Below are positions 1-64,000 of a stretch of 64,000 nucleotides of DNA, one piece after another (position 1 is the stretch's first letter; the number at the start of each line of letters is the position of its first letter). The DNA comes from Sphaerotilus mobilis (GTDB lineage Bacteria; Pseudomonadota; Gammaproteobacteria; Burkholderiales; Burkholderiaceae_C): NCBI RefSeq assembly GCF_004216565.1, contig NZ_SGWV01000011.1:186001-250000 (forward strand), given 5' to 3'. The notes under the pieces are model-generated. The model was not told where the DNA came from. It saw only the letters and a program-made list of their open reading frames with translations, and made no database searches. The translations under genes were made by a program, and so were the position numbers.

Positions 1-915
1 AAGACGGAGCACAAGGCCGTGCTTGACACGGTGCGCGAACTCGAACGCCAGGGCTTCGACGCCACCTACCTCGACGTGCAGGAGAACGGCCTGCTCGATC
101 TCGATCGGCTCAAGGACGCGATGCGCCCGGACACCATCCTGGTGTCGGTCATGGCCGTCAACAACGAGATCGGCGTCATCCAGGACCTCGTCACCATCGG
201 CAACCTGTGCCGCGAACGTGGCATCGTCTTCCACGTCGACGCCGCCCAGGCCACCGGCAAGATGCCGCTGGACATGGCCACGCTGCCGGTCGACCTGCTG
301 AGCTTGGCCTCGCACAAGACCTATGGCCCCAAGGGCATCGGCGCGCTCTATGTGCGTCGCAAGCCGCGCATCCGCCTCGAAGCACAGATGCACGGTGGTG
401 GCCACGAGCGCGGCATGCGCTCAGGCACCTTGCCGACCCACCAGTGCGTCGGCATGGGCGAGGCCTTCCGCATCGCCCGCGTCGAGATGGCCGACGAACT
501 CGAGCGCATCCGCAGCCTGCAGCATCGCCTGGTCAACGGCTTGAAGGACATCGAGCAGGTCTTCTTCAACGGCGACCTCGAACGCCGCGTGCCGCACAAC
601 ATCAACGCGTCCTTCAATTTTGTCGAAGGCGAGTCGCTGATCATGGGCGTCAAGGGCATCGCGGTGTCGTCCGGCTCGGCCTGCACCTCGGCCAGCCTGG
701 AGCCCAGCTATGTGCTGCGCGCCCTCGGCCGCAGCGACGAACTCGCGCATTCGAGCCTGCGCATGACCATCGGCCGCTTCACCACGGGCGAGGAGATCGA
801 CTACGCCGTCAGCACCCTGAAGGACCGGGTTGCCAAGCTGCGCGAGCTTTCGCCGCTGTGGGACATGTACAAGGACGGCATCGACATCAGCACCATCCAG
901 TGGGCGGCTCATTGA
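1..915 (+). CDS. iscS: Cysteine desulfurase IscS (5' end cut by window)
   Basis: IscS is a PLP enzyme that removes sulfur from L-cysteine and passes it as a persulfide to IscU and other acceptors. The frame is open from base 1, and about 304 C-terminal residues are visible of the roughly 400 usual for the family, so the true start lies upstream. The PLP-binding lysine is seen in the motif SHKTYGPKG (near base 316), and the mobile-loop catalytic cysteine in [13 protein letters not shown] (near base 680). The C-terminus ends [10 protein letters not shown], as in other IscS proteins, which bind IscU through this end. It is first in an isc order (iscU, iscA, hscB, hscA, fdx follow on the same strand). 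The regulator iscR, expected upstream, is outside the window. Confidence 0.96.
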
Positions 916-1022
916 TGGAGCCCCCGGCTGCGGTGATCCGCAGCCACCCCCCGAGGGGTGCGGGGCCGCTGGGTGCGGCTCGGCGCTGACCCCCGGTGTA
1001 GGCAACGAAACAGGAGATAGCC

Positions 1023-1415
1023 ATGGCATACAGCGACAAGGTCATCGACCACTACGAAAACCCCCGCAACGTCGGCGCCTTTGACAAGGGCGACGATGAC
1101 GTCGGCACCGGCATGGTCGGCGCGCCGGCCTGCGGCGACGTCATGAAGCTGCAGATCAAGGTCGATCCGACCACCGGAAAGATCGAGGACGCGCGCTTCA
1201 AGACCTACGGCTGCGGCTCGGCCATCGCCTCCAGCTCGCTCGTGACCGAATGGGTCAAGGGCAAGACGCTCGATGAGGCGCTGACCATCAAGAACACCCA
1301 CATCGCCGAGGAGCTGGCGCTGCCACCGGTCAAGATCCATTGCTCGATCCTGGCCGAGGACGCCATCAAGGCCGCCGTCGACGACTACAAGGCCCGTCAC
1401 GGCCAGACCCAGTAA
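1023..1415 (+). CDS. iscU: Fe-S cluster assembly scaffold IscU
   Basis: IscU is the scaffold on which [2Fe-2S] clusters are built from IscS sulfur, for later release by HscA/HscB. The 130-residue length is typical. The three cluster cysteines are seen in [13 protein letters not shown] (with the conserved Asp after Cys), [12 protein letters not shown] and [14 protein letters not shown]. The LPPVK motif recognised by HscA is present just before the last cysteine. A good ribosome site (AGGAG, 8 bases upstream) supports the ATG. The 107-base gap after iscS is unusually GC-rich and holds inverted repeats, so iscS and iscU may be partly uncoupled. Confidence 0.97.
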
Positions 1416-1443
1416 GCCGCAAGCCGCCCTCGAGCCCATCCCC

Positions 1444-1767
1444 ATGTCCGTCACCCTCAGCGAAGCCGCCGCGCGGCACGTCACCCGATACCTGGCCCGT
1501 CGCGGCAAGGGCGTGGGCGTGCGCCTGGGCGTCAAGACCACCGGCTGTTCCGGCCTGGCCTACAAGCTCGAATACGCCGATGACATCGCCCCCGAGGACC
1601 ATGTCTTCGAGGATCGCGGCGTCAAGGTCCTGATCGACCCCAAGAGCCTGCCCTACCTCGACGGCACCGAGCTGGACTTCGTTCGAGAAGGCCTCAACGA
1701 GGGCTTCAAGTTCCACAACCCGCGCGAGAAGGACCGCTGCGGCTGCGGCGAATCCTTCCGGGTCTGA
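1444..1767 (+). CDS. iscA: Iron-sulfur cluster carrier IscA
   Basis: IscA is an A-type carrier that takes up iron or Fe-S clusters and passes them to apoproteins. It is 107 residues long, normal for the family. The three conserved cysteines are present: one in [13 protein letters not shown] (residue about 35) and the C-terminal CGCG pair in DRCGCGESF. It begins 28 bases after iscU and is followed by hscB, the standard order of proteobacterial isc operons. Confidence 0.96.
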
Positions 1768-1840
1768 ACCTCGGCGGGCGTCGACCGGCGCCCGCGATGC
1801 CCACCAAGCGCGGCTCCGGCCGCGTTTGTTCATCTTGCGC

Positions 1841-2359
1841 ATGAACCTCCACGACGACGACTTCACGCTGTTCGACCTGCCCCGCCGCCAGGCGCTGGAT
1901 GTGGCCGCGCTCGACCAGCGCTGGAAGGCGCTGCAGGGCGAGGTGCATCCCGACCGCTTTGTCGCCCAGGGTGCTGCCGCGCTGCGCGTGGCGATGCAGT
2001 GGGCCGTGCGCGTCAACGAGGCCTACCGGCGCCTGAAGCAGCCGCTGAGCCGCGCGGCCTACCTGTGCGAGCTGCACGGCGCGCCGATCGAGGCCGAGAA
2101 CAACACGGCCATGCCGGCCGACTTCCTGATGCGCCAGATGGCGTGGCGCGAGGCCCTCGATGAGGCCGTGACGCTGGCCGATGTCCAGACCCTGGCCGAC
2201 GAGGTCGCCGCCGAGGACGCCCGCCTGCATGCCGACCTGGCCGAGCGCATCGACCTGCACGCCGACTGGCCTGGCGCCGCCGCGCGGGTCCGCGCCCTGA
2301 TGTTCGTCGCGCGCTTTGCCGCCGACGTCGACCGGCGCCTCGACGCGCTGGAACCATGA
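1841..2359 (+). CDS. hscB: Fe-S co-chaperone HscB (J-domain protein)
   Basis: HscB is a J-domain co-chaperone that brings IscU to HscA and stimulates its ATPase. The J-domain signature HPD is seen in GEVHPDRFVAQG near residue 35, followed by the helical C-terminal domain that binds IscU. I chose the ATG at 1841, which gives MNLHDDDFTLFDLP and matches the short N-terminus of the family. An in-frame TTG at 1826 would add five residues but has no clear ribosome site. The resulting length of 172 residues is normal. It sits between iscA and hscA. Confidence 0.93.
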   Translation: MNLHDDDFTLFDLPRRQALDVAALDQRWKALQGEVHPDRFVAQGAAALRVAMQWAVRVNEAYRRLKQPLSRAAYLCELHGAPIEAENNTAMPADFLMRQMAWREALDEAVTLADVQTLADEVAAEDARLHADLAERIDLHADWPGAAARVRALMFVARFAADVDRRLDALEP

Positions 2360-2425
2360 CGCCCCCGCGACACCCGGCGACATCCGCCGTCCCTCCTGCC
2401 GACCGCCCCCGACATCCGAGCTGAC

Positions 2426-4297
2426 ATGGCCCTCCTGCAGATTTCCGAACCCGGCCAGACCCCGGACCCGCACCAGCGCCGCATCGCGGTCGGCATCGAC
2501 CTGGGCACCACCCATTCGCTGGTCGCCGCCATCCGCCACGGCGTGCCCGAGTGCCTGCCCGACAGCGCCGGCCGCGTCATCCTGCCTTCGGCCGTGCGCT
2601 ACCTCGACGGCGGCCGCCGCGCCATCGGTGCGGCCGCGCTGGCCGCTCAGGCGGAGGACCCGCTCAACACGCTGGTGTCGGTCAAGCGCTTCATCGGCCG
2701 CAGCCTGGCCGACCTGGCCGGAGCCGCCGAGCTGCCCTATCGCTTCATTGACCAGCCCGGCATGGTCGCCATCGAGACCCGCGCGGGCATCAAATCGCCG
2801 GTCGAGGTCTCCGCCGAGATCCTCGCCACGCTGCGCCAGCGTGCCGAGGACAGCTTCGACACCGACGAGTTGCACGGCGCCGTCATCACCGTGCCGGCCT
2901 ACTTCGACGACGCTCAGCGCCAGGCCACCAAGGACGCCGCCGAGCTGGCCGGCCTGCAGGTGCTGCGCCTGCTCAACGAGCCGACCGCCGCTGCCATCGC
3001 CTACGGTCTGGACAATGCCGTCGAAGGCCTCTACGCCGTCTACGACCTGGGCGGCGGGACCTTCGACATCTCGCTGCTGCGCCTGTCCAAGGGCGTCTTC
3101 GAGGTCGTCGCCGTGGGCGGTGATTCGGCCCTGGGTGGTGACGACTACGACGCCCGCCTCGCCAACCTGCTGCTCGAACGCGCCGGCCATGCCGGCGGCC
3201 TCCAGTCGCTCGCCGGCCAGCCGCAGCGGGCCGTGCTGGTCCAGGCCCGCCGCGTCAAGGAACTGCTGTCCAGCGCCAACGTGGCCGACGTCACCGTGCC
3301 GCTGCCTTCGGGTGACGTCGCCCTGTCGGTCAGCCGCGCCGACTTCGAGGCCGCCACCGCCGAACTGACCGCCCGCACCATCACGCTGATGAAGCGCGTG
3401 CTGCGCGACGCCAAGGTCAAGGCCGACGAGGTGCAGGGCACCGTCATGGTCGGCGGCTCGACCCGCATGCCGGCCGTGCGTGCGGCGGTGGCCGCATTCA
3501 GCGGGCGCGAGCCGCTGGTCAACCTCAACCCCGACGAGGTCGTGGCCCTCGGTGCCGCCGTGCAGGCCCATGCGCTGGCCGGCAACGCCCGCGACGGCGA
3601 CATGCTGCTGCTCGACGTCACGCCGCTCTCGCTCGGCATCGAGACCATGGGCGGACTGGTCGAACGTGTCATCGAGCGCAACTCGACCCTGCCGGTGGCC
3701 AAGGCGCAGGACTTCACCACCTACAAGGACGGCCAGACCGCCATGGCCATCCACGTGGTGCAGGGCGAGCGCGAACTGGTCGCCGACTGCCGCTCGCTGG
3801 CCCGCTTCGAGCTGCGTGGCCTGCCGCCGCTGGTCGCCGGAGCGGCGCGCATCCGCGTCACCTTCCAGGTCGACGCCGACGGGCTGCTCTCGGTCAGCGC
3901 CCGCGAGCTGACCTCCGGCGTCGAGGCCGCCATCACCGTCAAGCCCAGCTATGGCCTGAGCGACGACCAGGTCGCCAACATGCTCAAGGAAGGCTTCACC
4001 GAGGCCGAGGCCGACATCGCCCGCCGCGCGCTGCACGAGGCCCGCGCCGAAGGCGAGCGCCTCGCGCTGGCCACCGACAGCGCCCTGGCCGCCGACGCCG
4101 ACCTGCTGAGCGCCGCCGAACGGGTCGCCATCGAGGCGCTGGTGGCCGGTGTTCGCCACGCCAGCCGGGGCGAGGACAGCGCCGCCATCGAGGCCGCCAC
4201 CCGCGCCCTCACCGAAGGCACCGAGGCCTTCGCCGCGGCCCGCATGAACCGCGGCATCCGGCAAGCCCTGACCGGCCGCCGCATCGAAGACGTCTGA
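2426..4297 (+). CDS. hscA: Fe-S specific Hsp70 chaperone HscA
   Basis: HscA is the Hsp70-type chaperone that uses ATP to release clusters from IscU. It has 623 residues, close to E. coli HscA. Hsp70 signatures are present in order: [14 protein letters not shown] near residue 22, the phosphate-2 motif [13 protein letters not shown] near residue 207, and [13 protein letters not shown] near residue 345. A substrate-binding domain begins around residue 390 ([16 protein letters not shown]). There is no EEVD or long acidic tail of the DnaK type, and the operon position supports HscA rather than DnaK. It ends 10 bases before fdx, which suggests co-transcription. Confidence 0.96.
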
Positions 4298-4307
4298 GCC
4301 ACACACG

Positions 4308-4646
4308 ATGCCCACCATCAAGATCCTGCCCCACGCCGCCCTCTGCCCCGCAGGCAAGACCATCGACGCCGCGCCCGGTACCTCGGTCTGCGAGGCCTTG
4401 CTCGAAAACGGCATCGAGATCGAACACGCCTGCGACATGAGTGCCGCCTGCACCACCTGCCACGTCATCGTGCGCCAGGGCTTCGGCTCGCTCAACGAGA
4501 TGGACGAGACCGAGGAAGACCTGCTCGACCGCGCGTGGGGTCTCGAAGCCGACTCGCGCCTGAGCTGCCAGGCCATCGTCGCCCGCGCCGATCTGGTCGT
4601 GGAGATCCCGCGCTACACCATCAACCACGCCCGCGAGAATCACTGA
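4308..4646 (+). CDS. fdx: ISC-type [2Fe-2S] ferredoxin
   Basis: This adrenodoxin-type ferredoxin supplies electrons for Fe-S cluster assembly by the ISC machinery. It has 112 residues. Cluster ligands are seen in CDMSAACTTCHVIV (Cys-x5-Cys-x2-Cys) and in SRLSCQAIV for the fourth cysteine. It is the last gene of the isc set here; no iscX follows. The spacing of 10 bases from hscA indicates one transcript. Confidence 0.96.
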   Translation: MPTIKILPHAALCPAGKTIDAAPGTSVCEALLENGIEIEHACDMSAACTTCHVIVRQGFGSLNEMDETEEDLLDRAWGLEADSRLSCQAIVARADLVVEIPRYTINHARENH

Positions 4647-4669
4647 CCGACGACTGCCGGAGAGCCTCG

Positions 4670-5431
4670 ATGCGCCAGATCTTCCTCGACACCGAAACCA
4701 CCGGCCTGAACCCCGAGACCGGCGACCGCATCGTCGAGATCGGCTGCGTCGAGATGGTCAACCGCCGCCTGACCGGCCGCCACTTCCACGAATACCTCAA
4801 CCCCGAACGGCCGGGCAATGAGGAAGCCATCAAGATCCACGGCTTGACCGACGCCTTCTTGGCCGACAAGCCCGTCTTCCGGGCCGTCTCGCAAGCCTTC
4901 GTCGACTACGTGCGCGGGGCCGAGGTCATCATCCACAACGCGGCCTTCGACATCGGCTTCCTCAATGCCGAACTGAAGCGCATCGGCCTGCCGCCGATGT
5001 CCACGCTCGTCAGCGGTGTCGTCGACACCTTGTTGATGGCGCGCGAGCAGTACCCCGGCAAGGCCAACTCGCTGGATGCGCTGTGCAAGCGCCTGGAGGT
5101 CGACAACACCCACCGCACGCTGCACGGCGCGCTGATGGATGCCGAACTGCTGGCGGAGGTCTACATCCGCCTGACCCGTGGCCAGAACGCGCTGGGCATC
5201 GACGCTGGCGGCGAGGACGGCGCCTCCGACGGCCACGGCGTCGACGAGGCGCTGATGCAGGTCGACCTCTCCACCTTCGCGCTTCCCGTCATCCGCGCCA
5301 GCGAGTCCGAAGCCAGCGCTCACGCCAGCGTCCTCACCGAACTCGACAAGGCCAGCGGCGGCAAGACGGTCTGGCGCACCCACCCCGACCTCAACCCAGC
5401 CACGGCTCCGGCAACCGAAGCCACCGCCTGA
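4670..5431 (+). CDS. dnaQ: DNA polymerase III epsilon subunit (3'-5' exonuclease)
   Basis: DnaQ is the proofreading exonuclease of the replicative polymerase and acts in the Pol III core. DEDDh catalytic motifs are present: DTETTG at residues 5-10, HNAAFDIGFLN near residue 90, and HGALMDAEL near residue 155, which supplies the catalytic His and last Asp. I chose the ATG at 4670 (253 residues) because the first motif lies at the usual distance from it; upstream in-frame codons overlap fdx. The C-terminal tail after residue 190 is low in conservation, as expected for the region that binds the alpha subunit. It follows fdx by 23 bases. Confidence 0.94.
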   Translation: MRQIFLDTETTGLNPETGDRIVEIGCVEMVNRRLTGRHFHEYLNPERPGNEEAIKIHGLTDAFLADKPVFRAVSQAFVDYVRGAEVIIHNAAFDIGFLNAELKRIGLPPMSTLVSGVVDTLLMAREQYPGKANSLDALCKRLEVDNTHRTLHGALMDAELLAEVYIRLTRGQNALGIDAGGEDGASDGHGVDEALMQVDLSTFALPVIRASESEASAHASVLTELDKASGGKTVWRTHPDLNPATAPATEATA

Positions 5432-5478
5432 GGCAAAAAAGTCACGCCGAGGGCTGGCGCACCCAGTCTCTTCATTGG

Positions 5479-5484
5479 CATAAT
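5479..5484 (+). promoter_or_regulatory. Possible -10 box of the tRNA-Val promoter
   Basis: The hexamer CATAAT in TTGGCATAATTGCGG lies about 73 bases before the tRNA. It is the best -10 match in the gap after dnaQ, but I see no convincing -35 at the right spacing. Confidence 0.3.
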
Positions 5485-5556
5485 TGCGGTCTTCGCGGCA
5501 GCCATGCCAAGAAAACCCGAAAACGGCCAGCCGGCCACCCCGGCGCCCCCAGTTTC

Positions 5557-5631
5557 GGGCGGTTAGCTCAGCGGTAGAGCACTGCCTTCACACGGCAGGG
5601 GTCGCAGGTTCGAACCCTGCACCGCCCACCA
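5557..5631 (+). tRNA. tRNA-Val (anticodon CAC)
   Basis: A full cloverleaf can be folded. The acceptor stem pairs GGGCGGT with ACCGCCC, the D-arm is TAGCTCAGCGGTAGAGC, and the T-arm contains GGTTCGAACC. The anticodon stem CTGCC/GGCAG encloses TTCACAC, giving anticodon CAC (codon GUG). The discriminator base is A, as in tRNA-Val, and CCA is encoded. Confidence 0.96.
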
Positions 5632-5635
5632 GGAT

Positions 5636-5669
5636 AAGCCCCGTAAGTCATTGATTTACGGGGCTTTTT
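5636..5669 (+). terminator. Rho-independent terminator after tRNA-Val
   Basis: The arms AAGCCCCGTAA and TTACGGGGCTT (11 bp) enclose a short AT-rich loop, and the stem runs into a T tract. It starts five bases after the tRNA. Confidence 0.9.
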
Positions 5670-5938
5670 CTCTTCTGGCGGTCCATTTCCCAGGCCTTGA
5701 TGCGCCCTTCAGCGCCGAGAAGCCGCCCGCTGTGACCGCAACCGTGCCCAGCGGTGTCACAAGCCTGCCGTCGGTGCGTCCGCCAATCGCCGGTGCCCGA
5801 TGTGTCAGGCGCATCCGGCGGGTCATCTGGTGATGTTGCACTGCACCATCCAAGGCACAATCCCCACCGGCCTTGCCGGCGCCTGCCTCGTCGCTGCCGG
5901 CTCGTTCACCCGATCTCCTTCCGACCGAAAGACCTCCG
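5670..5938. other. Non-coding gap before the ParA-type gene
   Basis: I see no credible gene here. The short frames have no ribosome site or family resemblance. The promoter of the downstream ATPase gene probably lies within it, but I could not identify a clear -35/-10 pair. Confidence 0.4.
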
Positions 5939-6706
5939 ATGCGCCGTGTCGTGTTCAACCAGAAGGGTGGCGTGGGCAAGTCCACGATCACCAGCAACCT
6001 GGCCGCCATCAGCGCCAGCCAGGGCCTGCGCACCCTCGTGCTCGACCTGGACGCGCAGGGCAACACCACGCGCTACCTGCTGGGGGATGGGGCGGATGCG
6101 CTGGAGACCTCGGTGGCCGAGTTCTTCAACCAGACCCTGAGCTTCGCCTTCGACCCGAAGAAGTCGGCCGGCTACATCTACGAGACGCCGTTCGAGAACC
6201 TGCACCTGATGCCGTCCAGCCCCGCGCTGGAGGAACTGCACGGCAAGCTGGAGTCGCGCTACAAGATCTACAAGCTGCGCGACGCGCTGGATGCCTTGGC
6301 CGAAGACTACGACCGCATCTACATCGACACGCCGCCGGCGCTGAACTTCTACACGCGCAGTGCCTTGATCGCCGCGCAGCGTTGCCTGATCCCGTTCGAC
6401 TGCGACGACTTCTCGCGCCGCGCGCTCTACGCGCTGCTCGACAACGTCAAGGAAATCCAGGCCGACCACAACCCTGGCCTGCAGGTCGAAGGCATCGTGG
6501 TCAACCAGTTCCAGCCGCGTGCCAGCCTGCCGCAGAAGGTCGTGCAGGAACTGATCGACGAAGGCTTGCCCGTCCTGCAGCCCTACCTGTCGGCCTCGGT
6601 CAAGATCAAGGAATCGCATGAGCTGTCGCGGCCCATGATCCACCTTGATGCGCGGCACAAGCTGACGCAGGAATACGTCGCGCTGCACGACGGCCTGAAG
6701 GGCTGA
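5939..6706 (+). CDS. ParA-family ATPase, orphan
   Basis: This is a 255-residue ParA/Soj/MinD-type P-loop ATPase. The deviant Walker A motif is seen near the N-terminus in NQKGGVGKSTITSN, the A' region in LVLDLDAQGNTTRYLL, and the Walker B-like motif in RIYIDTPPALN near residue 128. I chose the ATG at 5939 because it gives MRRVVFNQKGGVGKS; longer in-frame starts add Pro/Ser-rich sequence. Such ATPases position DNA, protein clusters or cellular machinery. No parB or centromere-like repeats are adjacent, so it is not an obvious chromosome or plasmid partition pair. The cargo is unknown. Confidence 0.85.
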   Translation: MRRVVFNQKGGVGKSTITSNLAAISASQGLRTLVLDLDAQGNTTRYLLGDGADALETSVAEFFNQTLSFAFDPKKSAGYIYETPFENLHLMPSSPALEELHGKLESRYKIYKLRDALDALAEDYDRIYIDTPPALNFYTRSALIAAQRCLIPFDCDDFSRRALYALLDNVKEIQADHNPGLQVEGIVVNQFQPRASLPQKVVQELIDEGLPVLQPYLSASVKIKESHELSRPMIHLDARHKLTQEYVALHDGLKG

Positions 6707-6733
6707 GGCCCCCCAGCGCCGCGCCGTCGGCCC

Positions 6734-7690
6734 TCAGGCCTGCCGGTGGTAGCCCTTCTTGCCGATGCGCTGCGCCAGCGGGCTGCGGATGTCGCCAGTG
6801 GCCTCCAGCCGGGCCAGCGCGGCGGCGATGTCGACCTTGGGTTGCCAGCCCAGCACCTCGCGTGCGGCGCGGTTGTCGTACACGCGGTCCAGCGTCTCGG
6901 GCGGCGTCCAGCCCTCTCGGGCATAGACGGCTTCCCAGCCGGGCAGACGCTGGTGCAACACGGTGACGGCATCGCGGCCCAGGGCGGCACAGTCCTCGCG
7001 CCGGAAGGGCGTTGTCGCGCTGACGATGAAGCGGCCGAAGCCGATGCGCGGCGCCTCGCGCAAGGCAACGCGGTGGGCCTCGACCACGTCCTCGATGTCG
7101 ACACGCCGGTGCAGGAACTCGTTGGCCTGGAGGTTGTCCTGCGTGCGCCGCAGAAGCGCGGTCGGGTCGTCATCGTCCTCGGGGAAGAAGCGGCTGGTTC
7201 GCAGCACGAGCACCGGCAGGCGCGTCAGACGGTGCATCAGCTCGCACAGGTCTTCGGCAGCGATCTTGGTCGCACCGTAGATGTTGCGCACGACCGGCGC
7301 CAGCGTCTCGTCCACCCACACCGCCGGAGCGCCTGGCGGCGGGCGCAGGGCGGCACCGAAGGCGCTGGTCGTGCTGGTGAAGACGACGCCTGACACGCCC
7401 TCGGTGGCGGCGGCTTCCAGCAGGTTCAGCGTGCCGGTGACATTGGTGTCGATGAAGGCCTGGCGCGCATGGGTCTGGACATGCGGCTTGTGCAGCGTGG
7501 CGGTGTGCAGGACCTGCGTGACGCCGGCCATCGACTCACGCACGAAGGCCGCATCGGCGATGTCGCCGACGCGGTCGGTCCATGGCGAGGGCAGGCGGTC
7601 GATGCCGAGGACCGGCACGCCTTCGGCGCGCAGCGTGCGCATCAGCGCCTCGCCGAGGTGGCCTGCACTGCCCGTGACAAGGGTCGTCAT
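6734..7690 (-). CDS. NAD-dependent epimerase/dehydratase family protein
   Basis: This is a 318-residue extended short-chain dehydrogenase, the family of nucleotide-sugar epimerases and dehydratases. The N-terminal nucleotide-binding motif is VTGSAGHLGEALM, and the catalytic Tyr-x3-Lys is in YGATKIAAEDL near residue 135. Thr/Ser residues of the triad lie in VFTSTTSAFG. The start at 7690 is chosen because it begins MTTLVTGSAG; upstream in-frame codons run into the next gene. It is 34 bases downstream of a Gfo/Idh/MocA oxidoreductase on the same strand, so both may modify sugars or related polyols. The substrate cannot be told from sequence. Confidence 0.85.
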   Translation of the reverse strand: MTTLVTGSAGHLGEALMRTLRAEGVPVLGIDRLPSPWTDRVGDIADAAFVRESMAGVTQVLHTATLHKPHVQTHARQAFIDTNVTGTLNLLEAAATEGVSGVVFTSTTSAFGAALRPPPGAPAVWVDETLAPVVRNIYGATKIAAEDLCELMHRLTRLPVLVLRTSRFFPEDDDDPTALLRRTQDNLQANEFLHRRVDIEDVVEAHRVALREAPRIGFGRFIVSATTPFRREDCAALGRDAVTVLHQRLPGWEAVYAREGWTPPETLDRVYDNRAAREVLGWQPKVDIAAALARLEATGDIRSPLAQRIGKKGYHRQA

Positions 7691-7724
7691 GCGAGCAACG
7701 CTTGCGCCCGACGCTGCGGGTGGC

Positions 7725-8723
7725 TCACAGGCTGACCCAGCCGCCCTGGCGCTCGCTGGCGTAGAGCGCGTCGATGATGCGCATGTTCTGCACGGCATCC
7801 TCGACGCCATAGGGCAGCGGCCCGTCGCCACGCACCGCCGCCGAGAAGGCCTCGCCCTGCAGCTGGTACTGGTCGCTCTCCGCGACGGTCTGGGTGTTGA
7901 TGCCGGCACCGTCCAGCGCCCGGCCATCGTCCAGCCGGATCTGGGTGCTCGCACCCTGCGGGGCGTTGAAGGGGATGACGATCTCGATGCGGCCGTGTTC
8001 GCCGACCAACTGGATGCGCTGGTAGGGCACCGTCTGCATCGCGACGCTGAAGTTCAGCTGGCGGCCGGCGCCGAAGTCCAGCATCGCGCTGAAGAGGCGG
8101 TCGGTGCCGAAGGCCGGGTCACGGTCGGCGAGCGCGACCACGCGCAGCGGTTCGCTCTCGAAGAACCAGCGGCCGGCGACGACCGGGTAGCAACCGATGT
8201 CGTAGAGCGCACCGCCGCCGATGTCGGCCTGGTTGCGGATGTTGCCCGGGTCGTTGTTGAAGTAGGAGAACCAGACCTGGATGCCGACCAGCCGGCCGAT
8301 GCGGCCGCTGCGCACGAGGTCGCGGGCGCGGATCCACTGCGGGTGGAAGCGCACCATGAAGGCTTCCATGATGTGGACATGGCCGGCCACCTCGCGCAAC
8401 TGCGCGGCCTCGTCGGCATTCAGCGCGATCGGCTTCTCGCACAGCACATGCTTGCCGGCGCGTGCAGCGGCCAACGTCATCGGCACGTGCAGGTGGTTGG
8501 GCAGCGGGTTGTAGACCGCCTCGATGGCCGGGTCGGCCAGCAGTTCCTCGTAGCTGCCGTAGGCCACCGGGATGCCGAGCTTGGCGGCCTCGGACTGGGC
8601 GGTCGCGAGATGGCGCGACGCCAAGGCGCGGATCTCCAGCTGGTCGCTTTTCTGCATGCCCGGCAGGACCTTGGTGGTGCCGATGCGGGCGGTGCTCAGC
8701 ACGCCCCAGACGATCTTGCGCAT
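7725..8723 (-). CDS. Gfo/Idh/MocA family oxidoreductase
   Basis: This is a 332-residue NAD(P)-dependent oxidoreductase of the glucose-fructose oxidoreductase/inositol dehydrogenase family. The Rossmann start is IVWGVLSTARIGTTKVLPG. The family motif with the catalytic Lys is seen in HVLCEKPIALNADEA near residue 90. The C-terminal part forms the usual open-sheet substrate domain, with DIGCYPV near residue 170. It lies between a HugZ-like gene and an epimerase gene with gaps under 40 bases, which suggests one transcript from or after polA. The substrate is unknown. Confidence 0.87.
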   Translation of the reverse strand: MRKIVWGVLSTARIGTTKVLPGMQKSDQLEIRALASRHLATAQSEAAKLGIPVAYGSYEELLADPAIEAVYNPLPNHLHVPMTLAAARAGKHVLCEKPIALNADEAAQLREVAGHVHIMEAFMVRFHPQWIRARDLVRSGRIGRLVGIQVWFSYFNNDPGNIRNQADIGGGALYDIGCYPVVAGRWFFESEPLRVVALADRDPAFGTDRLFSAMLDFGAGRQLNFSVAMQTVPYQRIQLVGEHGRIEIVIPFNAPQGASTQIRLDDGRALDGAGINTQTVAESDQYQLQGEAFSAAVRGDGPLPYGVEDAVQNMRIIDALYASERQGGWVSL

Positions 8724-8761
8724 GGTGTGGTCTCTCTCGTGGTGGATCGGGTTCGACGGGT

Positions 8762-9304
8762 TCAGGCCGCCGCGCGCAGCACACGCGCCAAGTCGGCCGG
8801 GTCGACCGAGAGGGCCGCGCCGAAGCCCGCGACATGCCGCACGGCGGTCGGCCGCAGCGCGACGAACTGGAAGTCGGGCAGCTGCGTCATCAGCTCGGAC
8901 TGCGGGAAGCGCGCCAGGTAGCTCGCACGGGCCTGCGCATGGCCGACGGTGCCGGCGTCGAGGAACACGGCCGTCGCCGACAGGCTGACCCGCGGCAGCG
9001 CCTGTGGCGTGTCGGCCGCATCGTCACCGGCCACGACCAGCAGGGCGACCCGCGGCTCGCGACGCATCTGGCGGGTGTGGGCGGCGAGTTCGCTCACGTG
9101 CAGGACCAGGGCCACCTCACCGGCCGAATCACCGGTCGAATCGCCAGCCGAATCGCCGACAGCCTCGATCAGCACTGCAAACGGCACCATCGACAGCGCC
9201 GGCAGGCCGGCCTCGTCGAGCGTGCCGAGCGAGGCCACATGGCGTCCAACAAACAGGGCCAGCAGGTCGCGGTCGGACTTGGACAGGTGCAGATCGGCGC
9301 TCAT
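8762..9304 (-). CDS. HugZ-like pyridoxamine 5'-phosphate oxidase-fold protein
   Basis: This 180-residue protein has the split-barrel flavin/heme-binding fold of the HugZ/PNPOx-like group. Family motifs are LHVSELAAHTRQMRREPRVALL near residue 70 and RASYLARFPQSE near residue 125. HugZ proteins bind or degrade heme, while others in the family bind FMN; the sequence alone does not decide which. Residues about 50-62 hold a short in-frame repeat (GDSAGDSTGDSAGE) made by three 12-base units. That repeat sits in a loop and looks like a recent expansion. The gene follows polA by 29 bases on the same strand. Confidence 0.8.
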   Translation of the reverse strand: MSADLHLSKSDRDLLALFVGRHVASLGTLDEAGLPALSMVPFAVLIEAVGDSAGDSTGDSAGEVALVLHVSELAAHTRQMRREPRVALLVVAGDDAADTPQALPRVSLSATAVFLDAGTVGHAQARASYLARFPQSELMTQLPDFQFVALRPTAVRHVAGFGAALSVDPADLARVLRAAA

Positions 9305-9333
9305 CGTGGGGCTCCTGAATGCCGTGGATGTCT

Positions 9334-12177
9334 TCAGTGGGCTTCATCCCAGTTGTGGCCGACACCGACCTCGGCCACCAGCGGCACGCGCAGCGCGGCC
9401 ACTCCGGCCATCAGGCGCGGCAAGGCCTCGCGGGCCCAGTCGAGTTCGTCTGGCGGCACTTCCAGCACGAGTTCGTCGTGCACCTGCATGATCATGCGGC
9501 TGGCGCGGCCTTCGCGGTCCAGGGTCTCCTGCACCGCCACCATCGCCAGCTTGATCAGGTCTGCCGCCGTGCCCTGCATCGGCGCGTTGATGGCCTGACG
9601 TTCGGCACCGGCCTTGCGCGGGCCGTTGCCGCCGTTGATCTCGGGCAGGTAGATGCGCCGGCCGAAGAGCGTCTCGACGTAGCCGAGCGCCTTGGCCGAG
9701 GCCTTGGTGTCGTCCATGTAGCGGCGCACGTCCGGGTAGCGGGCGAAGTAGCGGTCGATGTAGTCGCGCGCGGCCTTCTGTTCGATGCCCAGGCTCTGCG
9801 CCAGCCCGAAGGCGCCCATGCCGTAGATCAGGCCGAAGTTGATGGTCTTGGCATAACGCCGCTGCTCGGTCGTGACCTGCTCCAGCGCGATCCCGAAGAC
9901 CTCGGCCGCCGTCGCGCGGTGCACGTCCAGGCCGTCGGCAAAGGCCTTGAGCAGGTTGGCATCGCCGCTGATGTGGGCCATCAGTCGCAGCTCGATCTGC
10001 GAATAGTCGGCGCTGACCATGGACCAGCCCTCGGGTGGCACGAAGGCCTCGCGCACGCGCCGGCCCTCGGTCGTGCGGATGGGGATGTTCTGCAGATTGG
10101 GGTCGTTGCTGGACAACCGCCCGGTGATCGCCACCGCCTGCGCGTAGTTCGTGTGCACGCGGCCGGTGGCCGGGTTGACCATCTGCGGCAGCTTGTCGGT
10201 GTAGGTGCCCTTGAGCTTGGCGAGGCTGCGGTGTTCGAGGATGCGCGCCGGCAGCGGGTAGTCGGCGGCGAGTTCCTGCAGCACGTCCTCGTCCGTGCTG
10301 GGCGCGCCGGTGGCGGTCTTCTTGCGCACCGGCAGGCCGAGCTTGACGAACAGGATCTCGCCGATCTGCTTGGGACTGCCCATGTTGAAGGGCTGGCCGG
10401 CGATGGCGTGGGCCTCCTGCTCCAGCGCCATCATGCGCTGGGCCAGTTGCTGGCTCTGGCGCGCCAGCACGCCGGCATCGATGCGCACGCCGATGCGCTC
10501 GATGCGCGCGAGCACCTCGCAGGCCGGCAGCTCGATGCGCTCGTAGAGCTCGCGCAAGCGGGGTTCGGCTTCGAGCTGCGGCCACAGCGTCGCGTGGACC
10601 TGCAGCGTCATCTCGCTGTCCTCGCCGGAATAGGTCGTCGCCTGGTCGACCGCGACGTGGCTGAAGGGGATCTGGTTGACGCCCTTGCCGCACAGGTCCT
10701 CGTAGGCGATGCCGCTGCGGCCGAGGTGGCGCTCGGCCAGGCTGGCCAGACCATGCGGCTTGTGGGCTTCGAGCACATAGCTCTGCAGCATCGTGTCGTG
10801 GACCAGGCCGCGCACCGTGATGCCGTGGTTGGCCAGCACGTGGCGGTCGTACTTGATGTTCTGGCCGACCTTGGCCGCGCCCGCGTCTTCCAGCCACGGC
10901 CGCAGCCGCGCCAGCACCTCCTCGAGTGGCAACTGTTCGGGCGCGCCGGGATAGTCGTGGCCGACGGGCACGTAGGCGGCTTCGTAGGGCTGGACCGCGA
11001 AGCTGATGCCGACGATGCGGGCGCGCATCGCGTCGAGCGAGTCGGTCTCGGTGTCGAGAGCCGACAGCGGCGCGGCGCACAAGCGGGCGATCCAGGCGTC
11101 GAGGGCCTCGAAGGTGGTGATGCAGTCGTAGCGCTGGTCGGGCGCGGGTGCGGCAGCCGGCGCCGTCGCATCCGATGCCATGCGTGGCACTGGCTCAGCG
11201 ACTGAGCCACCTGCCGGAGCTGGCGCATTGGCCGCACCCATCTGCGCACCGATCTGCGCCCCTATCTGCGCCTCCAGGTCGCGTTTCCAGGTCCTGAAAC
11301 CGTGGCGGGTGTAGAAGGCCAGGAGCGCCTCGCGGTCGGCCTCGCGCAGCGCCAGGGCTTCGAGCCCGGGCCAGCCGTCGACATGGTCGGCGAGGTCGCA
11401 GTCGCACCTGACGGTGACCAGCCGGCGGCCGGTCGGCAGCCAGTCCAGCGCGCGGCGCAGGTTCTCGCCAGCCACACCCTTGATCGACGCGGCATTGGCC
11501 ACCACGCCGTCGAGCGAGCCGTGTTCTGCGATCCACTTGGCGGCGGTCTTCGGGCCGACCTTGTCGACGCCGGGCACGTTGTCGACGGTGTCGCCCATCA
11601 GGGTCAGGTAGTCGACGATGCGGTCCGGCGGCACGCCGAACTTGGCCATCACGCCGTCGACGTCCAGCGACTCGCGGCTCATGGTGTTGATCAGCGTGAC
11701 GTGGGGCGTGACCAGCTGCGCCAGGTCCTTGTCGCCGGTGGAGATCAGCACCCGGTGGCCGCTGGCCTCGGCGACCCGCGCGAGGGTGCCGATGGCGTCG
11801 TCGGCCTCAATCCCGGGCACCTCCAGCACGGGCCAGCCGAGCAGGCGCACGACCTCGTGGATGGGCTCGATCTGGGCGCGCAGATCCTCGGGCATCGGCG
11901 CACGCTGGGCCTTGTACTCGGGGTACCACTCGTCGCGGAAGGTCGGGCCCTTGGCATCGAAGACGCAGGCTGCGTGTTCGGCGGCGAACTGGCCGCGCAG
12001 CTGGGTCAGCATGGCCACCAGGCCGTGAACCGCCCCGGTCGGCTGGCCCTCAGGGCCGCGCAGGTCGGGCATCGCGTGGTAGGCGCGGTAGAGGTAGCTG
12101 GAGCCGTCGACCAGCAGCAGCAGCGGGCGCTGCGCCGGGCTGGCGGCGGGGTTGTCGTGGTCCGGGGTCTCGCTCAT
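9334..12177 (-). CDS. polA: DNA polymerase I
   Basis: PolA removes RNA primers and fills gaps in replication and repair. The 947-residue protein has all three domains. The 5'-3' exonuclease domain covers about 1-300 (LLLVDGSSYLYRAYHA, DDAIGTLA, STGDKDLAQLV). The 3'-5' proofreading domain covers about 350-550, with the DEDD motifs LDTETDSLDAM and YSGEDSEMT intact. The polymerase domain covers 560-947 with motif A VSADYSQIELRLMAHISGD, motif B KTINFGLIYGMGAFG and motif C MQVHDELVLEVP. The linker near residue 300 is expanded and carries a QIGAQIGAQMGA repeat and an Ala/Pro-rich stretch. It is transcribed away from the DUF2782-type gene. Confidence 0.97.
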   Translation of the reverse strand: MSETPDHDNPAASPAQRPLLLLVDGSSYLYRAYHAMPDLRGPEGQPTGAVHGLVAMLTQLRGQFAAEHAACVFDAKGPTFRDEWYPEYKAQRAPMPEDLRAQIEPIHEVVRLLGWPVLEVPGIEADDAIGTLARVAEASGHRVLISTGDKDLAQLVTPHVTLINTMSRESLDVDGVMAKFGVPPDRIVDYLTLMGDTVDNVPGVDKVGPKTAAKWIAEHGSLDGVVANAASIKGVAGENLRRALDWLPTGRRLVTVRCDCDLADHVDGWPGLEALALREADREALLAFYTRHGFRTWKRDLEAQIGAQIGAQMGAANAPAPAGGSVAEPVPRMASDATAPAAAPAPDQRYDCITTFEALDAWIARLCAAPLSALDTETDSLDAMRARIVGISFAVQPYEAAYVPVGHDYPGAPEQLPLEEVLARLRPWLEDAGAAKVGQNIKYDRHVLANHGITVRGLVHDTMLQSYVLEAHKPHGLASLAERHLGRSGIAYEDLCGKGVNQIPFSHVAVDQATTYSGEDSEMTLQVHATLWPQLEAEPRLRELYERIELPACEVLARIERIGVRIDAGVLARQSQQLAQRMMALEQEAHAIAGQPFNMGSPKQIGEILFVKLGLPVRKKTATGAPSTDEDVLQELAADYPLPARILEHRSLAKLKGTYTDKLPQMVNPATGRVHTNYAQAVAITGRLSSNDPNLQNIPIRTTEGRRVREAFVPPEGWSMVSADYSQIELRLMAHISGDANLLKAFADGLDVHRATAAEVFGIALEQVTTEQRRYAKTINFGLIYGMGAFGLAQSLGIEQKAARDYIDRYFARYPDVRRYMDDTKASAKALGYVETLFGRRIYLPEINGGNGPRKAGAERQAINAPMQGTAADLIKLAMVAVQETLDREGRASRMIMQVHDELVLEVPPDELDWAREALPRLMAGVAALRVPLVAEVGVGHNWDEAH

Positions 12178-12245
12178 CCGGGCATTGTGCTTCGGGAGCC
12201 CCGGTTCGCAGCCCGCCCGGGAGCGGCCCTTCGGCAGGCCCCGCC

Positions 12246-12251
12246 TAGAAT
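12246..12251 (+). promoter_or_regulatory. Candidate -10 box just before the DUF2782-type gene
   Basis: TAGAAT lies eight bases before the ATG at 12259. If it is used, the message would have almost no leader. The -35 is not clear, so this is a weak call. Confidence 0.3.
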
Positions 12252-12258
12252 CTCCGGC

Positions 12259-12597
12259 ATGTCATCCCGCCCTGCCACCGCCCTCGCTGCCCTGGCGCTC
12301 TGCGCCTTGTTGCAGCCGGTCGCCGCCCAGACTGCCGCCCTGCGTCCTGACGCTGGCGACGCCCCGGCCGCACGCCCCGAACCCCGCGTCGAGCGGGTGG
12401 TCATCGACGAGGGCGGCAACGCCACCCGGATCGAGGAAGAGCACGTCCGCGGCGAGGTCCGCAGCATCCATGTGCAACCGCGTGGCGTCGTCCGCAAGGG
12501 CTACGAGATCATGTCCGCCAACGGTGGCCGCAACCCCTCCGACACGCTCACGCGTGGTGTGGTCGGCCAGCGGCTGTGGTCGGTGCTGAGCTTCTGA
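12259..12597 (+). CDS. DUF2782-type small exported protein
   Basis: This 112-residue protein of unknown function has an N-terminal signal peptide (hydrophobic [14 protein letters not shown], then cleavage near VAAQ-TA). The mature part contains [23 protein letters not shown] and ends with [12 protein letters not shown]. It matches what I recall of the DUF2782 family, which lies between polA and thrB in Burkholderiales, as here. The start at 12259 is chosen because it opens the signal peptide; longer in-frame extensions run antisense through polA. It ends seven bases before thrB, so the two are probably co-transcribed. Confidence 0.8.
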
Positions 12598-12604
12598 GGC
12601 GGCG

Positions 12605-13609
12605 ATGGCAGTCTTCACCGAGGTGACGGCCGACGAGGCCGGCCAGCTGAGCGCCCGCCTGGGCCTGGGCCATGTCGTCGCGCTGCGCGGCATCACGTCT
12701 GGCATCGAGAACACCAACTACTTCCTGACCACCGACAAGGGTGATGGCAACGGCGAGCAGCAGTGGGTGCTGACCTTGTTCGAGCGCCTGACGGCCGAGC
12801 AGCTGCCCTTCTATCTGCACCTGATGAAGCACCTGGCCGGGCACGGCATTCCCGTGCCGGACCCGCAGGCCGATGCCACGGGCGAGATCCTGCACGCGCT
12901 GTGCGGCAAGCCGGCGGCGGTGGTCGACAAGCTCTCGGGCGGTCACCAGCTCGCGCCCTCGGTCTGGCACTGCCAGCAGGTCGGCCAGATGCTGGCGCGC
13001 ATGCACCTGGCGGGCCGCGACTTCGACCGGCACCAGCCCAACCTGCGCGGCCTGCCGTGGTGGCAGGAGACGGTGCCGGTGGTGCTGCCCTTCATGACCG
13101 CGCCGCAGCGTGCGCTGATCGAGCAGGAACTGGCCTTCCAGACCGACCTGGCCCACAGCGCCGCCTATGCCGCGCTGCCCCGCGGGCCGGTCCATGCCGA
13201 CCTGTTCCGCGACAACGTCATGTTCGACGGCCTGCCCGGCCACGAGAAGCTGACCGGCTTCTTCGATTTCTATTTCGCTGGTGTCGACACCTGGCTGTTC
13301 GACCTCGCGGTCTGCCTCAACGACTGGTGCATCGCGCTGGACACCGGCCGGCTCGACGAGGAACGTGCGCAGGCCTTCGTCACCGCCTACGACCGCGAAC
13401 GTGCGCTCGGCCACGACGAGATCCGCTTGTTGCCTGCCCTGCTGCGAGCCGGCGCGCTGCGCTTCTGGACCTCGCGCCTGTGGGACTACCACCTGCCGCG
13501 CGAGGCCTCGATGCTCAAGCCGCACGACCCCGCCCACTTCGAGCGTGTGCTGCGTGAACGGGTCGACAACCCGTGGCACTGGCTGCGCGACGACGGTCGC
13601 CCCGACTGA
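12605..13609 (+). CDS. thrB: Homoserine kinase, type II (APH fold)
   Basis: This enzyme phosphorylates L-homoserine in threonine biosynthesis. It is the aminoglycoside-phosphotransferase-like form used by many beta- and alphaproteobacteria rather than the GHMP form of E. coli. It has 334 residues. The catalytic loop is [14 protein letters not shown] near residue 198, and the metal-binding region is [25 protein letters not shown] near residue 217. The N-terminal motif [16 protein letters not shown] matches ThrB of this type. It lies seven bases after the DUF2782-type gene and 29 bases before the BPSS1780-type gene. Confidence 0.93.
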
Positions 13610-13638
13610 ACCTGCCCCGCGCCAGAGACCCCCACCCC

Positions 13639-14439
13639 ATGAAACTGCGCAACGCCCGCGCCCGCGACGGGCTGGCCTGGACCCTGGACGGCCTGCGCTG
13701 CTTGCGCCGCCAGCCCTTGCACCTGACGGGTCTGTTCGGCGTGATGCTGTTCAGCCTCGCGCTGCTGTCGCGCCTGCCGGTGATCGGCGCGGTGCTGGTC
13801 ACGACGCTGCTGCCGGCCATGACCGCCGGCTGGGTCCATGCCATCGAGCAGATGCGTCGCCACGACACCAAGGCCACGCCCGGCCTGCTGTTCGCGCCGC
13901 TGCTGCAGGCTGGCCCCAACCGCATCACGCTGCTCAAGGTCGGCCTGGCCCACGGCCTGTGCGTGCTGGTGCTGCTGGCGCTGGTCGACCTGCTCGATCC
14001 ATCCTTCGGACAGGCCTGGAACGACATGGGCGATGCCTCGAACGAGGAAGCGCAGGCCCGCGCGATGCAGTCGCTGCAGGTCGGCATGTTGTGGCGTCAG
14101 GTCATCGTCGTGCCGATCTCGATGATCTTCTGGCACGCGCCGGTGCTGGTGCACCGCGACGGCATGGGCCTGGGCAAGGCCATCTTCGCCAGCGCCCTGG
14201 CCTCGCTGCGCAATGCCAGCGCCTTTGTGGTCTACGGCGCCTCGTGGCTGGCGATTTCCGCCTTGATGGTCGGCGTGCTGCTCTTGCTGGGCAATCCGCA
14301 ACTCGTGCTGCTGATCGCTGTGCCGCTGGCCATGCTGATGTCGGCAGCCTTCTACGCCTCGCTGCACGCGACGGTGCATGGGTGCATCGATTTCGGCGAC
14401 GTCAAGACACCGGACGACACGGCGGAAGACGCGCGCTGA
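13639..14439 (+). CDS. BPSS1780-type multi-pass membrane protein
   Basis: This 266-residue protein has several hydrophobic helices: near residues 30-60 (LTGLFGVMLFSLALLSRLPVIG), 110-130 (LCVLVLLALVDLL), 150-170, 195-230 and 230-250. It resembles the BPSS1780 family of membrane proteins of unknown function, which usually follow thrB in Burkholderiales. The start at 13639 gives MKLRNARARDGLAW; the longer in-frame start overlaps thrB. It converges with rpiA, leaving 10 bases between the two stops. No function can be assigned. Confidence 0.8.
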   Translation: MKLRNARARDGLAWTLDGLRCLRRQPLHLTGLFGVMLFSLALLSRLPVIGAVLVTTLLPAMTAGWVHAIEQMRRHDTKATPGLLFAPLLQAGPNRITLLKVGLAHGLCVLVLLALVDLLDPSFGQAWNDMGDASNEEAQARAMQSLQVGMLWRQVIVVPISMIFWHAPVLVHRDGMGLGKAIFASALASLRNASAFVVYGASWLAISALMVGVLLLLGNPQLVLLIAVPLAMLMSAAFYASLHATVHGCIDFGDVKTPDDTAEDAR

Positions 14440-14449
14440 ACCAGCAGGT

Positions 14450-15136
14450 TCAGAACGTCAACGTCTTCACGCCTTCGGCTGTCCCCAGCAGGCAGACCGC
14501 CGCCTTGTGGCGCGCGAAGATGCCCACGCAGACGACGCCGGGCCACTGGTTGACCTCGGTCTCCATGGCCAGCGGGTCGGTGATCTTCAGGCCGCGCACA
14601 TCGAGGATCGGGTTGCCGTTGTCGGTCGTCACGCCGGCCCGGACCGTGGCCTGCACGCCCGGCATGGCGTTGAAGCGGCGGGCGACCTGGGCGGCGGCCA
14701 TCGGGATGACCTCCACCGGCAGCGGGAAGGTGCCCATCACGTCGACCAGCTTGCTCGCGTCGGCGATGCAGACGAAGCGTTCGGCCAGGTCGGCGACGAT
14801 CTTCTCGCGTGTCAGCGCGGCACCGCCGCCCTTGATCATGTGGCCGCCGTGGTCGATCTCGTCGGCACCGTCGATGTAGACGGGGATGCGGTCAACGTCG
14901 GCCGCATCGAAGACCTCGATGCCCAGCGCCTGCAGCCGCTCGGTGCTGCGGATCGAACTGGAGACCGCGCCGCGGATGTGGTCGCGCATGGTGCCCAGGG
15001 CGTCGATGAAGCAGTTCACCGTCGAACCGGTCCCCACGCCGACGATGGCGCCCTCGGGCACGTAGGCCAACGCGGCCTGGCCAACAACGGCCTTGAGTTG
15101 GTCTTGCGTCATCGGGGCGGCGGGCGAGGTCGTCAT
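14450..15136 (-). CDS. rpiA: Ribose-5-phosphate isomerase A
   Basis: RpiA interconverts ribose 5-phosphate and ribulose 5-phosphate in the pentose phosphate pathway. It has 228 residues, the usual length. Phosphate- and sugar-binding motifs are present: [14 protein letters not shown] near residue 32, [21 protein letters not shown] near residue 84 (with the catalytic Asp, Glu and Lys), and TREKIVA. It is transcribed divergently from pyrD, with 61 bases between the start codons that must hold both promoters. Confidence 0.95.
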
Positions 15137-15197
15137 GGCAGCGGGTTCAGGAGCGTTGCAAAAGTCGCCGAAAGGGCTTCGGGGACAATCCGAAATT

Positions 15198-16235
15198 ATG
15201 GCCTTGGTCCCCTACGCACTCACCCGTCCCTTCCTGTTCGGACTCGATCCGGAAGCGGCCCATGAACTCACGCTCGACGGCATCGCCCGGCTGCAGAACA
15301 CGCCGCTGCAATGCCTTTGGGCCCAGGCCCGTGTGGCCGATCCGGTGACGATCGCCGGCTTGCGTTTCCCCAACCGCATCGGCCTGGCGGCCGGTCTCGA
15401 CAAGAACGGCCGCTGCATCGACGGCCTCGGCGCCATGGGCTTCGGCTTCATCGAGGTCGGCACCGTGACCCCGCTGGGCCAGCCCGGCAATCCGAAGCCG
15501 CGCATGTTCCGCCTGCCGGCGAAGAACGCGCTGATCAACCGCCTGGGCTTCAACAACGAAGGCCTCGCCAGCTTCCTGGCCAACGTGCAGCGCGCCACGT
15601 CCTTCCGCCGCGCCGGCGGGGTGCTCGGCTTGAACATCGGCAAGAACGCCGCCACGCCGATCGAGCGTGCGGCAGACGACTACCTGGCCGCGCTGGCCGG
15701 CGTCTACCCGCATGCCGACTACGTGACGGTCAACATCTCCAGCCCCAACACCCAGAACCTGCGCGCGCTGCAAAGCGACGCGGCGCTCGACGCCTTGCTC
15801 GGCGCGCTGCAGGCGCGGCGCCAGCAACTGGCCGCCGAACACGGCCGTCATGTGCCCATGTTCGTCAAGATCGCGCCCGACCTCGACGAGGCCCAGGTCG
15901 GCGTGATCGCCGCGACGCTGCGCGCCAACGGCATCGACGGTGTCATCGCCACCAACACCACGCTGGCCCGCGATGCCGTCGCCGGCCTGCCCCATGCCGA
16001 CGAGACCGGCGGCCTCTCGGGCGCCCCGGTCTTCGCGGCCAGCAACCGCGTCATCGCCCAGCTGCGCGCCGCCCTCGGCAGCGCCTATCCCATCATCGGC
16101 GTGGGCGGCGTGCTGTCCGGCGCCGACGCCCGCGCCAAGCGGGCGGCCGGCGCGGACCTGGTGCAGGTCTACACCGGCCTGATCTACCGCGGTCCGGCGC
16201 TGGTGCCGGAATGTGCGAGGGCGATGAAGGGGTGA
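15198..16235 (+). CDS. pyrD: Dihydroorotate dehydrogenase (quinone), class 2
   Basis: PyrD oxidises dihydroorotate to orotate in pyrimidine synthesis and passes electrons to quinone at the inner membrane. It has 345 residues. The N-terminal helices ([22 protein letters not shown]) are the membrane-associated part that defines class 2. FMN and substrate motifs are present: [38 protein letters not shown] (with the catalytic Ser), [18 protein letters not shown] and [10 protein letters not shown]. The ATG at 15198 is chosen for its fit to the family; longer starts run over the divergent rpiA gene. Confidence 0.95.
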
Positions 16236-16353
16236 GGGCTGAGGGCTGACCCCAGTCCCGCTCAGGACGGCCTGAGCCAGCCCCCGGACTGGCCCGGCTT
16301 CACGCCGCTATTCCGGACCTCGCGGCGCAGCGCTGTTCCCAGAATCAGCCGCC

Positions 16354-18111
16354 ATGACCGCCCTTGCTGCTCCTCAGCCACCGTCCGACCCACCTCTGGC
16401 ACCGCCCGACGGTGTCGACGGCGTGGCCGAGGCGCCGCCGGTGGATCCGGCCGTGGCGGCGGCGGCGCTGGAAGCGGCTGAGCGGGAGGCGCAGCTGGCG
16501 CGGCTGATGCAGCGCATGCAGAAGACGGCCGACTTCCCGGCGCTGAAGGACTCGATCCGCGGCATCCAGAAGATCTCGCGCTCGGACACCGCCCATCTGC
16601 GCGCGCTCAGCGACGAGGTGCTGGGCGATGTCGGGCTGACCAACAAGCTGCTGCGTCTGATCAACACGGCCTTCTACAGCTCGGTCGGCGGCGGCGGCAT
16701 CACCAGCATCAAGCGGGCAATTGCGCTGATGGGCTTCCAGTCCATCGGCATGCTGGCGGCCTCGCTGGCGCTGTTCGAGAAGCTGCCCAAGGGCCCCGAT
16801 GGCGAACGGGTGCGGGCCGAGTTCCGGCGCGCGTTGCTGGCCGGCATGCTGGCCAGCGAGATGTGTCCAGGCTTCAAGCACCAGGAGCTGGCCTATCTGA
16901 GCGCGCTGTTCCAGAACCTCGGCACGATGCTGGGCTGGATGCACTTCAAGGACGAGGCGGCCGAGATCGAGGCCAAGCTGGTCGACCTGCGCGCGGCCGC
17001 TGCCGCCGAGGAGGCCGAAGCCGGCGCGACCGCTGCCCAGGAGGACGCCCACCCCGATCCGCACCACAGCACCGTGCAGCAGACCGCCCGCGAGGTGCTG
17101 GGCATCGGCTTCGAAGACCTGGGCGTCGAGGTGGCGCGCCAATGGGGCTGGCCCGAAGACCTGCAGCTGGCGCTGCGCCGCCTTCATCCGCGTGACCCTG
17201 AACAACCCGCCAGCAGCGACGAGCGCCTGCGGGTGGCCTGCACGGCCGCCAACCTGCTGGCGGCCAGGCTGGAGAACCTGCACGACCCGGAGCAGATCGA
17301 AGCCTGTCTGGCCGACTTCCTGCCCGCCTGGGCCGTGCCGCTGGGCATCACCGACGAGATGCTCGCCGGCATGGTCGAACGGGCGCGGGGCGAATGGATC
17401 GAGATGGCGACGCTGCTGGGTCTGCCGGTGCCGCCGGGCGTTGCTGGCAAGGGTGGCAAGAGCGGCAAGGCAGTGCCTGCCAAGGTGGCATCCAGTGCGG
17501 GCAACGGCCCCGAACTGATCAAGCCGAAGACGGCGGCGACCGGTGCCGGCGCGGCGCGTCCAGCCCCGCCCCCGGTGGTCGTGCCGGCTGCCGTGGGCCA
17601 GGCGCTGGGCCGGGCGCTGGAGGCCGTCAGCGAACTGGCCATGTCCGACGCCCCGCTGGGCGCCGTGCTGCAGGCGCTGATGACGCAGATCCAGCAAGCC
17701 CTGCAGCTGCAGCGCATCGTGGTCTGCCTGCGCGAGCCGGCCAGCGGCGACCTGGTCGGGCGCATCGGCCTGGGCGACCGGGCCAGCACACTGGCGCCGC
17801 AGTTCCGCATCGCGCTGAACCCGCCGAGCTGTCTGTTCGGGCTGCTGTGCGCCAAGAACGCCGACACCTTGATCTCTGACGCCGCTGATCCGGTCATCGC
17901 CCAGCGCCTGCCGGCCTGGTATGCGCGGCAGGTGCAGGCGCCCACCTTCTTGCTGCTGCCGCTCAAGCTCGGCGACAAGCCACTCGGCCTGATCTATGGC
18001 GACCGCACGCGGGCCCACTCGCTGCAGGTCGGTGATGCGGAATTGACGCAGCTCAAGGCCATGCGCAACCAGCTGATCATGGCCATGCGCATGCGTGGCG
18101 CCGCCGGTTGA
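16354..18111 (+). CDS. HDOD-domain protein with C-terminal GAF-like domain
   Basis: This 585-residue cytoplasmic protein has an HDOD output domain at about residues 45-240 (MQKTADFPALKDSIRGIQKI, LTNKLLRLINTAFYS, IKRAIALMGFQSIGMLA). HDOD domains are inactive relatives of HD hydrolases and occur in signalling and motility proteins. An Ala/Pro-rich linker covers about 350-410. The C-terminal part (about 415-585) looks GAF-like (IQQALQLQRIVVCLREP, TFLLLPLKLGDKPLGLIYGDR). A similar architecture occurs in chemotaxis- and c-di-GMP-related proteins. Partners are not adjacent. It begins 118 bases after pyrD and probably has its own promoter. Confidence 0.82.
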   Translation: MTALAAPQPPSDPPLAPPDGVDGVAEAPPVDPAVAAAALEAAEREAQLARLMQRMQKTADFPALKDSIRGIQKISRSDTAHLRALSDEVLGDVGLTNKLLRLINTAFYSSVGGGGITSIKRAIALMGFQSIGMLAASLALFEKLPKGPDGERVRAEFRRALLAGMLASEMCPGFKHQELAYLSALFQNLGTMLGWMHFKDEAAEIEAKLVDLRAAAAAEEAEAGATAAQEDAHPDPHHSTVQQTAREVLGIGFEDLGVEVARQWGWPEDLQLALRRLHPRDPEQPASSDERLRVACTAANLLAARLENLHDPEQIEACLADFLPAWAVPLGITDEMLAGMVERARGEWIEMATLLGLPVPPGVAGKGGKSGKAVPAKVASSAGNGPELIKPKTAATGAGAARPAPPPVVVPAAVGQALGRALEAVSELAMSDAPLGAVLQALMTQIQQALQLQRIVVCLREPASGDLVGRIGLGDRASTLAPQFRIALNPPSCLFGLLCAKNADTLISDAADPVIAQRLPAWYARQVQAPTFLLLPLKLGDKPLGLIYGDRTRAHSLQVGDAELTQLKAMRNQLIMAMRMRGAAG

Positions 18112-18222
18112 GCGCGACCTGAACCCGAAACCGATCCGGGCAACACGCCGACGCGGTCGTGACATCCGCATGACTTGAAACCGGCCGAATTGCGCTAATC
18201 TGGATTCATCCACGGATTCACC

Positions 18223-18534
18223 ATGTTCACCTCCATGCGCATCCTGTTCCGACTTGTCCTGGTCCTGGCGGCCACCGTCTTCATGGCCAGCCTGGCCGTC
18301 GCCGGGGCGATCCTGGCGCTGGGCTATGCGCTGTGGTGCCTGGTGCAGGGCCGTCGCCCGCAGTGGCCGACGATCTTCATGGGCCCGCTGCGCCACATGC
18401 GCCGCCACGGCACCGGCTTCCCCGGCAACCGGCCGGGCTCGCGCGCCAGCGCATCCAGCCCGATGCCGGGCTGGCGCCGCAGCGGCCATCCGGCCGATGC
18501 CGGCGTGATCGAGGGCAATGCCCGCGAGCTGTGA
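18223..18534 (+). CDS. Small membrane protein, unknown
   Basis: This 103-residue protein starts with one strong hydrophobic stretch (residues about 6-40, RILFRLVLVLAATVFMASL and onward), followed by a basic, Pro/Gly/Ser-rich tail. I recognise no family. Its promoter may be the weak TTGAAA (18175) and TAATCT (18196) pair just upstream, though the 15-base spacing is short. The codon usage is normal for the window and the ATG is well placed, so I regard it as a real gene with moderate certainty. Confidence 0.55.
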   Translation: MFTSMRILFRLVLVLAATVFMASLAVAGAILALGYALWCLVQGRRPQWPTIFMGPLRHMRRHGTGFPGNRPGSRASASSPMPGWRRSGHPADAGVIEGNAREL

Positions 18535-18658
18535 GCGGCCCGGGCAGCTGGTTTGACGGCCTGACTGCCTGACCTCGCCCCACCGTCCCGCAGGTGGCTG
18601 CAGCCCTGAGCCAGGGCCCTTAGCATCGTTGCTCCGACGAACCGAGGAGACCCCAACG

Positions 18659-19644
18659 ATGTTCCGCGCCATCCTGCTGCAACGAGCCGAAGACAAGTCC
18701 ACGCTGGCCAGCCTTGACACGCTGGACGAGGCCCAGCTGCCCGACCGCGATGTGAGCATCGCCGTCGAGTGGTCCACCCTGAACTTCAAGGACGGCCTGG
18801 CCCTGACCGGCCGAGGCGCCGTCGTGCGGCAATGGCCGCTGGTACCCGGCATCGATCTGGCCGGCACCGTGACCGCCAGCCGCGACCCGCGTTGGCAGCC
18901 TGGACAGCGGGTCGTCGTGACCGGTTGGGGACTGGGCGAGTCCTACTGGGGCGGCCTGTCCGAACAGGCCCGTGTCGACGCCGGATGGGCGCTCGAACTG
19001 CCGGCCTCGATGAGCACCCGCGACGCGATGTCGCTCGGCACCGCCGGCTTCACCGCCGCGCTGTGCGTCATGGCGCTGCGCGACAAGCACGGCCTCAAGC
19101 CCGGTGATGGCGAGGTGCTGGTGACCGGCTCGGCCGGTGGCGTCGGCTCGATCGCCATCGCGCTGCTGGGCAGCCTGGGCTACCGCGTCATCGCCTCGAC
19201 CGGCCGGCCGCAGGAACGCGACTACCTGGTCGAACTCGGCGCCGCCGACATCCTCGACAGGAACACGCTGAGCGCCGCCGGCAAGCCGCTGCAGGCCGAG
19301 CGCTGGGCCGCTGTGGTCGACACCGTGGGCAGCCACACGCTGGCCAATGCCTGCGCGCAGACCCGCTTCCACGGCGCCGTCGCGGCCTGCGGCCTGGCTC
19401 AGGGCGGCGACTTCCCGTCGACCGTCATGCCCTTCATCCTGCGCGGCGTGACGCTCTACGGCATCAACAGCGTGCTGACCCCCAACGACGAGCGCCAGCG
19501 CGCCTGGCAACTGCTGGCCGACCACGTCTCGCGCGACCAGCTCGCCCGCATGACCCAGGAGATCGCGCTGAGCGAGGCCATCGCCTTCGCGCCCAACGTG
19601 ATCGACGGCAAGGTGCGTGGGCGGACGGTGGTGGATGTGCAGCG

Positions 19645-19648
<4 letters not shown>
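18659..19648 (+). CDS. AcuI/YhdH-type acrylyl-CoA reductase (MDR family)
   Basis: This 329-residue NADPH-dependent medium-chain oxidoreductase matches the YhdH/AcuI group, which reduces acryloyl-CoA to propionyl-CoA. It has no catalytic zinc. Visible motifs are [14 protein letters not shown] near residue 40, PGIDLAGTV, and the nucleotide-binding [21 protein letters not shown] near residue 158. The start at 18659 gives [19 protein letters not shown], typical of the group. Its stop overlaps the GTG start of the 5-oxoprolinase gene by four bases, so the two are translationally coupled. A metabolic link between them is not obvious. Confidence 0.85.
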
Positions 19649-23332
<3,684 letters not shown>

Positions 23333-23358
<26 letters not shown>

Positions 23359-26143
23359 GCGGCACGGCGGGCTGCAGCGACCAGCCGCCACGCGGACCGG
23401 CCTTGCCGCCGGCACTGGCGGCCTGGATCGCGATGCCCGACAGCGGCGCCACCTGCAGGTCCAGGTCGCTGCGATCGCCGTTCAACGTGATCACCGCGAG
23501 ATCGGCGTTGGCCGACAACAGCGGGTAGGCGCCACAGGCTTCGCCGCGCTGGCAGATGAAGTCGTCGTTGTCGAGATCGCTGCCCGCCACGACCGAAACC
23601 GTCTTGCCGGCGTAGCCAGCATGGCGCCAACTCAGCGTGCCGTCGCTGGCTCGGTTGGCCAGCGTGAAGGCGACGGTGTTGCCGCTGTCCGGGTCGATCA
23701 GCAGCACGTAGATCGGACCGAGGTCGCCGTTGACGCTGGCCCCGGCGGCGAGCTTGCGCACCGACACCGGCACGACCAGCGTGCGGGACGAGGACGGCGG
23801 GCCGGCCGTCGACACGGTGAAGCTCAGGTTTGCATAGAAGGTGCCGACGGCCAGTGCGGCGCGGTTGACCTGCACGGTGTAACGACCGAGCCCGGCCGTC
23901 GACGATGTGGGCGCCACGGCCGTGATCGCCGGGTTGTCGCTGGTCACCGAGACGACCCGCTCGGAGGTGGTGGCCGTCACGCCCAGGTCGAGCGTGGCGA
24001 GCGTGGCGATGCTGCCGAGATCGAGCCGCGAGGGGGTCGCGATCACGCGGCCTTCTGGCGCGGGTGCGCCACCGGCCAGCGCCAGCGCGGCATCCACCGC
24101 CTTGCGGGCGTTGACCCGGCCGTGGCCGTAGGTGGTGTCGTGACCGGTGGCGCCAAGGTCGTCACCGAGTGAGCCGTTGACCAGCAACGCGTCGATCTGG
24201 TCGACCGTCAGGCCCGGGTGCACATAGCGCATCAAGGCCAGCACGCCGGCCACGTGCGGCGCGGCCATCGAGGTGCCCTGCATGCCGCCGAAGGCCGGCT
24301 GGCGCACACCATTGGCGTCGAAGGTGGCGATGTCGCTGTAGACCGCGTCGGCGACACCGGTGCCGGTGGTCGAGCGGCGCGTGTCACCGCCGGGCGCGGC
24401 CAGGGCGATCTGTTCGCCAACATTGGAATACGGCGCCTTCTGCGCCTGGGCATCGAGCGCGCTGACCGCGATCGCACCGGCGCAGTTGGCCGGCGAGCCG
24501 ACCGGCGCGGCCGAGTTGCCCGCCGCCACCACCACCGCCACGCCGGCCGCACGCACCGCCGCGATGGCATCGCGGAAGGCCGGCTCACAGGCGCCGTCGC
24601 TGCCCAGGCTCATGTTGATGACGTCGGCCTTGCGCGCCGGCAGCAGGCCGGTGTTGTTGCTCAGGCCAGCGGCATAACGCATCGCGTTGACGATGTCGTT
24701 CGTGGTCGCCCCGCCGGACGCCGGAAACACCCGCAGCGGCAGGATCAAGGCCATCGGTGCCACCCCCGCGCCGCCGATGCCGTCGAAGGTCGACGCAGCC
24801 ACCGTGCCGGCGACATGGGTGCCGTGGAAGACGGGCTGGTCGGCCGGCCCGGCGGTGTTGTCGCCGCTGGCCAGGTTGCCATCTCCGGACCTCACGTTGG
24901 AGAGAAAGGCCCGGCCGCTGGACGCCAGCTGCGGCGCCAGATCCGGGTGGTTGAGCATCACCCCGTCATCGATCACCGCGACGATCGGCCGCAGCGTCGG
25001 CTGGGTCGGCAAGCCGGCGATGCGCTCCATCGCGGCGGGCAGCTGGATCTGCTCGTAGTGCCAGCGCTGGTAGACGTAGCTGCGGTCATTGGGCGGGTAG
25101 GTGCCCACCAGTTGGCGCACCTGCAGGCGCTGGTGGATGTGGTTGGGCTGCACGTAGTCGTAGGCGCCCGTGGCCTGCAGGGCCTTGGCGAGCTTGAGGG
25201 TGTCGGTCAGCGCACGCGCCGGGCTGTCGGCCTGGACGGCCGCAGTGACCTGGGCGGTGGTGGATGTGGCGGACTTGCTGGATGAAACGGCGGCGTTCGT
25301 CCCCCGCAAGACCTGTTGCGCCTGTGCACGACCTGCCGGCGAGGCGGGCAGGCGCAGCAGATGCGGTCGGCCCGCATCGCCCGATGCCGGCAGACCCAGG
25401 ATGCCGCTGGTCGCCAGCCGCGCGTCCAGGTTGGCGCGTGCGGACGTCGCCAGCGTGCCCACAGGCCCGGTGGAACGAGGCTGCGCGACCAGTTGCCCCG
25501 GCACCGTCGCCACCGCAGCGGTCGATGCGGGGCAGGCCGACGCCGTGTCCGGTGCGCCGATGCGCAGGTTGTAGATCGCCGCGCCCGAGAAGGCGTAGAC
25601 GTTGACGCGGTAGGTGCCACCGGTCGTCACCCGTACACATTCATGGCGGGTGTCGACGCCGATCGAGCTGCCCTGCTCCGGTCCGGTCGCCGACAAGACA
25701 TAGAGATCCAGGTCGGCATCGAGCGGATCGGCCGCCGATTCCAGCTCGACCACCTGACCGGCCACCAAGTCGACCTGAAACCAGTCGTCCGCATCGCCCG
25801 GCTCGAAGTTGTTGCCGGCCGGGCCAGTGCCCACCACGTTGACGGTGCCGACCAGCAACAGCGGCGCTGTCACGGGCTGTGCCTGATCTGGAAGGTCATT
25901 GACGGTGTAGGCGCGCTGCGTCAGCTGGCCAACGTCGTTGAGGTCCGAATCAACCGCCGCGTTCGCCGCCACGCTGATCCGGCCGGACAGGTCGTGCGTG
26001 CTCTTGCCCGAACCGCCGCAAGCACCCAGCGCCAGCGTGAGTCCGAGGGCGACGCCGAGGGCTATCCACCCAGGCCCGGAACGGCGGCGGCCCTCCGTTG
26101 GTGAATCAGGCGAGGGCGGCGCTGTGAGACGGTTGGGCGACAT
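23333..26143 (-). CDS. Lipoprotein S8 (subtilisin-like) serine protease
   Basis: This 936-residue secreted protease begins with a lipoprotein signal ([11 protein letters not shown], lipid-attachment Cys at about 42). A region at about 90-195 ([22 protein letters not shown]) resembles the bacterial pre-peptidase C-terminal (PPC) beta-sandwich, here placed N-terminally. The catalytic triad is complete: Asp in [16 protein letters not shown] (about 391), His in [14 protein letters not shown] (about 440) and Ser in [17 protein letters not shown] (about 623). The last 250 residues look like beta-rich accessory domains. The start at 26143 is chosen because it opens the lipoprotein signal. It is transcribed divergently from the RsbQ-like gene. 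Confidence 0.9.
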
Positions 26144-26405
26144 GTTCGGACGGCTCCCTGAGGCTGTTGGCCCGATCGTAGCCAGCCCAGGTGGCACCTT
26201 GAAGGCATCACCCGCCCATCGACCCGAGCGATGCATCGCGTTGTCGATTCTTTGTCGACTGCACCGGCCGCAGTCGCCCTGCGGCGACGCGGCAACGCGG
26301 CGATGCCAGCGAATGGCAATCCTCTGCGCGTGGAAATTGCACGGCGCCGCCGCGCGGGCCTGGACTACGCTCTGCACTTCTGCCCCGATGTGGAACAGGC
26401 CGACG

Positions 26406-27212
26406 ATGCTGCGAGAACTGAATGTCCACATCCTGCCCGCCGAGGGCTCCGGGCCGGCGCAGACCGTGTTGTTGGCGCATGGCTATGGCTGCGACCAGTC
26501 GCTGTGGCGTGAGGTCGCGCAGGCCTTGCCGCAGGCGCGCCGGGTGCTGTTTGACTGGCCGGGCGCTGGCGGGTCCGATCCGGATGCCTACGACGCCGGC
26601 CGTCATGCCAGCCTGGACGGCTATGCCGACGACCTGCTGGCGCTGATGGCGGCGCTGGACCTGCACGATGCCGTCGTGGTGGGCCATTCGGTGGCCGGGA
26701 CCATCGCGGCGATCGCAGCGGCGCGTGAGCCGGGGCGCTTCGGGCAACTGGTGATGGTGGCGCCGTCGCCGTGTTTCATCAACGATCCGCCCGGCTACGA
26801 AGGCGGTTTCGACCGCCCGCAGCTGGAAGCGCTGATCGACGCGCTGGCCGACGGTCAGGCCGCCTGGTCGCGCGCCGTGGCGCCGGTCGTGATGGGCAAC
26901 CCGGACCGCCCAGAGCTGTCGGACCAGCTGGCCGACAGCTTCTGTGCGATGGACCCGGCGATCGCCCTGCGCTGGGCCCGGGCCACCTTCCTGACCGACA
27001 TCCGCGCCCTCGTGCCGCGCGTGAACGTGCCTTGCTTGGTGCTGCAGTGCCAGTCCGACGCGCTGGCACCGATGGCGGTCGGGGACTGGTTGGCCGCCCA
27101 CCTGCCGGTGAGCCGGCAGGTCAGCCTGCAGGCCACCGGCCATTGCCCGCATGTCAGCGCACCGGCCGAGGTCGCGCACGTGTTGAGCCACTGGATGGGC
27201 TGGCGTGGCTGA
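26406..27212 (+). CDS. RsbQ-like alpha/beta hydrolase
   Basis: This 268-residue alpha/beta hydrolase closely resembles Bacillus RsbQ as I recall it. Shared features are HGYGCDQSLWREV, DWPGAGGSDPDAYD, the nucleophile elbow VVGHSVAGTIAA (Ser near 93), VMVAPSPCFINDPPGYEGGF, and the C-terminal His in TGHCPHVSAP. The acid is likely Asp in LQCQSDALAP. RsbQ works with the PAS-containing phosphatase RsbP in energy-stress sensing. Here the next gene, overlapping by eight bases, encodes a PAS-GGDEF-EAL protein, so the hydrolase probably makes or modifies a ligand for that PAS sensor. The ATG at 26406 gives MLRELNVHILPAEG; the long upstream extension is antisense to the protease gene. Confidence 0.85.
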   Translation: MLRELNVHILPAEGSGPAQTVLLAHGYGCDQSLWREVAQALPQARRVLFDWPGAGGSDPDAYDAGRHASLDGYADDLLALMAALDLHDAVVVGHSVAGTIAAIAAAREPGRFGQLVMVAPSPCFINDPPGYEGGFDRPQLEALIDALADGQAAWSRAVAPVVMGNPDRPELSDQLADSFCAMDPAIALRWARATFLTDIRALVPRVNVPCLVLQCQSDALAPMAVGDWLAAHLPVSRQVSLQATGHCPHVSAPAEVAHVLSHWMGWRG

Positions 27213-30063
27213 CACCGGTCGCATCGCGACCGTCGACGCGCCCGATCTGGCCCCGCTGGCGCGGCATTGGTTGAGGCTCGATGCCAACGGCCATGTCCTG
27301 GCGCTGTCGCCGGCGCTGGCTGCCGACGCGGCCAGCGTGGCGCCGGTGATCGGCCAGCCCTTCGCGGCAGCCCTGGTACCGGCCTCGCAACTGATCTGGG
27401 CCGTCCAGCAATGGCCGACCCTGAAGCGCCAGGGCGTCCTGCAGGAAACCCTGCTGGAGCTGGCCGGTGCCGGACCGGACCGATCGCCGTGGCCGGTGAC
27501 CTCGACCTGGTGCGTCGAGCCGGGACGCACGCCGCCGTCCTTCATCGGCCTGTTGACGCCCGGCCACGAGCGCCAGCGCCTGATGGCCGACCTCAAGCGT
27601 GCGCGCAGCAGCCTGGATGCCATTCCCGGGGCGCTGCTGCAGATCGAGCTGCAGCCCGACCGCTCGCTGAGGTTTCCCTATGCCAGCAGCACCCTGCTCG
27701 AACTGTTCGGCGTCACGCCGACGCAGGTGGCGTCGAACTCGCAGCTGATGTTCAAGGTCTTCACGCCCGACAGCCAAGGCCGGCTGGTCGAGGCGCTGCT
27801 GGAAGCGACCACGGCCGGCGCGTCGACCTGGAAGGTGATCCTGACGCTGCAGCGCCAGCCTCGGCGGCGGCTCGAACTGGTCGCACGTCGTTCACCCGCC
27901 GACCTGGTCTGGCATGGCCTGGTCACCGACGTGAGCGAGCGCGAGCAGCTGCAGACCGAACTGCGCGAGCAGGCCGAGACCGATCCGCTGACCCGGCTGG
28001 CGAACCGGCCCGCGCTGATGGCCCTGATGCGCAGCCGGCTGCAAGCCGGTCAGCCCTTCGCGGTGCTGTTCATGGACTGCGACCGCTTCAAGCAGGTCAA
28101 CGACAGCCTCGGCCACGACGCCGGTGACGACCTGCTGCGCCAGATGGCGCGGCGGCTGCGGCAAGGCCTGCGACCGATCGACGACCTGGCCAAGCTGGCC
28201 AACCCGGCCGTTGCCGCAGGCACCTCCGGCTCGGAAGCCGGCCCCGTCGCCAACCCGCCGGGCGCCGTCGCCGCGCGCCTGGGCGGCGACGAGTTCGTGG
28301 TGCTGGCCGACGGCATCGCCAGCACCCAGGCCGTGGCGGCGCTGGCCGACCGGCTGGTGCAGCTGATGGCCAAGCCGTACAAGCTGCGCGAGATGGAGCT
28401 GGTCGCCACCGTCAGCGTGGGCGTCGTGCTGGCTCAGCCCGGCAACACGGCCGAAGACCTGCTGCGCAATGCCGACACGGCGATGTACGAGGCCAAGGGA
28501 CGTGCGCGCGGGCATTGGGTGATGTTCGAGCCCGCCATGCATGCCCGCGCGGTTGCGGCACTGGCGCTGGAAAGCGATCTGCGCACCGCCCTGCGCACGC
28601 GCCAGCTGCGGGTGGCCTACCAGCCGATCGTCGAGATCGCGACCGGCCGCGTGGTGGGCATGGAGGCCCTGGCGCGCTGGCGCCATCCGCTCAAGGGCGA
28701 GATCTCGCCCGCCACCTTCATCCCGGTGGCCGAGTCGACCGGGCTGATCGCTGAGCTGGGCGAGTTCATCCTCGTCACCGCCTGCCAGCAGTTTGCCGAC
28801 TGGCAACGCCACGGCTTGGCCGTGCCGCCTCGCCTGTCGGTCAACCTGAGCAGCGCACAGCTGGCCGACCTTGGCCTGCCCGAGCGCATCCGGCAGATGC
28901 TCGAGGACATCGAGCTGCCGGGCAGCGCCCTGCAGCTGGAGATCACCGAGAGCCTGGCGACCAGCGGCCCGACCGTCGAGCGCTCGCTGGCGATGCTGCG
29001 CGCGCAGGGCATCCGGCTGGCGCTGGACGACTTCGGGACCGGCCATTCCTCGCTGGCGTCGCTGCAGCAACTGCCGGTGCAGCAGGTCAAGATCGACCGG
29101 GCCTTCGTCAGCGACATCGAACACAGCGCCTACCACCGCGCGCTGGTGCAGGCGGTCGTCAAGGTGGCTCATTCACTGAGCCTGGACGTGGTCGCCGAAG
29201 GCGTCGAAACCCTGGGCCAGGCCCGCATGCTGGCCGAGCTGGGTTGCCCGCGCGCGCAGGGCTGGCTCTACGCCCGGGCGCTTGAAGCCGACGCCGTCCC
29301 CGCGCTGCTGAGCGCGGCGGGGCTGCGGGTGCTCAATCCGCCGTCCTCGGACCAGGACGTTCCGGTGGTTGCCCACCGCGGCTTCCAGGTCGTCGTGACC
29401 GACCCGCAGGGGCTGACGGTGCACGTCAACACCGCTTTCAGCATCAACACCGGCTACACGCTGAGCGAGATGCTCGGACGCACGCCGGGATCGGTGCTGC
29501 AGCGTGCCGATGCGGACACGGCGTCCGTGCGCCGACTGCGCGACGCGCTGCGCACGGGCGCGGGCTGCATCGGCGTCGAGATCGTCAACTACCGCAAGGA
29601 CGGCACGGCCTTCGACACGCTGATCGACATCGAGCCGGTGCGCGATGCCGACGGCCGCATCGTGCAGTTCGTGAGCGTGCAGACCGAGGTCAGCGAACTG
29701 CGTCGCCAACAGCGCGAACTGAGCGATCTGCGCCAGCGTTTGCAGGACGTCCGTTCACTCGGCCAGATCGGCTTCGTCGAACGCGACGCCATCACCGGCA
29801 CCGGCCTGGGCGACGCCAACGCCCTGTCCCTGTTCGGCCTGGGCACCGACCAGGCGACACCGGACTGGCGGGACCTGCGAACGCGGGTCCAACCCGACAC
29901 ACTCGCCGACTTCGACCGCTACGTCGACGACGTGCGCGGCGGCATCGAACGCGGCACCTGCCGCTTCCGGGTCGGCAGCCGGCTCATCCAGCTGCAGTGG
30001 ACACGGCGCGGGCAGAGGCTGCTGGAGACGCTCGTGGATGTGGGCCAGAGCGGGCGAGGGTGA
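27205..30063 (+). CDS. PAS-GGDEF-EAL-PAS cyclic-di-GMP protein
   Basis: This 952-residue cytoplasmic signalling protein has no clear membrane segment. Two PAS-like regions cover about 5-110 and 125-250. The GGDEF domain covers about 255-440, with an intact RLGGDEFVVLADG near residue 360 and a roughly 30-residue Ala/Gly/Pro-rich insertion before it. The EAL domain covers about 450-700, with MEALARWRHP, SVNLSSAQL, LEITESLA, LALDDFGTGHSSLASL and VKIDRAFV all kept. A third PAS region covers about 720-850. Both synthesis and hydrolysis of c-di-GMP are therefore possible. The start codon lies inside the RsbQ-like gene, so the two are coupled; the first PAS domain is the likely site of hydrolase-dependent input. 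Confidence 0.9.
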   Translation: MADTGRIATVDAPDLAPLARHWLRLDANGHVLALSPALAADAASVAPVIGQPFAAALVPASQLIWAVQQWPTLKRQGVLQETLLELAGAGPDRSPWPVTSTWCVEPGRTPPSFIGLLTPGHERQRLMADLKRARSSLDAIPGALLQIELQPDRSLRFPYASSTLLELFGVTPTQVASNSQLMFKVFTPDSQGRLVEALLEATTAGASTWKVILTLQRQPRRRLELVARRSPADLVWHGLVTDVSEREQLQTELREQAETDPLTRLANRPALMALMRSRLQAGQPFAVLFMDCDRFKQVNDSLGHDAGDDLLRQMARRLRQGLRPIDDLAKLANPAVAAGTSGSEAGPVANPPGAVAARLGGDEFVVLADGIASTQAVAALADRLVQLMAKPYKLREMELVATVSVGVVLAQPGNTAEDLLRNADTAMYEAKGRARGHWVMFEPAMHARAVAALALESDLRTALRTRQLRVAYQPIVEIATGRVVGMEALARWRHPLKGEISPATFIPVAESTGLIAELGEFILVTACQQFADWQRHGLAVPPRLSVNLSSAQLADLGLPERIRQMLEDIELPGSALQLEITESLATSGPTVERSLAMLRAQGIRLALDDFGTGHSSLASLQQLPVQQVKIDRAFVSDIEHSAYHRALVQAVVKVAHSLSLDVVAEGVETLGQARMLAELGCPRAQGWLYARALEADAVPALLSAAGLRVLNPPSSDQDVPVVAHRGFQVVVTDPQGLTVHVNTAFSINTGYTLSEMLGRTPGSVLQRADADTASVRRLRDALRTGAGCIGVEIVNYRKDGTAFDTLIDIEPVRDADGRIVQFVSVQTEVSELRRQQRELSDLRQRLQDVRSLGQIGFVERDAITGTGLGDANALSLFGLGTDQATPDWRDLRTRVQPDTLADFDRYVDDVRGGIERGTCRFRVGSRLIQLQWTRRGQRLLETLVDVGQSGRG

Positions 30064-30158
30064 GTGCCGGCCGAGCGCGGCAAGGGCCAGCCGCGCCAGC
30101 GCTGCGCGTTCAGCGTGAAGGTGAGCCGGCGGGAGGGAAGGGGAGGTCGCCGAGCGGC

Positions 30159-31418
30159 CTATGCAGCCCGCCGCTCCAGCGCCCCCCGCCGCCACAGCGC
30201 CGGAAACAGCCGGGTCCACAGCCCCGCCACCGCCAGCACGCCGACGCCGCCCAGCAGCACCGAGCCGACCGGGCCGAGGGCGGCGGCGGTGGCGCCGGAT
30301 TCGAACTCGCCGAGCTGGTTGCTCGCGCCGATGAAGACCGAGTTGACCGCGCTGACGCGGCCGCGCATGGCGTCCGGGGTTTCGAGTTGCACCAGCGTCT
30401 GGCGCACCACCACGCTGATCATGTCGGCGGCGCCGGACAGGGCCAGCACCAGCATCGACAGCCACAGCCAGGTCGACAGCGCGAAGCCGACCATGCACAG
30501 GCCGTAGAAGGCGACCGCGCCGAACAGCACCGGGCCGGCGTGCTGCAGGCTGGGGCGGCGGGCCAGCCAGATCGACATGGCCAGCGCGCCGACGGCCGGT
30601 GCGGCCCGCAGCAGGCCCAGGCCCCAGGGGCCGACGTGCAGGATGTCCTTGGCGAAGATCGGCAGCAGCGCCGTGGCGCCGCCCAGCAGCACCGCGAACA
30701 GGTCCAGCGAGATGGCGCCCAGCAGCACCGGCTGGCCGCGCAGGAAGTGCACGCCGGCCCAGACTGCTGACCAGCCCTTGTTGTCCGGATCGGGCTGCGG
30801 CCGGGCATGCACGACACCCAGGGCGCAGCCGAAGGCGATCACCAGCAGGCCGGTGCAGACACCGTGCACGACGGCCGGGCCGAACGCATAGAGCAGACCG
30901 CCGAGCGCCGGCCCGCCGATCACCGCGATCTGCATGCCGCTGGAACTCAGCGCCACCGCGCGAGCCAGCATGTCGGCGGGCACCAGCAGGGCCGGCAGGG
31001 CCTGCGTGGCCGGGGTCTGGAAGGCGCGCGCGACGCCCAGCAGCACCGACAACGCCAGCACCGCGTCGCGGTCCAGCCAGCCACCGAACCCGCCGAGCTG
31101 ACCGCCGGCCAGGCTGCCCAACACCAGCGCCAGCGCGATCAAGGTCTGCATCACCGTGGTCGCCTGCAGGATGCGCGAGCGCCGGTGCCGATCGGCCATG
31201 GCACCGGCCGGCAAGGTGAAGACCAGCGCCGGCGCGAACTGCGCCAGACCGACCAGGCCGAGGTCCCAGGCGCTGTTGGTCAGCTCGTACATCTGCCAGC
31301 CCAGCGCCACCATCATCATCTGGCTGGCGGTCTGGGTGGTGACGCGGGTGAGCCAGAAACGGCGGTAGGCGCGGATGGCCCAGAGGCCGGCGAGGCCGCC
31401 CGGCGCCGCGTCGCTCAC
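30159..31418 (-). CDS. MFS transporter (EntS/MFS_3-like)
   Basis: This 419-residue protein has about 12 membrane helices and the MFS loop signature [15 protein letters not shown] after helix 2. The general pattern is that of the EntS-like drug/siderophore efflux group. Its start overlaps the ureF stop by four bases (31415-31418), so it is translationally coupled to urease accessory genes and occupies the place where ureG normally stands. Whether it moves urea, nickel or something unrelated cannot be told; nickel carriers of the NixA/UreH type have a different fold and motif. It converges with the GGDEF-EAL gene. Confidence 0.82.
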
Positions 31419-32197
31419 GACCTGAACAAGCGCGAGTACTGCGCTTCGTGGCGGGCCGACAGGATGGCCAGCATCGGTGTGTGAGCCTGCCGGGTCTGGT
31501 CGTCCAGCGTCATCGCGTGGTCGATGGCGGCGGGCAGGGCGTCCACCAGCGCGGCCAGGATGCGCTGGCCGGCGCTCTGGCCCAGTGGCACGGCCTTCAG
31601 CGCGGCCTGGACCATGTTCTCGGCCCAGCCAAAGCCGTGCGCCAGCAAGGCCTGCTGCAGCGGCGCGCCGCTGCGGGCCAGCGCCAGTGCGTGGGCGACG
31701 GGCCAGGTCGGCGCAGGCTTGAGGGCACCGAGCTGGGCGATGCGGGGGTCGGCGGGATGATCGTGTTCATCGGCCATCCCGGGCGCCCCGGCCTGCTGGA
31801 TGCGCAGCCATTCATGCAGCGAGCGGCCCATCTGCTCGGTCTGCTGGCGCAGCTCCTGGGTCTCGCGGGTCGTCCGCACCCAGGTGTTGAGGGCTTCGAT
31901 GCGGGTCAGGTCGGCATGGCCGTCTTGCGGCGACTCCCGGTTGTCGTTGCCGCCACGCCAGGCGCGGATCGCGTCGGCCACCACCGGCAGGTCTGATCGG
32001 GCCAGCCCGAGCCGCAACTGGTCGACCAGCCAGCGCCGGGCCGCTGCTTCGTCACGCACCAGGCCCGCGTCGACGGCCGCCTCCAGCCCTTCGGAGTAGC
32101 TGAAGCCACCGACGGGCAGCACCGGCGAGGCAAGCCAGATCAGCTTGAGCAGCGCCGTGGCATCGAGTGGCGCGGGAGACGCAGGAGATGCGGTCAT
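31415..32197 (-). CDS. ureF: Urease accessory protein UreF
   Basis: UreF forms the UreD-UreF-UreG complex that loads nickel and CO2 into urease, acting as a GTPase-regulating partner. It has 260 residues. Recognisable features are [29 protein letters not shown] near residue 17 and the conserved C-terminal region around [26 protein letters not shown] short insert near residue 140 ([14 protein letters not shown]) is rich in His and Asp. The gene overlaps ureE upstream and the MFS gene downstream by four bases each. Confidence 0.93.
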
Positions 32198-32946
32198 GTG
32201 TGCTTGTGGCCGTGACCGTGCCCATGATCGTGCCCGTGGTCGTGGTCATGCCCATGGTCGTGCCCGTGATCATGGCCATGTGCCGGCCCATGATCGTGCC
32301 CGCAACCCGGGCCGTGCACATGCGGCACGGCCGCCGCCTGCACGGCGATGCCCAGTGGCTTGCCGCGCGACGGCGCGGCTGCGGGCGTGTGGGCGTGAGC
32401 GTGGCCGTGGTCATGCGGGTGGTCGTGCGCGTGGCCGTTCGCATGGTCGTGTGAATGGTCGTGTGCAGGGCCATGCGCATGGCCATGCCCTCCCGCCGCA
32501 TACGCGCCGCCTTCGGGCTCGAAGGCGCTGGCCTCGCTGCTGACGATCAGGTGCATCTGCCGCAGCATGTCCGCCAGCACGTGGTCGGGTTCGAGCTTGA
32601 GGTGATCGGCTTGCAGCTCCAACTGCACATGGCGGTTGCCCAGGTGGTAGGCCGCACGCAGCAGGTCAAAGGGGCTGCCGTGTTCGGCGCAGGCGCGCAC
32701 CACCAGCACGTCCTGCGGCGCGGCGATGACGCGCACCAGGCTGCCGTCCTCGACCACCAGCACGTCGCCGCCGCGCACCACCTGACCACGCGCGAGGAAG
32801 ACGCCGATGTGGCGACCCGCGCTGTCATGGGCATCGAAGCGGCTTTTCTGGCGGGTGTCCCAGTCCAGCTCGACGCTGGCGGCACGCTTGAGCAGCACGT
32901 TGGCAAGGCCGCGGCCCTGGGGGATCAGCTTGTTGACGGTGAGCAT
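32194..32946 (-). CDS. ureE: Urease nickel metallochaperone UreE with long His-rich tail
   Basis: UreE delivers nickel to the urease activation complex. The first 150 residues are a normal UreE ([52 protein letters not shown], the last holding a metal-binding His). The C-terminus is much extended to 250 residues and carries two His-rich blocks of about 15 and 18 histidines, made mostly of HDH/HGH repeats. They are separated by a His-poor linker ([20 protein letters not shown]). Such tails store nickel. The block sequences are repetitive at the DNA level and may vary between strains. The gene overlaps ureF by four bases. Confidence 0.93.
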
Positions 32947-33027
32947 GACGGCAGGCGGCGGGGCAGGTCGCCGCAGGTTCGGGAAAGGCGGAATTCTCCC
33001 GCAGGACGCATGCCCGTGCCGGCGGTC

Positions 33028-33552
33028 TCAGTGCAGCGCCGGTGCGTCGCCCAGCTCGTTGCGATCGGCCTGTCCGGCGATGCGCGGGCAGTGCGCCTGC
33101 AGCAGGTCGCCGACCCGGTCGATGGCGATGGCCAGGCCTTCCTCAAAGCGCCCGGCCGCCAAGGCCGGTCCCATCGCGTCGACGATGGCCTGCCACTGCG
33201 CCGGGCTGACGTGCGGGTTCAGGCCGCGGTCGGCCACGATCTCGATCGCGTGGTCGGCCAGCAGCAGGTAGACCAGCACGCCGCTGTTGGCCTCGGTGTC
33301 CCAGACGCGCAGCTTGCCGAACATCATCACCGCGCGTTCGCGGGCCGGTGCGCCGCGCCGCAGGTAGGACAGCGGCAGGCCAGCCTCGATGCACAGGCGC
33401 AGCTCGCCGGCATGGCGGGCCTCGCTGGCCTGCACACGCGCGGTCAGGCGTTCGAGCGCCCCGTCGCCCAAGGTGCGCGGGACTTGGCGCGGATCGGCCA
33501 GCAGGTGGCGCAGGACCCGCCAGGTGCGCTGCAACAGCGTCGTCGACATCAC
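33028..33552 (-). CDS. TPM-domain protein (short, cytoplasmic)
   Basis: This 174-residue protein has a TPM (TLP18.3/Psb32/MOLO-1) domain in the second half: MMFGKLRVWDTEANSGVLVYLL followed by ADHAIEIVADRGLNPHVS. No signal peptide is visible, although residues 1-25 may form a short amphipathic helix. It is the last of a lemA-TPM-TPM operon; its start overlaps the upstream TPM gene stop by four bases. TPM proteins next to LemA are common in bacteria, and their function is not established. The operon sits between ureC and ureE, which is unusual. Confidence 0.8.
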   Translation of the reverse strand: MMSTTLLQRTWRVLRHLLADPRQVPRTLGDGALERLTARVQASEARHAGELRLCIEAGLPLSYLRRGAPARERAVMMFGKLRVWDTEANSGVLVYLLLADHAIEIVADRGLNPHVSPAQWQAIVDAMGPALAAGRFEEGLAIAIDRVGDLLQAHCPRIAGQADRNELGDAPALH

Positions 33553-34484
33553 CAGTTCCCCGAGGCGCCACCGCCGCCGAAATCGCCGCCGCCACCGGCG
33601 CTGAAGCCACCCCCGCCGCCACCCCCGCCACCACCCCCGCCGCCCCAGCCACCGTGATGGCCACGGCCACGGCCACGGCCCGACGAGACGGCGTCGCGCA
33701 ACAGGCCCAGCGCACCCATCGCGCCGATCACCAGCGCGACCACCAGACCCAGCCCGGCGGCGATGCCAGCGAAGGCCAGGCTGGCGCTGAAGTCCCAGAC
33801 GATCCAGCCGGCCGCTGCCGCCGTCGCCAGCGCACCGAAGCCGCGCCCGGCGACCTGCGTCAGCACGCGGGCGATCAGGGGCACACCGACCAGCGCGATC
33901 ATGCCCAGGCCGGTCCAGTCGGTGTCGCCGTTCGCATGGCCGGTGGCGCCTTCATCAGGCGTCGGCAGGCCTTCGCCCTTGACCAGCGCCTCGACCCGCG
34001 TGATCGCATCGGCCAGTCCTGCCGCCGGTTCACCGCGCCGGAAGGCCGGCGTGATCGCCTGGTCGATGATGCGTTTGGCGGCCAGGTCAGGGATGGCCCC
34101 TTCGAGCGCCTTGGCCACCTCGATGCGCAGCTTGCGGTCTTGCGTCGCGACCACCAGCAGCAGGCCGTCACCGACCTCGCGCCGGCCGATCTTCCAGCGC
34201 TCGCCGACCCGCTGCGCATAGGCGGCGATGTCCTCGGGCGCCGTCGTCGGCACGATCAGGATGACCATCTGTGTGCCCAGCCGCTGCTCCAGCCCGGCCA
34301 GTTGTGTCACCAGCGCATCGTGCTGATCGGCCGGCAGCCAGCCGGCCGCGTCGATCACCCGGTCGCTCAAGGCCGGCACGTCCTGCTGGGCCTGTGCCGG
34401 GCCGACCGCGCACAGCGCCAGCATCGGCATCAGCATCGCCAACAGCGCGACGCGCAGCCCGTGACCTAGCCGGGCGATGCTCAT
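33549..34484 (-). CDS. TPM-domain membrane protein with Gly-rich tail (YgcG-like)
   Basis: This 311-residue protein has a signal peptide (VALLAMLMPMLALCAVGPAQA) and a TPM domain at about 35-175 (VIDAAGWLPADQHDALVTQL, VGDGLLLVVATQDRKLRIEV, AFRRGEPAAGLADAI). Two membrane helices follow near 195-265, and then a glycine-rich C-terminus that includes about 13 consecutive glycines and ends in GGGGASGNW. The architecture is that of YgcG-type proteins, which are encoded beside lemA. It overlaps lemA (34481-34484) and the next TPM gene by four bases each, so all three are co-translated. Confidence 0.86.
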   Translation of the reverse strand: MSIARLGHGLRVALLAMLMPMLALCAVGPAQAQQDVPALSDRVIDAAGWLPADQHDALVTQLAGLEQRLGTQMVILIVPTTAPEDIAAYAQRVGERWKIGRREVGDGLLLVVATQDRKLRIEVAKALEGAIPDLAAKRIIDQAITPAFRRGEPAAGLADAITRVEALVKGEGLPTPDEGATGHANGDTDWTGLGMIALVGVPLIARVLTQVAGRGFGALATAAAAGWIVWDFSASLAFAGIAAGLGLVVALVIGAMGALGLLRDAVSSGRGRGRGHHGGWGGGGGGGGGGGGGFSAGGGGDFGGGGASGNW

Positions 34485-35092
34485 TTCGACGCGGCCGTGC
34501 CGCCGAAGTCCACCACCGGCGCGGTCGAGATCGCGGCCTCGTTGGCGACCGTGAAGCTCGGCTTGACGGCATAGCCCATCACCATCGCGGTGAGGTTGCT
34601 CGGGAAGCTGCGCGCCAGCACGTTGTAGTCGGTCACCGCCTTGATGTAGCGATTGCGCGCCACCGTGATCCGGTTCTCGGTGCCTTCAAGCTGCACGCGC
34701 AGGTCCTGGAAGCCCTGATTGGCCTTCAGGTTGGGGTAGTTCTCGGTCACCACCAGCAGCCGGCTCAAGGCGCCGGACAACTCACCTTGCGCGGCCTGGA
34801 ACTTCTGCAGCGCCTCGGGGTTGTTGAGCAGCTCGGGCGTGACCTGGATGGCCGTGGCCCGCGAGCGCGCCTCGATCACCTTCGTCAGCGTCTCCTGCTC
34901 GAAGTTGGCCTCGCCTTTGACGGTGTTGACGATGTTCGGGATCAGATCGGCACGCCGCTGGTACTGGCTCAGCACCTCGGCCCAGCCGGCCTTGACCTGC
35001 TCGTCCAGGCGCTGGAACTCGTTGTAGCCACAACCGGTCAAGCCCAGCAGGGCCAGGGTGGCGGTCAGGGCGGCAAGCAGTCGGCGCAGCAT
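34481..35092 (-). CDS. lemA: LemA family lipoprotein
   Basis: This 203-residue LemA-family protein has a lipoprotein signal (LTATLALLGLTGC, lipid Cys at 21). It also carries the helical LemA domain, with the conserved LDEQVKAGWAEVLSQYQRRADL, IPNIVNTVKGEANFEQETL and RYIKAVTDYNVLARSFPSNL. A good ribosome site (AGAGGA) precedes the ATG. LemA proteins are membrane-anchored coiled helical bundles of poorly known role. It is first in a three-gene operon with two TPM genes. Upstream lies a 1.1 kb non-coding region with a repeat array, from which its promoter must come. Confidence 0.9.
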   Translation of the reverse strand: MLRRLLAALTATLALLGLTGCGYNEFQRLDEQVKAGWAEVLSQYQRRADLIPNIVNTVKGEANFEQETLTKVIEARSRATAIQVTPELLNNPEALQKFQAAQGELSGALSRLLVVTENYPNLKANQGFQDLRVQLEGTENRITVARNRYIKAVTDYNVLARSFPSNLTAMVMGYAVKPSFTVANEAAISTAPVVDFGGTAASK

Positions 35093-35409
35093 CGGCGGTT
35101 TCCTCTCGGGTCAGGGCGTTTCAGGTGGAACGCGCGAGGTGTACCACGGTGTTGTGGCGCTTGGCGGCTGGGCGGTCAAGCCGGAGTCAGTCCGCATCTT
35201 TCACGTCAGAAGATCGGCGGGCTGCTGGCGTTGTACCCGTGCTGCCGCGGATCCTGGCGTTCCAACAGGCCGACGATCACACCAGTGTTGCAGGGCGGCG
35301 CGTGCTCATGGCCTGCGTCGTTGTCTGGCCTTGGCACGGAAAGCAGCCTTGTCAGCCGCGACGCCGTCGCCGCCCAGGCTAGCGATCAGCCCGGCACTTC
35401 TCCGCCCGA
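35093..35409. other. Non-coding region upstream of lemA
   Basis: No credible gene is seen. The lemA promoter should lie at the low-coordinate end. The stretch separates the lemA operon from the repeat array and shows no insertion-sequence genes or tRNA. Confidence 0.4.
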
Positions 35410-36049
35410 CCGGGGGGCCTGACCGGATTGGTGACCAAGGCGGCGGAGACGACCGTGGCGAAGCGCCGGGCGCGTCCAGCATGGTTTTGGATCGGCGCGC
35501 GCCGGCGTGGGGGGTGTGTGAATACACGAAGGCCTTGGCCAACCGGTAGGTGGGACACCCCGTGTCCGACGGGCTGGTGCCGATGGGCCTCCGGACCGAA
35601 TCGGTGGCAGAGGCGCCGGAGACGACGGTGGGCAAGCGATTGGAGCGTCCAACGCGGTTTTGGATCGGCGCGCGTCGGCATCAGCCCGTCGGACACGGGG
35701 TGTCCGACCTACCGGGGGGCGGACCCGATCGGTGGCTGAGGCGCCGGAGACGACGGTGGGCAAGCGATTGGAGCGTCCAACGCGGTTTTGGATCGGCGCG
35801 CATCGGCATCAGCCCGTCGGACACGGGGTGTCCGACCTACCGGGGGGCGGACTCGATCGGTGGCTGAGGCGCCGGAGACGACCGTGGGCAGGCGCCGGGT
35901 GCGTCCAACACGGTTTTGGATCGGCGCGCGCCGTCGTGGGCGGTGTGTGAAAACACGAAGGCCTTGGCCAACCGGTAGGTCGGACACCCCGTGTCCGACG
36001 GGCTGGTGCCGATGGGCCGCCATACCTTGACCGTGTTGGATGCGCCCGG
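35410..36049. repeat. Interspersed/tandem repeat array with REP-like hairpins
   Basis: Four copies of a core beginning GGAGACGACSGTGG and containing GGTTTTGGATCGGCGCGC start at 35445, 35618, 35746 and 35874. Copies 2 and 3 are exact 128-base tandem units with only two differences. Copies 1 and 4 are 145 bases each and match each other. Each unit carries a palindromic module with arms GTCGGACAC/GTGTCCGAC and a 3-base loop, at 35550-35570 (one mismatch), 35688-35708, 35816-35836 and 35979-35999. The module points one way in copies 1 and 4 and is inverted in copies 2 and 3. A degenerate inverted core lies at 36025-36049. No protein-coding function is likely. Confidence 0.9.
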
Positions 36050-36170
36050 GGGCACGTTCAAGACCGACATCGGCAGTGTCCTGATGCGGGTTCTGTGCGC
36101 TGGAACGGAACCCATCAAGCCACGGTCTCCCACAAGGGGTGTGGGCGTTTAACGCGTGTTGATCGATGAC

Positions 36171-36205
36171 ATCACGGATGGCTCATGTGATGAGCCATCC
36201 GTGAT
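36171..36205 (-). terminator. Perfect 16-bp hairpin downstream of ureC
   Basis: ATCACGGATGGCTCAT and its exact complement are separated by GTG, 18 bases after the ureC stop. There is no T tract on the minus strand, so it may be a Rho-dependent stop, a 3'-end stabiliser or an attenuator rather than a classic intrinsic terminator. Confidence 0.6.
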
Positions 36206-36223
36206 GAGCTTTCCATCAACCGG

Positions 36224-37951
36224 TCAGAACAGGAAATACCTCTGCGCCATCGGCAGCACCTTGGCCGGTTCGCAGGTCAGCAGCTGGCCGTCGGCGCGGA
36301 CGGTGTAGGTCTGGGCGTCGATCTCCATCACCGGCGTGTAGCTGTTGTGGACCATGCCGGCCTTCTTGATGCTGCGGCAGCCGCGCACCGCCGACAGGTG
36401 CTTGTGCAGGCCGTAGCGGGTGGCCACGTTGTCGGCCAGGGCCGATTGGGACAGGAAGGTCAGCGAGGTCTTGGCAATGGCGCCGCCGAAGCTTCCGAAC
36501 ATCGGTCGGTAGTGGACCGGCTGCGGCGTCGGGATGCTGGCGTTGGGGTCGCCCATCGCGGCCAGGGCGATGAAGCCGCCCTTGAGGACCAGGCTGGGCT
36601 TGACGCCGAAGAAGGCCGGCTTCCAGAACACCAGATCGGCCCACTTGCCGACCTCGACCGAGCCGACCTCGTGGCTCACGCCGTGAGCCAGCGCCGGGTT
36701 GATGGTCAGCTTGGCGAGGTAGCGCTTGATGCGTTCGTTGTCGTGGCGGTCGCTGTCGCTCGGCAACTTGCCGCGCTGGACCTTCATCTTGTGGGCCGTC
36801 TGCCAGCAGCGGATCACCACCTCGCCGACCCGACCCATGGCCTGCGAGTCCGACGAGAACATGCTGATCGCGCCGAGGTCGTGCAGGATGTCCTCGGCGG
36901 CGATGGTCTCGCGCCGGATGCGGCTCTCGGCGAAGGCCAGGTCCTCGGCGATGCCCGCGTCCAGGTGATGGCAGACCATCAGCATGTCCAGGTGTTCGTC
37001 GAGCGTGTTGACCGTGTAGGGCCGCGTCGGGTTGGTCGAACTTGGCAGCACATTGGCCTCGCCGACCACCTTCATGATGTCGGGCGCATGGCCGCCACCC
37101 GCGCCTTCGGTGTGGAAGCTGTGGATGGTGCGGCCCTTGAAGGCGGCCACCGTGTCTTCCACGAAGCCGGACTCGTTGAGCGTGTCGGTGTGGATGGCGA
37201 CCTGGATGTCGCTTTCCTCGGCCACGTTCAGGCAGTTGTCGATGGCCGCTGGCGTCGTGCCCCAGTCCTCGTGCAGCTTCAGGCCGATCGCGCCGGCCTC
37301 GACCTGCTGGCGCAGCGCCTCGGGACGGCTGGCGTTGCCCTTGCCCAGGAAGCCGAGGTTCATCGGGAAGGCATCGGCCGCCTGCAGCATGCGGGCGATG
37401 TTCTCCGGCCCCGGCGTGCAGGTGGTGGCAAAGGTGCCGGTGGCCGGGCCTGTACCGCCGCCGATCATGGTGGTGACGCCCGAGGCCAGCGCCTCGTCGA
37501 TCTGCTGCGGGCAGATCCAGTGGATGTGGGTGTCGATCGCGCCGGCGGTGACGATCAGCCCTTCGGCCGCGATCACCTCGGTGCCCGGGCCGATGACGAT
37601 GTCCACGCCCGGTTGCACGTCCGGGTTGCCGGCCTTGCCGATGGCGGCGATGCGGTTGCCCTTCAGGCCGATGTCGGCCTTGACGATGCCCCAGTGGTCC
37701 AGGATGACCGCGTTGGTGATGACGCAGTCGACCGCGTCACCGGGCCCCGGGCCGTTCGGCCGCTGGCTCTGGCCCATGCCGTCGCGGATGGTCTTGCCGC
37801 CGCCGAACTTCACTTCCTCGCCGTAGTGGCCGGCGCGCAGCGTCAGGTCGTGCTCGACCTCCAGGATCAGGTCGGTGTCGGCCAACCGCAGCCGGTCGCC
37901 GACGGTGGGGCCGAACATCTCGGCATAGGCTCTTCTCGGGACGGTTGCCAT
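36224..37951 (-). CDS. ureC: Urease subunit alpha (catalytic)
   Basis: UreC is the nickel-containing catalytic subunit that hydrolyses urea to ammonia and carbamate. It has 575 residues. All active-site groups are visible: the His-x-His pair in [11 protein letters not shown], the carbamylated Lys in [11 protein letters not shown], His in [12 protein letters not shown] and [14 protein letters not shown], the flap His in [20 protein letters not shown], and Asp in [13 protein letters not shown]. It lies 52 bases after ureB; that gap holds a GC-rich repeated element. The normal next genes ureE and ureF are displaced by about 3.3 kb. Confidence 0.98.
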
Positions 37952-37963
37952 CAGGACTCCTGC

Positions 37964-38003
37964 GCCCCCTCGGGGGGCAGTGAACGAAGTGAACGTGGGG
38001 GTC
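37964..38003. repeat. GC-rich intergenic element between ureB and ureC
   Basis: GCCCCCTCGGGGGGC followed by AGTGAACGAAGTGAACGTG forms a hairpin plus short direct repeats. Similar GC-rich elements occur between urtA and urtB and between urtB and urtC in this window. I recall the same style of element in intergenic gaps of Comamonadaceae. Confidence 0.6.
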
Positions 38004-38312
38004 TCAAGTCAGGGCTCCTTGCACGAGCCCCCTGAAGCCCCAGACCTGCCGGTCGCCGGCGTAGTCGACCAGCTCGACCGTGCGCTGCTGGCCGGGCTCA
38101 AAGCGCACGGCGGTGCCGCTGGCGATGTTCAGGCGCATGCCGTGTGCGGCGGCGCGGTCGAAGCTCAGGCCAGCGTTCGTCTCCGCGAAGTGGTAGTGCG
38201 AGCCGACCTGGATCGGCCGGTCGCTCGCGTTCTCGACCACCAGCGTGATCGTGCGGCGGCCGGTGTTGATCGGGTGGTCGGGACCGTCGGTGAAGAGTTC
38301 GCCGGGGATCAT
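38004..38312 (-). CDS. ureB: Urease subunit beta
   Basis: UreB is the small structural subunit of the (ABC)3 urease. It has 102 residues from the ATG at 38312 ([20 protein letters not shown]), which matches the family start. The conserved [20 protein letters not shown] and the C-terminal [13 protein letters not shown] are present. It follows a 58-residue membrane protein gene by 22 bases. Confidence 0.96.
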
Positions 38313-38334
38313 CGGTTTGCCTTGTGCGCTGCGT

Positions 38335-38511
38335 TCAACGGCCGCGACGGGCCAGCCACAGGCCGACGGCGATGGCTGCGCCGACCAGCCAGAGCGTCGT
38401 GTCGCCGGCATGCCAATGGCTCAGGCCGGGCATGCCGTGGCCGTCGTGGGCCTGGGCGTTGACGGCGCTCAGGGCGGTCAGGGCAATCAGGGCGGGGATC
38501 AGCGGCTTCAT
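38335..38511 (-). CDS. Small His-rich membrane protein inside the urease operon
   Basis: This 58-residue protein has a signal peptide ([21 protein letters not shown]). A short, probably periplasmic His-rich segment ([15 protein letters not shown], four His) follows, then one C-terminal membrane helix ([17 protein letters not shown]) ending in RRGR. The start at 38511 is set by a good AGGAG ribosome site; a longer in-frame start at 38547 has none. The N-terminal pattern is reminiscent of HupE/UreJ nickel permeases (signal, HxGHG), but the protein is far too short to be one. Its place between ureA and ureB suggests a role in nickel handling. That is inference. Confidence 0.65.
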
Positions 38512-38616
38512 GCGCGGCTCCTGGGAAGGTGAAGAGGGGAAGTTCAAGAGGAGAAGGACGGGGTCGTGCCGCGCCGGCCGGTGCGTGGTGCACCAAGGCG
38601 GGTCGCGTGTGGCGGG

Positions 38617-38919
38617 TCATGCAATGGGCTGGTGCACCGTCACCAACTTGGTGCCGTCCGGAAAGGTGGCCTCGACCTGGATCTCCGGGATCATTTCGGC
38701 GACGCCGTCCATGACGTCCTGGCGCGACAGCACCAGCTTGCCGTCGCTCATCAGCTCGGCAACCGTCTTGCCGTCGCGCGCCCCTTCCATGATGGCCGCG
38801 CAGATCAGCGCGACAGACTCGGGGTAGTTGAGCTTGAGGCCACGCGCCTTGCGGCGTTCGGCCAGCAGGGCGGCGGTGAAGATCAGGAGCTTGTCCTTCT
38901 CGCGCGGGGTCAGTTCCAT
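38617..38919 (-). CDS. ureA: Urease subunit gamma
   Basis: UreA is the smallest structural subunit of urease. It has 100 residues ([61 protein letters not shown]). It is the first urease gene here and is preceded by a strong sigma-54 promoter match at 38970-38984. Downstream on the same strand come the small membrane protein, ureB and ureC. ureD, often just upstream of ureA, is instead about 17 kb away. Confidence 0.97.
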
Positions 38920-38969
38920 GTCGTGCTCGGGTCAGGTGGGCCGGGGAGGTCGGCCAGGGTCGCAGCCGC

Positions 38970-38984
38970 GCAAGGCGCGTGCCA
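38970..38984 (-). promoter_or_regulatory. Sigma-54 (RpoN) promoter of ureA
   Basis: Read on the minus strand the site is TGGCACGCGCCTTGC, which fits the -24/-12 consensus TGGCACG-N4-TTGC at every defined base. The -12 GC lies about 51 bases before the ureA ATG, leaving a leader of about 39 bases. It implies nitrogen (NtrC-type) control of urease, though no NtrC site was identified in the 90-base gap. Confidence 0.72.
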
Positions 38985-39009
38985 CCCGGGAATCACCCGA
39001 ACACGCGCC

Positions 39010-40185
39010 TCAGAAGCGGGCCACCAGCCCGGCGCTGACCAGGCCGTAGCGGTGCGAGAACTGGCCCGTCGTCTGGGTGTTGTAGGCCAGCGGCAGCTCG
39101 GCCAGGAAGGCATGGTCCATGGCCTGCGCGCGCAGCAGGGCGGCCAGGCCCGGCGCGAGGTCGAGCTGCAGCTCGGCGATCAGCGACTGGCTGGCGCGCA
39201 GCGCGGTGCCGCCACGCGCGTCGATCAGCGCGTCGATGCGTTCGCGCCGCCAAGCCGTGCGCTCGTAGCCCATCGTGGCCGACCAGCCGGGCTGGTCCAG
39301 GCGCAGGGCCAGCGCGAGATGGCCCAGGCGGGCGCGGTAGTTGGTCTCGGGCTGGGCGGCCGAGGGCAGCAGGGTGTTGGGCACGGCGACGATCAGCGCG
39401 TTGCCGCAGCTGTCGGCCGGTGTGGCGACCAGACGTTCGGCGCCGAAGTCCAGCGTGTAGGGGCAGCCGGCGACGTCGGCCGTGCCTTGGACAGCTTGGT
39501 TGCCCACGCGGCTGCGGCCAGCGCCGAGGGCGGCATGCAGCGACCAGGCCGGCGTCAGCGCGCGACTCATCAGCAGGTCGAACTGGGTTTGTCGGTCACG
39601 CGGGCGTTCGAGGCTGAGCGTGCTCAGGCGGGAATCGAGCGTGCCGGCGACCAGCGCGGCGCGGGTCTGGCGCGTCAGCCGGCGGGCATCGCTGCCCCAG
39701 GCCGAGGCGCGCAAGGCCCACAGCGTGGCGGGCCGGGTCAGGCCGGCGTCCAGACGGTCGGGCCCGTTCAGCCGCCACTGGCCACCCAGCTTCCAGCTGC
39801 GCAGCGACTGGGTCAGCGCGCCGTCGTCGATGTGGCGTTGCCAGGCGCTGCCGTCGAGCTTGAGGCGGCCGGCCTGCCACAAGGCGCCGGCCTGCCAGCC
39901 GCCGTAGTTGCCCACGCTCGTGCCAGCCTTGCCGGCCTGCTGACGCCAGCCCAGCACGTCCAGGCCGCCGTTGGCCGCGTCGCGGGCCAGCGTGAAGGTC
40001 AGGCCGGTCGATCCGGCGGCGCGCAGGCCCGCCGGGCCGTTGTCGGCGCTGACGAGCGCGTCCAGCGGTGCGGCTTGGGCCGCGCCGCTGAGCGCGAACG
40101 ACGCCAAGGTCGCACAGGTCGCACAGGTCACACAGGTCGAGACAGCCGCCAGGACCGCGCCGACCGTGCGCAGGCGGGCGTTCAG
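39010..40185 (-). CDS. Probable outer-membrane beta-barrel protein
   Basis: This roughly 391-residue exported protein has a signal peptide ending LASFALSGAAQA. The mature part is rich in alternating polar/hydrophobic strands (GWQAGALWQAGRLKLDGSAW, KLGGQWRLNGPDRLDAGL, YRARLGHLALALRL) and ends in Phe (LVSAGLVARF), as outer-membrane barrels do. I recognise no named family. No ATG is suitably placed. The best start is a CTG at 40185 that overlaps the stop of the upstream lipoprotein gene (TTCTGAAC), giving an n-region NARLRTVG. This implies translational coupling and a rare start codon. The upstream lipoprotein is the likely partner. Confidence 0.6.
   Translation of the reverse strand: MNARLRTVGAVLAAVSTCVTCATCATLASFALSGAAQAAPLDALVSADNGPAGLRAAGSTGLTFTLARDAANGGLDVLGWRQQAGKAGTSVGNYGGWQAGALWQAGRLKLDGSAWQRHIDDGALTQSLRSWKLGGQWRLNGPDRLDAGLTRPATLWALRASAWGSDARRLTRQTRAALVAGTLDSRLSTLSLERPRDRQTQFDLLMSRALTPAWSLHAALGAGRSRVGNQAVQGTADVAGCPYTLDFGAERLVATPADSCGNALIVAVPNTLLPSAAQPETNYRARLGHLALALRLDQPGWSATMGYERTAWRRERIDALIDARGGTALRASQSLIAELQLDLAPGLAALLRAQAMDHAFLAELPLAYNTQTTGQFSHRYGLVSAGLVARF
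40111..40137. repeat. 9-base tandem repeat inside a signal-peptide coding region
   Basis: Three in-frame units (CGCACAGGT, CGCACAGGT, CACACAGGT) encode a Cys/Thr-rich repeat in the signal peptide of the barrel-like protein. A change in copy number would lengthen or shorten its hydrophobic core by three residues per unit. Confidence 0.8.
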
Positions 40186-41768
40186 AACGTCAGGCGGCCG
40201 GTGACCGCCGTGCCGCGCACACGCTCGGCGATGCCGCTGGCGCCCGGGATGGACACGGCGACATTGCCGCGCGGGAAGGGCGTGCCATCGGCCAGGCGCA
40301 GGTCGACCTCGCTGACCACCAGCGTGACCTCGAAGGTGCCGGTGCCCGAGAGCATCTGGTCGATCAGGGCGGTGTTGGCCGGGAACTTGCCCTTCATGCC
40401 GGCGGCCAGCCGGCTCAGGTCCAGCGAGGCGCCGCCCTCGGGGTTGCTCAGCAGGCTGGTGTCCATGTCCTCGAAACCGTTGCGGCCGGTGCCAAATTCG
40501 ACCCCGCTGGACGAGCGGGCGTAGAAGTACAGCTCGGAGTTGCGCGACAGCGTCAGGCGGACCTGGCCGGTGCCGGCGTCGCGGCTCAGGCGCAGGTCGT
40601 CCAGCAGGAACTGCAGCGTGCGGCCATTGGGTGCCGCGACGTCGCGCACCGACAGGCCGACCGCGACCTTGCGGCCATTGCCGGGCAGGGCGCGCACGTC
40701 GGCCGTCAGCGGCAGGCGCAGGGCGGTCAGGTCTGCAAGGCGCAGGCCGCGCAGGTCGACGCCGCTGGCGAACTGGCTCAGCGTGATGCTGCGCGAGCCG
40801 CCTTCGAGCGTCGGGCCGACCAGCTCGAAGGTGTCGTCCCGTGCGGCGATGTGGCGGGCCCGGCCCATGCCGTCGTCGTCGCGGCACTCGTTGCGGGCGC
40901 CGTCGTAGGCGGCGTCGTCGTCCAGGTCGGTGCCGCTGACGATGGACGTCACGACGCCGTTGTTGAAGTCGTCGCGGATGTCGTCGTAGCGGGTCTTGGC
41001 GGCGATGCGCGCGGTGATGCGCTGCAGGCCTTCGGCCAGCAGGTCGGCCGCGCGTGTCTTCGCGGTGCCGGTCAGCGTGCCGACGGGCAGCGTGTCCAGC
41101 GCGGCGACGGCGGCCGCGCGGATGGCGGCGTTGCGGGCCACCGCGTCAGTGGCGAGGTCCGTGCCGGCCGGCGTGTCCTGCACATTCGCGACCAGGGCAC
41201 TCACAGCGGCACTGAAGGCCGTGGCGGGGTCACCGCCCAGCGACTCCACCGCATCGGCGATCTCGTTGAGGATCTTGGCGATGGCGGCGGCCTTGGGGCC
41301 GCGTGTGTTGTCGGTGGGCTCGAAGCTGTGGGCGTCCACGCCGGACAGGCCGAGCTTGGCCAGCACGGCGGGGAAGGCGGTGTCGTCCAGGCCGCTGGCG
41401 AGTTGCAGGGTCGTGAAGGGCGAGACCACCGAGCCGCCGCGGCGGGCCTTGAACGAGCCCTTGGGCGCGCGCAGCGTGGTGCGGTCGTAGCCGGTGCCGG
41501 CCACCGAGGTCAGCGTGCCGCTGCTGCAGCCGGCGATGTCGTAGCGGCCGTTGTCGTCGGTCGTCGCGCTGGCCTCGCCGCTGTCGAGCTGGCTGTCGCC
41601 GTCGAGGTCGCAGAACACCGTGGCGCCGATCACCAGGTCGTCGATCAGCACACCCTGGGCGGACGCGCCGGTCCCGCCGGTGCCGATGCCACCACCGCCG
41701 CCACAGGCGGCGAGCCCGAAGGCGAGCAGGAGTGACAGGGCCAGCGGGCGCAGTTGGGGACGGGTCAT
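40182..41768 (-). CDS. Large lipoprotein, unknown function
   Basis: This 528-residue protein has a lipoprotein signal (LALSLLLAFGLAAC, lipid Cys at about 22), followed by a Gly-rich spacer. A segment at about 45-100 (VIGATVFCDLDGDSQLDSGE, ATTDDNGRYDIAGC) looks like a small SdrD/B-type beta repeat with Asp-rich, calcium-binding-like loops. A helical middle part and a beta-rich C-terminal part (about 310-528) follow. I do not recognise the full-length family. The start at 41768 opens the signal peptide. It overlaps the barrel-like gene and is divergent from the sensor kinase gene. Confidence 0.7.
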   Translation of the reverse strand: MTRPQLRPLALSLLLAFGLAACGGGGGIGTGGTGASAQGVLIDDLVIGATVFCDLDGDSQLDSGEASATTDDNGRYDIAGCSSGTLTSVAGTGYDRTTLRAPKGSFKARRGGSVVSPFTTLQLASGLDDTAFPAVLAKLGLSGVDAHSFEPTDNTRGPKAAAIAKILNEIADAVESLGGDPATAFSAAVSALVANVQDTPAGTDLATDAVARNAAIRAAAVAALDTLPVGTLTGTAKTRAADLLAEGLQRITARIAAKTRYDDIRDDFNNGVVTSIVSGTDLDDDAAYDGARNECRDDDGMGRARHIAARDDTFELVGPTLEGGSRSITLSQFASGVDLRGLRLADLTALRLPLTADVRALPGNGRKVAVGLSVRDVAAPNGRTLQFLLDDLRLSRDAGTGQVRLTLSRNSELYFYARSSSGVEFGTGRNGFEDMDTSLLSNPEGGASLDLSRLAAGMKGKFPANTALIDQMLSGTGTFEVTLVVSEVDLRLADGTPFPRGNVAVSIPGASGIAERVRGTAVTGRLTF

Positions 41769-41905
41769 GCAGGAAGCTCCAGGTTCGGGGGGGATGGCCG
41801 GCACTCTACGAAGCCGGGCCGAGGCTGTCGTGTGAAGGAAGGGCGCAATTCCGGCCTTGCTCGGGCGATGTGCAAGCAGATTTGTCGGACCTGAATGCCC
41901 GCTGC

Positions 41906-41921
41906 TGGTGCGGAAATTGCA
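41906..41921 (+). promoter_or_regulatory. Candidate sigma-54 promoter of the permease-kinase gene
   Basis: TGGTGCGGAAATTGCA matches TGGCACG-N4-TTGCA at 10 of 12 defined bases, with the invariant GG and GC at the correct 10-base spacing. It lies about 60 bases before the ATG at 41982. If used, it rules out the upstream ATG at 41895. Confidence 0.45.
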
Positions 41922-41981
41922 AAGGTCATCGATCCGCCCCGTCGATCCGATCCCGCCCGCCCGCCAGCCCTGCCGCCGCCG

Positions 41982-44900
41982 ATGTCCGCACCGCCCCTTG
42001 CCGACCTGGATGACGCCGCCGCCCCGCCGCAGCGCGTCATCAAGGTCCGGCGCGACTACAACAGCTGGGTCGCCAGCGAGACGCTGGAGGACTACGCGCT
42101 GCGCTTCACGCCGCGCAGCGCCCGGCGCTGGGGCATCGGCCGGGTCGCCAACACCGCCTTCGGGGGCGCGTCATCCTTTCTGGTGCTGGAGGCGGTCGGC
42201 GCGACCCTGCTGGTGCAGCACGGCTTCGTCAACGCGGCGCTGGCCATCCTGGCGACCGCGCTGGTGATCGCGCTGGCCGGCATCCCCATCAGCGTCTACG
42301 CCGCCCGCCACGGCCTGGACATGGACCTGCTGACCCGCGGCGCGGGCTTTGGCTACATCGGCTCGACGTTGACCTCGTTGATCTATGCGAGCTTCACCTT
42401 CATCTTCTTTGCGCTCGAAGCGGCCGTCATGGCCTATGCGCTCGAACTGGCCTTCGACATCCCGCCGGCCTGGGGCTACCTGATCTGCGCGCTGGTGGTG
42501 ATCCCGCTGGTCACGCACGGCGTCACGCTGATCAGCCGGCTGCAGGTCTGGAGCCAGCCGATCTGGTTGCTGATGCTGCTGCTGCCCTATGCCTACGTGT
42601 TCGCGCGCAACCCCGGCCTGCTTGACGAGCTGCGCGCCTACGGCGGAGAGCGCGGCCTGACCCACTTCGACGGCCTGGCCTTCGGCTCGGCCATGACGGT
42701 GGGCATCGCGCTGATCACGCAGATGGGCGAGCAGGCCGACTACCTGCGCTTCATGCCCGAGCGCACGCGCGAGAACCGCGTCCGCTGGTGGGCCGGCACG
42801 CTGGTCGGCGGCATCGGCTGGATCGTGCCGGGCGTGCTCAAGATGCTGGGCGGTGCGCTGCTGGCCAGCCTGGCGATCGGCCATTCGGTGCCGACCGAAC
42901 GGGCGGTCGACCCCAACCAGATGTACCTGGCGGCCTATGAATACGTCTTCCCGAACTACGCCTGGGCGGTGGCCGCCACGGCGCTGTTCGTGGTGGTGTC
43001 GCAGCTCAAGATCAACGTCACCAACGCCTATGCCGGCTCGCTGGCCTGGAGCAACTTCTTCTCGCGCGTGGCGCACAGCCACCCGGGGCGGGTGGTCTGG
43101 ATGCTGTTCAACATCCTGATCGCGCTGGTGCTGATGGAGCTGGACGTCTTCCAGGCGCTCGGCGGCGTGCTGGGGCTCTACAGCAACCTCGCCATCAGCT
43201 GGCTGATGGCGGTGGTCGCCGACCTCGTCATCAACAAGCCGCTGGGCCTGTCGCCGCGCGGCATCGAGTTCCGGCGGGCCTACCTCTACGACATCAACCC
43301 GGTGGGCGTCGGTGCGATGGTGCTGGCCTCGCTGCTGTCGGTGGCGGCCTACCTGGGTCTTTTCGGGCCCTGGGCGCAGGCCTGGTCGGCGGCGATCGCG
43401 CTGGTGACCGCCTGCCTCGCCTCACCGCTGATCGCCTGGGCGACCGGCGGTCGTTATTACATCGCCCGGCCGCAGCCCGCCTCGTGTGCCGGGGCCTGCG
43501 GCGGCGAGGCCTGTCCGGCCGGGTCTTACCAGCGACTCGCCAGCATCGCCCGCTGCAGCATTTGCGAGCGTGAATACGAGGGCGACGACATGGCCGCCTG
43601 CCCGGCCTATGGCGGGCCGATCTGCTCGCTGTGCTGCACGCTGGACGCGCGCTGCAACGACCTGTGCAAGCCCCACGCCCGCCTGTCGGTGCAATGGAGC
43701 GCGGCCCTGCGGCGCCTGCTGCCGCGCAGCATCTGGCCCTATCTGGACAAAGGCCTGGGCCATTTCGTGCTGCTGATGGTGGTCGTCGTGCCGCTGCTCG
43801 GGCTGATGTTCGGCGTGCTGTACCACCAGGAGCTGCGCTCGCTGGAGGCTCAGGGCCTGAGCCTGTCGACCGACCTCTGGACGGGTCTGCGCGACGGTCT
43901 GCGGGCCGGCTACGTCAAGGCCTATGCCGCCCTGCTGCTGGCCGCTGGCGTGGTGGCCTGGTGGCTGGTGCTGGCGCACCAGAGCCGCGTGGTGGCGCAG
44001 GAAGAATCGAACCGCCAGACCGAGGCCCTGCACCAGCAGACCGTGGCGCTGCAGCGCGAGATCGCCTCGCACCGCCAGACCGATCTGGCCTTGCAGGACG
44101 CCAAGGCCGTGGCCGATGCGGCGCGCGCCCAGGCCGAGGCCGCCAACGGTGCCAAGACCCGCTACATCACCGCCATCAGCCATGAGCTGCGCACGCCGCT
44201 GAACTCCATCCTCGGCTATGCCCAGTTGCTCGAAGAGGACGAGGCCATGCCGGCGCACCGGCGTCAGGCGGTGGGCGTGATCCGGCGTGGTGGCGACCAT
44301 CTGCTGTCGCTGATCGAGGGCACGCTGGACCTCGCCCGCATCGAAGGCGGCAAGCTCGCGCTGCAGTCCCGGCCGATGCGCTTTGCCGACACGCTGGGCG
44401 AGATCGCCCGGCTGTTCGAGCTGCAGGCCGCCTCCAAGGGCATCGCCTTCCGCAGCGAGTTCGACGCCCACCTGCCGGCCGTCGTGCGGGCCGACGAGCG
44501 ACGGCTGCGCCAGATCCTCATCAACCTGGTCGGCAATGCCGTCAAGTTCACGAGCCGCGGCCAGGTCGTGCTGCGGGTCCAGCATGCCCGCGAGATCGCC
44601 CGCTTCGAGATCATCGACTCCGGCCCCGGCATGGACGCGGCCGAGCTGGAGCGGGTCTTCGAGCCCTTCGAGCGTGGCTCGGCGGCGGGTGCCACCTCGG
44701 GCAGTGGCACCGGCCTGGGCCTGACCATCAGCCGCATGCTGACCGCCTTGATGGGCGGCGAGATGACGGTGCAGAGCACACCCGGCGTGGGCACCACCTT
44801 CCGGCTGACCCTGTTCCTGCCGGCGCTGGCCGACGATGCCGCGCTGCCGCGCGAGCAGGTGCCACAGCGCATCGGCCAGCGCGGCCGGCCGCGCCGCATC

Positions 44901-45569
44901 CTGGTGGTCGACAACGAGGAGGCCGACCGCGGCCTGCTGCTGTCGATGCTGGCGCCGCTGGGCTTCGATCTGCGCCAGGCCGCCAGTGGCGAGGACGCGC
45001 TGGCGCTGCTGGCCACGCTGGCGCCGCATGAGCGGCCCGAGGCCGTTTTCATGGACCTCGCCATGCCTGGCATCGACGGCTGGGAGACGCTGCGCCGGCT
45101 GCAGCGCGACTGGCCGGTGGGCACGCCGCTGCCGGCTCGCGCCATCGTCTCGGCCAATGCCTTTGACCAGGCGCTGGACAACGACGTGGGCATCACGCCG
45201 GCCGACTTCTTCGTCAAGCCGGTGCGCCTGCACGAGCTGCTCGACTGGCTGGGTCGCCAGCTGGCGATCGACTGGGTCGACGCACCCAAGCCGACCGGCA
45301 CACCGGTCTTGGCTGGCTCATCGACAGAGCCCGCTGCCGCTGCGCCGGCCTTGGCGCCCGACGCCGACCTGAGCACCTTGCGTGAAGCCTTGACGCTGGG
45401 CTACCAGCGTGGCGTGCTGCGCGCGCTCGATGCCCTGCAGCAGGCCCAGCCGCAGGCCGCGCCGCTGATCGAGCGCTGGCGCAGCCTGACCCGCAGCTTC
45501 CAGCTCGACACGCTGGTGCGAGAGGTGTCGTCCACCACCCCCAACCTGGAAGACGCCCGCCGTGCTTGA
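41982..45569 (+). CDS. NCS1-type permease fused to hybrid histidine kinase
   Basis: This 1195-residue membrane sensor has five parts. Residues about 25-490 form an NCS1 nucleobase:cation symporter-like permease (WGIGRVANTAFGGASSFLVL, YAARHGLDMDLLTRGAGFGY, QMGEQADYLRFMP). Residues about 503-567 form a Cys-rich, probably zinc-binding module with 11 Cys (ARCSICEREYEGDD, PICSLCCTLDARCNDLCKPH). Two more helices (about 594-614 and 647-666) and a coiled coil follow. The HisKA/HATPase part has the phospho-His in AISHELRTPLN (about 733), NLVGNAVKFT, DSGPGMD and GTGLGLTIS. A receiver domain has its Asp in VFMDLAMPGIDG (about 1025). A LuxR-type regulator gene overlaps its end and urtABCDE follow. The natural ligand is probably a nucleobase, ureide or urea; this is inference. 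Confidence 0.88.
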   Translation: MSAPPLADLDDAAAPPQRVIKVRRDYNSWVASETLEDYALRFTPRSARRWGIGRVANTAFGGASSFLVLEAVGATLLVQHGFVNAALAILATALVIALAGIPISVYAARHGLDMDLLTRGAGFGYIGSTLTSLIYASFTFIFFALEAAVMAYALELAFDIPPAWGYLICALVVIPLVTHGVTLISRLQVWSQPIWLLMLLLPYAYVFARNPGLLDELRAYGGERGLTHFDGLAFGSAMTVGIALITQMGEQADYLRFMPERTRENRVRWWAGTLVGGIGWIVPGVLKMLGGALLASLAIGHSVPTERAVDPNQMYLAAYEYVFPNYAWAVAATALFVVVSQLKINVTNAYAGSLAWSNFFSRVAHSHPGRVVWMLFNILIALVLMELDVFQALGGVLGLYSNLAISWLMAVVADLVINKPLGLSPRGIEFRRAYLYDINPVGVGAMVLASLLSVAAYLGLFGPWAQAWSAAIALVTACLASPLIAWATGGRYYIARPQPASCAGACGGEACPAGSYQRLASIARCSICEREYEGDDMAACPAYGGPICSLCCTLDARCNDLCKPHARLSVQWSAALRRLLPRSIWPYLDKGLGHFVLLMVVVVPLLGLMFGVLYHQELRSLEAQGLSLSTDLWTGLRDGLRAGYVKAYAALLLAAGVVAWWLVLAHQSRVVAQEESNRQTEALHQQTVALQREIASHRQTDLALQDAKAVADAARAQAEAANGAKTRYITAISHELRTPLNSILGYAQLLEEDEAMPAHRRQAVGVIRRGGDHLLSLIEGTLDLARIEGGKLALQSRPMRFADTLGEIARLFELQAASKGIAFRSEFDAHLPAVVRADERRLRQILINLVGNAVKFTSRGQVVLRVQHAREIARFEIIDSGPGMDAAELERVFEPFERGSAAGATSGSGTGLGLTISRMLTALMGGEMTVQSTPGVGTTFRLTLFLPALADDAALPREQVPQRIGQRGRPRRILVVDNEEADRGLLLSMLAPLGFDLRQAASGEDALALLATLAPHERPEAVFMDLAMPGIDGWETLRRLQRDWPVGTPLPARAIVSANAFDQALDNDVGITPADFFVKPVRLHELLDWLGRQLAIDWVDAPKPTGTPVLAGSSTEPAAAAPALAPDADLSTLREALTLGYQRGVLRALDALQQAQPQAAPLIERWRSLTRSFQLDTLVREVSSTTPNLEDARRA

Positions 45570-46524
45570 CCGCAACGCCAGCGACATCGTGCTGATCGTC
45601 GACGACGTGCCCGACAACCTCGCCGTGCTGCACGATGCGCTTGACGAGTCCGGCTACACCGTGCTGGTGGCGACCAATGGCGCGGACGCCATCGCGCGCG
45701 CCGTGCAGGCGCGTCCGCATGTCGTGCTGCTCGATGCGGTCATGCCTGGCATGGACGGCTTCGAGGTCGCCCGCCGCCTCAAGGCCGATGCGGCGACCGC
45801 CCACATCCCCATCGTCTTCATGACCGGTCTGACCGAGACCGAACATGTGGTGGCCGCGTTTGCGGCCGGTGGCTGCGACTACGTCACCAAGCCGATTCGA
45901 GCCCGCGAGGTGCTGGCCCGCATCGCCGCCCACCTGCACACTGCGCGCGAACAGCGGCTGGCGCGCAATGCGCTCGATGCCTTCGGTCATGCCAGCCTGG
46001 TGGTGCGCCTGGTCGACGGCCGCATCCTCTGGCAGACCGCGCTGGCGCGGCAGATGCTGGCCGATGCGGCCGATGTGGCCGATCCCGCCAGCGGCGAGGC
46101 GCGCCGTGCACCCGTCGACCTGCTGGCCTGGCTGCAGCGCGAGGCTCATCGGGTGAGCCAGACCGATGCGGCCGGCAACGTCCCGCAGGCCCTCCCGCTG
46201 GATCTTGAACTCGGTGCCCGACGGCTGCGCTGCAGCCTGCAGGAGGCCACCGGCGACGGCGAGTGGCTGGTGGTGCTGCGCGAGTCCGACGACGCCGCCG
46301 CGCTGGAGGCGCTGGTGCTGGCCTTTCGCGTCACCCGGCGCGAGGCCGAGGTGCTGCTGTGGCTCTGCCGGGGCAAGACCAACCGCGACATCGGCGAGAT
46401 CCTCGGCGCCAGCGCGGCGACGGTGAAGAAGCACCTGGAACACGTCTACGAGAAGCTGGGCGTGGAGACCCGCAACGCCGCAGCGGCGGTGGCGATCGGC
46501 AAGGTGCCGCAGCTGGGGCGGTGA
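45562..46524 (+). CDS. LuxR/NarL-type response regulator
   Basis: This 320-residue regulator has an N-terminal receiver domain (VLIVDDVPDNLAVLHDALD, phospho-Asp in HVVLLDAVMPGMDG near 56, Lys in YVTKPIRAREV). A middle region at about 130-250 looks PAS-like (HASLVVRLVDGRILWQTALA). The C-terminal LuxR helix-turn-helix is VTRREAEVLLWLCRGKTNRD through KKHLEHVYEKLGVETRNAAA. The start is GTG at 45562, inside the kinase gene (8-base overlap), so kinase and regulator are made together. The urea transporter operon starts 292 bases downstream and is the most likely target. Confidence 0.92.
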   Translation: MLDRNASDIVLIVDDVPDNLAVLHDALDESGYTVLVATNGADAIARAVQARPHVVLLDAVMPGMDGFEVARRLKADAATAHIPIVFMTGLTETEHVVAAFAAGGCDYVTKPIRAREVLARIAAHLHTAREQRLARNALDAFGHASLVVRLVDGRILWQTALARQMLADAADVADPASGEARRAPVDLLAWLQREAHRVSQTDAAGNVPQALPLDLELGARRLRCSLQEATGDGEWLVVLRESDDAAALEALVLAFRVTRREAEVLLWLCRGKTNRDIGEILGASAATVKKHLEHVYEKLGVETRNAAAAVAIGKVPQLGR

Positions 46525-46550
46525 ACGGCCGTCGCCCGATGGCGACGGAT

Positions 46551-46620
46551 CACCCGCTCACCCGCTCACCCACTCACCCACTCACCCACTCACCCACTCA
46601 CCCACTCACCCACTCACCCG
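46551..46620. repeat. 8-base tandem repeat before urtA
   Basis: About 8.75 copies of CACCCRCT stand in a row; the first two are CACCCGCT and the rest CACCCACT. The tract begins 27 bases after the regulator stop and ends about 200 bases before urtA. It is non-coding. Confidence 0.95.
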
Positions 46621-46646
46621 CCGCGAGGCTTTGCGCCGGGCTGTGC

Positions 46647-46682
46647 GGCGTGTTTGGCGGCGTGTCGGGCGGCGTGTCGGGA
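46647..46682. repeat. 12-base tandem repeat before urtA
   Basis: Three units of GGCGTGTYKGGM (GGCGTGTTTGGC, GGCGTGTCGGGC, GGCGTGTCGGGA) follow the 8-base repeat tract and end ten bases before the TACGCC palindrome. Confidence 0.85.
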
Positions 46683-46692
46683 TGCGCCCACC

Positions 46693-46708
46693 TACGCCAT
46701 CCGGCGTA
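46693..46708. promoter_or_regulatory. Palindromic operator candidate upstream of urtA
   Basis: TACGCC-ATCC-GGCGTA is a perfect inverted repeat with 6-base arms, centred 116 bases before the urtA ATG. Size and spacing fit a LuxR/NarL-type dimer site, and the regulator gene is immediately upstream. Confidence 0.45.
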
Positions 46709-46816
46709 TGGGCGCCAAGCGTGACGCTGAGCACACTTCATCTCAGTCGCCGAAGACCTCGGTGCACGGATTCCTTCCCCAGCCCTCAACGCCCTCAACG
46801 ACCCGGAGCTACTCCC

Positions 46817-48094
46817 ATGCAAACCACCCGTCGCACGTTCGCCAAGACGCTCAGCGCTGTGTCGCTCGGCGTCGCCGCCCTGAGCCTGCCGCTGTTCGCG
46901 CAGGCCGCCGACACCATCAAGGTCGGCATCCTGCACTCGCTGTCGGGCACGATGGCCATTTCCGAGACGGTCCTCAAGGACGTCGCCCTGATGACCATCG
47001 ACGAGATCAACGCCAAGGGTGGCGTGCTCGGCAAGAAGCTCGAACCCGTCATCGTCGACCCGGCCTCGAACTGGCCGCTGTTCGCCGAGAAGGCCAAGCA
47101 GCTGATCGACCAGGACAAGGTCGCCGCCGTGTTCGGCTGCTGGACCTCGGTGTCGCGCAAGTCGGTGCTGCCGGTCTTCGAAGAGAAGAACTCGCTGCTG
47201 TTCTACCCCGTCCAGTACGAAGGTGAAGAGCTGTCCAAGAACGTGTTCTACACCGGTGCCGCGCCCAACCAGCAGGCCATTCCGGCGGTCGAATACCTGA
47301 TGAGCAAGGACGGCGGTTCGGCCAAGCGCTTCGTGCTGCTGGGCACCGACTACGTCTACCCGCGCACGACCAACAAGATCCTGCGCGCCTTCCTGAAGGC
47401 CAAGGGCATCCCCGAGTCCGACATCATCGAGGAGTACACCCCCTTCGGCCATGCCGACTACCAGTCGATCATCGCCAAGATCAAGAAGTTCGCCTCCGAA
47501 GGCAAGAAGACCGCCGTCGTCTCGACCATCAACGGCGACTCGAACGTGCCCTTCTACAAGGAACTGGGCAACCAGGGCCTGAAGGCGACCGACGTGCCGG
47601 TGGTGGCCTTCTCGGTGGGTGAGGAAGAGCTGCGCGGCGTCGACACCAAGCCGCTGGTCGGCCACCTGGCCGCCTGGAACTACTTCATGAGCGTCAAGAG
47701 CCCGGCCAACACCGAGTTCGTCAAGAAGTGGAGCGAGTACGCCAAGGCCAAGGGCATCGCCGGCCACAAAGACAAGCCGCTGACCAATGACCCGATGGAG
47801 GCCACCTACATCGGCCTGCACATGTGGGCCCAGGCCGTCGCCAAGGCCAAGACGACCGACACCGACAAGGTCATCGCCGCGATGGCTGGCCAGACCTTCC
47901 AGGCGCCGGGCGGCTTCGTCTCGACGATGGACAAGGAAAACCACCACCTGCACAAGCCGGTGTTCATCGGCGAGGTGAAGGCCGACGGCCAGTTCAACGT
48001 CGTGTGGAAGACCAAGGGCCCGGTCCAGGCCGATCCGTGGAGCGACTTCATTGCCGAGAACAAGGGCAAGAAGAACGTGCCGGAAAAGAAGTAA
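46817..48094 (+). CDS. urtA: Urea ABC transporter substrate-binding protein
   Basis: UrtA is the periplasmic urea-binding protein of the high-affinity UrtABCDE system. It has 425 residues. The signal peptide carries a Tat-like motif (TTRRTFAKTL) and ends FAQA-ADTIK. The mature part begins TIKVGILHSLSGTMAISETVL, typical of UrtA/AmiC-like binding proteins, and includes FGCWTSVSRKSVLPVFEEKN and YPVQYEGEELSKNVFY. The start at 46817 is chosen as the beginning of the signal peptide. A strong terminator after it suggests it is made in excess over the membrane components. Confidence 0.95.
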   Translation: MQTTRRTFAKTLSAVSLGVAALSLPLFAQAADTIKVGILHSLSGTMAISETVLKDVALMTIDEINAKGGVLGKKLEPVIVDPASNWPLFAEKAKQLIDQDKVAAVFGCWTSVSRKSVLPVFEEKNSLLFYPVQYEGEELSKNVFYTGAAPNQQAIPAVEYLMSKDGGSAKRFVLLGTDYVYPRTTNKILRAFLKAKGIPESDIIEEYTPFGHADYQSIIAKIKKFASEGKKTAVVSTINGDSNVPFYKELGNQGLKATDVPVVAFSVGEEELRGVDTKPLVGHLAAWNYFMSVKSPANTEFVKKWSEYAKAKGIAGHKDKPLTNDPMEATYIGLHMWAQAVAKAKTTDTDKVIAAMAGQTFQAPGGFVSTMDKENHHLHKPVFIGEVKADGQFNVVWKTKGPVQADPWSDFIAENKGKKNVPEKK

Positions 48095-48100
48095 CCCCCC

Positions 48101-48180
48101 CTACCGCAGCGCAGCTGCGGCCCCCCCAAGGGGGGGCGGGATGAGTGGACCGGCGGAGCCGGATCCACCATCCCCGCTGG
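48101..48180. repeat. GC-rich intergenic element between urtA and urtB
   Basis: It contains a CCCCCCC-AA-GGGGGGG hairpin and CCGGCGGAGCCGGATCCACC. The second half nearly matches CCGGCGAAGCCGGATCCACG in the urtB-urtC gap, so both gaps carry related elements. Confidence 0.6.
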
Positions 48181-48184
48181 TGGA

Positions 48185-48216
48185 GCGCCAGGGCCTTTGG
48201 GCCCGGCGCCTTTTTT
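48185..48216 (+). terminator. Rho-independent terminator between urtA and urtB
   Basis: GCGCC(A)GGGCC and GGCCCGGCGC pair around a TTTG loop, with one bulged A, and are followed by six T. It lies about 90 bases after urtA and should lower transcription into urtBCDE. Confidence 0.82.
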
Positions 48217-48262
48217 CGGTTGTTCGATTTTGCGCTGGGTGGATGGCGCTCAAGGTTGATTC

Positions 48263-49861
48263 ATGGTGCTGCGCAAGCTGTTGTCGGTGGCTCAGGTGCT
48301 GAGCCTGTGGCTGGTGCTGTCGGGAGGCTCGCATGCCTTGACGGCGCAGCAGGCTTTGACGATCGCGGCGGGGGAGACCGATGAGCGGATCGCGGCACTG
48401 AATGCGGCGGCTGGCGAGGGTGATCCGGCGCTGGCGGCGTTTGTGCAAGCGATGCTGGACGATGGCGTCAAGGTCGATGCGCAGCAGGCCTATGTCGTGC
48501 GCGAGGGCAAGACCTTCGTGGCTGGCACCGACACCGAGGCGACGCCGCCGGTCGATGCCGAGGATGTCGTCAACAACAACCGCATGCGTGGCGCGCTGGA
48601 AGCGGCGCTGGGCGTGCTCAAGCTGGTCTCGCCGGACGTGACGGTGCGCGCCGCTGCGCTGACGGAACTGGCCCGCAACCCGCTGGACGAGGCGCAGCTG
48701 CCGATGATCGAGAAGGCCTATGCGGCCGAGACCGATGCGGCGCTGAAGGCCCGTCTGGAGAACCTGCGTGCGACGCTGCTGGTCAGCGTCGCCGATCCGG
48801 CCCGCCGGCTGGAGGCCGCGACCGCGCTGGGTGCCAGCGCCGAGTCGGGCGTCAAGAGCCTGTTGCAGGAACGCCTGGCCGCCGGGGTCGAGACCGATCC
48901 CGCCGTGCGTGTGGCGCTGCTGAAGTCGCTCGCATCGGTCGAGTCCCGGCTGGCCTGGGGCGAACGGCTGGGCGTCGTCTTCACTGGCATCAGCCTGGGC
49001 TCGATCCTGCTGCTGGTGGCCCTGGGTCTGGCCATCACCTATGGCCTGATGGGCGTCATCAACATGGCCCACGGCGAGCTGATGATGATCGGCGCCTATG
49101 CCACCTATGTGGTGCAGAACGCCTTCCGGGCCTGGCTGCCCGATCTCTTCGATGCCTATGTGCTGGTCGCCATTCCGGTGTCCTTCCTGAGCGCCGCGCT
49201 GGTCGGTGCGGTGCTCGAGCGCAGCGTCATCCGCTGGCTATATGGCCGGCCGCTGGAGACACTGCTGGCGACCTGGGGCATCAGCCTGATGCTGATGCAG
49301 GCGGTGCGTTCGCTGTTCGGGGCGCAGAACGTCGCGGTCGAGAACCCGGCCTGGCTGTCGGGCGGCGTGCAGGTGGCGTCCAACCTGATCCTGCCCTTCA
49401 ACCGCCTGGCCATCGTCGCCTTCGCGTTCCTGGTGCTGGGCGGCGTGGCGCTGATGATCTCGCGCACCCGGCTCGGCCTGTTCGTGCGCGGCGTGACGCA
49501 GAACCGCCGCATGGCGTCCTGCATGGGCGTCAACACCGCCCGCATCGACACCTATGCCTTCTCGCTCGGCGCGGGCATCGCCGGTCTGGCCGGCTGCGCG
49601 CTGAGCCAGGTCGGCAACGTCGGCCCGGACCTGGGTCAGGGCTACATCGTCGACGCCTTCATGGTGGTCGTCACCGGCGGTGTCGGCCAGCTCGCCGGCA
49701 CGGTCTATGCGGCCCTGGGCCTGGGTGTGCTCAACAAGTTCCTCGAAGGATTTGCCGGCGCGGTGCTGGCCAAGATCATGGTGCTGGTGTGCATCGTGGT
49801 GTTCATCCAGAAGCGTCCGCAAGGCCTGTTCGCGATGAAGGGGCGGTCGGCCGAGGCGTGA
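48263..49861 (+). CDS. urtB: Urea ABC transporter permease UrtB
   Basis: UrtB is one of the two membrane subunits of the urea importer. The 532-residue length is typical of UrtB. The N-terminus holds a signal peptide (LLSVAQVLSLWLVLSGGSHA), and about 200 residues of soluble, helical, probably periplasmic sequence follow. A LivH-type permease then runs from about 230 (VVFTGISLGSILLLVALGLAITYGLMGVINMAHGE), with LLATWGISLMLMQAVRSLFG and GVTQNRRMASCMGVNTARID. The 168-base gap from urtA holds a terminator and a repeated GC-rich element. Confidence 0.94.
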   Translation: MVLRKLLSVAQVLSLWLVLSGGSHALTAQQALTIAAGETDERIAALNAAAGEGDPALAAFVQAMLDDGVKVDAQQAYVVREGKTFVAGTDTEATPPVDAEDVVNNNRMRGALEAALGVLKLVSPDVTVRAAALTELARNPLDEAQLPMIEKAYAAETDAALKARLENLRATLLVSVADPARRLEAATALGASAESGVKSLLQERLAAGVETDPAVRVALLKSLASVESRLAWGERLGVVFTGISLGSILLLVALGLAITYGLMGVINMAHGELMMIGAYATYVVQNAFRAWLPDLFDAYVLVAIPVSFLSAALVGAVLERSVIRWLYGRPLETLLATWGISLMLMQAVRSLFGAQNVAVENPAWLSGGVQVASNLILPFNRLAIVAFAFLVLGGVALMISRTRLGLFVRGVTQNRRMASCMGVNTARIDTYAFSLGAGIAGLAGCALSQVGNVGPDLGQGYIVDAFMVVVTGGVGQLAGTVYAALGLGVLNKFLEGFAGAVLAKIMVLVCIVVFIQKRPQGLFAMKGRSAEA

Positions 49862-49864
49862 CAT

Positions 49865-49965
49865 GACCCACCCCCTACGCGCCGCGCGCGCCCCCTCAAG
49901 GGGGCACCACCGGTGGCCCGGCGAAGCCGGATCCACGGTGGTTGCTGGACAAGAACGAGGACTGT
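49865..49965. repeat. GC-rich intergenic element between urtB and urtC
   Basis: GCCCCCTCAAGGGGGC forms a hairpin, and GGCGAAGCCGGATCCAC repeats, with small changes, a segment of the urtA-urtB gap. A related GC-rich hairpin lies between ureB and ureC. Confidence 0.6.
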
Positions 49966-49980
49966 GAGCCGGGATCGGCC

Positions 49981-51117
49981 ATGCGAGACGGAGTGAATGA
50001 CGTGACGACGATGACTTTGGGATTGCCCAGCCCGCGACGCGGCCTGCTGCTGGGCGTGCGCGGCTGGACCGCCGTGCTGACCGCGCTGATCGTCGTGGTC
50101 GTGCTGGTGCCGCTGCTCAATCTGGTGGTGCCCGAAGGCAGCCTGTTCCACCTGAGCGAGTTCCACGTCCAGCTGGTCGGCAAGATCATGTGCTACGCCA
50201 TCTGCGCGCTGGCGATGGACCTGATCTGGGGCTACACCGGCATCCTGTCGCTGGGCCATGGCCTGTTCTTCGCGCTCGGCGGCTACGGCATGGGCATGTA
50301 CCTGATGCGCCAGATCGGCCGCGACGGCAACTACCAGAGCGACCTGCCGGACTTCATGGTCTTCCTCGACTGGAAGGCGCTGCCCTGGCACTGGACCTTC
50401 AGCGACAGCTTCCTCGCCCAGCTCATCTTGCTGCTGCTGGTGCCGGGCCTGCTGGCCTTCGTGTTCGGCTTCTTCGCCTTCCGCTCGCGCATCAAGGGCG
50501 TGTACTTCTCGATCATCACGCAGGCGATGACCTTCGCCGCGATGCTGCTGTTCTTCCGCAACGAGACCGGCTTCGGTGGCAACAACGGCTTCACCGACTT
50601 CAAGCGCATCCTGGGCGTGCCCATCGCGCTGCCGGGCACGCGGGTCTTCCTGTTCGTGCTGACGGGGCTGACGCTGATCGGCTTCTTCCTGATGGCGCGC
50701 GCCATCGTCAACAGCAAGTACGGCCGGGTGCTGCAGGCCATCCGCGACGCCGAGTCGCGGGTGATGTTCACCGGCTACGACCCGCTGGCCTACAAGCTGG
50801 GCATCTGGACCTTGAGCGCGGTGATGTGCGCGGTGGCCGGTGCGCTCTATGTGCCGCAGGTCGGCATCATCAACCCCGGCGAGATGAGCCCGGCCGCATC
50901 GATCGAGATCGCGATCTGGGCGGCGGTCGGTGGCCGCGCGACGCTGATCGGCCCGATCGTCGGCGCCTTCTTCGTCAACGGCGCGAAGAGCTGGTTCACG
51001 CAGGTCTTCCCCGAGTTCTGGCTCTACTTCCTGGGCGCGCTGTTCATCGCGGTGACGCTGTTCCTGCCACAGGGCATCGTCGGCCTGTTCAACAAGATCA
51101 AGGAGCGCCGCGCATGA
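49981..51117 (+). CDS. urtC: Urea ABC transporter permease UrtC
   Basis: UrtC is the second membrane subunit, of the LivM type, with about 378 residues. Signature stretches are CYAICALAMDLIWGYTGILSLGHGLFFALGGYGMGMYLM near residue 70 and GYDPLAYKLGIWTLSAVMCAVAGALYVPQVGIINPGEMSP near residue 262. The start is uncertain: ATG 49981 (MRDGVNDV) and ATG 50011 (MTLGLPSP) are both possible, and neither has a strong ribosome site; an upstream TTG is less likely. The stop overlaps the urtD ATG (ATGA), so urtC and urtD are coupled. Confidence 0.93.
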   Translation: MRDGVNDVTTMTLGLPSPRRGLLLGVRGWTAVLTALIVVVVLVPLLNLVVPEGSLFHLSEFHVQLVGKIMCYAICALAMDLIWGYTGILSLGHGLFFALGGYGMGMYLMRQIGRDGNYQSDLPDFMVFLDWKALPWHWTFSDSFLAQLILLLLVPGLLAFVFGFFAFRSRIKGVYFSIITQAMTFAAMLLFFRNETGFGGNNGFTDFKRILGVPIALPGTRVFLFVLTGLTLIGFFLMARAIVNSKYGRVLQAIRDAESRVMFTGYDPLAYKLGIWTLSAVMCAVAGALYVPQVGIINPGEMSPAASIEIAIWAAVGGRATLIGPIVGAFFVNGAKSWFTQVFPEFWLYFLGALFIAVTLFLPQGIVGLFNKIKERRA

Positions 51118-52004
51118 CGCCGGACCTGATGGAGGACCGCGCGCTGGCGCGTGTCGAACACGCGGCCAAGCTCGCCTCGACCAGCGGCAAGACCGAGTCC
51201 GGTGGCCGCAGTGCCTCGTATGGTCGTCTGCACCGCGCCGGCTCGGTGGACTTCACGCACGGCGTGGCGCTCTACCTGGACGACATCACGGTCAGCTTCG
51301 ACGGCTTCAAGGCCCTCAACAACCTGAGCCTGAGCATCAACGTCGGCGAGCTGCGCTGCATCATCGGCCCGAACGGCGCGGGCAAGACGACCATGATGGA
51401 CGTCATCACCGGCAAGACCCGGCCGGACGCGGGCCGCGCGTCCTTTGGCTCGACCATCGACCTGCTGCGTCTGCGCGAGAACGAAATCGCCCAGATCGGC
51501 ATCGGCCGCAAGTTCCAGAAGCCCACGGTCTACGAGGAGCTCAGCGTGTTCGAGAACCTCGAACTCGCCCTGGCCGCAGACCGTCGCGCCCGCGCCAGCC
51601 TGTTCCACCGCCTGAGCGGCGAGCAGCTCGACCGCATCGGCGAGGTCATCACGCTGATCCACCTGAAGACCGAGGCCCAGCGCACCGCCGGCCTGTTGAG
51701 CCACGGCCAGAAGCAGTGGCTGGAGATCGGCATGCTGCTGATGCAGGACCCCAAGCTGCTGCTGCTCGACGAGCCGGTCGCTGGCATGACCGACGAGGAG
51801 ACCGAGCGCACCGCCGAGCTCTTCCTGTCGCTCGAAGGCCAGCATTCGCTGGTGGTGGTCGAACACGACATGAAGTTCGTCGACCAGCTCACCGAAGGTC
51901 GCAAGACGGTGACGGTGCTGCATGAGGGCAGCGTGCTGGCCGAGGGCAAGTTGGCGGACGTGCAGGCCAATGAGAAGGTCGTCGAGGTCTACCTCGGCCG
52001 ATGA
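51114..52004 (+). CDS. urtD: Urea ABC transporter ATP-binding protein UrtD
   Basis: UrtD is one of two ATPases that drive urea import (LivG type). It has 296 residues. Walker A is IIGPNGAGKTTMMD near residue 85, the signature is LLSHGQKQWLEIGM near residue 200, and Walker B is KLLLLDEPVAGMTDEE. The N-terminal 55 residues before LYLDDITVSFDGFKAL are a poorly conserved extension. The ATG at 51114 overlaps the urtC stop by four bases. Confidence 0.95.
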   Translation: MTPDLMEDRALARVEHAAKLASTSGKTESGGRSASYGRLHRAGSVDFTHGVALYLDDITVSFDGFKALNNLSLSINVGELRCIIGPNGAGKTTMMDVITGKTRPDAGRASFGSTIDLLRLRENEIAQIGIGRKFQKPTVYEELSVFENLELALAADRRARASLFHRLSGEQLDRIGEVITLIHLKTEAQRTAGLLSHGQKQWLEIGMLLMQDPKLLLLDEPVAGMTDEETERTAELFLSLEGQHSLVVVEHDMKFVDQLTEGRKTVTVLHEGSVLAEGKLADVQANEKVVEVYLGR

Positions 52005-52014
52005 GAGAACACAC

Positions 52015-52707
52015 ATGCTGAAGGTCGAAGGACTCAACCAGTACTACGGCGGCTCGCACATCCTGCGCGGGCTGGGCTTCGAGGCGAAGCTGGGCGAGGT
52101 CACCGTCGTGCTCGGCCGCAACGGTGTCGGCAAGACGACCTTGCTCAAGAGCCTGATGGGCGTCGTGCCGATCAAGACGGGCTCGGTGTCGCTCGACGGC
52201 GCCGACATCTCGCGCGACACGCCCTACGAGCGGGTGCGCAAGGGCGTTGGCTACGTGCCGCAAGGCCGCGAGATCTTCGGCCGGCTGACGGTCGAAGACA
52301 ACCTGCGCATGGGCCTGGCCTACAAGAGCGGCAGCACGCCGATCCCGGCCGAGCTGTTCGAGCTGTTTCCCGTGCTCAAGCAGATGATCCACCGCCGTGG
52401 CGGTGACCTGTCGGGCGGCCAGCAGCAGCAGCTGGCCATTGCGCGGGCGCTGGCGGCGGGGCCCAAGCTGCTGATCCTCGACGAGCCGACCGAGGGCATC
52501 CAGCCCAGCATCATCAAGGACATCGGCCGCGTCATCCGCATGCTGGCCGACCGTAAAACCATGGCCATCGTGCTGGTCGAACAGTTCTACGACTTCGCCG
52601 CCGAACTGGCCGACCAGTACCTGGTGATGGAACGCGGCGAGATCATCGCCAGCGGCCGTGGCCACGAGATGGAAGCCAAGGGTGTGCGCCAGCTGATGTC
52701 GATCTGA
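52015..52707 (+). CDS. urtE: Urea ABC transporter ATP-binding protein UrtE
   Basis: UrtE is the second ATPase of the urea importer (LivF type). It has 230 residues, beginning MLKVEGLNQYYGGSHILRGL. Walker A is VLGRNGVGKTTLLKS, the signature is DLSGGQQQQLAIARAL and Walker B is LLILDEPTEGIQPSI. It starts 10 bases after urtD. It is the last gene of the operon; the next gene begins 95 bases later. Confidence 0.95.
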   Translation: MLKVEGLNQYYGGSHILRGLGFEAKLGEVTVVLGRNGVGKTTLLKSLMGVVPIKTGSVSLDGADISRDTPYERVRKGVGYVPQGREIFGRLTVEDNLRMGLAYKSGSTPIPAELFELFPVLKQMIHRRGGDLSGGQQQQLAIARALAAGPKLLILDEPTEGIQPSIIKDIGRVIRMLADRKTMAIVLVEQFYDFAAELADQYLVMERGEIIASGRGHEMEAKGVRQLMSI

Positions 52708-52802
52708 CGTCCCTTTGACGTCGCTTTGACGTCGATCCGATCGGCCTTCCTGCGCGTTCGGGGTGTGTCAGCTGACAGGCGGCGCGTAGACTCGCGCGCC
52801 TC

Positions 52803-54149
52803 ATGAGCCCAGCGACAGCACCCCCTTCCACCGCCCCGGCACCTGCTGCCCTGGCGCCCCGCGTGATCGTCGTCGGCGCTGGCCCGGCCGGCCTGATGGC
52901 CGCCGAGGTCCTGGCCGCCGCCGGCCTGCAGGTTGACGTCTACGACGCCATGCCCTCGGTTGGCCGCAAGTTCCTGCTGGCCGGCAAGGGCGGTCTCAAC
53001 CTGACCCACGCCGAACCGGCCGCTCACTTCATCGCCCGCTACGGCGCCCACGCCGACCAGGTCGAGCCCTGGCTGCAGGCCTTCGATGCCGACGCCATCC
53101 GCGCCTGGGCCGCCGGCCTGGGCATCAAGACCTTCGTGGGCAGCTCCGGCAAGGTCTTCCCGGCGGAGATGAAGGCCGCGCCGCTGCTGCGCGCCTGGCT
53201 GCACCGGTTGCGCCTGGCGGGTGTGCGCTTCCACATGCGGCAACGCTGGCAGGGCGAGCTGAAGGCACGTGAGCCACAAGCTGGCGGCGGCTGGACGCTG
53301 GCCTTCCAGGGCCCGGACGCCCTCACCACCGTCGACGCGGATGCCGTCCTGCTCGCCCTGGGCGGCGCGAGCTGGGCACGGCTCGGCAGCGACGGCGCCT
53401 GGCTGCCGTGGCTGCAGGCGTCCGGCGTGGCCTGCGCACCGCTGCTGCCGTCCAACTGCGGCTTCGACATCGGCTGGAGCGCCCACCTGGCCGAACGCCA
53501 TGCCGGCACGCCGCTGAAGAACGTGGTGCTGCGTGTGCCCGGTCCGGACGACGACAGCCCGGCCTTCGAGCGGATGGGCGAGGCGGTCATCTCGGCCACC
53601 GGCCTCGAAGGCTCGCTGGTGTACGCCGCCAGCAGCCTGCTGCGCGATCGCATCGGTGCCCACGGCCATGGCGACTTCAACCTGGACCTGCTGCCACACC
53701 GCCGCGAGGCCGACCTGGCCCAGGCGCTGGCCAAGGGGCGGGGCAGCCGCTCCTGGCCCAACCACCTCAAGGAACAGACGGGCCTGAGTGGCGCCCCTGC
53801 CGCCTTGCTGCGCGAGGGCCTGGACGCGGCCGGCTGGGCCGCGCTGTGCGCCGACCCGGCGGCGGTGGCACAGCGCATCAAGCGCCTGCCGCTGCGGGCC
53901 GTGGCGACCCGCCCGATCGACGAGGCCATCAGCACGGCCGGTGGCGTGCGGGTGGGGCCCGATGCCGACCACGGCGCCGATCCCACCCTGATGCTGCGCG
54001 CGCTGCCCGGCGTCTACGTGGCCGGCGAGATGCTCGACTGGGAAGCGCCCACCGGCGGCTACCTGCTGAGCGCCTGCCTCGCCAGCGGCCGCTGGGCTGC
54101 CACGCATCTGTCGCAACGCCTGGCGCAACGCCAGTCGCCTGCGCCCTGA
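52803..54149 (+). CDS. TIGR03862-type FAD-dependent flavoprotein (HI0933/BaiN-like)
   Basis: This 448-residue flavoprotein belongs to the HI0933/YhiN/BaiN-like group. The FAD-binding motif is VIVVGAGPAGLMAAEVLAAAG near residue 21, then VGRKFLLAGKGGLNLTHAEP, typical of the group. The C-terminal FAD contact is VYVAGEMLDWEAPTGGYLLSACLASG. Substrates of most members are unknown; BaiN acts on bile acids in clostridia, but that is not expected here. A bidirectional terminator follows the gene. Confidence 0.85.
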   Translation: MSPATAPPSTAPAPAALAPRVIVVGAGPAGLMAAEVLAAAGLQVDVYDAMPSVGRKFLLAGKGGLNLTHAEPAAHFIARYGAHADQVEPWLQAFDADAIRAWAAGLGIKTFVGSSGKVFPAEMKAAPLLRAWLHRLRLAGVRFHMRQRWQGELKAREPQAGGGWTLAFQGPDALTTVDADAVLLALGGASWARLGSDGAWLPWLQASGVACAPLLPSNCGFDIGWSAHLAERHAGTPLKNVVLRVPGPDDDSPAFERMGEAVISATGLEGSLVYAASSLLRDRIGAHGHGDFNLDLLPHRREADLAQALAKGRGSRSWPNHLKEQTGLSGAPAALLREGLDAAGWAALCADPAAVAQRIKRLPLRAVATRPIDEAISTAGGVRVGPDADHGADPTLMLRALPGVYVAGEMLDWEAPTGGYLLSACLASGRWAATHLSQRLAQRQSPAP

Positions 54150-54163
54150 CCTCCCCCAATGAG

Positions 54164-54187
54164 AAAGGCCTCCCGAAGGAGGCCTTT
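54164..54187. terminator. Bidirectional terminator between the flavoprotein and PEP-CTERM genes
   Basis: AAAGGCCTCC and GGAGGCCTTT (10 bp) enclose CGAA (TTCG on the minus strand), with T-rich ends on both strands. It lies between two convergent genes. Confidence 0.85.
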
Positions 54188-54210
54188 CACCACGCGGGGA
54201 CCGGTGTCGA

Positions 54211-54915
54211 TCAGGCCGTGCGGGCGCGGCGGCGACGCGACATGAAGCCGATGGCACCCAGGCCGGCCAGCAGCATGGCGTAGGACTCGGGTTCCGGGAC
54301 GGCGGTGGTGATGGTGTTGGACATCACGCTGACGTTGTCGACCCAGGGGTTGAAGCCCTTGTATTCGATGCCGGCCATGCCTTCGAAGGCGACGCGGACG
54401 CGGGCGCCGTTGGCGTCGAAGCTGTAGATCGCCTGACCGCCGTTGCCGCTCAGCAGGCCGGGGGCAGAGTTGGACCACAAGGTGTCGGAGACGGCCCAGT
54501 CCCAGCCGATGCCCTGGGTGAAGGTCTGGAAGCCGAACTTCAGCAGTTCGACGTTGCCGACGGCGCCGGTACGCAGCGTGCGGTCGATGCCGTAGACGAA
54601 GTCCAGGTCGAGCAAGGTGCCCAAGGCGAAGGTGCCCAGGTTCTGCGAGAGGAAGCTGACGCCGGTGCCGGTGCCAGCCGTGCCGACGTCGAAGCGGGCG
54701 GCTAAGTTGGTCGCGCTGCGATTGAAGACCGAGATGTTGCTGTCGTTCCAGCCGCGCAGCGGGTCCGAGTTGGTGGTGCTCGGCGCGAACGTGCGGTTAC
54801 CGACTTCCTGGTTCTGGTTGACGACGACCTGTGCCGATGCCGTCGTGGCCGACGAAGCCAAACCGATCAGCGCAATGGCCAGGGCCAGCGCGCGGTGCTT
54901 GATGTGAACTGCCAT
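54211..54915 (-). CDS. PEP-CTERM sorted exported protein
   Basis: This 234-residue protein has an N-terminal signal peptide (ALALAIALIGLASSATTASA) and a C-terminal PEP-CTERM signal: VPEPESYAMLLAGLGAIGF, then a basic tail MSRRRRARTA. Such proteins are processed by exosortase and usually go to the outer surface or an exopolysaccharide matrix. The mature domain (about 28-200) is beta-rich, with many Asn/Gly, and I do not recognise a catalytic motif. No exosortase gene is in the window. The leader contains two small hairpins (54945-54958 and 54961-54980). Confidence 0.88.
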   Translation of the reverse strand: MAVHIKHRALALAIALIGLASSATTASAQVVVNQNQEVGNRTFAPSTTNSDPLRGWNDSNISVFNRSATNLAARFDVGTAGTGTGVSFLSQNLGTFALGTLLDLDFVYGIDRTLRTGAVGNVELLKFGFQTFTQGIGWDWAVSDTLWSNSAPGLLSGNGGQAIYSFDANGARVRVAFEGMAGIEYKGFNPWVDNVSVMSNTITTAVPEPESYAMLLAGLGAIGFMSRRRRARTA

Positions 54916-55101
54916 GTTGATGATCCTTGATTGCTGTTGGAGTCGGTCCGCGGGGACCGGCCTGTCGGGTTGTCGACAGGTTCCTGAAGAAACTGAAGGT
55001 CATCGTAGGAAGGCAGGTCTGGACCGACCATCACCTGAACAGGGTGTGCGCCGGCCGAGGTGGCCGGAAAACGAGACTTCCTGGGCACCGGACACACCAT
55101 G

Positions 55102-55125
55102 AAAAACGGCGCCTCAGGCGCCGTT
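55102..55125 (-). terminator. Terminator of the second PEP-CTERM gene
   Basis: AACGGCGCC and GGCGCCGTT (9 bp) enclose TCA, and the minus strand runs into TTTTC. It lies 41 bases after the stop codon at 55166. Confidence 0.85.
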
Positions 55126-55165
55126 CAGCTTGGATCAGGTGGCGCGTGTCGCGCCGGGCCTCCGA

Positions 55166-55879
55166 TCAGTCGTGCGACTGCTTGCGGCGGCGGGTCATGA
55201 AGCCGATCGCGCCGATGCCAGCCAGCATCATGGCGTAGGTGCTGGGCTCGGGCACGGGTGCGGTCTGGCCCTGCACCTGCAAGGTGGACACCGCGACGCT
55301 CTGCGCCGCCGCGCTCTCGCGGCCATAGACCAGCAACACCCGGTTGTAGGTCAGGCCCGTCAAGGCCGGATTGGCCGTCATCGTGAAGGATCGCGGCAAC
55401 GAGCTCTGCGTGCCGCCGATGTTGAAGCTCATGCTCCCCACATAGGTGCCGTCCTTGGCCTTGTCATTGCCCGTGGCGACGGGCGTGGCGCTGTTGCCGT
55501 TGTAGAACTCCAGCCAGCCGTCCTGCGAGTCGCTCTGGCCACCGTTGAAGACGACGGTGACCGAGCTGAGCACGAAGCTGTCACGCGAGTAGAGGAAGGC
55601 GTAAGTGCCGTTGTCCGCTTCACCCGTTCCCAGCACGAAACGGCGCGGCGCGCTCGTCGTGGCTTGGACGGCGTGCCAGTTCGGGTTGTTGAAGCTGCCA
55701 AAAAACACCTGATCGACGATGGCCTGGCTGACCACCCCGGTCGCAAAGGTCTCGGCCGACACCGTGGCAGCCTGGCTGGCACCCGCACCGAACAAGGCCC
55801 CGGCGATCAGAAGTCCGGCGCCGGCGCGCTGCAGGGCCGTGGACATCCGGCGGGTGGTGTGCGGGGTGGTGGCGATCAT
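55166..55879 (-). CDS. PEP-CTERM sorted exported protein
   Basis: This 237-residue protein has a signal peptide (AGAGLLIAGALFGAGASQA) and a C-terminal PEP-CTERM segment (VPEPSTYAMMLAGIGAIGF followed by MTRRRKQSHD). The mature part is beta-rich and shares no obvious identity with the neighbouring PEP-CTERM protein outside the sorting signal. It contains VLGTGEADNGTYAFLYSRDS and LTYNRVLLVYGRES. The function is unknown; the family trait is surface or matrix location through an exosortase encoded elsewhere. Confidence 0.87.
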   Translation of the reverse strand: MIATTPHTTRRMSTALQRAGAGLLIAGALFGAGASQAATVSAETFATGVVSQAIVDQVFFGSFNNPNWHAVQATTSAPRRFVLGTGEADNGTYAFLYSRDSFVLSSVTVVFNGGQSDSQDGWLEFYNGNSATPVATGNDKAKDGTYVGSMSFNIGGTQSSLPRSFTMTANPALTGLTYNRVLLVYGRESAAAQSVAVSTLQVQGQTAPVPEPSTYAMMLAGIGAIGFMTRRRKQSHD

Positions 55880-56193
55880 GGTGTTCTCGTGGTTCTGCAG
55901 GTCATTTGCAAGTGCCGGTCGGTCTTGTTTCGGCCCTGCATCGGAAGAGGTCGGGTGGCCGGTCGGGCTGTCGGAACACTTCCTGGTCCCCGAGATTGCC
56001 TGCCACCGTGAAGCAACGATACACCTGATTACGGGGGTGATTTCCCATTTTTAAGGGGTGGTCAGACAGCAAAATGAATGCTTAATGAACCCGAAACCCG
56101 CAATGGGGCTACTCGCCCGTAGGGGCCGGGGGGGTGGGGGATCAGCACCGAGCGTGCGGGGCAAATCCCCCGATTGCGACTTTCAGCACAGAT
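55880..56193. other. Gap between PEP-CTERM gene and ureD, with an AT-richer block
   Basis: No gene is seen. Around 56015-56095 the base composition drops in GC compared with the rest of the window and contains GATTACGGGGGTGATTTCCC and a nearby TTTTTAAGGGG. Its position, about 150 bases upstream of the PEP-CTERM gene, suggests a promoter or regulator site, but no known box can be named. Confidence 0.35.
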
Positions 56194-57048
56194 TCAGGTG
56201 GACCACACCCGTGGCGGGCTGGCGACGCGACCCCAGGCCAGCTCGCGCCAGATCGCCCAGACGGCTGCCAGCCGCTTCATCGCCGGCTCGACCCTGGGTG
56301 CGAGCACCCGCAAGACCAGGCAGGACGGCTGGGCAGCGCTGACGCCCGCTTGCAGCGCCAGGCCGGGCTCGTCCGGCCACTCGGCCAGACGGGTGCGGGC
56401 GGCGTCCAGCGCCTGATCGATCAGCGCCTTCGGGAAGGCCGTGCCAGACGCCAGCCAGAAGGTGCCCAGCACCCGCTGGCCGGCCCAGCCCAGGGGGCTG
56501 TCCAGCAGCGCGTGGTCGTCGGCCGACAGGCGGGCCTGTTCCAGCCAGACGCCGGGCAACTCGATGCGCTGCTCATAACTGCCGCGTCGCCAGGCCAGGT
56601 CAGCGGCCGGCAGGCCCAGGGCGAGCAGGTCCCAGCCCATCATCTGGGCGCCGGGGGCCAGTTCGAAGCGCATCTGGTTGTGGGCGATGCAGGCGTCGTA
56701 GGCGATGGTTTCGAGCGGCAACCATTCCAGCCGGGCGCCGTCGGCCAGCCGGGCCACCACACGCTGGGTCGCCGGCTCGCCGCCGCTGCGGTAGTAGCGG
56801 GTCGCGCCGGGCGTGGTGATCAGCGCGTGGCTGCCTTCGGCCAGGTCCAGGGCGACGTCCAGCGTGTCGCCACCGACCAGGCCACCGGGCGGGTGGACCA
56901 GCACGTGGTGGCAGACGGCGTCGCCCTCGGGATAGAGCCGCTGCAGCACCCGCAGCGGGCCGTCGTGGCGGTCGTGGGCCATCGTGCGCGGGGCGCTCGC
57001 GTGGGGGTCGAGGCGGTAATCGAGCCTCAGGTGGCCATGCCAGCTCAT
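56194..57048 (-). CDS. ureD: Urease accessory protein UreD (UreH)
   Basis: UreD binds apo-urease and, with UreF and UreG, forms the complex that inserts nickel. It has 284 residues. Family motifs are GHLRLDYRLDPHASAPRTM near the start, VLVHPPGGLVGGDTLDVAL near residue 52, ALITTPGATRYYRSGG near 74, and LEWLPLETIAYDAC near 108. It stands about 17 kb from ureA, alone on its strand between a PEP-CTERM gene and a 588-base non-coding region. It must therefore be regulated apart from the other urease genes. Confidence 0.93.
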   Translation of the reverse strand: MSWHGHLRLDYRLDPHASAPRTMAHDRHDGPLRVLQRLYPEGDAVCHHVLVHPPGGLVGGDTLDVALDLAEGSHALITTPGATRYYRSGGEPATQRVVARLADGARLEWLPLETIAYDACIAHNQMRFELAPGAQMMGWDLLALGLPAADLAWRRGSYEQRIELPGVWLEQARLSADDHALLDSPLGWAGQRVLGTFWLASGTAFPKALIDQALDAARTRLAEWPDEPGLALQAGVSAAQPSCLVLRVLAPRVEPAMKRLAAVWAIWRELAWGRVASPPRVWST

Positions 57049-57636
57049 CGGAAGACTTTCACAGGACGGCGCACGCCGGGTGGCCGCGCGGGCCGGCAGT
57101 GTAGGCAGCCGGTGAGCGGTCGCGGGTCTGTAATCGAGTTACGGAACTCATGACGTCATGGTTACAAGGGCCTGTGGACAAGCCCCGTTCCAGGCCTGTG
57201 GATCAAACTTGTCCACAGGCTGTGTGTATCCCCATCGGACAGGGACAAGCATGTGGACAGCACCCGGTACAGCGTGCGGGAAGGCCGATCAACACGGGGC
57301 CGATAACGGATTGCCTCCGTTTTGAGCAGCACCCGCCGAGGGCGCTGAAAAAACGGTATGCGTCCATTTGTCAATGACTTGCACAAGTCAGTTCGAGCGA
57401 TTGAAACCCGTGGGCCTGTGGACGACCGACGGGCCGGCCCGAGGCCGATCCGCCCTCCACACCGGGCAGGGACAAGCCTGGGGACAAGCGCAGGGTGGCG
57501 CGTGCAAGTGCTTGTCCGGCATGGGTTTTCCCTGGGTTGCCCGGGAAAGAGGCAGGTCCGGCACCGCACCGCGAAAATCTGCAAATGCGGCAAAAGTCAA
57601 GCGTGTCGGCCGCCGGTCAACCGGCCTTCACGGCCT
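57049..57636. promoter_or_regulatory. 588-base non-coding region upstream of ureD with repeated motifs
   Basis: No credible gene is seen. GGACAAG occurs six times, four forward (57176, 57243, 57470, 57482) and two reversed (57208, 57511). Three copies are part of GCCTGTGGACAAG-like stretches; one reads TTGTCCACA (57209-57217), like a DnaA box of high-GC bacteria. A 9-base inverted repeat GCCTGTGGA/TCCACAGGC, a perfect palindrome CATGACGTCATG (57149-57160) and TGACTTG-CA-CAAGTCA (57375-57390) are also present. The ureD promoter must lie here. Confidence 0.55.
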
Positions 57637-59079
57637 TCAGAACGTCGGCAGCGTCGCCAGCACCGGCACCGTGGTGTCGGGCAGATCAACGCTCAGCAGG
57701 CGCTCACGTTCATCCCAGCCGCGCAGCTTGCCGGGGTTGAGAAGGCCCTGCGGATCGAAGCGCGCCTTGGTGGCGACGATCTCGGCGTTGATCGCCCCCT
57801 GCTTGCCGTCCTCGACCCGCCAGACATGCGGGTTGGCGATGCCCACGCCGTGGTCGCGGTGGACCTGCATGACGGCATCGAGCTGCGCGTCGTCGCGGTA
57901 GCGCAGCATCTGCAGGCCCGAGCAGGTCGGCAGGCCGTCGCGGTTGCGGATGAACTCCAGGTGCACCAGCAGCTCGTCGCCGAAGTGGCGCCGCAGCGCC
58001 CGCACTTGGTCCAGATGCCCGCCGGCCGGGAAGCCGCTCTGGATGTAGGTGATGGCCTTGTCGACCTTCAGCGCATGCAGCGTGGTGTGGTTCCAGGTCG
58101 TTTCGACCAGCGTGCGCTTGCTGGCGACAACCTCAGCGGCGCTCTGGCGCCAGCGGATGACGCCACCGTGCGCGGCGGCCAGTTCCTGCAAGGCCTGCTC
58201 ACCCCACTCGGCCACCAGCACCGGTACGGCATGGCAGCCGGCCGGCAGGGCGCTGGACAGGTAGGGCAGGGCCTGGGCCAGCAGGGCGCAGACGGCGCTG
58301 TCGAACAGCGTGACGCTCTTCTTGACGATGCCCGGCTGGGCCGCGAAGGTGTCGGCGAAGACCAGCGCGGCGTCGAAGTCGTCGAAGCTGACGATGGCCT
58401 CCAGCCACGGGTGAGCCGGCGCCAGCGCCACCTCCAGCTCCAGCACGATGCCGTTGGTGCCGTAGACGTGGTGCAGCAGCAGGGCCTCGGGGGCGCGCAG
58501 CTCGATCAGGCGCGGCGTGGGCTCGATGGTGAGTGTGCGCACACCCAGCACGTTGCCGGTGGCCGCCAGCGGGCCGTGGTTGATCGAGCCGACACCGCCG
58601 AAGCCGCCGCCGTAGAGCCCGCCCAGCGTGGCCGAGCGGAAGGTGCTGGGCACGCAGCGCAGCTCCCAGCCGGACGGCCGCAGCTGGTCGTCCATCGCCC
58701 CCATGCGGATGCCGGCCTGGGCCCGGGCGACGCCGCCGCGCTGCCACAGCAGGGCGTTGAAGCCCGAGAGGTCCAGCAGCACGCCGCCACGCACCGGCGT
58801 GCACTGGCCGTAGTTGCCCGTCGCGCTGCCGCGCGGCGTCAGGGCCACGCCGTGGCGGGCACAGGCAGCGACCACGGCGACCACGCCCGCCTCGTCGGTC
58901 GGTCGGGCGACGGCTTCTGCGGTCTTGCCGGCCAGCTCGCGCGTCAGCACCGGGCTGAACCAGGCGAAGTCACGCGACAGGCGCTCGCGCCGGCCGGCGT
59001 CGGTCACCCAGTCGATGCCGGGGGTTTCGGCGATGACGGCCGACAGCGCGGCGGGGAGGTCGGTGGCAAGCTCGTTCAT
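57637..59079 (-). CDS. FAD-linked oxidase (PCMH/GlcD-like)
   Basis: This 480-residue flavoenzyme has the PCMH-type FAD domain at about 35-215 (VALTPRGSATGNYGQCTPVRGG, RSATLGGLYGGGFGGVGSINHG). A cap domain follows, then a C-terminal motif ARFDPQGLLNPGKLRGW typical of glycolate oxidase/vanillyl-alcohol oxidase relatives. The substrate is unknown. The start at 59079 has an AAGGA ribosome site; an ATG at 59103 is also possible. It is downstream of an amidohydrolase that looks like 8-oxoguanine deaminase, so a role in purine or related heterocycle breakdown is plausible. Confidence 0.85.
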   Translation of the reverse strand: MNELATDLPAALSAVIAETPGIDWVTDAGRRERLSRDFAWFSPVLTRELAGKTAEAVARPTDEAGVVAVVAACARHGVALTPRGSATGNYGQCTPVRGGVLLDLSGFNALLWQRGGVARAQAGIRMGAMDDQLRPSGWELRCVPSTFRSATLGGLYGGGFGGVGSINHGPLAATGNVLGVRTLTIEPTPRLIELRAPEALLLHHVYGTNGIVLELEVALAPAHPWLEAIVSFDDFDAALVFADTFAAQPGIVKKSVTLFDSAVCALLAQALPYLSSALPAGCHAVPVLVAEWGEQALQELAAAHGGVIRWRQSAAEVVASKRTLVETTWNHTTLHALKVDKAITYIQSGFPAGGHLDQVRALRRHFGDELLVHLEFIRNRDGLPTCSGLQMLRYRDDAQLDAVMQVHRDHGVGIANPHVWRVEDGKQGAINAEIVATKARFDPQGLLNPGKLRGWDERERLLSVDLPDTTVPVLATLPTF

Positions 59080-59113
59080 GGGTGCGTGTCCTTGGCGTTT
59101 CATGTCGGCCGGT

Positions 59114-60499
59114 TCAAGCCAGCCGTGTCTTGAGCGCGGCGACTTCGGCGGCGGCCTGCGCGCGCAGCTCGGCCAGGTCCAGGCCAGGGATGGCGCCGTC
59201 CTCGACCACCACCCGACCGCCGACCAGCACCGCGCGGGCACGGCCCCGGCCGCTGACGACCGGCGCGACGGCCGGGTCGTGCAGGCCGAAGTGGGCGGGC
59301 TCGTCAAGGTCGTAGATGACCAGGTCGGCGGCCTGCCCCGGCCGCAGCGTGCCGACCGCGTCCAGGCCCAGCACCCGCGCACCGCCGGCCGTGCCGACGT
59401 GGATGACGTCGGCCACCGGCAGCGCGCCCGCGCCGTGCAGGGCGCGGTGGATCAGCCAGCAGGCATGGGCCTCGCTGAGCATGTCGGCCGCCTCGTTGGA
59501 GGCCGCGCCGTCGACCGCCAGCGAGACCGGCACGCCGGCCGCCAACGCCGCCACCAGCGGTGCGACGCCGGAGCCCAGCCGGCCGTTGCTCTGCGGGCAA
59601 TGGGCGATGCCGGTGCCGGTCTCGGCGCAGCGCTGCACCTCGGCCGGGCTGAGGTGGACCATGTGGGCATACCAGACGTCCGGTCCGACCCAGCCGTGGC
59701 GCTCGACGAACTCAAGCGGCGTGCAGGCGTGCACCTCGCGGCAGTAGCGCACGTAGTCAACCGTCTCCGACAGGTGGCTGTGCAGCTGCACGCCCAGCGC
59801 ACGGGCCTCGCGGGCGATCACGTCCAGCTCGTCGGGCAGCACCGACCAGGTCGGCGTGGTGGGGGCGCAGACCACCCGCCGCATCGCGTCCGGGGCCGGG
59901 TCGTGGAAGCGTTGCACGTCACGCGCCAGGCCGGTCAGCAGCTGGTCCAGCGTCTCGGGTTGGACCTGCGGTGACGGCGTGGTGTCGACCATGCGGCTGA
60001 CGGTCTGCCCGCCGCGTGCCAGCACCATCCGCACGCCCAGGCGTTCGGCCTCGTCGAACACCGCCGCGCTCGGGTCCCAGGGCATGCCCGGCCAGAGGTG
60101 GTACTGGTGGTCCGAGACGGTGGTGCAGCCCGACAGCAGCAGCTCGACCAGGCCGACCCGCGCGGCCAACCGCAGCGTGTGTTCTTGGTCGAAGCCGCGC
60201 CGCCAGCGCACCGGCACGGCGCTGAGCCAGCCCATCAGGTCCAGGTCCAGACCCTCGGGGATGCCCTTGAGCAGGCTCTGGAACAGGTGGTGGTGGGTGT
60301 TGACCCAGCCGGGCATGACGACGCCGCCGCGGGCGTCCAGCACCCGCTCACCGGGCTCGGGCGACAGATGCCCGGTGGCGGCGATGCGGCCGGCGCGGAT
60401 GCGGATGTCCTGCCCGCCTGCCAGACGCGCCTCGGCGCCGCGCAGGCCGGTCCAGACGGCGCAGGCGCCGGTGATGAGCAGGTCGTGACCGGCGGTCAT
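59114..60499 (-). CDS. Amidohydrolase, probable 8-oxoguanine deaminase
   Basis: This 461-residue amidohydrolase of the AtzA/TrzN/8-oxoguanine deaminase group would convert 8-oxoguanine to urate if the assignment is right. The metal ligands are visible: His-x-His in PGWVNTHHHLFQSLLKG near residue 67, His in VQLHSHLSETVDY, His in AHMVHLSPAEV and Asp in SLAVDGAASNEAADM. The motif LSGCTTVSDHQYHLWPG and the group pattern favour 8-oxoguanine deaminase over guanine or chlorotriazine hydrolases, but substrate tests are needed to be sure. The ATG at 60499 overlaps the ABC permease gene by four bases. Confidence 0.78.
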   Translation of the reverse strand: MTAGHDLLITGACAVWTGLRGAEARLAGGQDIRIRAGRIAATGHLSPEPGERVLDARGGVVMPGWVNTHHHLFQSLLKGIPEGLDLDLMGWLSAVPVRWRRGFDQEHTLRLAARVGLVELLLSGCTTVSDHQYHLWPGMPWDPSAAVFDEAERLGVRMVLARGGQTVSRMVDTTPSPQVQPETLDQLLTGLARDVQRFHDPAPDAMRRVVCAPTTPTWSVLPDELDVIAREARALGVQLHSHLSETVDYVRYCREVHACTPLEFVERHGWVGPDVWYAHMVHLSPAEVQRCAETGTGIAHCPQSNGRLGSGVAPLVAALAAGVPVSLAVDGAASNEAADMLSEAHACWLIHRALHGAGALPVADVIHVGTAGGARVLGLDAVGTLRPGQAADLVIYDLDEPAHFGLHDPAVAPVVSGRGRARAVLVGGRVVVEDGAIPGLDLAELRAQAAAEVAALKTRLA

Positions 60500-61413
60500 G
60501 TCTGCCCCTGTTCGCTCTCGTGCCAGCCGCCCAGCACCGCGCGGGTCAGCAGGGCCAGCGCGACGAAGAGCAGCACGCCGGTCACGCTGATCAGGAAGAG
60601 CGCGGCGAACATGCGCGGGATGTTGAGCTGGTAGCCCGACTGCAGGATCTGGTAGGCCAGACCCGTGCCGGTGCCGCCGGTGCCGGCGACGAACTCGGCC
60701 ACCACCGCACCGATCAGCGCCAGGCCGGCGCTGATGCGCAGCCCGGCGAAGAAGTAGGGCAGCGCGCTCGGGATGCGCAGGCGCACCAGCGTCTGCCAGC
60801 GGCTGGCCCGGTTGAGCTGGAAATAGGCCGCCAGCCCCGGGTTGACGCTGCGCAGGCCCAGCGTGGTGTTGGCGATGACCGGGAACAGGGCGACCAGCGT
60901 GGCGCAGATCACCAGCGAGGCGGTCGGGTCCTTGACCCAGATGATGATCAGCGGCGCGATCGCCACGATGGGCGTGACCTGCAGCAGCACCGCATAGGGA
61001 AACAGCGCCGTCTCGATCCAGCGGCTCTGCACGAACAGGAAGGCCACCGCGACCCCCACCACGCAGGACGCCAGGAAGGCCAGCAGCGTGATCTTCAGCG
61101 TGGTCCACAGCGCGCCGGTCAGCAAGGCGAAGTCCTCGACCAGCGTGGCCGCGATGCGGGTCGGCGAGGGCACCAGGTAGGCCGGTACGTTGGCCATCAC
61201 CACCCAGGCCTGCCACAGCGCCAGCAGCACCAGCGCGACCAGCAGCGGCAGCAGCGCGCGCTGCACCGCCGGCAGCGCCAGCCAAGGCGTGCGGCGGGTC
61301 GGGCGCGGACGGCGCTTCGGGGCGGTGACGAAGCCGGTGGTGCGGATCGGGGTGGGCGGCGCCTCGACCGTGCCCAGGTCCTTCATGTCGATGTGGGCGG
61401 TGGCGGTGTTCAT
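60496..61413 (-). CDS. ABC transporter permease (TauC/SsuC/NrtB type)
   Basis: This 305-residue inner-membrane protein has six or so helices (LLPLLVALVLLALWQAWVVM, LKITLLAFLASCVVGVAVAF, LFPYAVLLQVTPIVAIAPLI). It also carries the coupling-helix region VNPGLAAYFQLNRASRWQTL, which matches BPD_transp_1 permeases of the nitrate/sulfonate/taurine group. The N-terminal 45 residues are polar and Pro/Arg-rich. The start at 61413 is inside the ATPase gene (4-base overlap). With the adjacent ATPase and binding protein it forms a complete importer whose cargo is likely a nucleobase-like compound, judging from the operon. Confidence 0.9.
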   Translation of the reverse strand: MNTATAHIDMKDLGTVEAPPTPIRTTGFVTAPKRRPRPTRRTPWLALPAVQRALLPLLVALVLLALWQAWVVMANVPAYLVPSPTRIAATLVEDFALLTGALWTTLKITLLAFLASCVVGVAVAFLFVQSRWIETALFPYAVLLQVTPIVAIAPLIIIWVKDPTASLVICATLVALFPVIANTTLGLRSVNPGLAAYFQLNRASRWQTLVRLRIPSALPYFFAGLRISAGLALIGAVVAEFVAGTGGTGTGLAYQILQSGYQLNIPRMFAALFLISVTGVLLFVALALLTRAVLGGWHESEQGQT

Positions 61414-62237
61414 GCGGGGCGTCCTTCGGTGGCGAGACGGTCCTCGTCCTGACTGGCTCGCAGCAGGCTGTCTTGCAGGTGGGCCGCGATCTGGGCGTAG
61501 CGCTGGCTGACCCGCCAGGCGGGGCCGCGCGGGTAGGGCTGGTCGATCTCGACCTGTTCGACCACACGCCCGGGCCGCGCGGCCATCACCACCACCCGGC
61601 TGGACAGGAAGACCGCCTCGTGGATCGAGTGGGTCACGAACACGACGGTCAGCTTCTGGCGTTGCCAGAGTTCGAGCAGGTCGCCGTCCAGCCGATTGCG
61701 GGTGATCTCGTCGAGCGCGCCGAAGGGCTCGTCCATCAACAGCAGCTGCGGTTCGGTGACAAGGCCGCGCGCGATCGACACCCGCATCTGCATGCCGCCG
61801 GACAGCTCGCGCGGGCGTTGGCCGGCAAAGCGTGTCAAGCCGACCAGGCTCAGCGCCTGAGCCACCTTGGGGTCGGCCTCCGCCGGCGCCACGCCCTGCA
61901 GGTCCAGCGGCAGGCGCACATTGCGGGCGACCGTCGTCCAGGGCATCAGCGTGGCCTCCTGGAACACGAAGGCCAGGCGCTTGCCGACGCTGGCGAGCTG
62001 CTCGACCGGCCGGTGCCACAACTGGATGCGGCCATCGGTGGGCGCCAGCAGGCCGGCGATCATCTTCAGCAGCGTGCTCTTGCCGCAGCCTGAAGGGCCC
62101 AGCAGCGTGACGAACTCGCCTTCGCGGATCGACAGGTCAACCGGCAACAGCGCCCGCGTGCCATTGGGGTAGACCTGCTCGGCCGACATGATGTCGATGG
62201 CCGGGACCGTGGGCGGGTCCGCGTCGGTGGCGGTCAT
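61410..62237 (-). CDS. ABC transporter ATP-binding protein (TauB/SsuB/NrtD type)
   Basis: This 275-residue ATPase has Walker A LLGPSGCGKSTLLKM near residue 47, signature ELSGGMQMRVSIAR near residue 140 and Walker B LLLMDEPFGALDEITR. The switch His is in VFVTHSIHEAVFL. The sequence fits the nitrate/taurine/pyrimidine-precursor family. Its stop overlaps the permease start by four bases, and its start overlaps the end of the oxygenase gene by four bases, so the operon is translationally coupled. Confidence 0.92.
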   Translation of the reverse strand: MTATDADPPTVPAIDIMSAEQVYPNGTRALLPVDLSIREGEFVTLLGPSGCGKSTLLKMIAGLLAPTDGRIQLWHRPVEQLASVGKRLAFVFQEATLMPWTTVARNVRLPLDLQGVAPAEADPKVAQALSLVGLTRFAGQRPRELSGGMQMRVSIARGLVTEPQLLLMDEPFGALDEITRNRLDGDLLELWQRQKLTVVFVTHSIHEAVFLSSRVVVMAARPGRVVEQVEIDQPYPRGPAWRVSQRYAQIAAHLQDSLLRASQDEDRLATEGRPA

Positions 62238-63208
62238 GCGGTGTTCTCCGTGAGCGTGGTGCGGCGGTACATCTCGACGATGTGCTCGCCAGCGGTGATG
62301 GGGGCATGGCGCGCCGGGTTGTCGGCGCTGCAGCAGGTCGGCAGCACCTCGACGCGGGCGTGGTAGTCGATGTCGAAGAAGTAGGCGATCGAGTGCCGGT
62401 CCCGGCCGCTCTGGGCGTTGACCACCCGGTGCAGCGTGGAGCGGTAGGCGTCGTTGGTCCAGCGCTGCATCAGGTCGCCCAGGTTGACGACGAAGCTGCC
62501 CTCGATCGGCCGCGCGTCCAGCCAGCGGCCGAGTTCGTCGCGCACCTGCAGGCCGCCGGCATCGTCTTGCGCCAGCAGCGTGATGCCGCCCCAGTCGGTG
62601 TGTGCGCCCGAGCCGATCTGGTCATCGAGCTGGCTGGCCTGCTGCGGCGGGTAGTGCAGCAGCCGCAGGATCGGCATGGGGTCGTGCAGGAAGGGCTCGA
62701 AATGCGTGCGCGGCAGGCCCAGGCCGAGGGCGATCAGGCCCATCAGGTGACGGCCCAGCCGCTCCATCGCGGCCGCATAGGTCTCGCAGGCCTGCCGAAA
62801 GCCGGGCGCATGGGCCTCGTCCGGCCACAGGTTGGGGCCGTGGTTGGGCGTGCCGGCGCGCACCAGCGGGTCGTCCAGGCCACGTTCGGCGCCGAGGTAA
62901 TAGCTCTCCTTGAGATCGGCGGGCCGACCGGCTTCGAGCGCCTGCCAGCCGATCGGGTCATAGCCGCGCTTGAGGCCGCCGGAGCGTTCGATGTGGCAGG
63001 CGTTCTTGATGGCCTCGGGCAGCTCGAAGTAGCGCCGATTGACCATGAACAGGTGGCTGATCAGGGCCAGCGGCACGCCGTGGCCGACCACGTAGAAGAA
63101 GCCGTGGCGGCGGCAGGCCGCGTCGATCTGGCGGGCCACGGCGCGCGGGCCGTCGGGATCGGTGCCGAAGCTCGGCGCAAGGTCGATGACGGGCAGGTTG
63201 GCTTGCAT
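62234..63208 (-). CDS. Isopenicillin-N-synthase-like 2-oxoglutarate/Fe(II) oxygenase
   Basis: This 324-residue non-heme iron oxygenase has the N-terminal DIOX_N region (LPVIDLAPSF, RRHGFFYVVGHGVP) and the C-terminal double-stranded beta helix. Iron ligands are His and Asp in GSGAHTDWGGITLLAQDD (about 217 and 219) and a later His in STLHRVVNAQSG (about 272). The co-substrate contact Arg-x-Ser is in DRHSIAYFFD. Members act on many small molecules, including thymine and other nucleobases in fungi. Here it sits between the ATPase and binding-protein genes of an importer, so a nucleobase-like substrate is reasonable. The start at 63208 has a GGAGA ribosome site. Confidence 0.88.
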   Translation of the reverse strand: MQANLPVIDLAPSFGTDPDGPRAVARQIDAACRRHGFFYVVGHGVPLALISHLFMVNRRYFELPEAIKNACHIERSGGLKRGYDPIGWQALEAGRPADLKESYYLGAERGLDDPLVRAGTPNHGPNLWPDEAHAPGFRQACETYAAAMERLGRHLMGLIALGLGLPRTHFEPFLHDPMPILRLLHYPPQQASQLDDQIGSGAHTDWGGITLLAQDDAGGLQVRDELGRWLDARPIEGSFVVNLGDLMQRWTNDAYRSTLHRVVNAQSGRDRHSIAYFFDIDYHARVEVLPTCCSADNPARHAPITAGEHIVEMYRRTTLTENTA

Positions 63209-63284
63209 GCGGGTCTCCGTGTGGCCTGGGCGCGCGGCTTCTCGGGGAGGTCGCAGGCGCCCAGGCTGATAGGGCATGGCGACC

Positions 63285-64000
63285 TCAGGGCATGATCTTC
63301 AGGTCCTTGACGAACTCGGTGGTGTAGACCGTCTTGAGGTCGACCTTCGAGGCATCCAGCAGCTTGTTGGCGACCATCATGTCGTAGGTCTTTTTCATGC
63401 GCTCGTCGGTCATGATGCCGATGCCGAGCTTGGCGGCGTCCCCGCCCATGACCATGCCGGTCTCCTTCATCTTGGCGATGCCGTTGGCGATGACGTCGTC
63501 GGTCATGTTCGGGTTGTCCTTCTTGATCAGCGCATTGGCCGGTGACGGGTCCCCCGTGAGGTAGGACTTCCAGCCTTCCATCGTCGCCTTGACGAAGGCG
63601 GCCACCACGGCCTTGCGCTCCTTGACGGTCTTCTCCATGCAGACCACCGAGGTCGAGTAGGGCGGCCAGCCGAAGTCCGACAGCAGGAAGACGCTGGGCT
63701 TGAACTTGCCTTCCTTCTCGATCTTGAAGGGCTCGCTGGAGAGGTAGCCCTGCTGCGCGATCTCCTTGTCGGCCATGAAGGGCTGCACGTTGAAGGTGTA
63801 GGGCTTGGCCATGTCGTCGGTGTAGCCGTAGGTGGTCTTCAGCCACGGCCAGAAGGTCGAATGGGCCGACGAGGAGATCAGCACCGTCTTGCCCTTGAGG
63901 TCCTCCAGCTTCTTGACATGGGGGTGCGCCAGCAGCACCTGCGGGTCCTTCTGGAACGAGGCCGCGACCGTCATGGCCGGCACGCCCTGCTCGCGCGCCT
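63285..64000 (-). CDS. ABC transporter substrate-binding protein (5' end cut by window)
   Basis: The frame is open to the window edge, and about 238 C-terminal residues are visible. It looks like an NMT1/THI5-SsuA type binding protein: HVKKLEDLKGKTVLISSSAH, WLKTTYGYTDDMAKPYTFNV, QQGYLSSEPFKIEKEG, and ERKAVVAAFVKATMEGWKSYL. The signal peptide is outside the window. It is the first visible gene of the transporter operon. This family binds pyrimidine precursors, sulfonates, taurine, riboflavin and related compounds, so the ligand is not fixed by sequence. Confidence 0.88.
   Translation of the reverse strand, partial: AREQGVPAMTVAASFQKDPQVLLAHPHVKKLEDLKGKTVLISSSAHSTFWPWLKTTYGYTDDMAKPYTFNVQPFMADKEIAQQGYLSSEPFKIEKEGKFKPSVFLLSDFGWPPYSTSVVCMEKTVKERKAVVAAFVKATMEGWKSYLTGDPSPANALIKKDNPNMTDDVIANGIAKMKETGMVMGGDAAKLGIGIMTDERMKKTYDMMVANKLLDASKVDLKTVYTTEFVKDLKIMP

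Follow-up and report, generated by a model that had tools for sequence, protein, structure and literature searches.

What kinds of transporter have bacteria turned into sensors? In the SLC5/STAC kinases CbrA (of the CbrA/CbrB system of Pseudomonas), CrbS and RpuS, a transporter domain of LeuT fold is fused to a histidine kinase concerned with nutrient regulation, and the available portion of one study describes CbrA with a LeuT-type fold (PMC13022988). The transporter domain of a nitrogen compound serves as kinase input in Ks-Amt5, the ammonium sensor kinase of Kuenenia, to judge from the accessible part of its description (PMC5764959). Another close system is urtABCDE operon III of Ectopseudomonas guguanensis G3, for which the excerpted account places a hybrid kinase, a LuxR regulator and urtABCDE in one region, with fmdA at an adjoining locus tag (PMC13296017). 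The locus studied here lies in a stretch of 64,000 nucleotides which we call the window. Its features are as follows.

36224..38919, minus strand: ureC, ureB and ureA of urease, upstream on the opposite strand
41982..45569, plus strand: hybrid sensor kinase whose input domain is NCS1-like; its frame is open from 41895
42030..43469, plus strand: NCS1-like membrane domain, residues 46-525, with broken TM1 (AF2 model and Foldseek)
43554..43667, plus strand: eight-cysteine module CxxC-x11-C-x7-CxxCC-x5-C-x3-C, residues 554-591 (alignment of fused kinases)
43752..43979, plus strand: two more likely TM helices between cysteine module and kinase, limits approximate (model helices)
44154..44351, plus strand: HisKA, residues 754-819, phospho-acceptor His763 (Pfam)
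44493..44819, plus strand: HATPase_c, residues 867-975 (Pfam)
44898..45245, plus strand: receiver of the hybrid kinase, residues 1002-1117, Asp1054 (Pfam)
45562..46524, plus strand: response regulator with GTG start, REC (Asp58) and LuxR/GerE helix-turn-helix (Pfam)
46693..46708, no strand: putative operator TACGCCATCCGGCGTA, centred some 116 bp upstream of the ATG of urtA
46817..48094, plus strand: urtA, urea-binding protein (Peripla_BP_5, Pfam)
48263..49861, plus strand: urtB permease (BPD_transp_2, Pfam)
49942..51117, plus strand: urtC permease (BPD_transp_2, Pfam), start uncertain
51114..52004, plus strand: urtD ATPase, start uncertain
52015..52707, plus strand: urtE ATPase

The kinase is encoded by one open frame of 1224 codons (41895-45569, plus strand); the start at 41982, assumed earlier, is Met30 of this frame, and a relative from the same genus aligns from residue 29. 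The initial annotation had seen a membrane permease, a histidine kinase and a receiver in a single chain, a regulator gene overlapping it by 8 bases, and urtABCDE downstream on the same strand. The single frame, the Pfam domains and the predicted fold confirm the first of these, and the coordinates bear out the other two, the overlap being 8 bp and the urt genes reaching 52707. Not noted in that annotation were the invariant eight-cysteine module, the two extra likely TM helices and the palindrome upstream of urtA. The fused architecture is not a product of chance, for the 103 stretches fetched around matches yielded 101 such kinases. His763 is kept in 110 of 111 fused kinases and Asp1054 in 104. 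The regulator, which has the receiver Asp58 and a GerE domain (PF00196), adjoins the kinase in 91 of the 101 loci, three of the ten misses lying at a contig end. By their sequences, kinase and regulator would form a hybrid two-component system of the LuxR-regulator type, with phosphate presumably passing between them.

Upstream of residue 672 the kinase has no Pfam match of any kind, so that the nature of its input domain has to be read from its predicted fold. The AF2 model, with a pLDDT of about 90 across most residues of this domain, retrieves CodB and Mhp1 as its five best Foldseek matches in the PDB (E 1.6e-9 to 5.7e-7, TM-score by target 0.64-0.77), with SGLT2 and other SLC5 structures ranked below. 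Pfam yields neither an SLC5 domain nor, at E<1, an NCS1 identity for the protein, and PF02133 gives nothing above its curated cut-off. A direct proof of NCS1 membership by sequence was rejected, since phmmer and profile searches of the PDB made no link from the domain to NCS1 chains. We therefore call the domain NCS1-like by its predicted fold and not by Pfam. The further proposal that it represents another fold than the SLC5 cases was not borne out, as both are LeuT-type and the model matches SLC5 structures as well.

Within this fold, R285 and Y379 correspond to R216 in TM6 and Y285 in TM8 of CodB and are present in 111/111 kinases, while D282 takes the place of CodB D213. The Na2 threonines of TM8 (CodB T278 and T279) are not retained; K372 and I373 stand there invariantly. 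All of these belong to a pocket (Q276, E279, Q280, D282, R285, Q370, K372, I373, N374, N377, Y379) that is identical in the 111 kinases and in 45/45 stand-alone relatives of the input domain. TM1 sets the two apart, with F95, L98 and E99 in nearly all kinases versus Y95, D98 and F99 in the 45 stand-alone rows; the stand-alone protein L071 carries Q99. An initial hand alignment equating E99 with CodB F33 was discarded, as in the MAFFT alignment with CodB of E. coli this position is occupied by F95, and E99 falls at M37.

Behind the membrane domain lies the cysteine module, whose eight cysteines are invariant in all 111 fused kinases, the window's own included. In a scan of 249 genomes, in many of which the first 25 candidates were scored, 36 of 36 profile matches were located directly behind a membrane-domain match and the module was found only in fused kinases, among the matches listed. 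Its model is poor, with pLDDT below 50 for much of the region; the two helices that follow reach about 60-70 and were judged hydrophobic by eye. Pfam offers nothing significant for the module (best E 0.21 for Siva and 0.24 for Prok-RING_1), a PDB search aligned zinc-finger chains over 14-16 positions (best whole-sequence E 4.3e-4, no single stretch passing), and a literature search for the motif found no match.

What the kinase may respond to is suggested by its surroundings. The survey of gene neighbourhoods, which could have spoken against the urea link made in the initial annotation, came out in its favour: of the 101 fused kinases, 90 have genes for urea or short-chain amides no more than 9.5 kb away (urt in 65, formamidase in 48, urease in 36, amidase in 22, AmiS/UreI in 5). 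In 18 genomes, urtA is found within 15 kb of 21/23 fused kinases versus 2/127 other kinases, the latter being those listed of 373. Eleven fused kinases have no tested gene nearby; eight of these have a flank of less than 6 kb on one side, the exceptions being L040, L078 and L079.

Among the stand-alone relatives, 23 of 80 have a tested neighbour gene, and some adjoin urease, urea carboxylase, urt or formamidase genes. From five of them, at 44-53% identity, only L083 exceeds the PF02133 cut-off (32.4 bits vs 23.5). Their identification as UctT was rejected; in the available parts of its descriptions, which come without sequence, UctT is a urea carboxylase-related (amino acid) permease. In a tree of 139 sequences, whose root is unreliable, 105 tips form the main kinase group (0.989) and 26 a separate stand-alone group (0.995); orphan kinases fall between the two. 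Input-domain relatives also occur in 533 of 72,556 PLSDB plasmid records, 342 of them Klebsiella by name, and in the one Klebsiella record examined a fused kinase lies opposite urtABCDE and a formamidase gene; the trait can thus move between species.

A second association is with the palindrome TACG-N8-CGTA, of which the window holds a single exact copy, before urtA, with none at the urease operon. It is present in 41 of 51 kinase-urtA intergenic regions, amounting to 44 exact sites per 18,096 bp versus 10 in the remaining ~1.01 Mb, a count taken on the same set in which the pattern was discovered by a dyad scan against simple base shuffles, three per sequence. A narrower pattern matches once in the organism's own 4.65-Mb genome versus 14 times for the reversed control, so there is no enrichment by count. 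Where at least 300 bp are in view, an exact site lies within 400 bp before 58 of 72 urtA starts and is missing from the other 14. In Burkholderiales outside the discovery set, the site precedes the window-type urtA in 29/29 genomes with the kinase versus 2/11 without; a thirtieth kinase genome, G041, has it too. Seven of the 101 kinases lack both the regulator described above and the exact palindrome. By sequence comparison, the conserved palindrome before urtA thus tends to go with the kinase across genomes.

Taken together, the architecture, the predicted fold, the invariant residues, the gene association and the palindrome accompanying the kinase lead us to consider it probably a receptor for urea or small amides that directly controls urea uptake through regulator and palindrome. 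Urea or a similar short-chain amide (formamide, acetamide) would bind in the central pocket of the NCS1-like domain and shift its state, and the change would pass via the cysteine module and the two extra helices to the HisKA/HATPase core. Phosphate would then be relayed to the LuxR-type regulator, which, once phosphorylated, would bind (A)TACG-N8-CGTA(T) and switch on urtABCDE; in the Burkholderiales type, this site lies some 70-140 bp upstream of urtA. Kinase and regulator of the broader branch would likewise govern an operon of the amide type (urt/formamidase/amidase). The annotated idea of a two-component system with NCS1 input and urea uptake as its main target therefore stands in that neighbourhoods and conserved site make urea uptake the likeliest direct target, though not in its claim to a fold separate from SLC5.

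Could the input instead be a nucleobase, allantoin or a hydantoin, with urea uptake switched on because these break down to urea? Characterized NCS1 structures bind cytosine and hydantoins, according to the consulted part of the CodB paper (PMC9379551), one stand-alone relative is annotated as an allantoin permease, yet sits before a urease operon, and the fused kinase L130 of Azospirillum lipoferum, with neither urt nor palindrome, lies near genes annotated as xanthine dehydrogenase-family. However, the neighbour genes that were counted concern urea and short-chain amides, no relative of cytosine deaminase (codA, the sole nucleobase gene looked for) was found in the fused-kinase loci, and by alignment Trp108 and Gln105 of CodB are replaced by Phe and Thr, so that we favour such inputs less and hold this reading to be very unlikely. 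Unlikely too is an assignment of the palindrome to another regulator, its link to the kinase reflecting shared ancestry or linkage to urea genes. The compared genomes are related, our choice of regulator is itself drawn from sequence, and two kinase-less genomes have the site; both are drafts (G027, 340 contigs; G040, 460 contigs and 74% complete), in which no full-length regulator relative was found. Against this, the site is kept where urtA is unlinked from the kinase (99 kb away in G166, on a separate contig in G012, G036 and G053), it recurs between kinase and formamidase (L055) and between kinase and stand-alone carrier (L071), and the exact form is absent from 9/11 kinase-less genomes and from 7/7 fetched urtA promoters without a nearby kinase, of nine such outside Burkholderiales.

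A possibility to be taken more seriously, if still not the one we expect, is that the membrane domain still works as a carrier and that the kinase reads its transport cycle rather than a static bound ligand. In the available portion of its description (PMC13022988), CbrA binds histidine, shows uptake driven by protons and has a lysine at its Na2 site; in the present domain the place of a CodB Na2 threonine is taken by K372, and the stand-alone relatives have the same pocket residues. The TM1 difference at residues 95, 98 and 99, on the other hand, suggests altered coupling in the kinases, and the transporter-derived domain of Ks-Amt5 is described, in the part at hand, as binding its ligand without moving it (PMC5764959). 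Beyond urea reception by this kinase, a more speculative and rather improbable extension is that NCS1-fold urea/short-chain-amide receptors form a widespread class, with an invariant lysine replacing the sodium site, the cysteine module as a second, metal or redox input, and the stand-alone relatives as unrecognized urea/amide importers. Urea uptake would then be on only when an amide coincides with a permissive metal or redox state; no such class was found described in the literature searched.

As the kinase adjoins urea-uptake genes in many bacteria and a short DNA site before these genes tends to accompany it, our analysis suggests that bacteria have reused a transporter shape for sensing urea and related small amides, and it puts forward specific candidates for the receptor, the regulator and the operator in external urea sensing. 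Compared with the NCS1 carriers CodB and Mhp1, the domain has the common fold and the CodB Arg, Tyr and Asp, but differs in lacking a PF02133 match, in the change from Thr-Thr to Lys-Ile at Na2 and in its fusion to a kinase. The G3 operon has been compared by description only, and the excerpt names no NCS1 domain, cysteine module or operator (PMC13296017). With the SLC5/STAC kinases the locus shares its general plan, and with CbrA a lysine in the Na2 region, which is K196 in CbrA (PMC13022988, in part) and, by alignment, K372 here. It departs from them in having an NCS1-like instead of an SLC5 domain, urea/amide uptake as its proposed target and, as a linker, the eight-cysteine module with two extra likely TM helices, for which a Pfam search gave no STAC match. 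To the transporter families recruited as kinase inputs, SLC5 and the Amt domain of Ks-Amt5, an NCS1-like one would thereby be added.

The locus joins a membrane domain fused to a histidine kinase, a response regulator whose gene overlaps that of the kinase by 8 bases, and urtABCDE on the same strand, an architecture that reading frames and Pfam confirm as initially annotated. Its features are as follows:

41895-45569, plus strand: kinase frame, 1224 residues
45562-46524, plus strand: regulator, REC and GerE, with a GTG start 8 bases inside the kinase gene
46693-46708, between regulator and urtA: putative operator TACG-N8-CGTA, the sole exact match in the 64-kb window
46817-48094, same strand as the kinase: urtA, following the regulator
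46817-52707, same strand as the kinase: urtA to urtE, urtE ending at 52707
upstream of the kinase, opposite strand: ureA, ureB and ureC

The previously chosen kinase start at 41982 corresponds to Met30 and is, judged from sequence, the likelier one, because a same-genus relative matches the protein from residue 29 onward. Two minus-strand frames (39010-41804) occupy the space from ureA to the kinase, one lipoprotein-like with 540 residues and the second outer-membrane-like by eye, neither with a Pfam match at E<0.001. As ureD (PF01774; 56194-57048) is located about 18 kb away from ureABC, the kinase-urt block, together with other frames, interrupts the urease gene set; in a Mitsuaria plasmid and in the same-genus relative L025, the kinase stands directly opposite urease.

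What can be said about the input domain? Pfam recognizes HisKA, HATPase_c and the receiver, and from residue 672 on two weak matches (DUF6384, Mis12), both under their cut-offs. The NCS1 type assigned in the initial annotation finds no Pfam match at E<1 upstream of residue 672, nor did sequence searches from the membrane domain reach a solved NCS1 structure, but it is upheld by the predicted fold. A structure prediction for residues 37-745 from 49 sequences has a mean pLDDT of 77.8, with about 90 across most of the membrane domain, and its five top PDB matches are CodB and Mhp1 (E 1.6e-9 to 5.7e-7; TM-score by target 0.64-0.77), ranked above a YcsG-FabL model (1.2e-5), SGLT2 (1.8e-5) and other LeuT-fold proteins. 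Among five stand-alone relatives of the domain, lacking the kinase, at 44-53% identity, one (L083) exceeds the PF02133 cut-off (32.4 bits vs 23.5), L211 falls narrowly under it and three have no match; a distant relative (L084, 29% identity) passes. On the strength of these structure matches and the PF02133 results of the relatives, the input domain is predicted to be an NCS1-like branch of the LeuT fold.

The transporter domain is joined to the kinase by a module of eight cysteines, CxxC-x11-C-x7-CxxCC-x5-C-x3-C, all kept in 111/111 fused kinases and followed by two further likely transmembrane helices. Against Pfam and PDB it yields weak zinc-finger-like matches at most. Its profile matches at 36 positions, spread over 32 of 249 genomes and every one directly behind a membrane-domain match, in a scan that scored the first 25 candidates in many genomes, so that a distant copy could escape.

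Aligned by MAFFT, the domain is identical to E. coli CodB at 86 of 404 aligned positions. With residue numbers from the consulted part of PMC9379551, which refer to P. vulgaris CodB and were transferred by motif, CodB R216, Y285 and D213 correspond in this alignment to R285, Y379 and D282, the Na2 threonines T278/T279 to K372/I373, and W108, Q105 and A207 to F171, T168 and Q276. Eleven residues (Q276, E279, Q280, D282, R285, Q370, K372, I373, N374, N377 and Y379) do not vary across the 111 fused kinases and the 45 stand-alone relatives compared. In TM1, nearly all fused kinases carry F95, L98 and E99, with one row gapped and Met or Cys at position 98 in five, and the 45 stand-alone rows carry Y95, D98 and F99; a further stand-alone protein, L071, has Q99. 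One reading of this pattern is that a single pocket was retained and its coupling altered in the sensors.

Within the family, 37 of 60 genomes contain the membrane domain; in the broader samples it turns up in 18 of 321 genomes (class) and 52 of 349 (phylum). Each of these tallies takes in the own genome, weak matches or stand-alone ones. Among 72,556 plasmid records, 533 carry the domain as well, and 342 of those bear the name Klebsiella; the kinase part was checked in some of these records.

Do such fusions keep company with urea genes, as the initial annotation suggested examining? In 103 stretches around matches (a filler, L128, left out), 83 of the 101 fused kinases have urease, or three or more urt genes, no farther than 9.5 kb away. 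A wider count with Pfam-identified queries, which accepts at least two urt genes and extends to formamidase, amidase, AmiS/UreI and urea carboxylase, reaches 90/101 (urt 65, urease 36, formamidase 48, amidase 22, AmiS 5, urea carboxylase 0). Eight of the remaining 11 have less than 6 kb of flank on one side; L040, L078 and L079 do not. In a control of 18 genomes with 31 urtA at 39% identity or more, urtA lies within 15 kb of 21/23 fused kinases vs 2/127 other kinases, the 127 being those listed out of 373, and within 5 kb of 16/23 vs 1/127. Together with the site before urtA, these counts make urea uptake as the main target, as originally proposed, largely right.

The fused kinases fall into two kinds. 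Urease is near 28 of the 30 of the window kind (TM identity at least 72%); among the 71 of the other kind, 54 have at least three urt genes, mostly in a divergent operon with urtA about 40% identical to that of the window, and formamidase is annotated in several loci. The regulator adjoins the kinase in 91/101; three of the ten misses are contig ends, and in the other seven, on uncut contigs, a LuxR regulator is absent. Four of these (L064, L065, L113, L117) nevertheless have formamidase or AmiS genes in the vicinity. Since a receiver-EAL protein takes the regulator's place after the orphan kinases of L064 (6648-7928) and L065, amide sensing there may feed cyclic-di-GMP turnover.

The pattern was discovered in 51 intergenic regions between divergent kinase and urtA genes; the putative operator (consensus ATACGTcA-NN-TgACGTAT) is present in 41 of them and 0.0 times in base-shuffled copies, and exact sites number 44 in 18,096 bp of intergenic sequence vs 10 in the remaining ~1.01 Mb of the same loci. 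Across all kinase loci, 72 urtA starts have sufficient flank, and the site lies within 400 bp of 58 of them (38/48 for the 40% kind, 7/11 at 50-72%, 13/13 for window-type urtA). With one mismatch allowed, the window holds 10 matches vs 4.36 expected. The own-genome count shows no enrichment, because a narrower pattern has one match in 4.65 Mb, namely 46693-46708, vs 14 for the reversed control. In L025 the site is kept and the surrounding bases differ. An 8-bp tandem repeat, TCACCCAC (46550-46619, 8.8 copies, 98% matches), lies between regulator and operator and is not seen in the corresponding stretch of L025.

Does the site follow the kinase? Before window-type urtA in Burkholderiales it occurs in 29/29 genomes with the kinase vs 2/11 without (Fisher p 2e-7, only a guide, because the genomes are related); a first promoter set gave 17/20 vs 2/13, the three misses among the 20 being urtA at 67-75% identity. 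A thirtieth kinase genome, G041, has TACG-N8-CGTA and lacks the narrower pattern before a urtA cut by the contig end. The two kinase-less genomes with the site are draft assemblies (340 and 460 contigs) in which no full-length regulator relative was found. Outside Burkholderiales, the site is in 0/7 promoters (of nine, seven fetched) of urtA located elsewhere in kinase genomes. It is present in G166, with 99 kb between urtA and kinase, and in G012, G036 and G053, with the two on different contigs, which fits control in trans. As urease genes in view have no exact site before them, urt is the likelier direct target in this kind.

From the partner genes, we infer urea as ligand of the window kind, and short-chain amides and/or urea for the other. 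The nucleobase-type input of the initial annotation appears less likely, as no cytosine deaminase relative, the one nucleobase gene covered, is found in loci L022-L215. Nine plasmid loci with annotation include a fused kinase, and urt genes are listed for eight of them (the tables are incomplete). The exception, L130 of A. lipoferum, has no urt gene listed, and the neighbouring xanthine dehydrogenase-family subunits suggest that its input is different or broader. Within 10 kb of 80 stand-alone relatives are urease (12), urea carboxylase or allophanate hydrolase (5), fused kinase (3), formamidase (2), amidase (1) and urt (1); 57 have none of these, so that gene context does not fix their substrate. 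In a Nitrospira genome (L211:9899-13621) a stand-alone relative directly precedes urtA; it may be the additional urea transporter that the consulted portion of PMC6311188 reports for comammox. In Acinetobacter pittii (L137:6299-11575), fused kinase and stand-alone relative are oriented divergently, and the stretch contains no match to urt or urease.

The kinase-regulator-urt system offers a testable candidate receptor, regulator and operator. The best-ranked titles of the open PMC literature, outside which most subscription papers lie, contain no description of an NCS1-kinase fusion. One genome, described in a section of PMC13296017, is similar in having hybrid kinase, LuxR regulator and urtABCDE annotated in one region, with fmdA at an adjacent locus tag; that section names no transporter domain. 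Known transporter-fused kinases comprise Ks-Amt5 and the SLC5/STAC proteins CbrA, CrbS and RpuS (for CbrA, excerpts of PMC13022988). The initial annotation took NCS1 for a different fold from SLC5, which is mistaken: according to the same excerpts the SLC5 domain of CbrA is of LeuT type, as is, by prediction, the NCS1-like domain of the window kinase.
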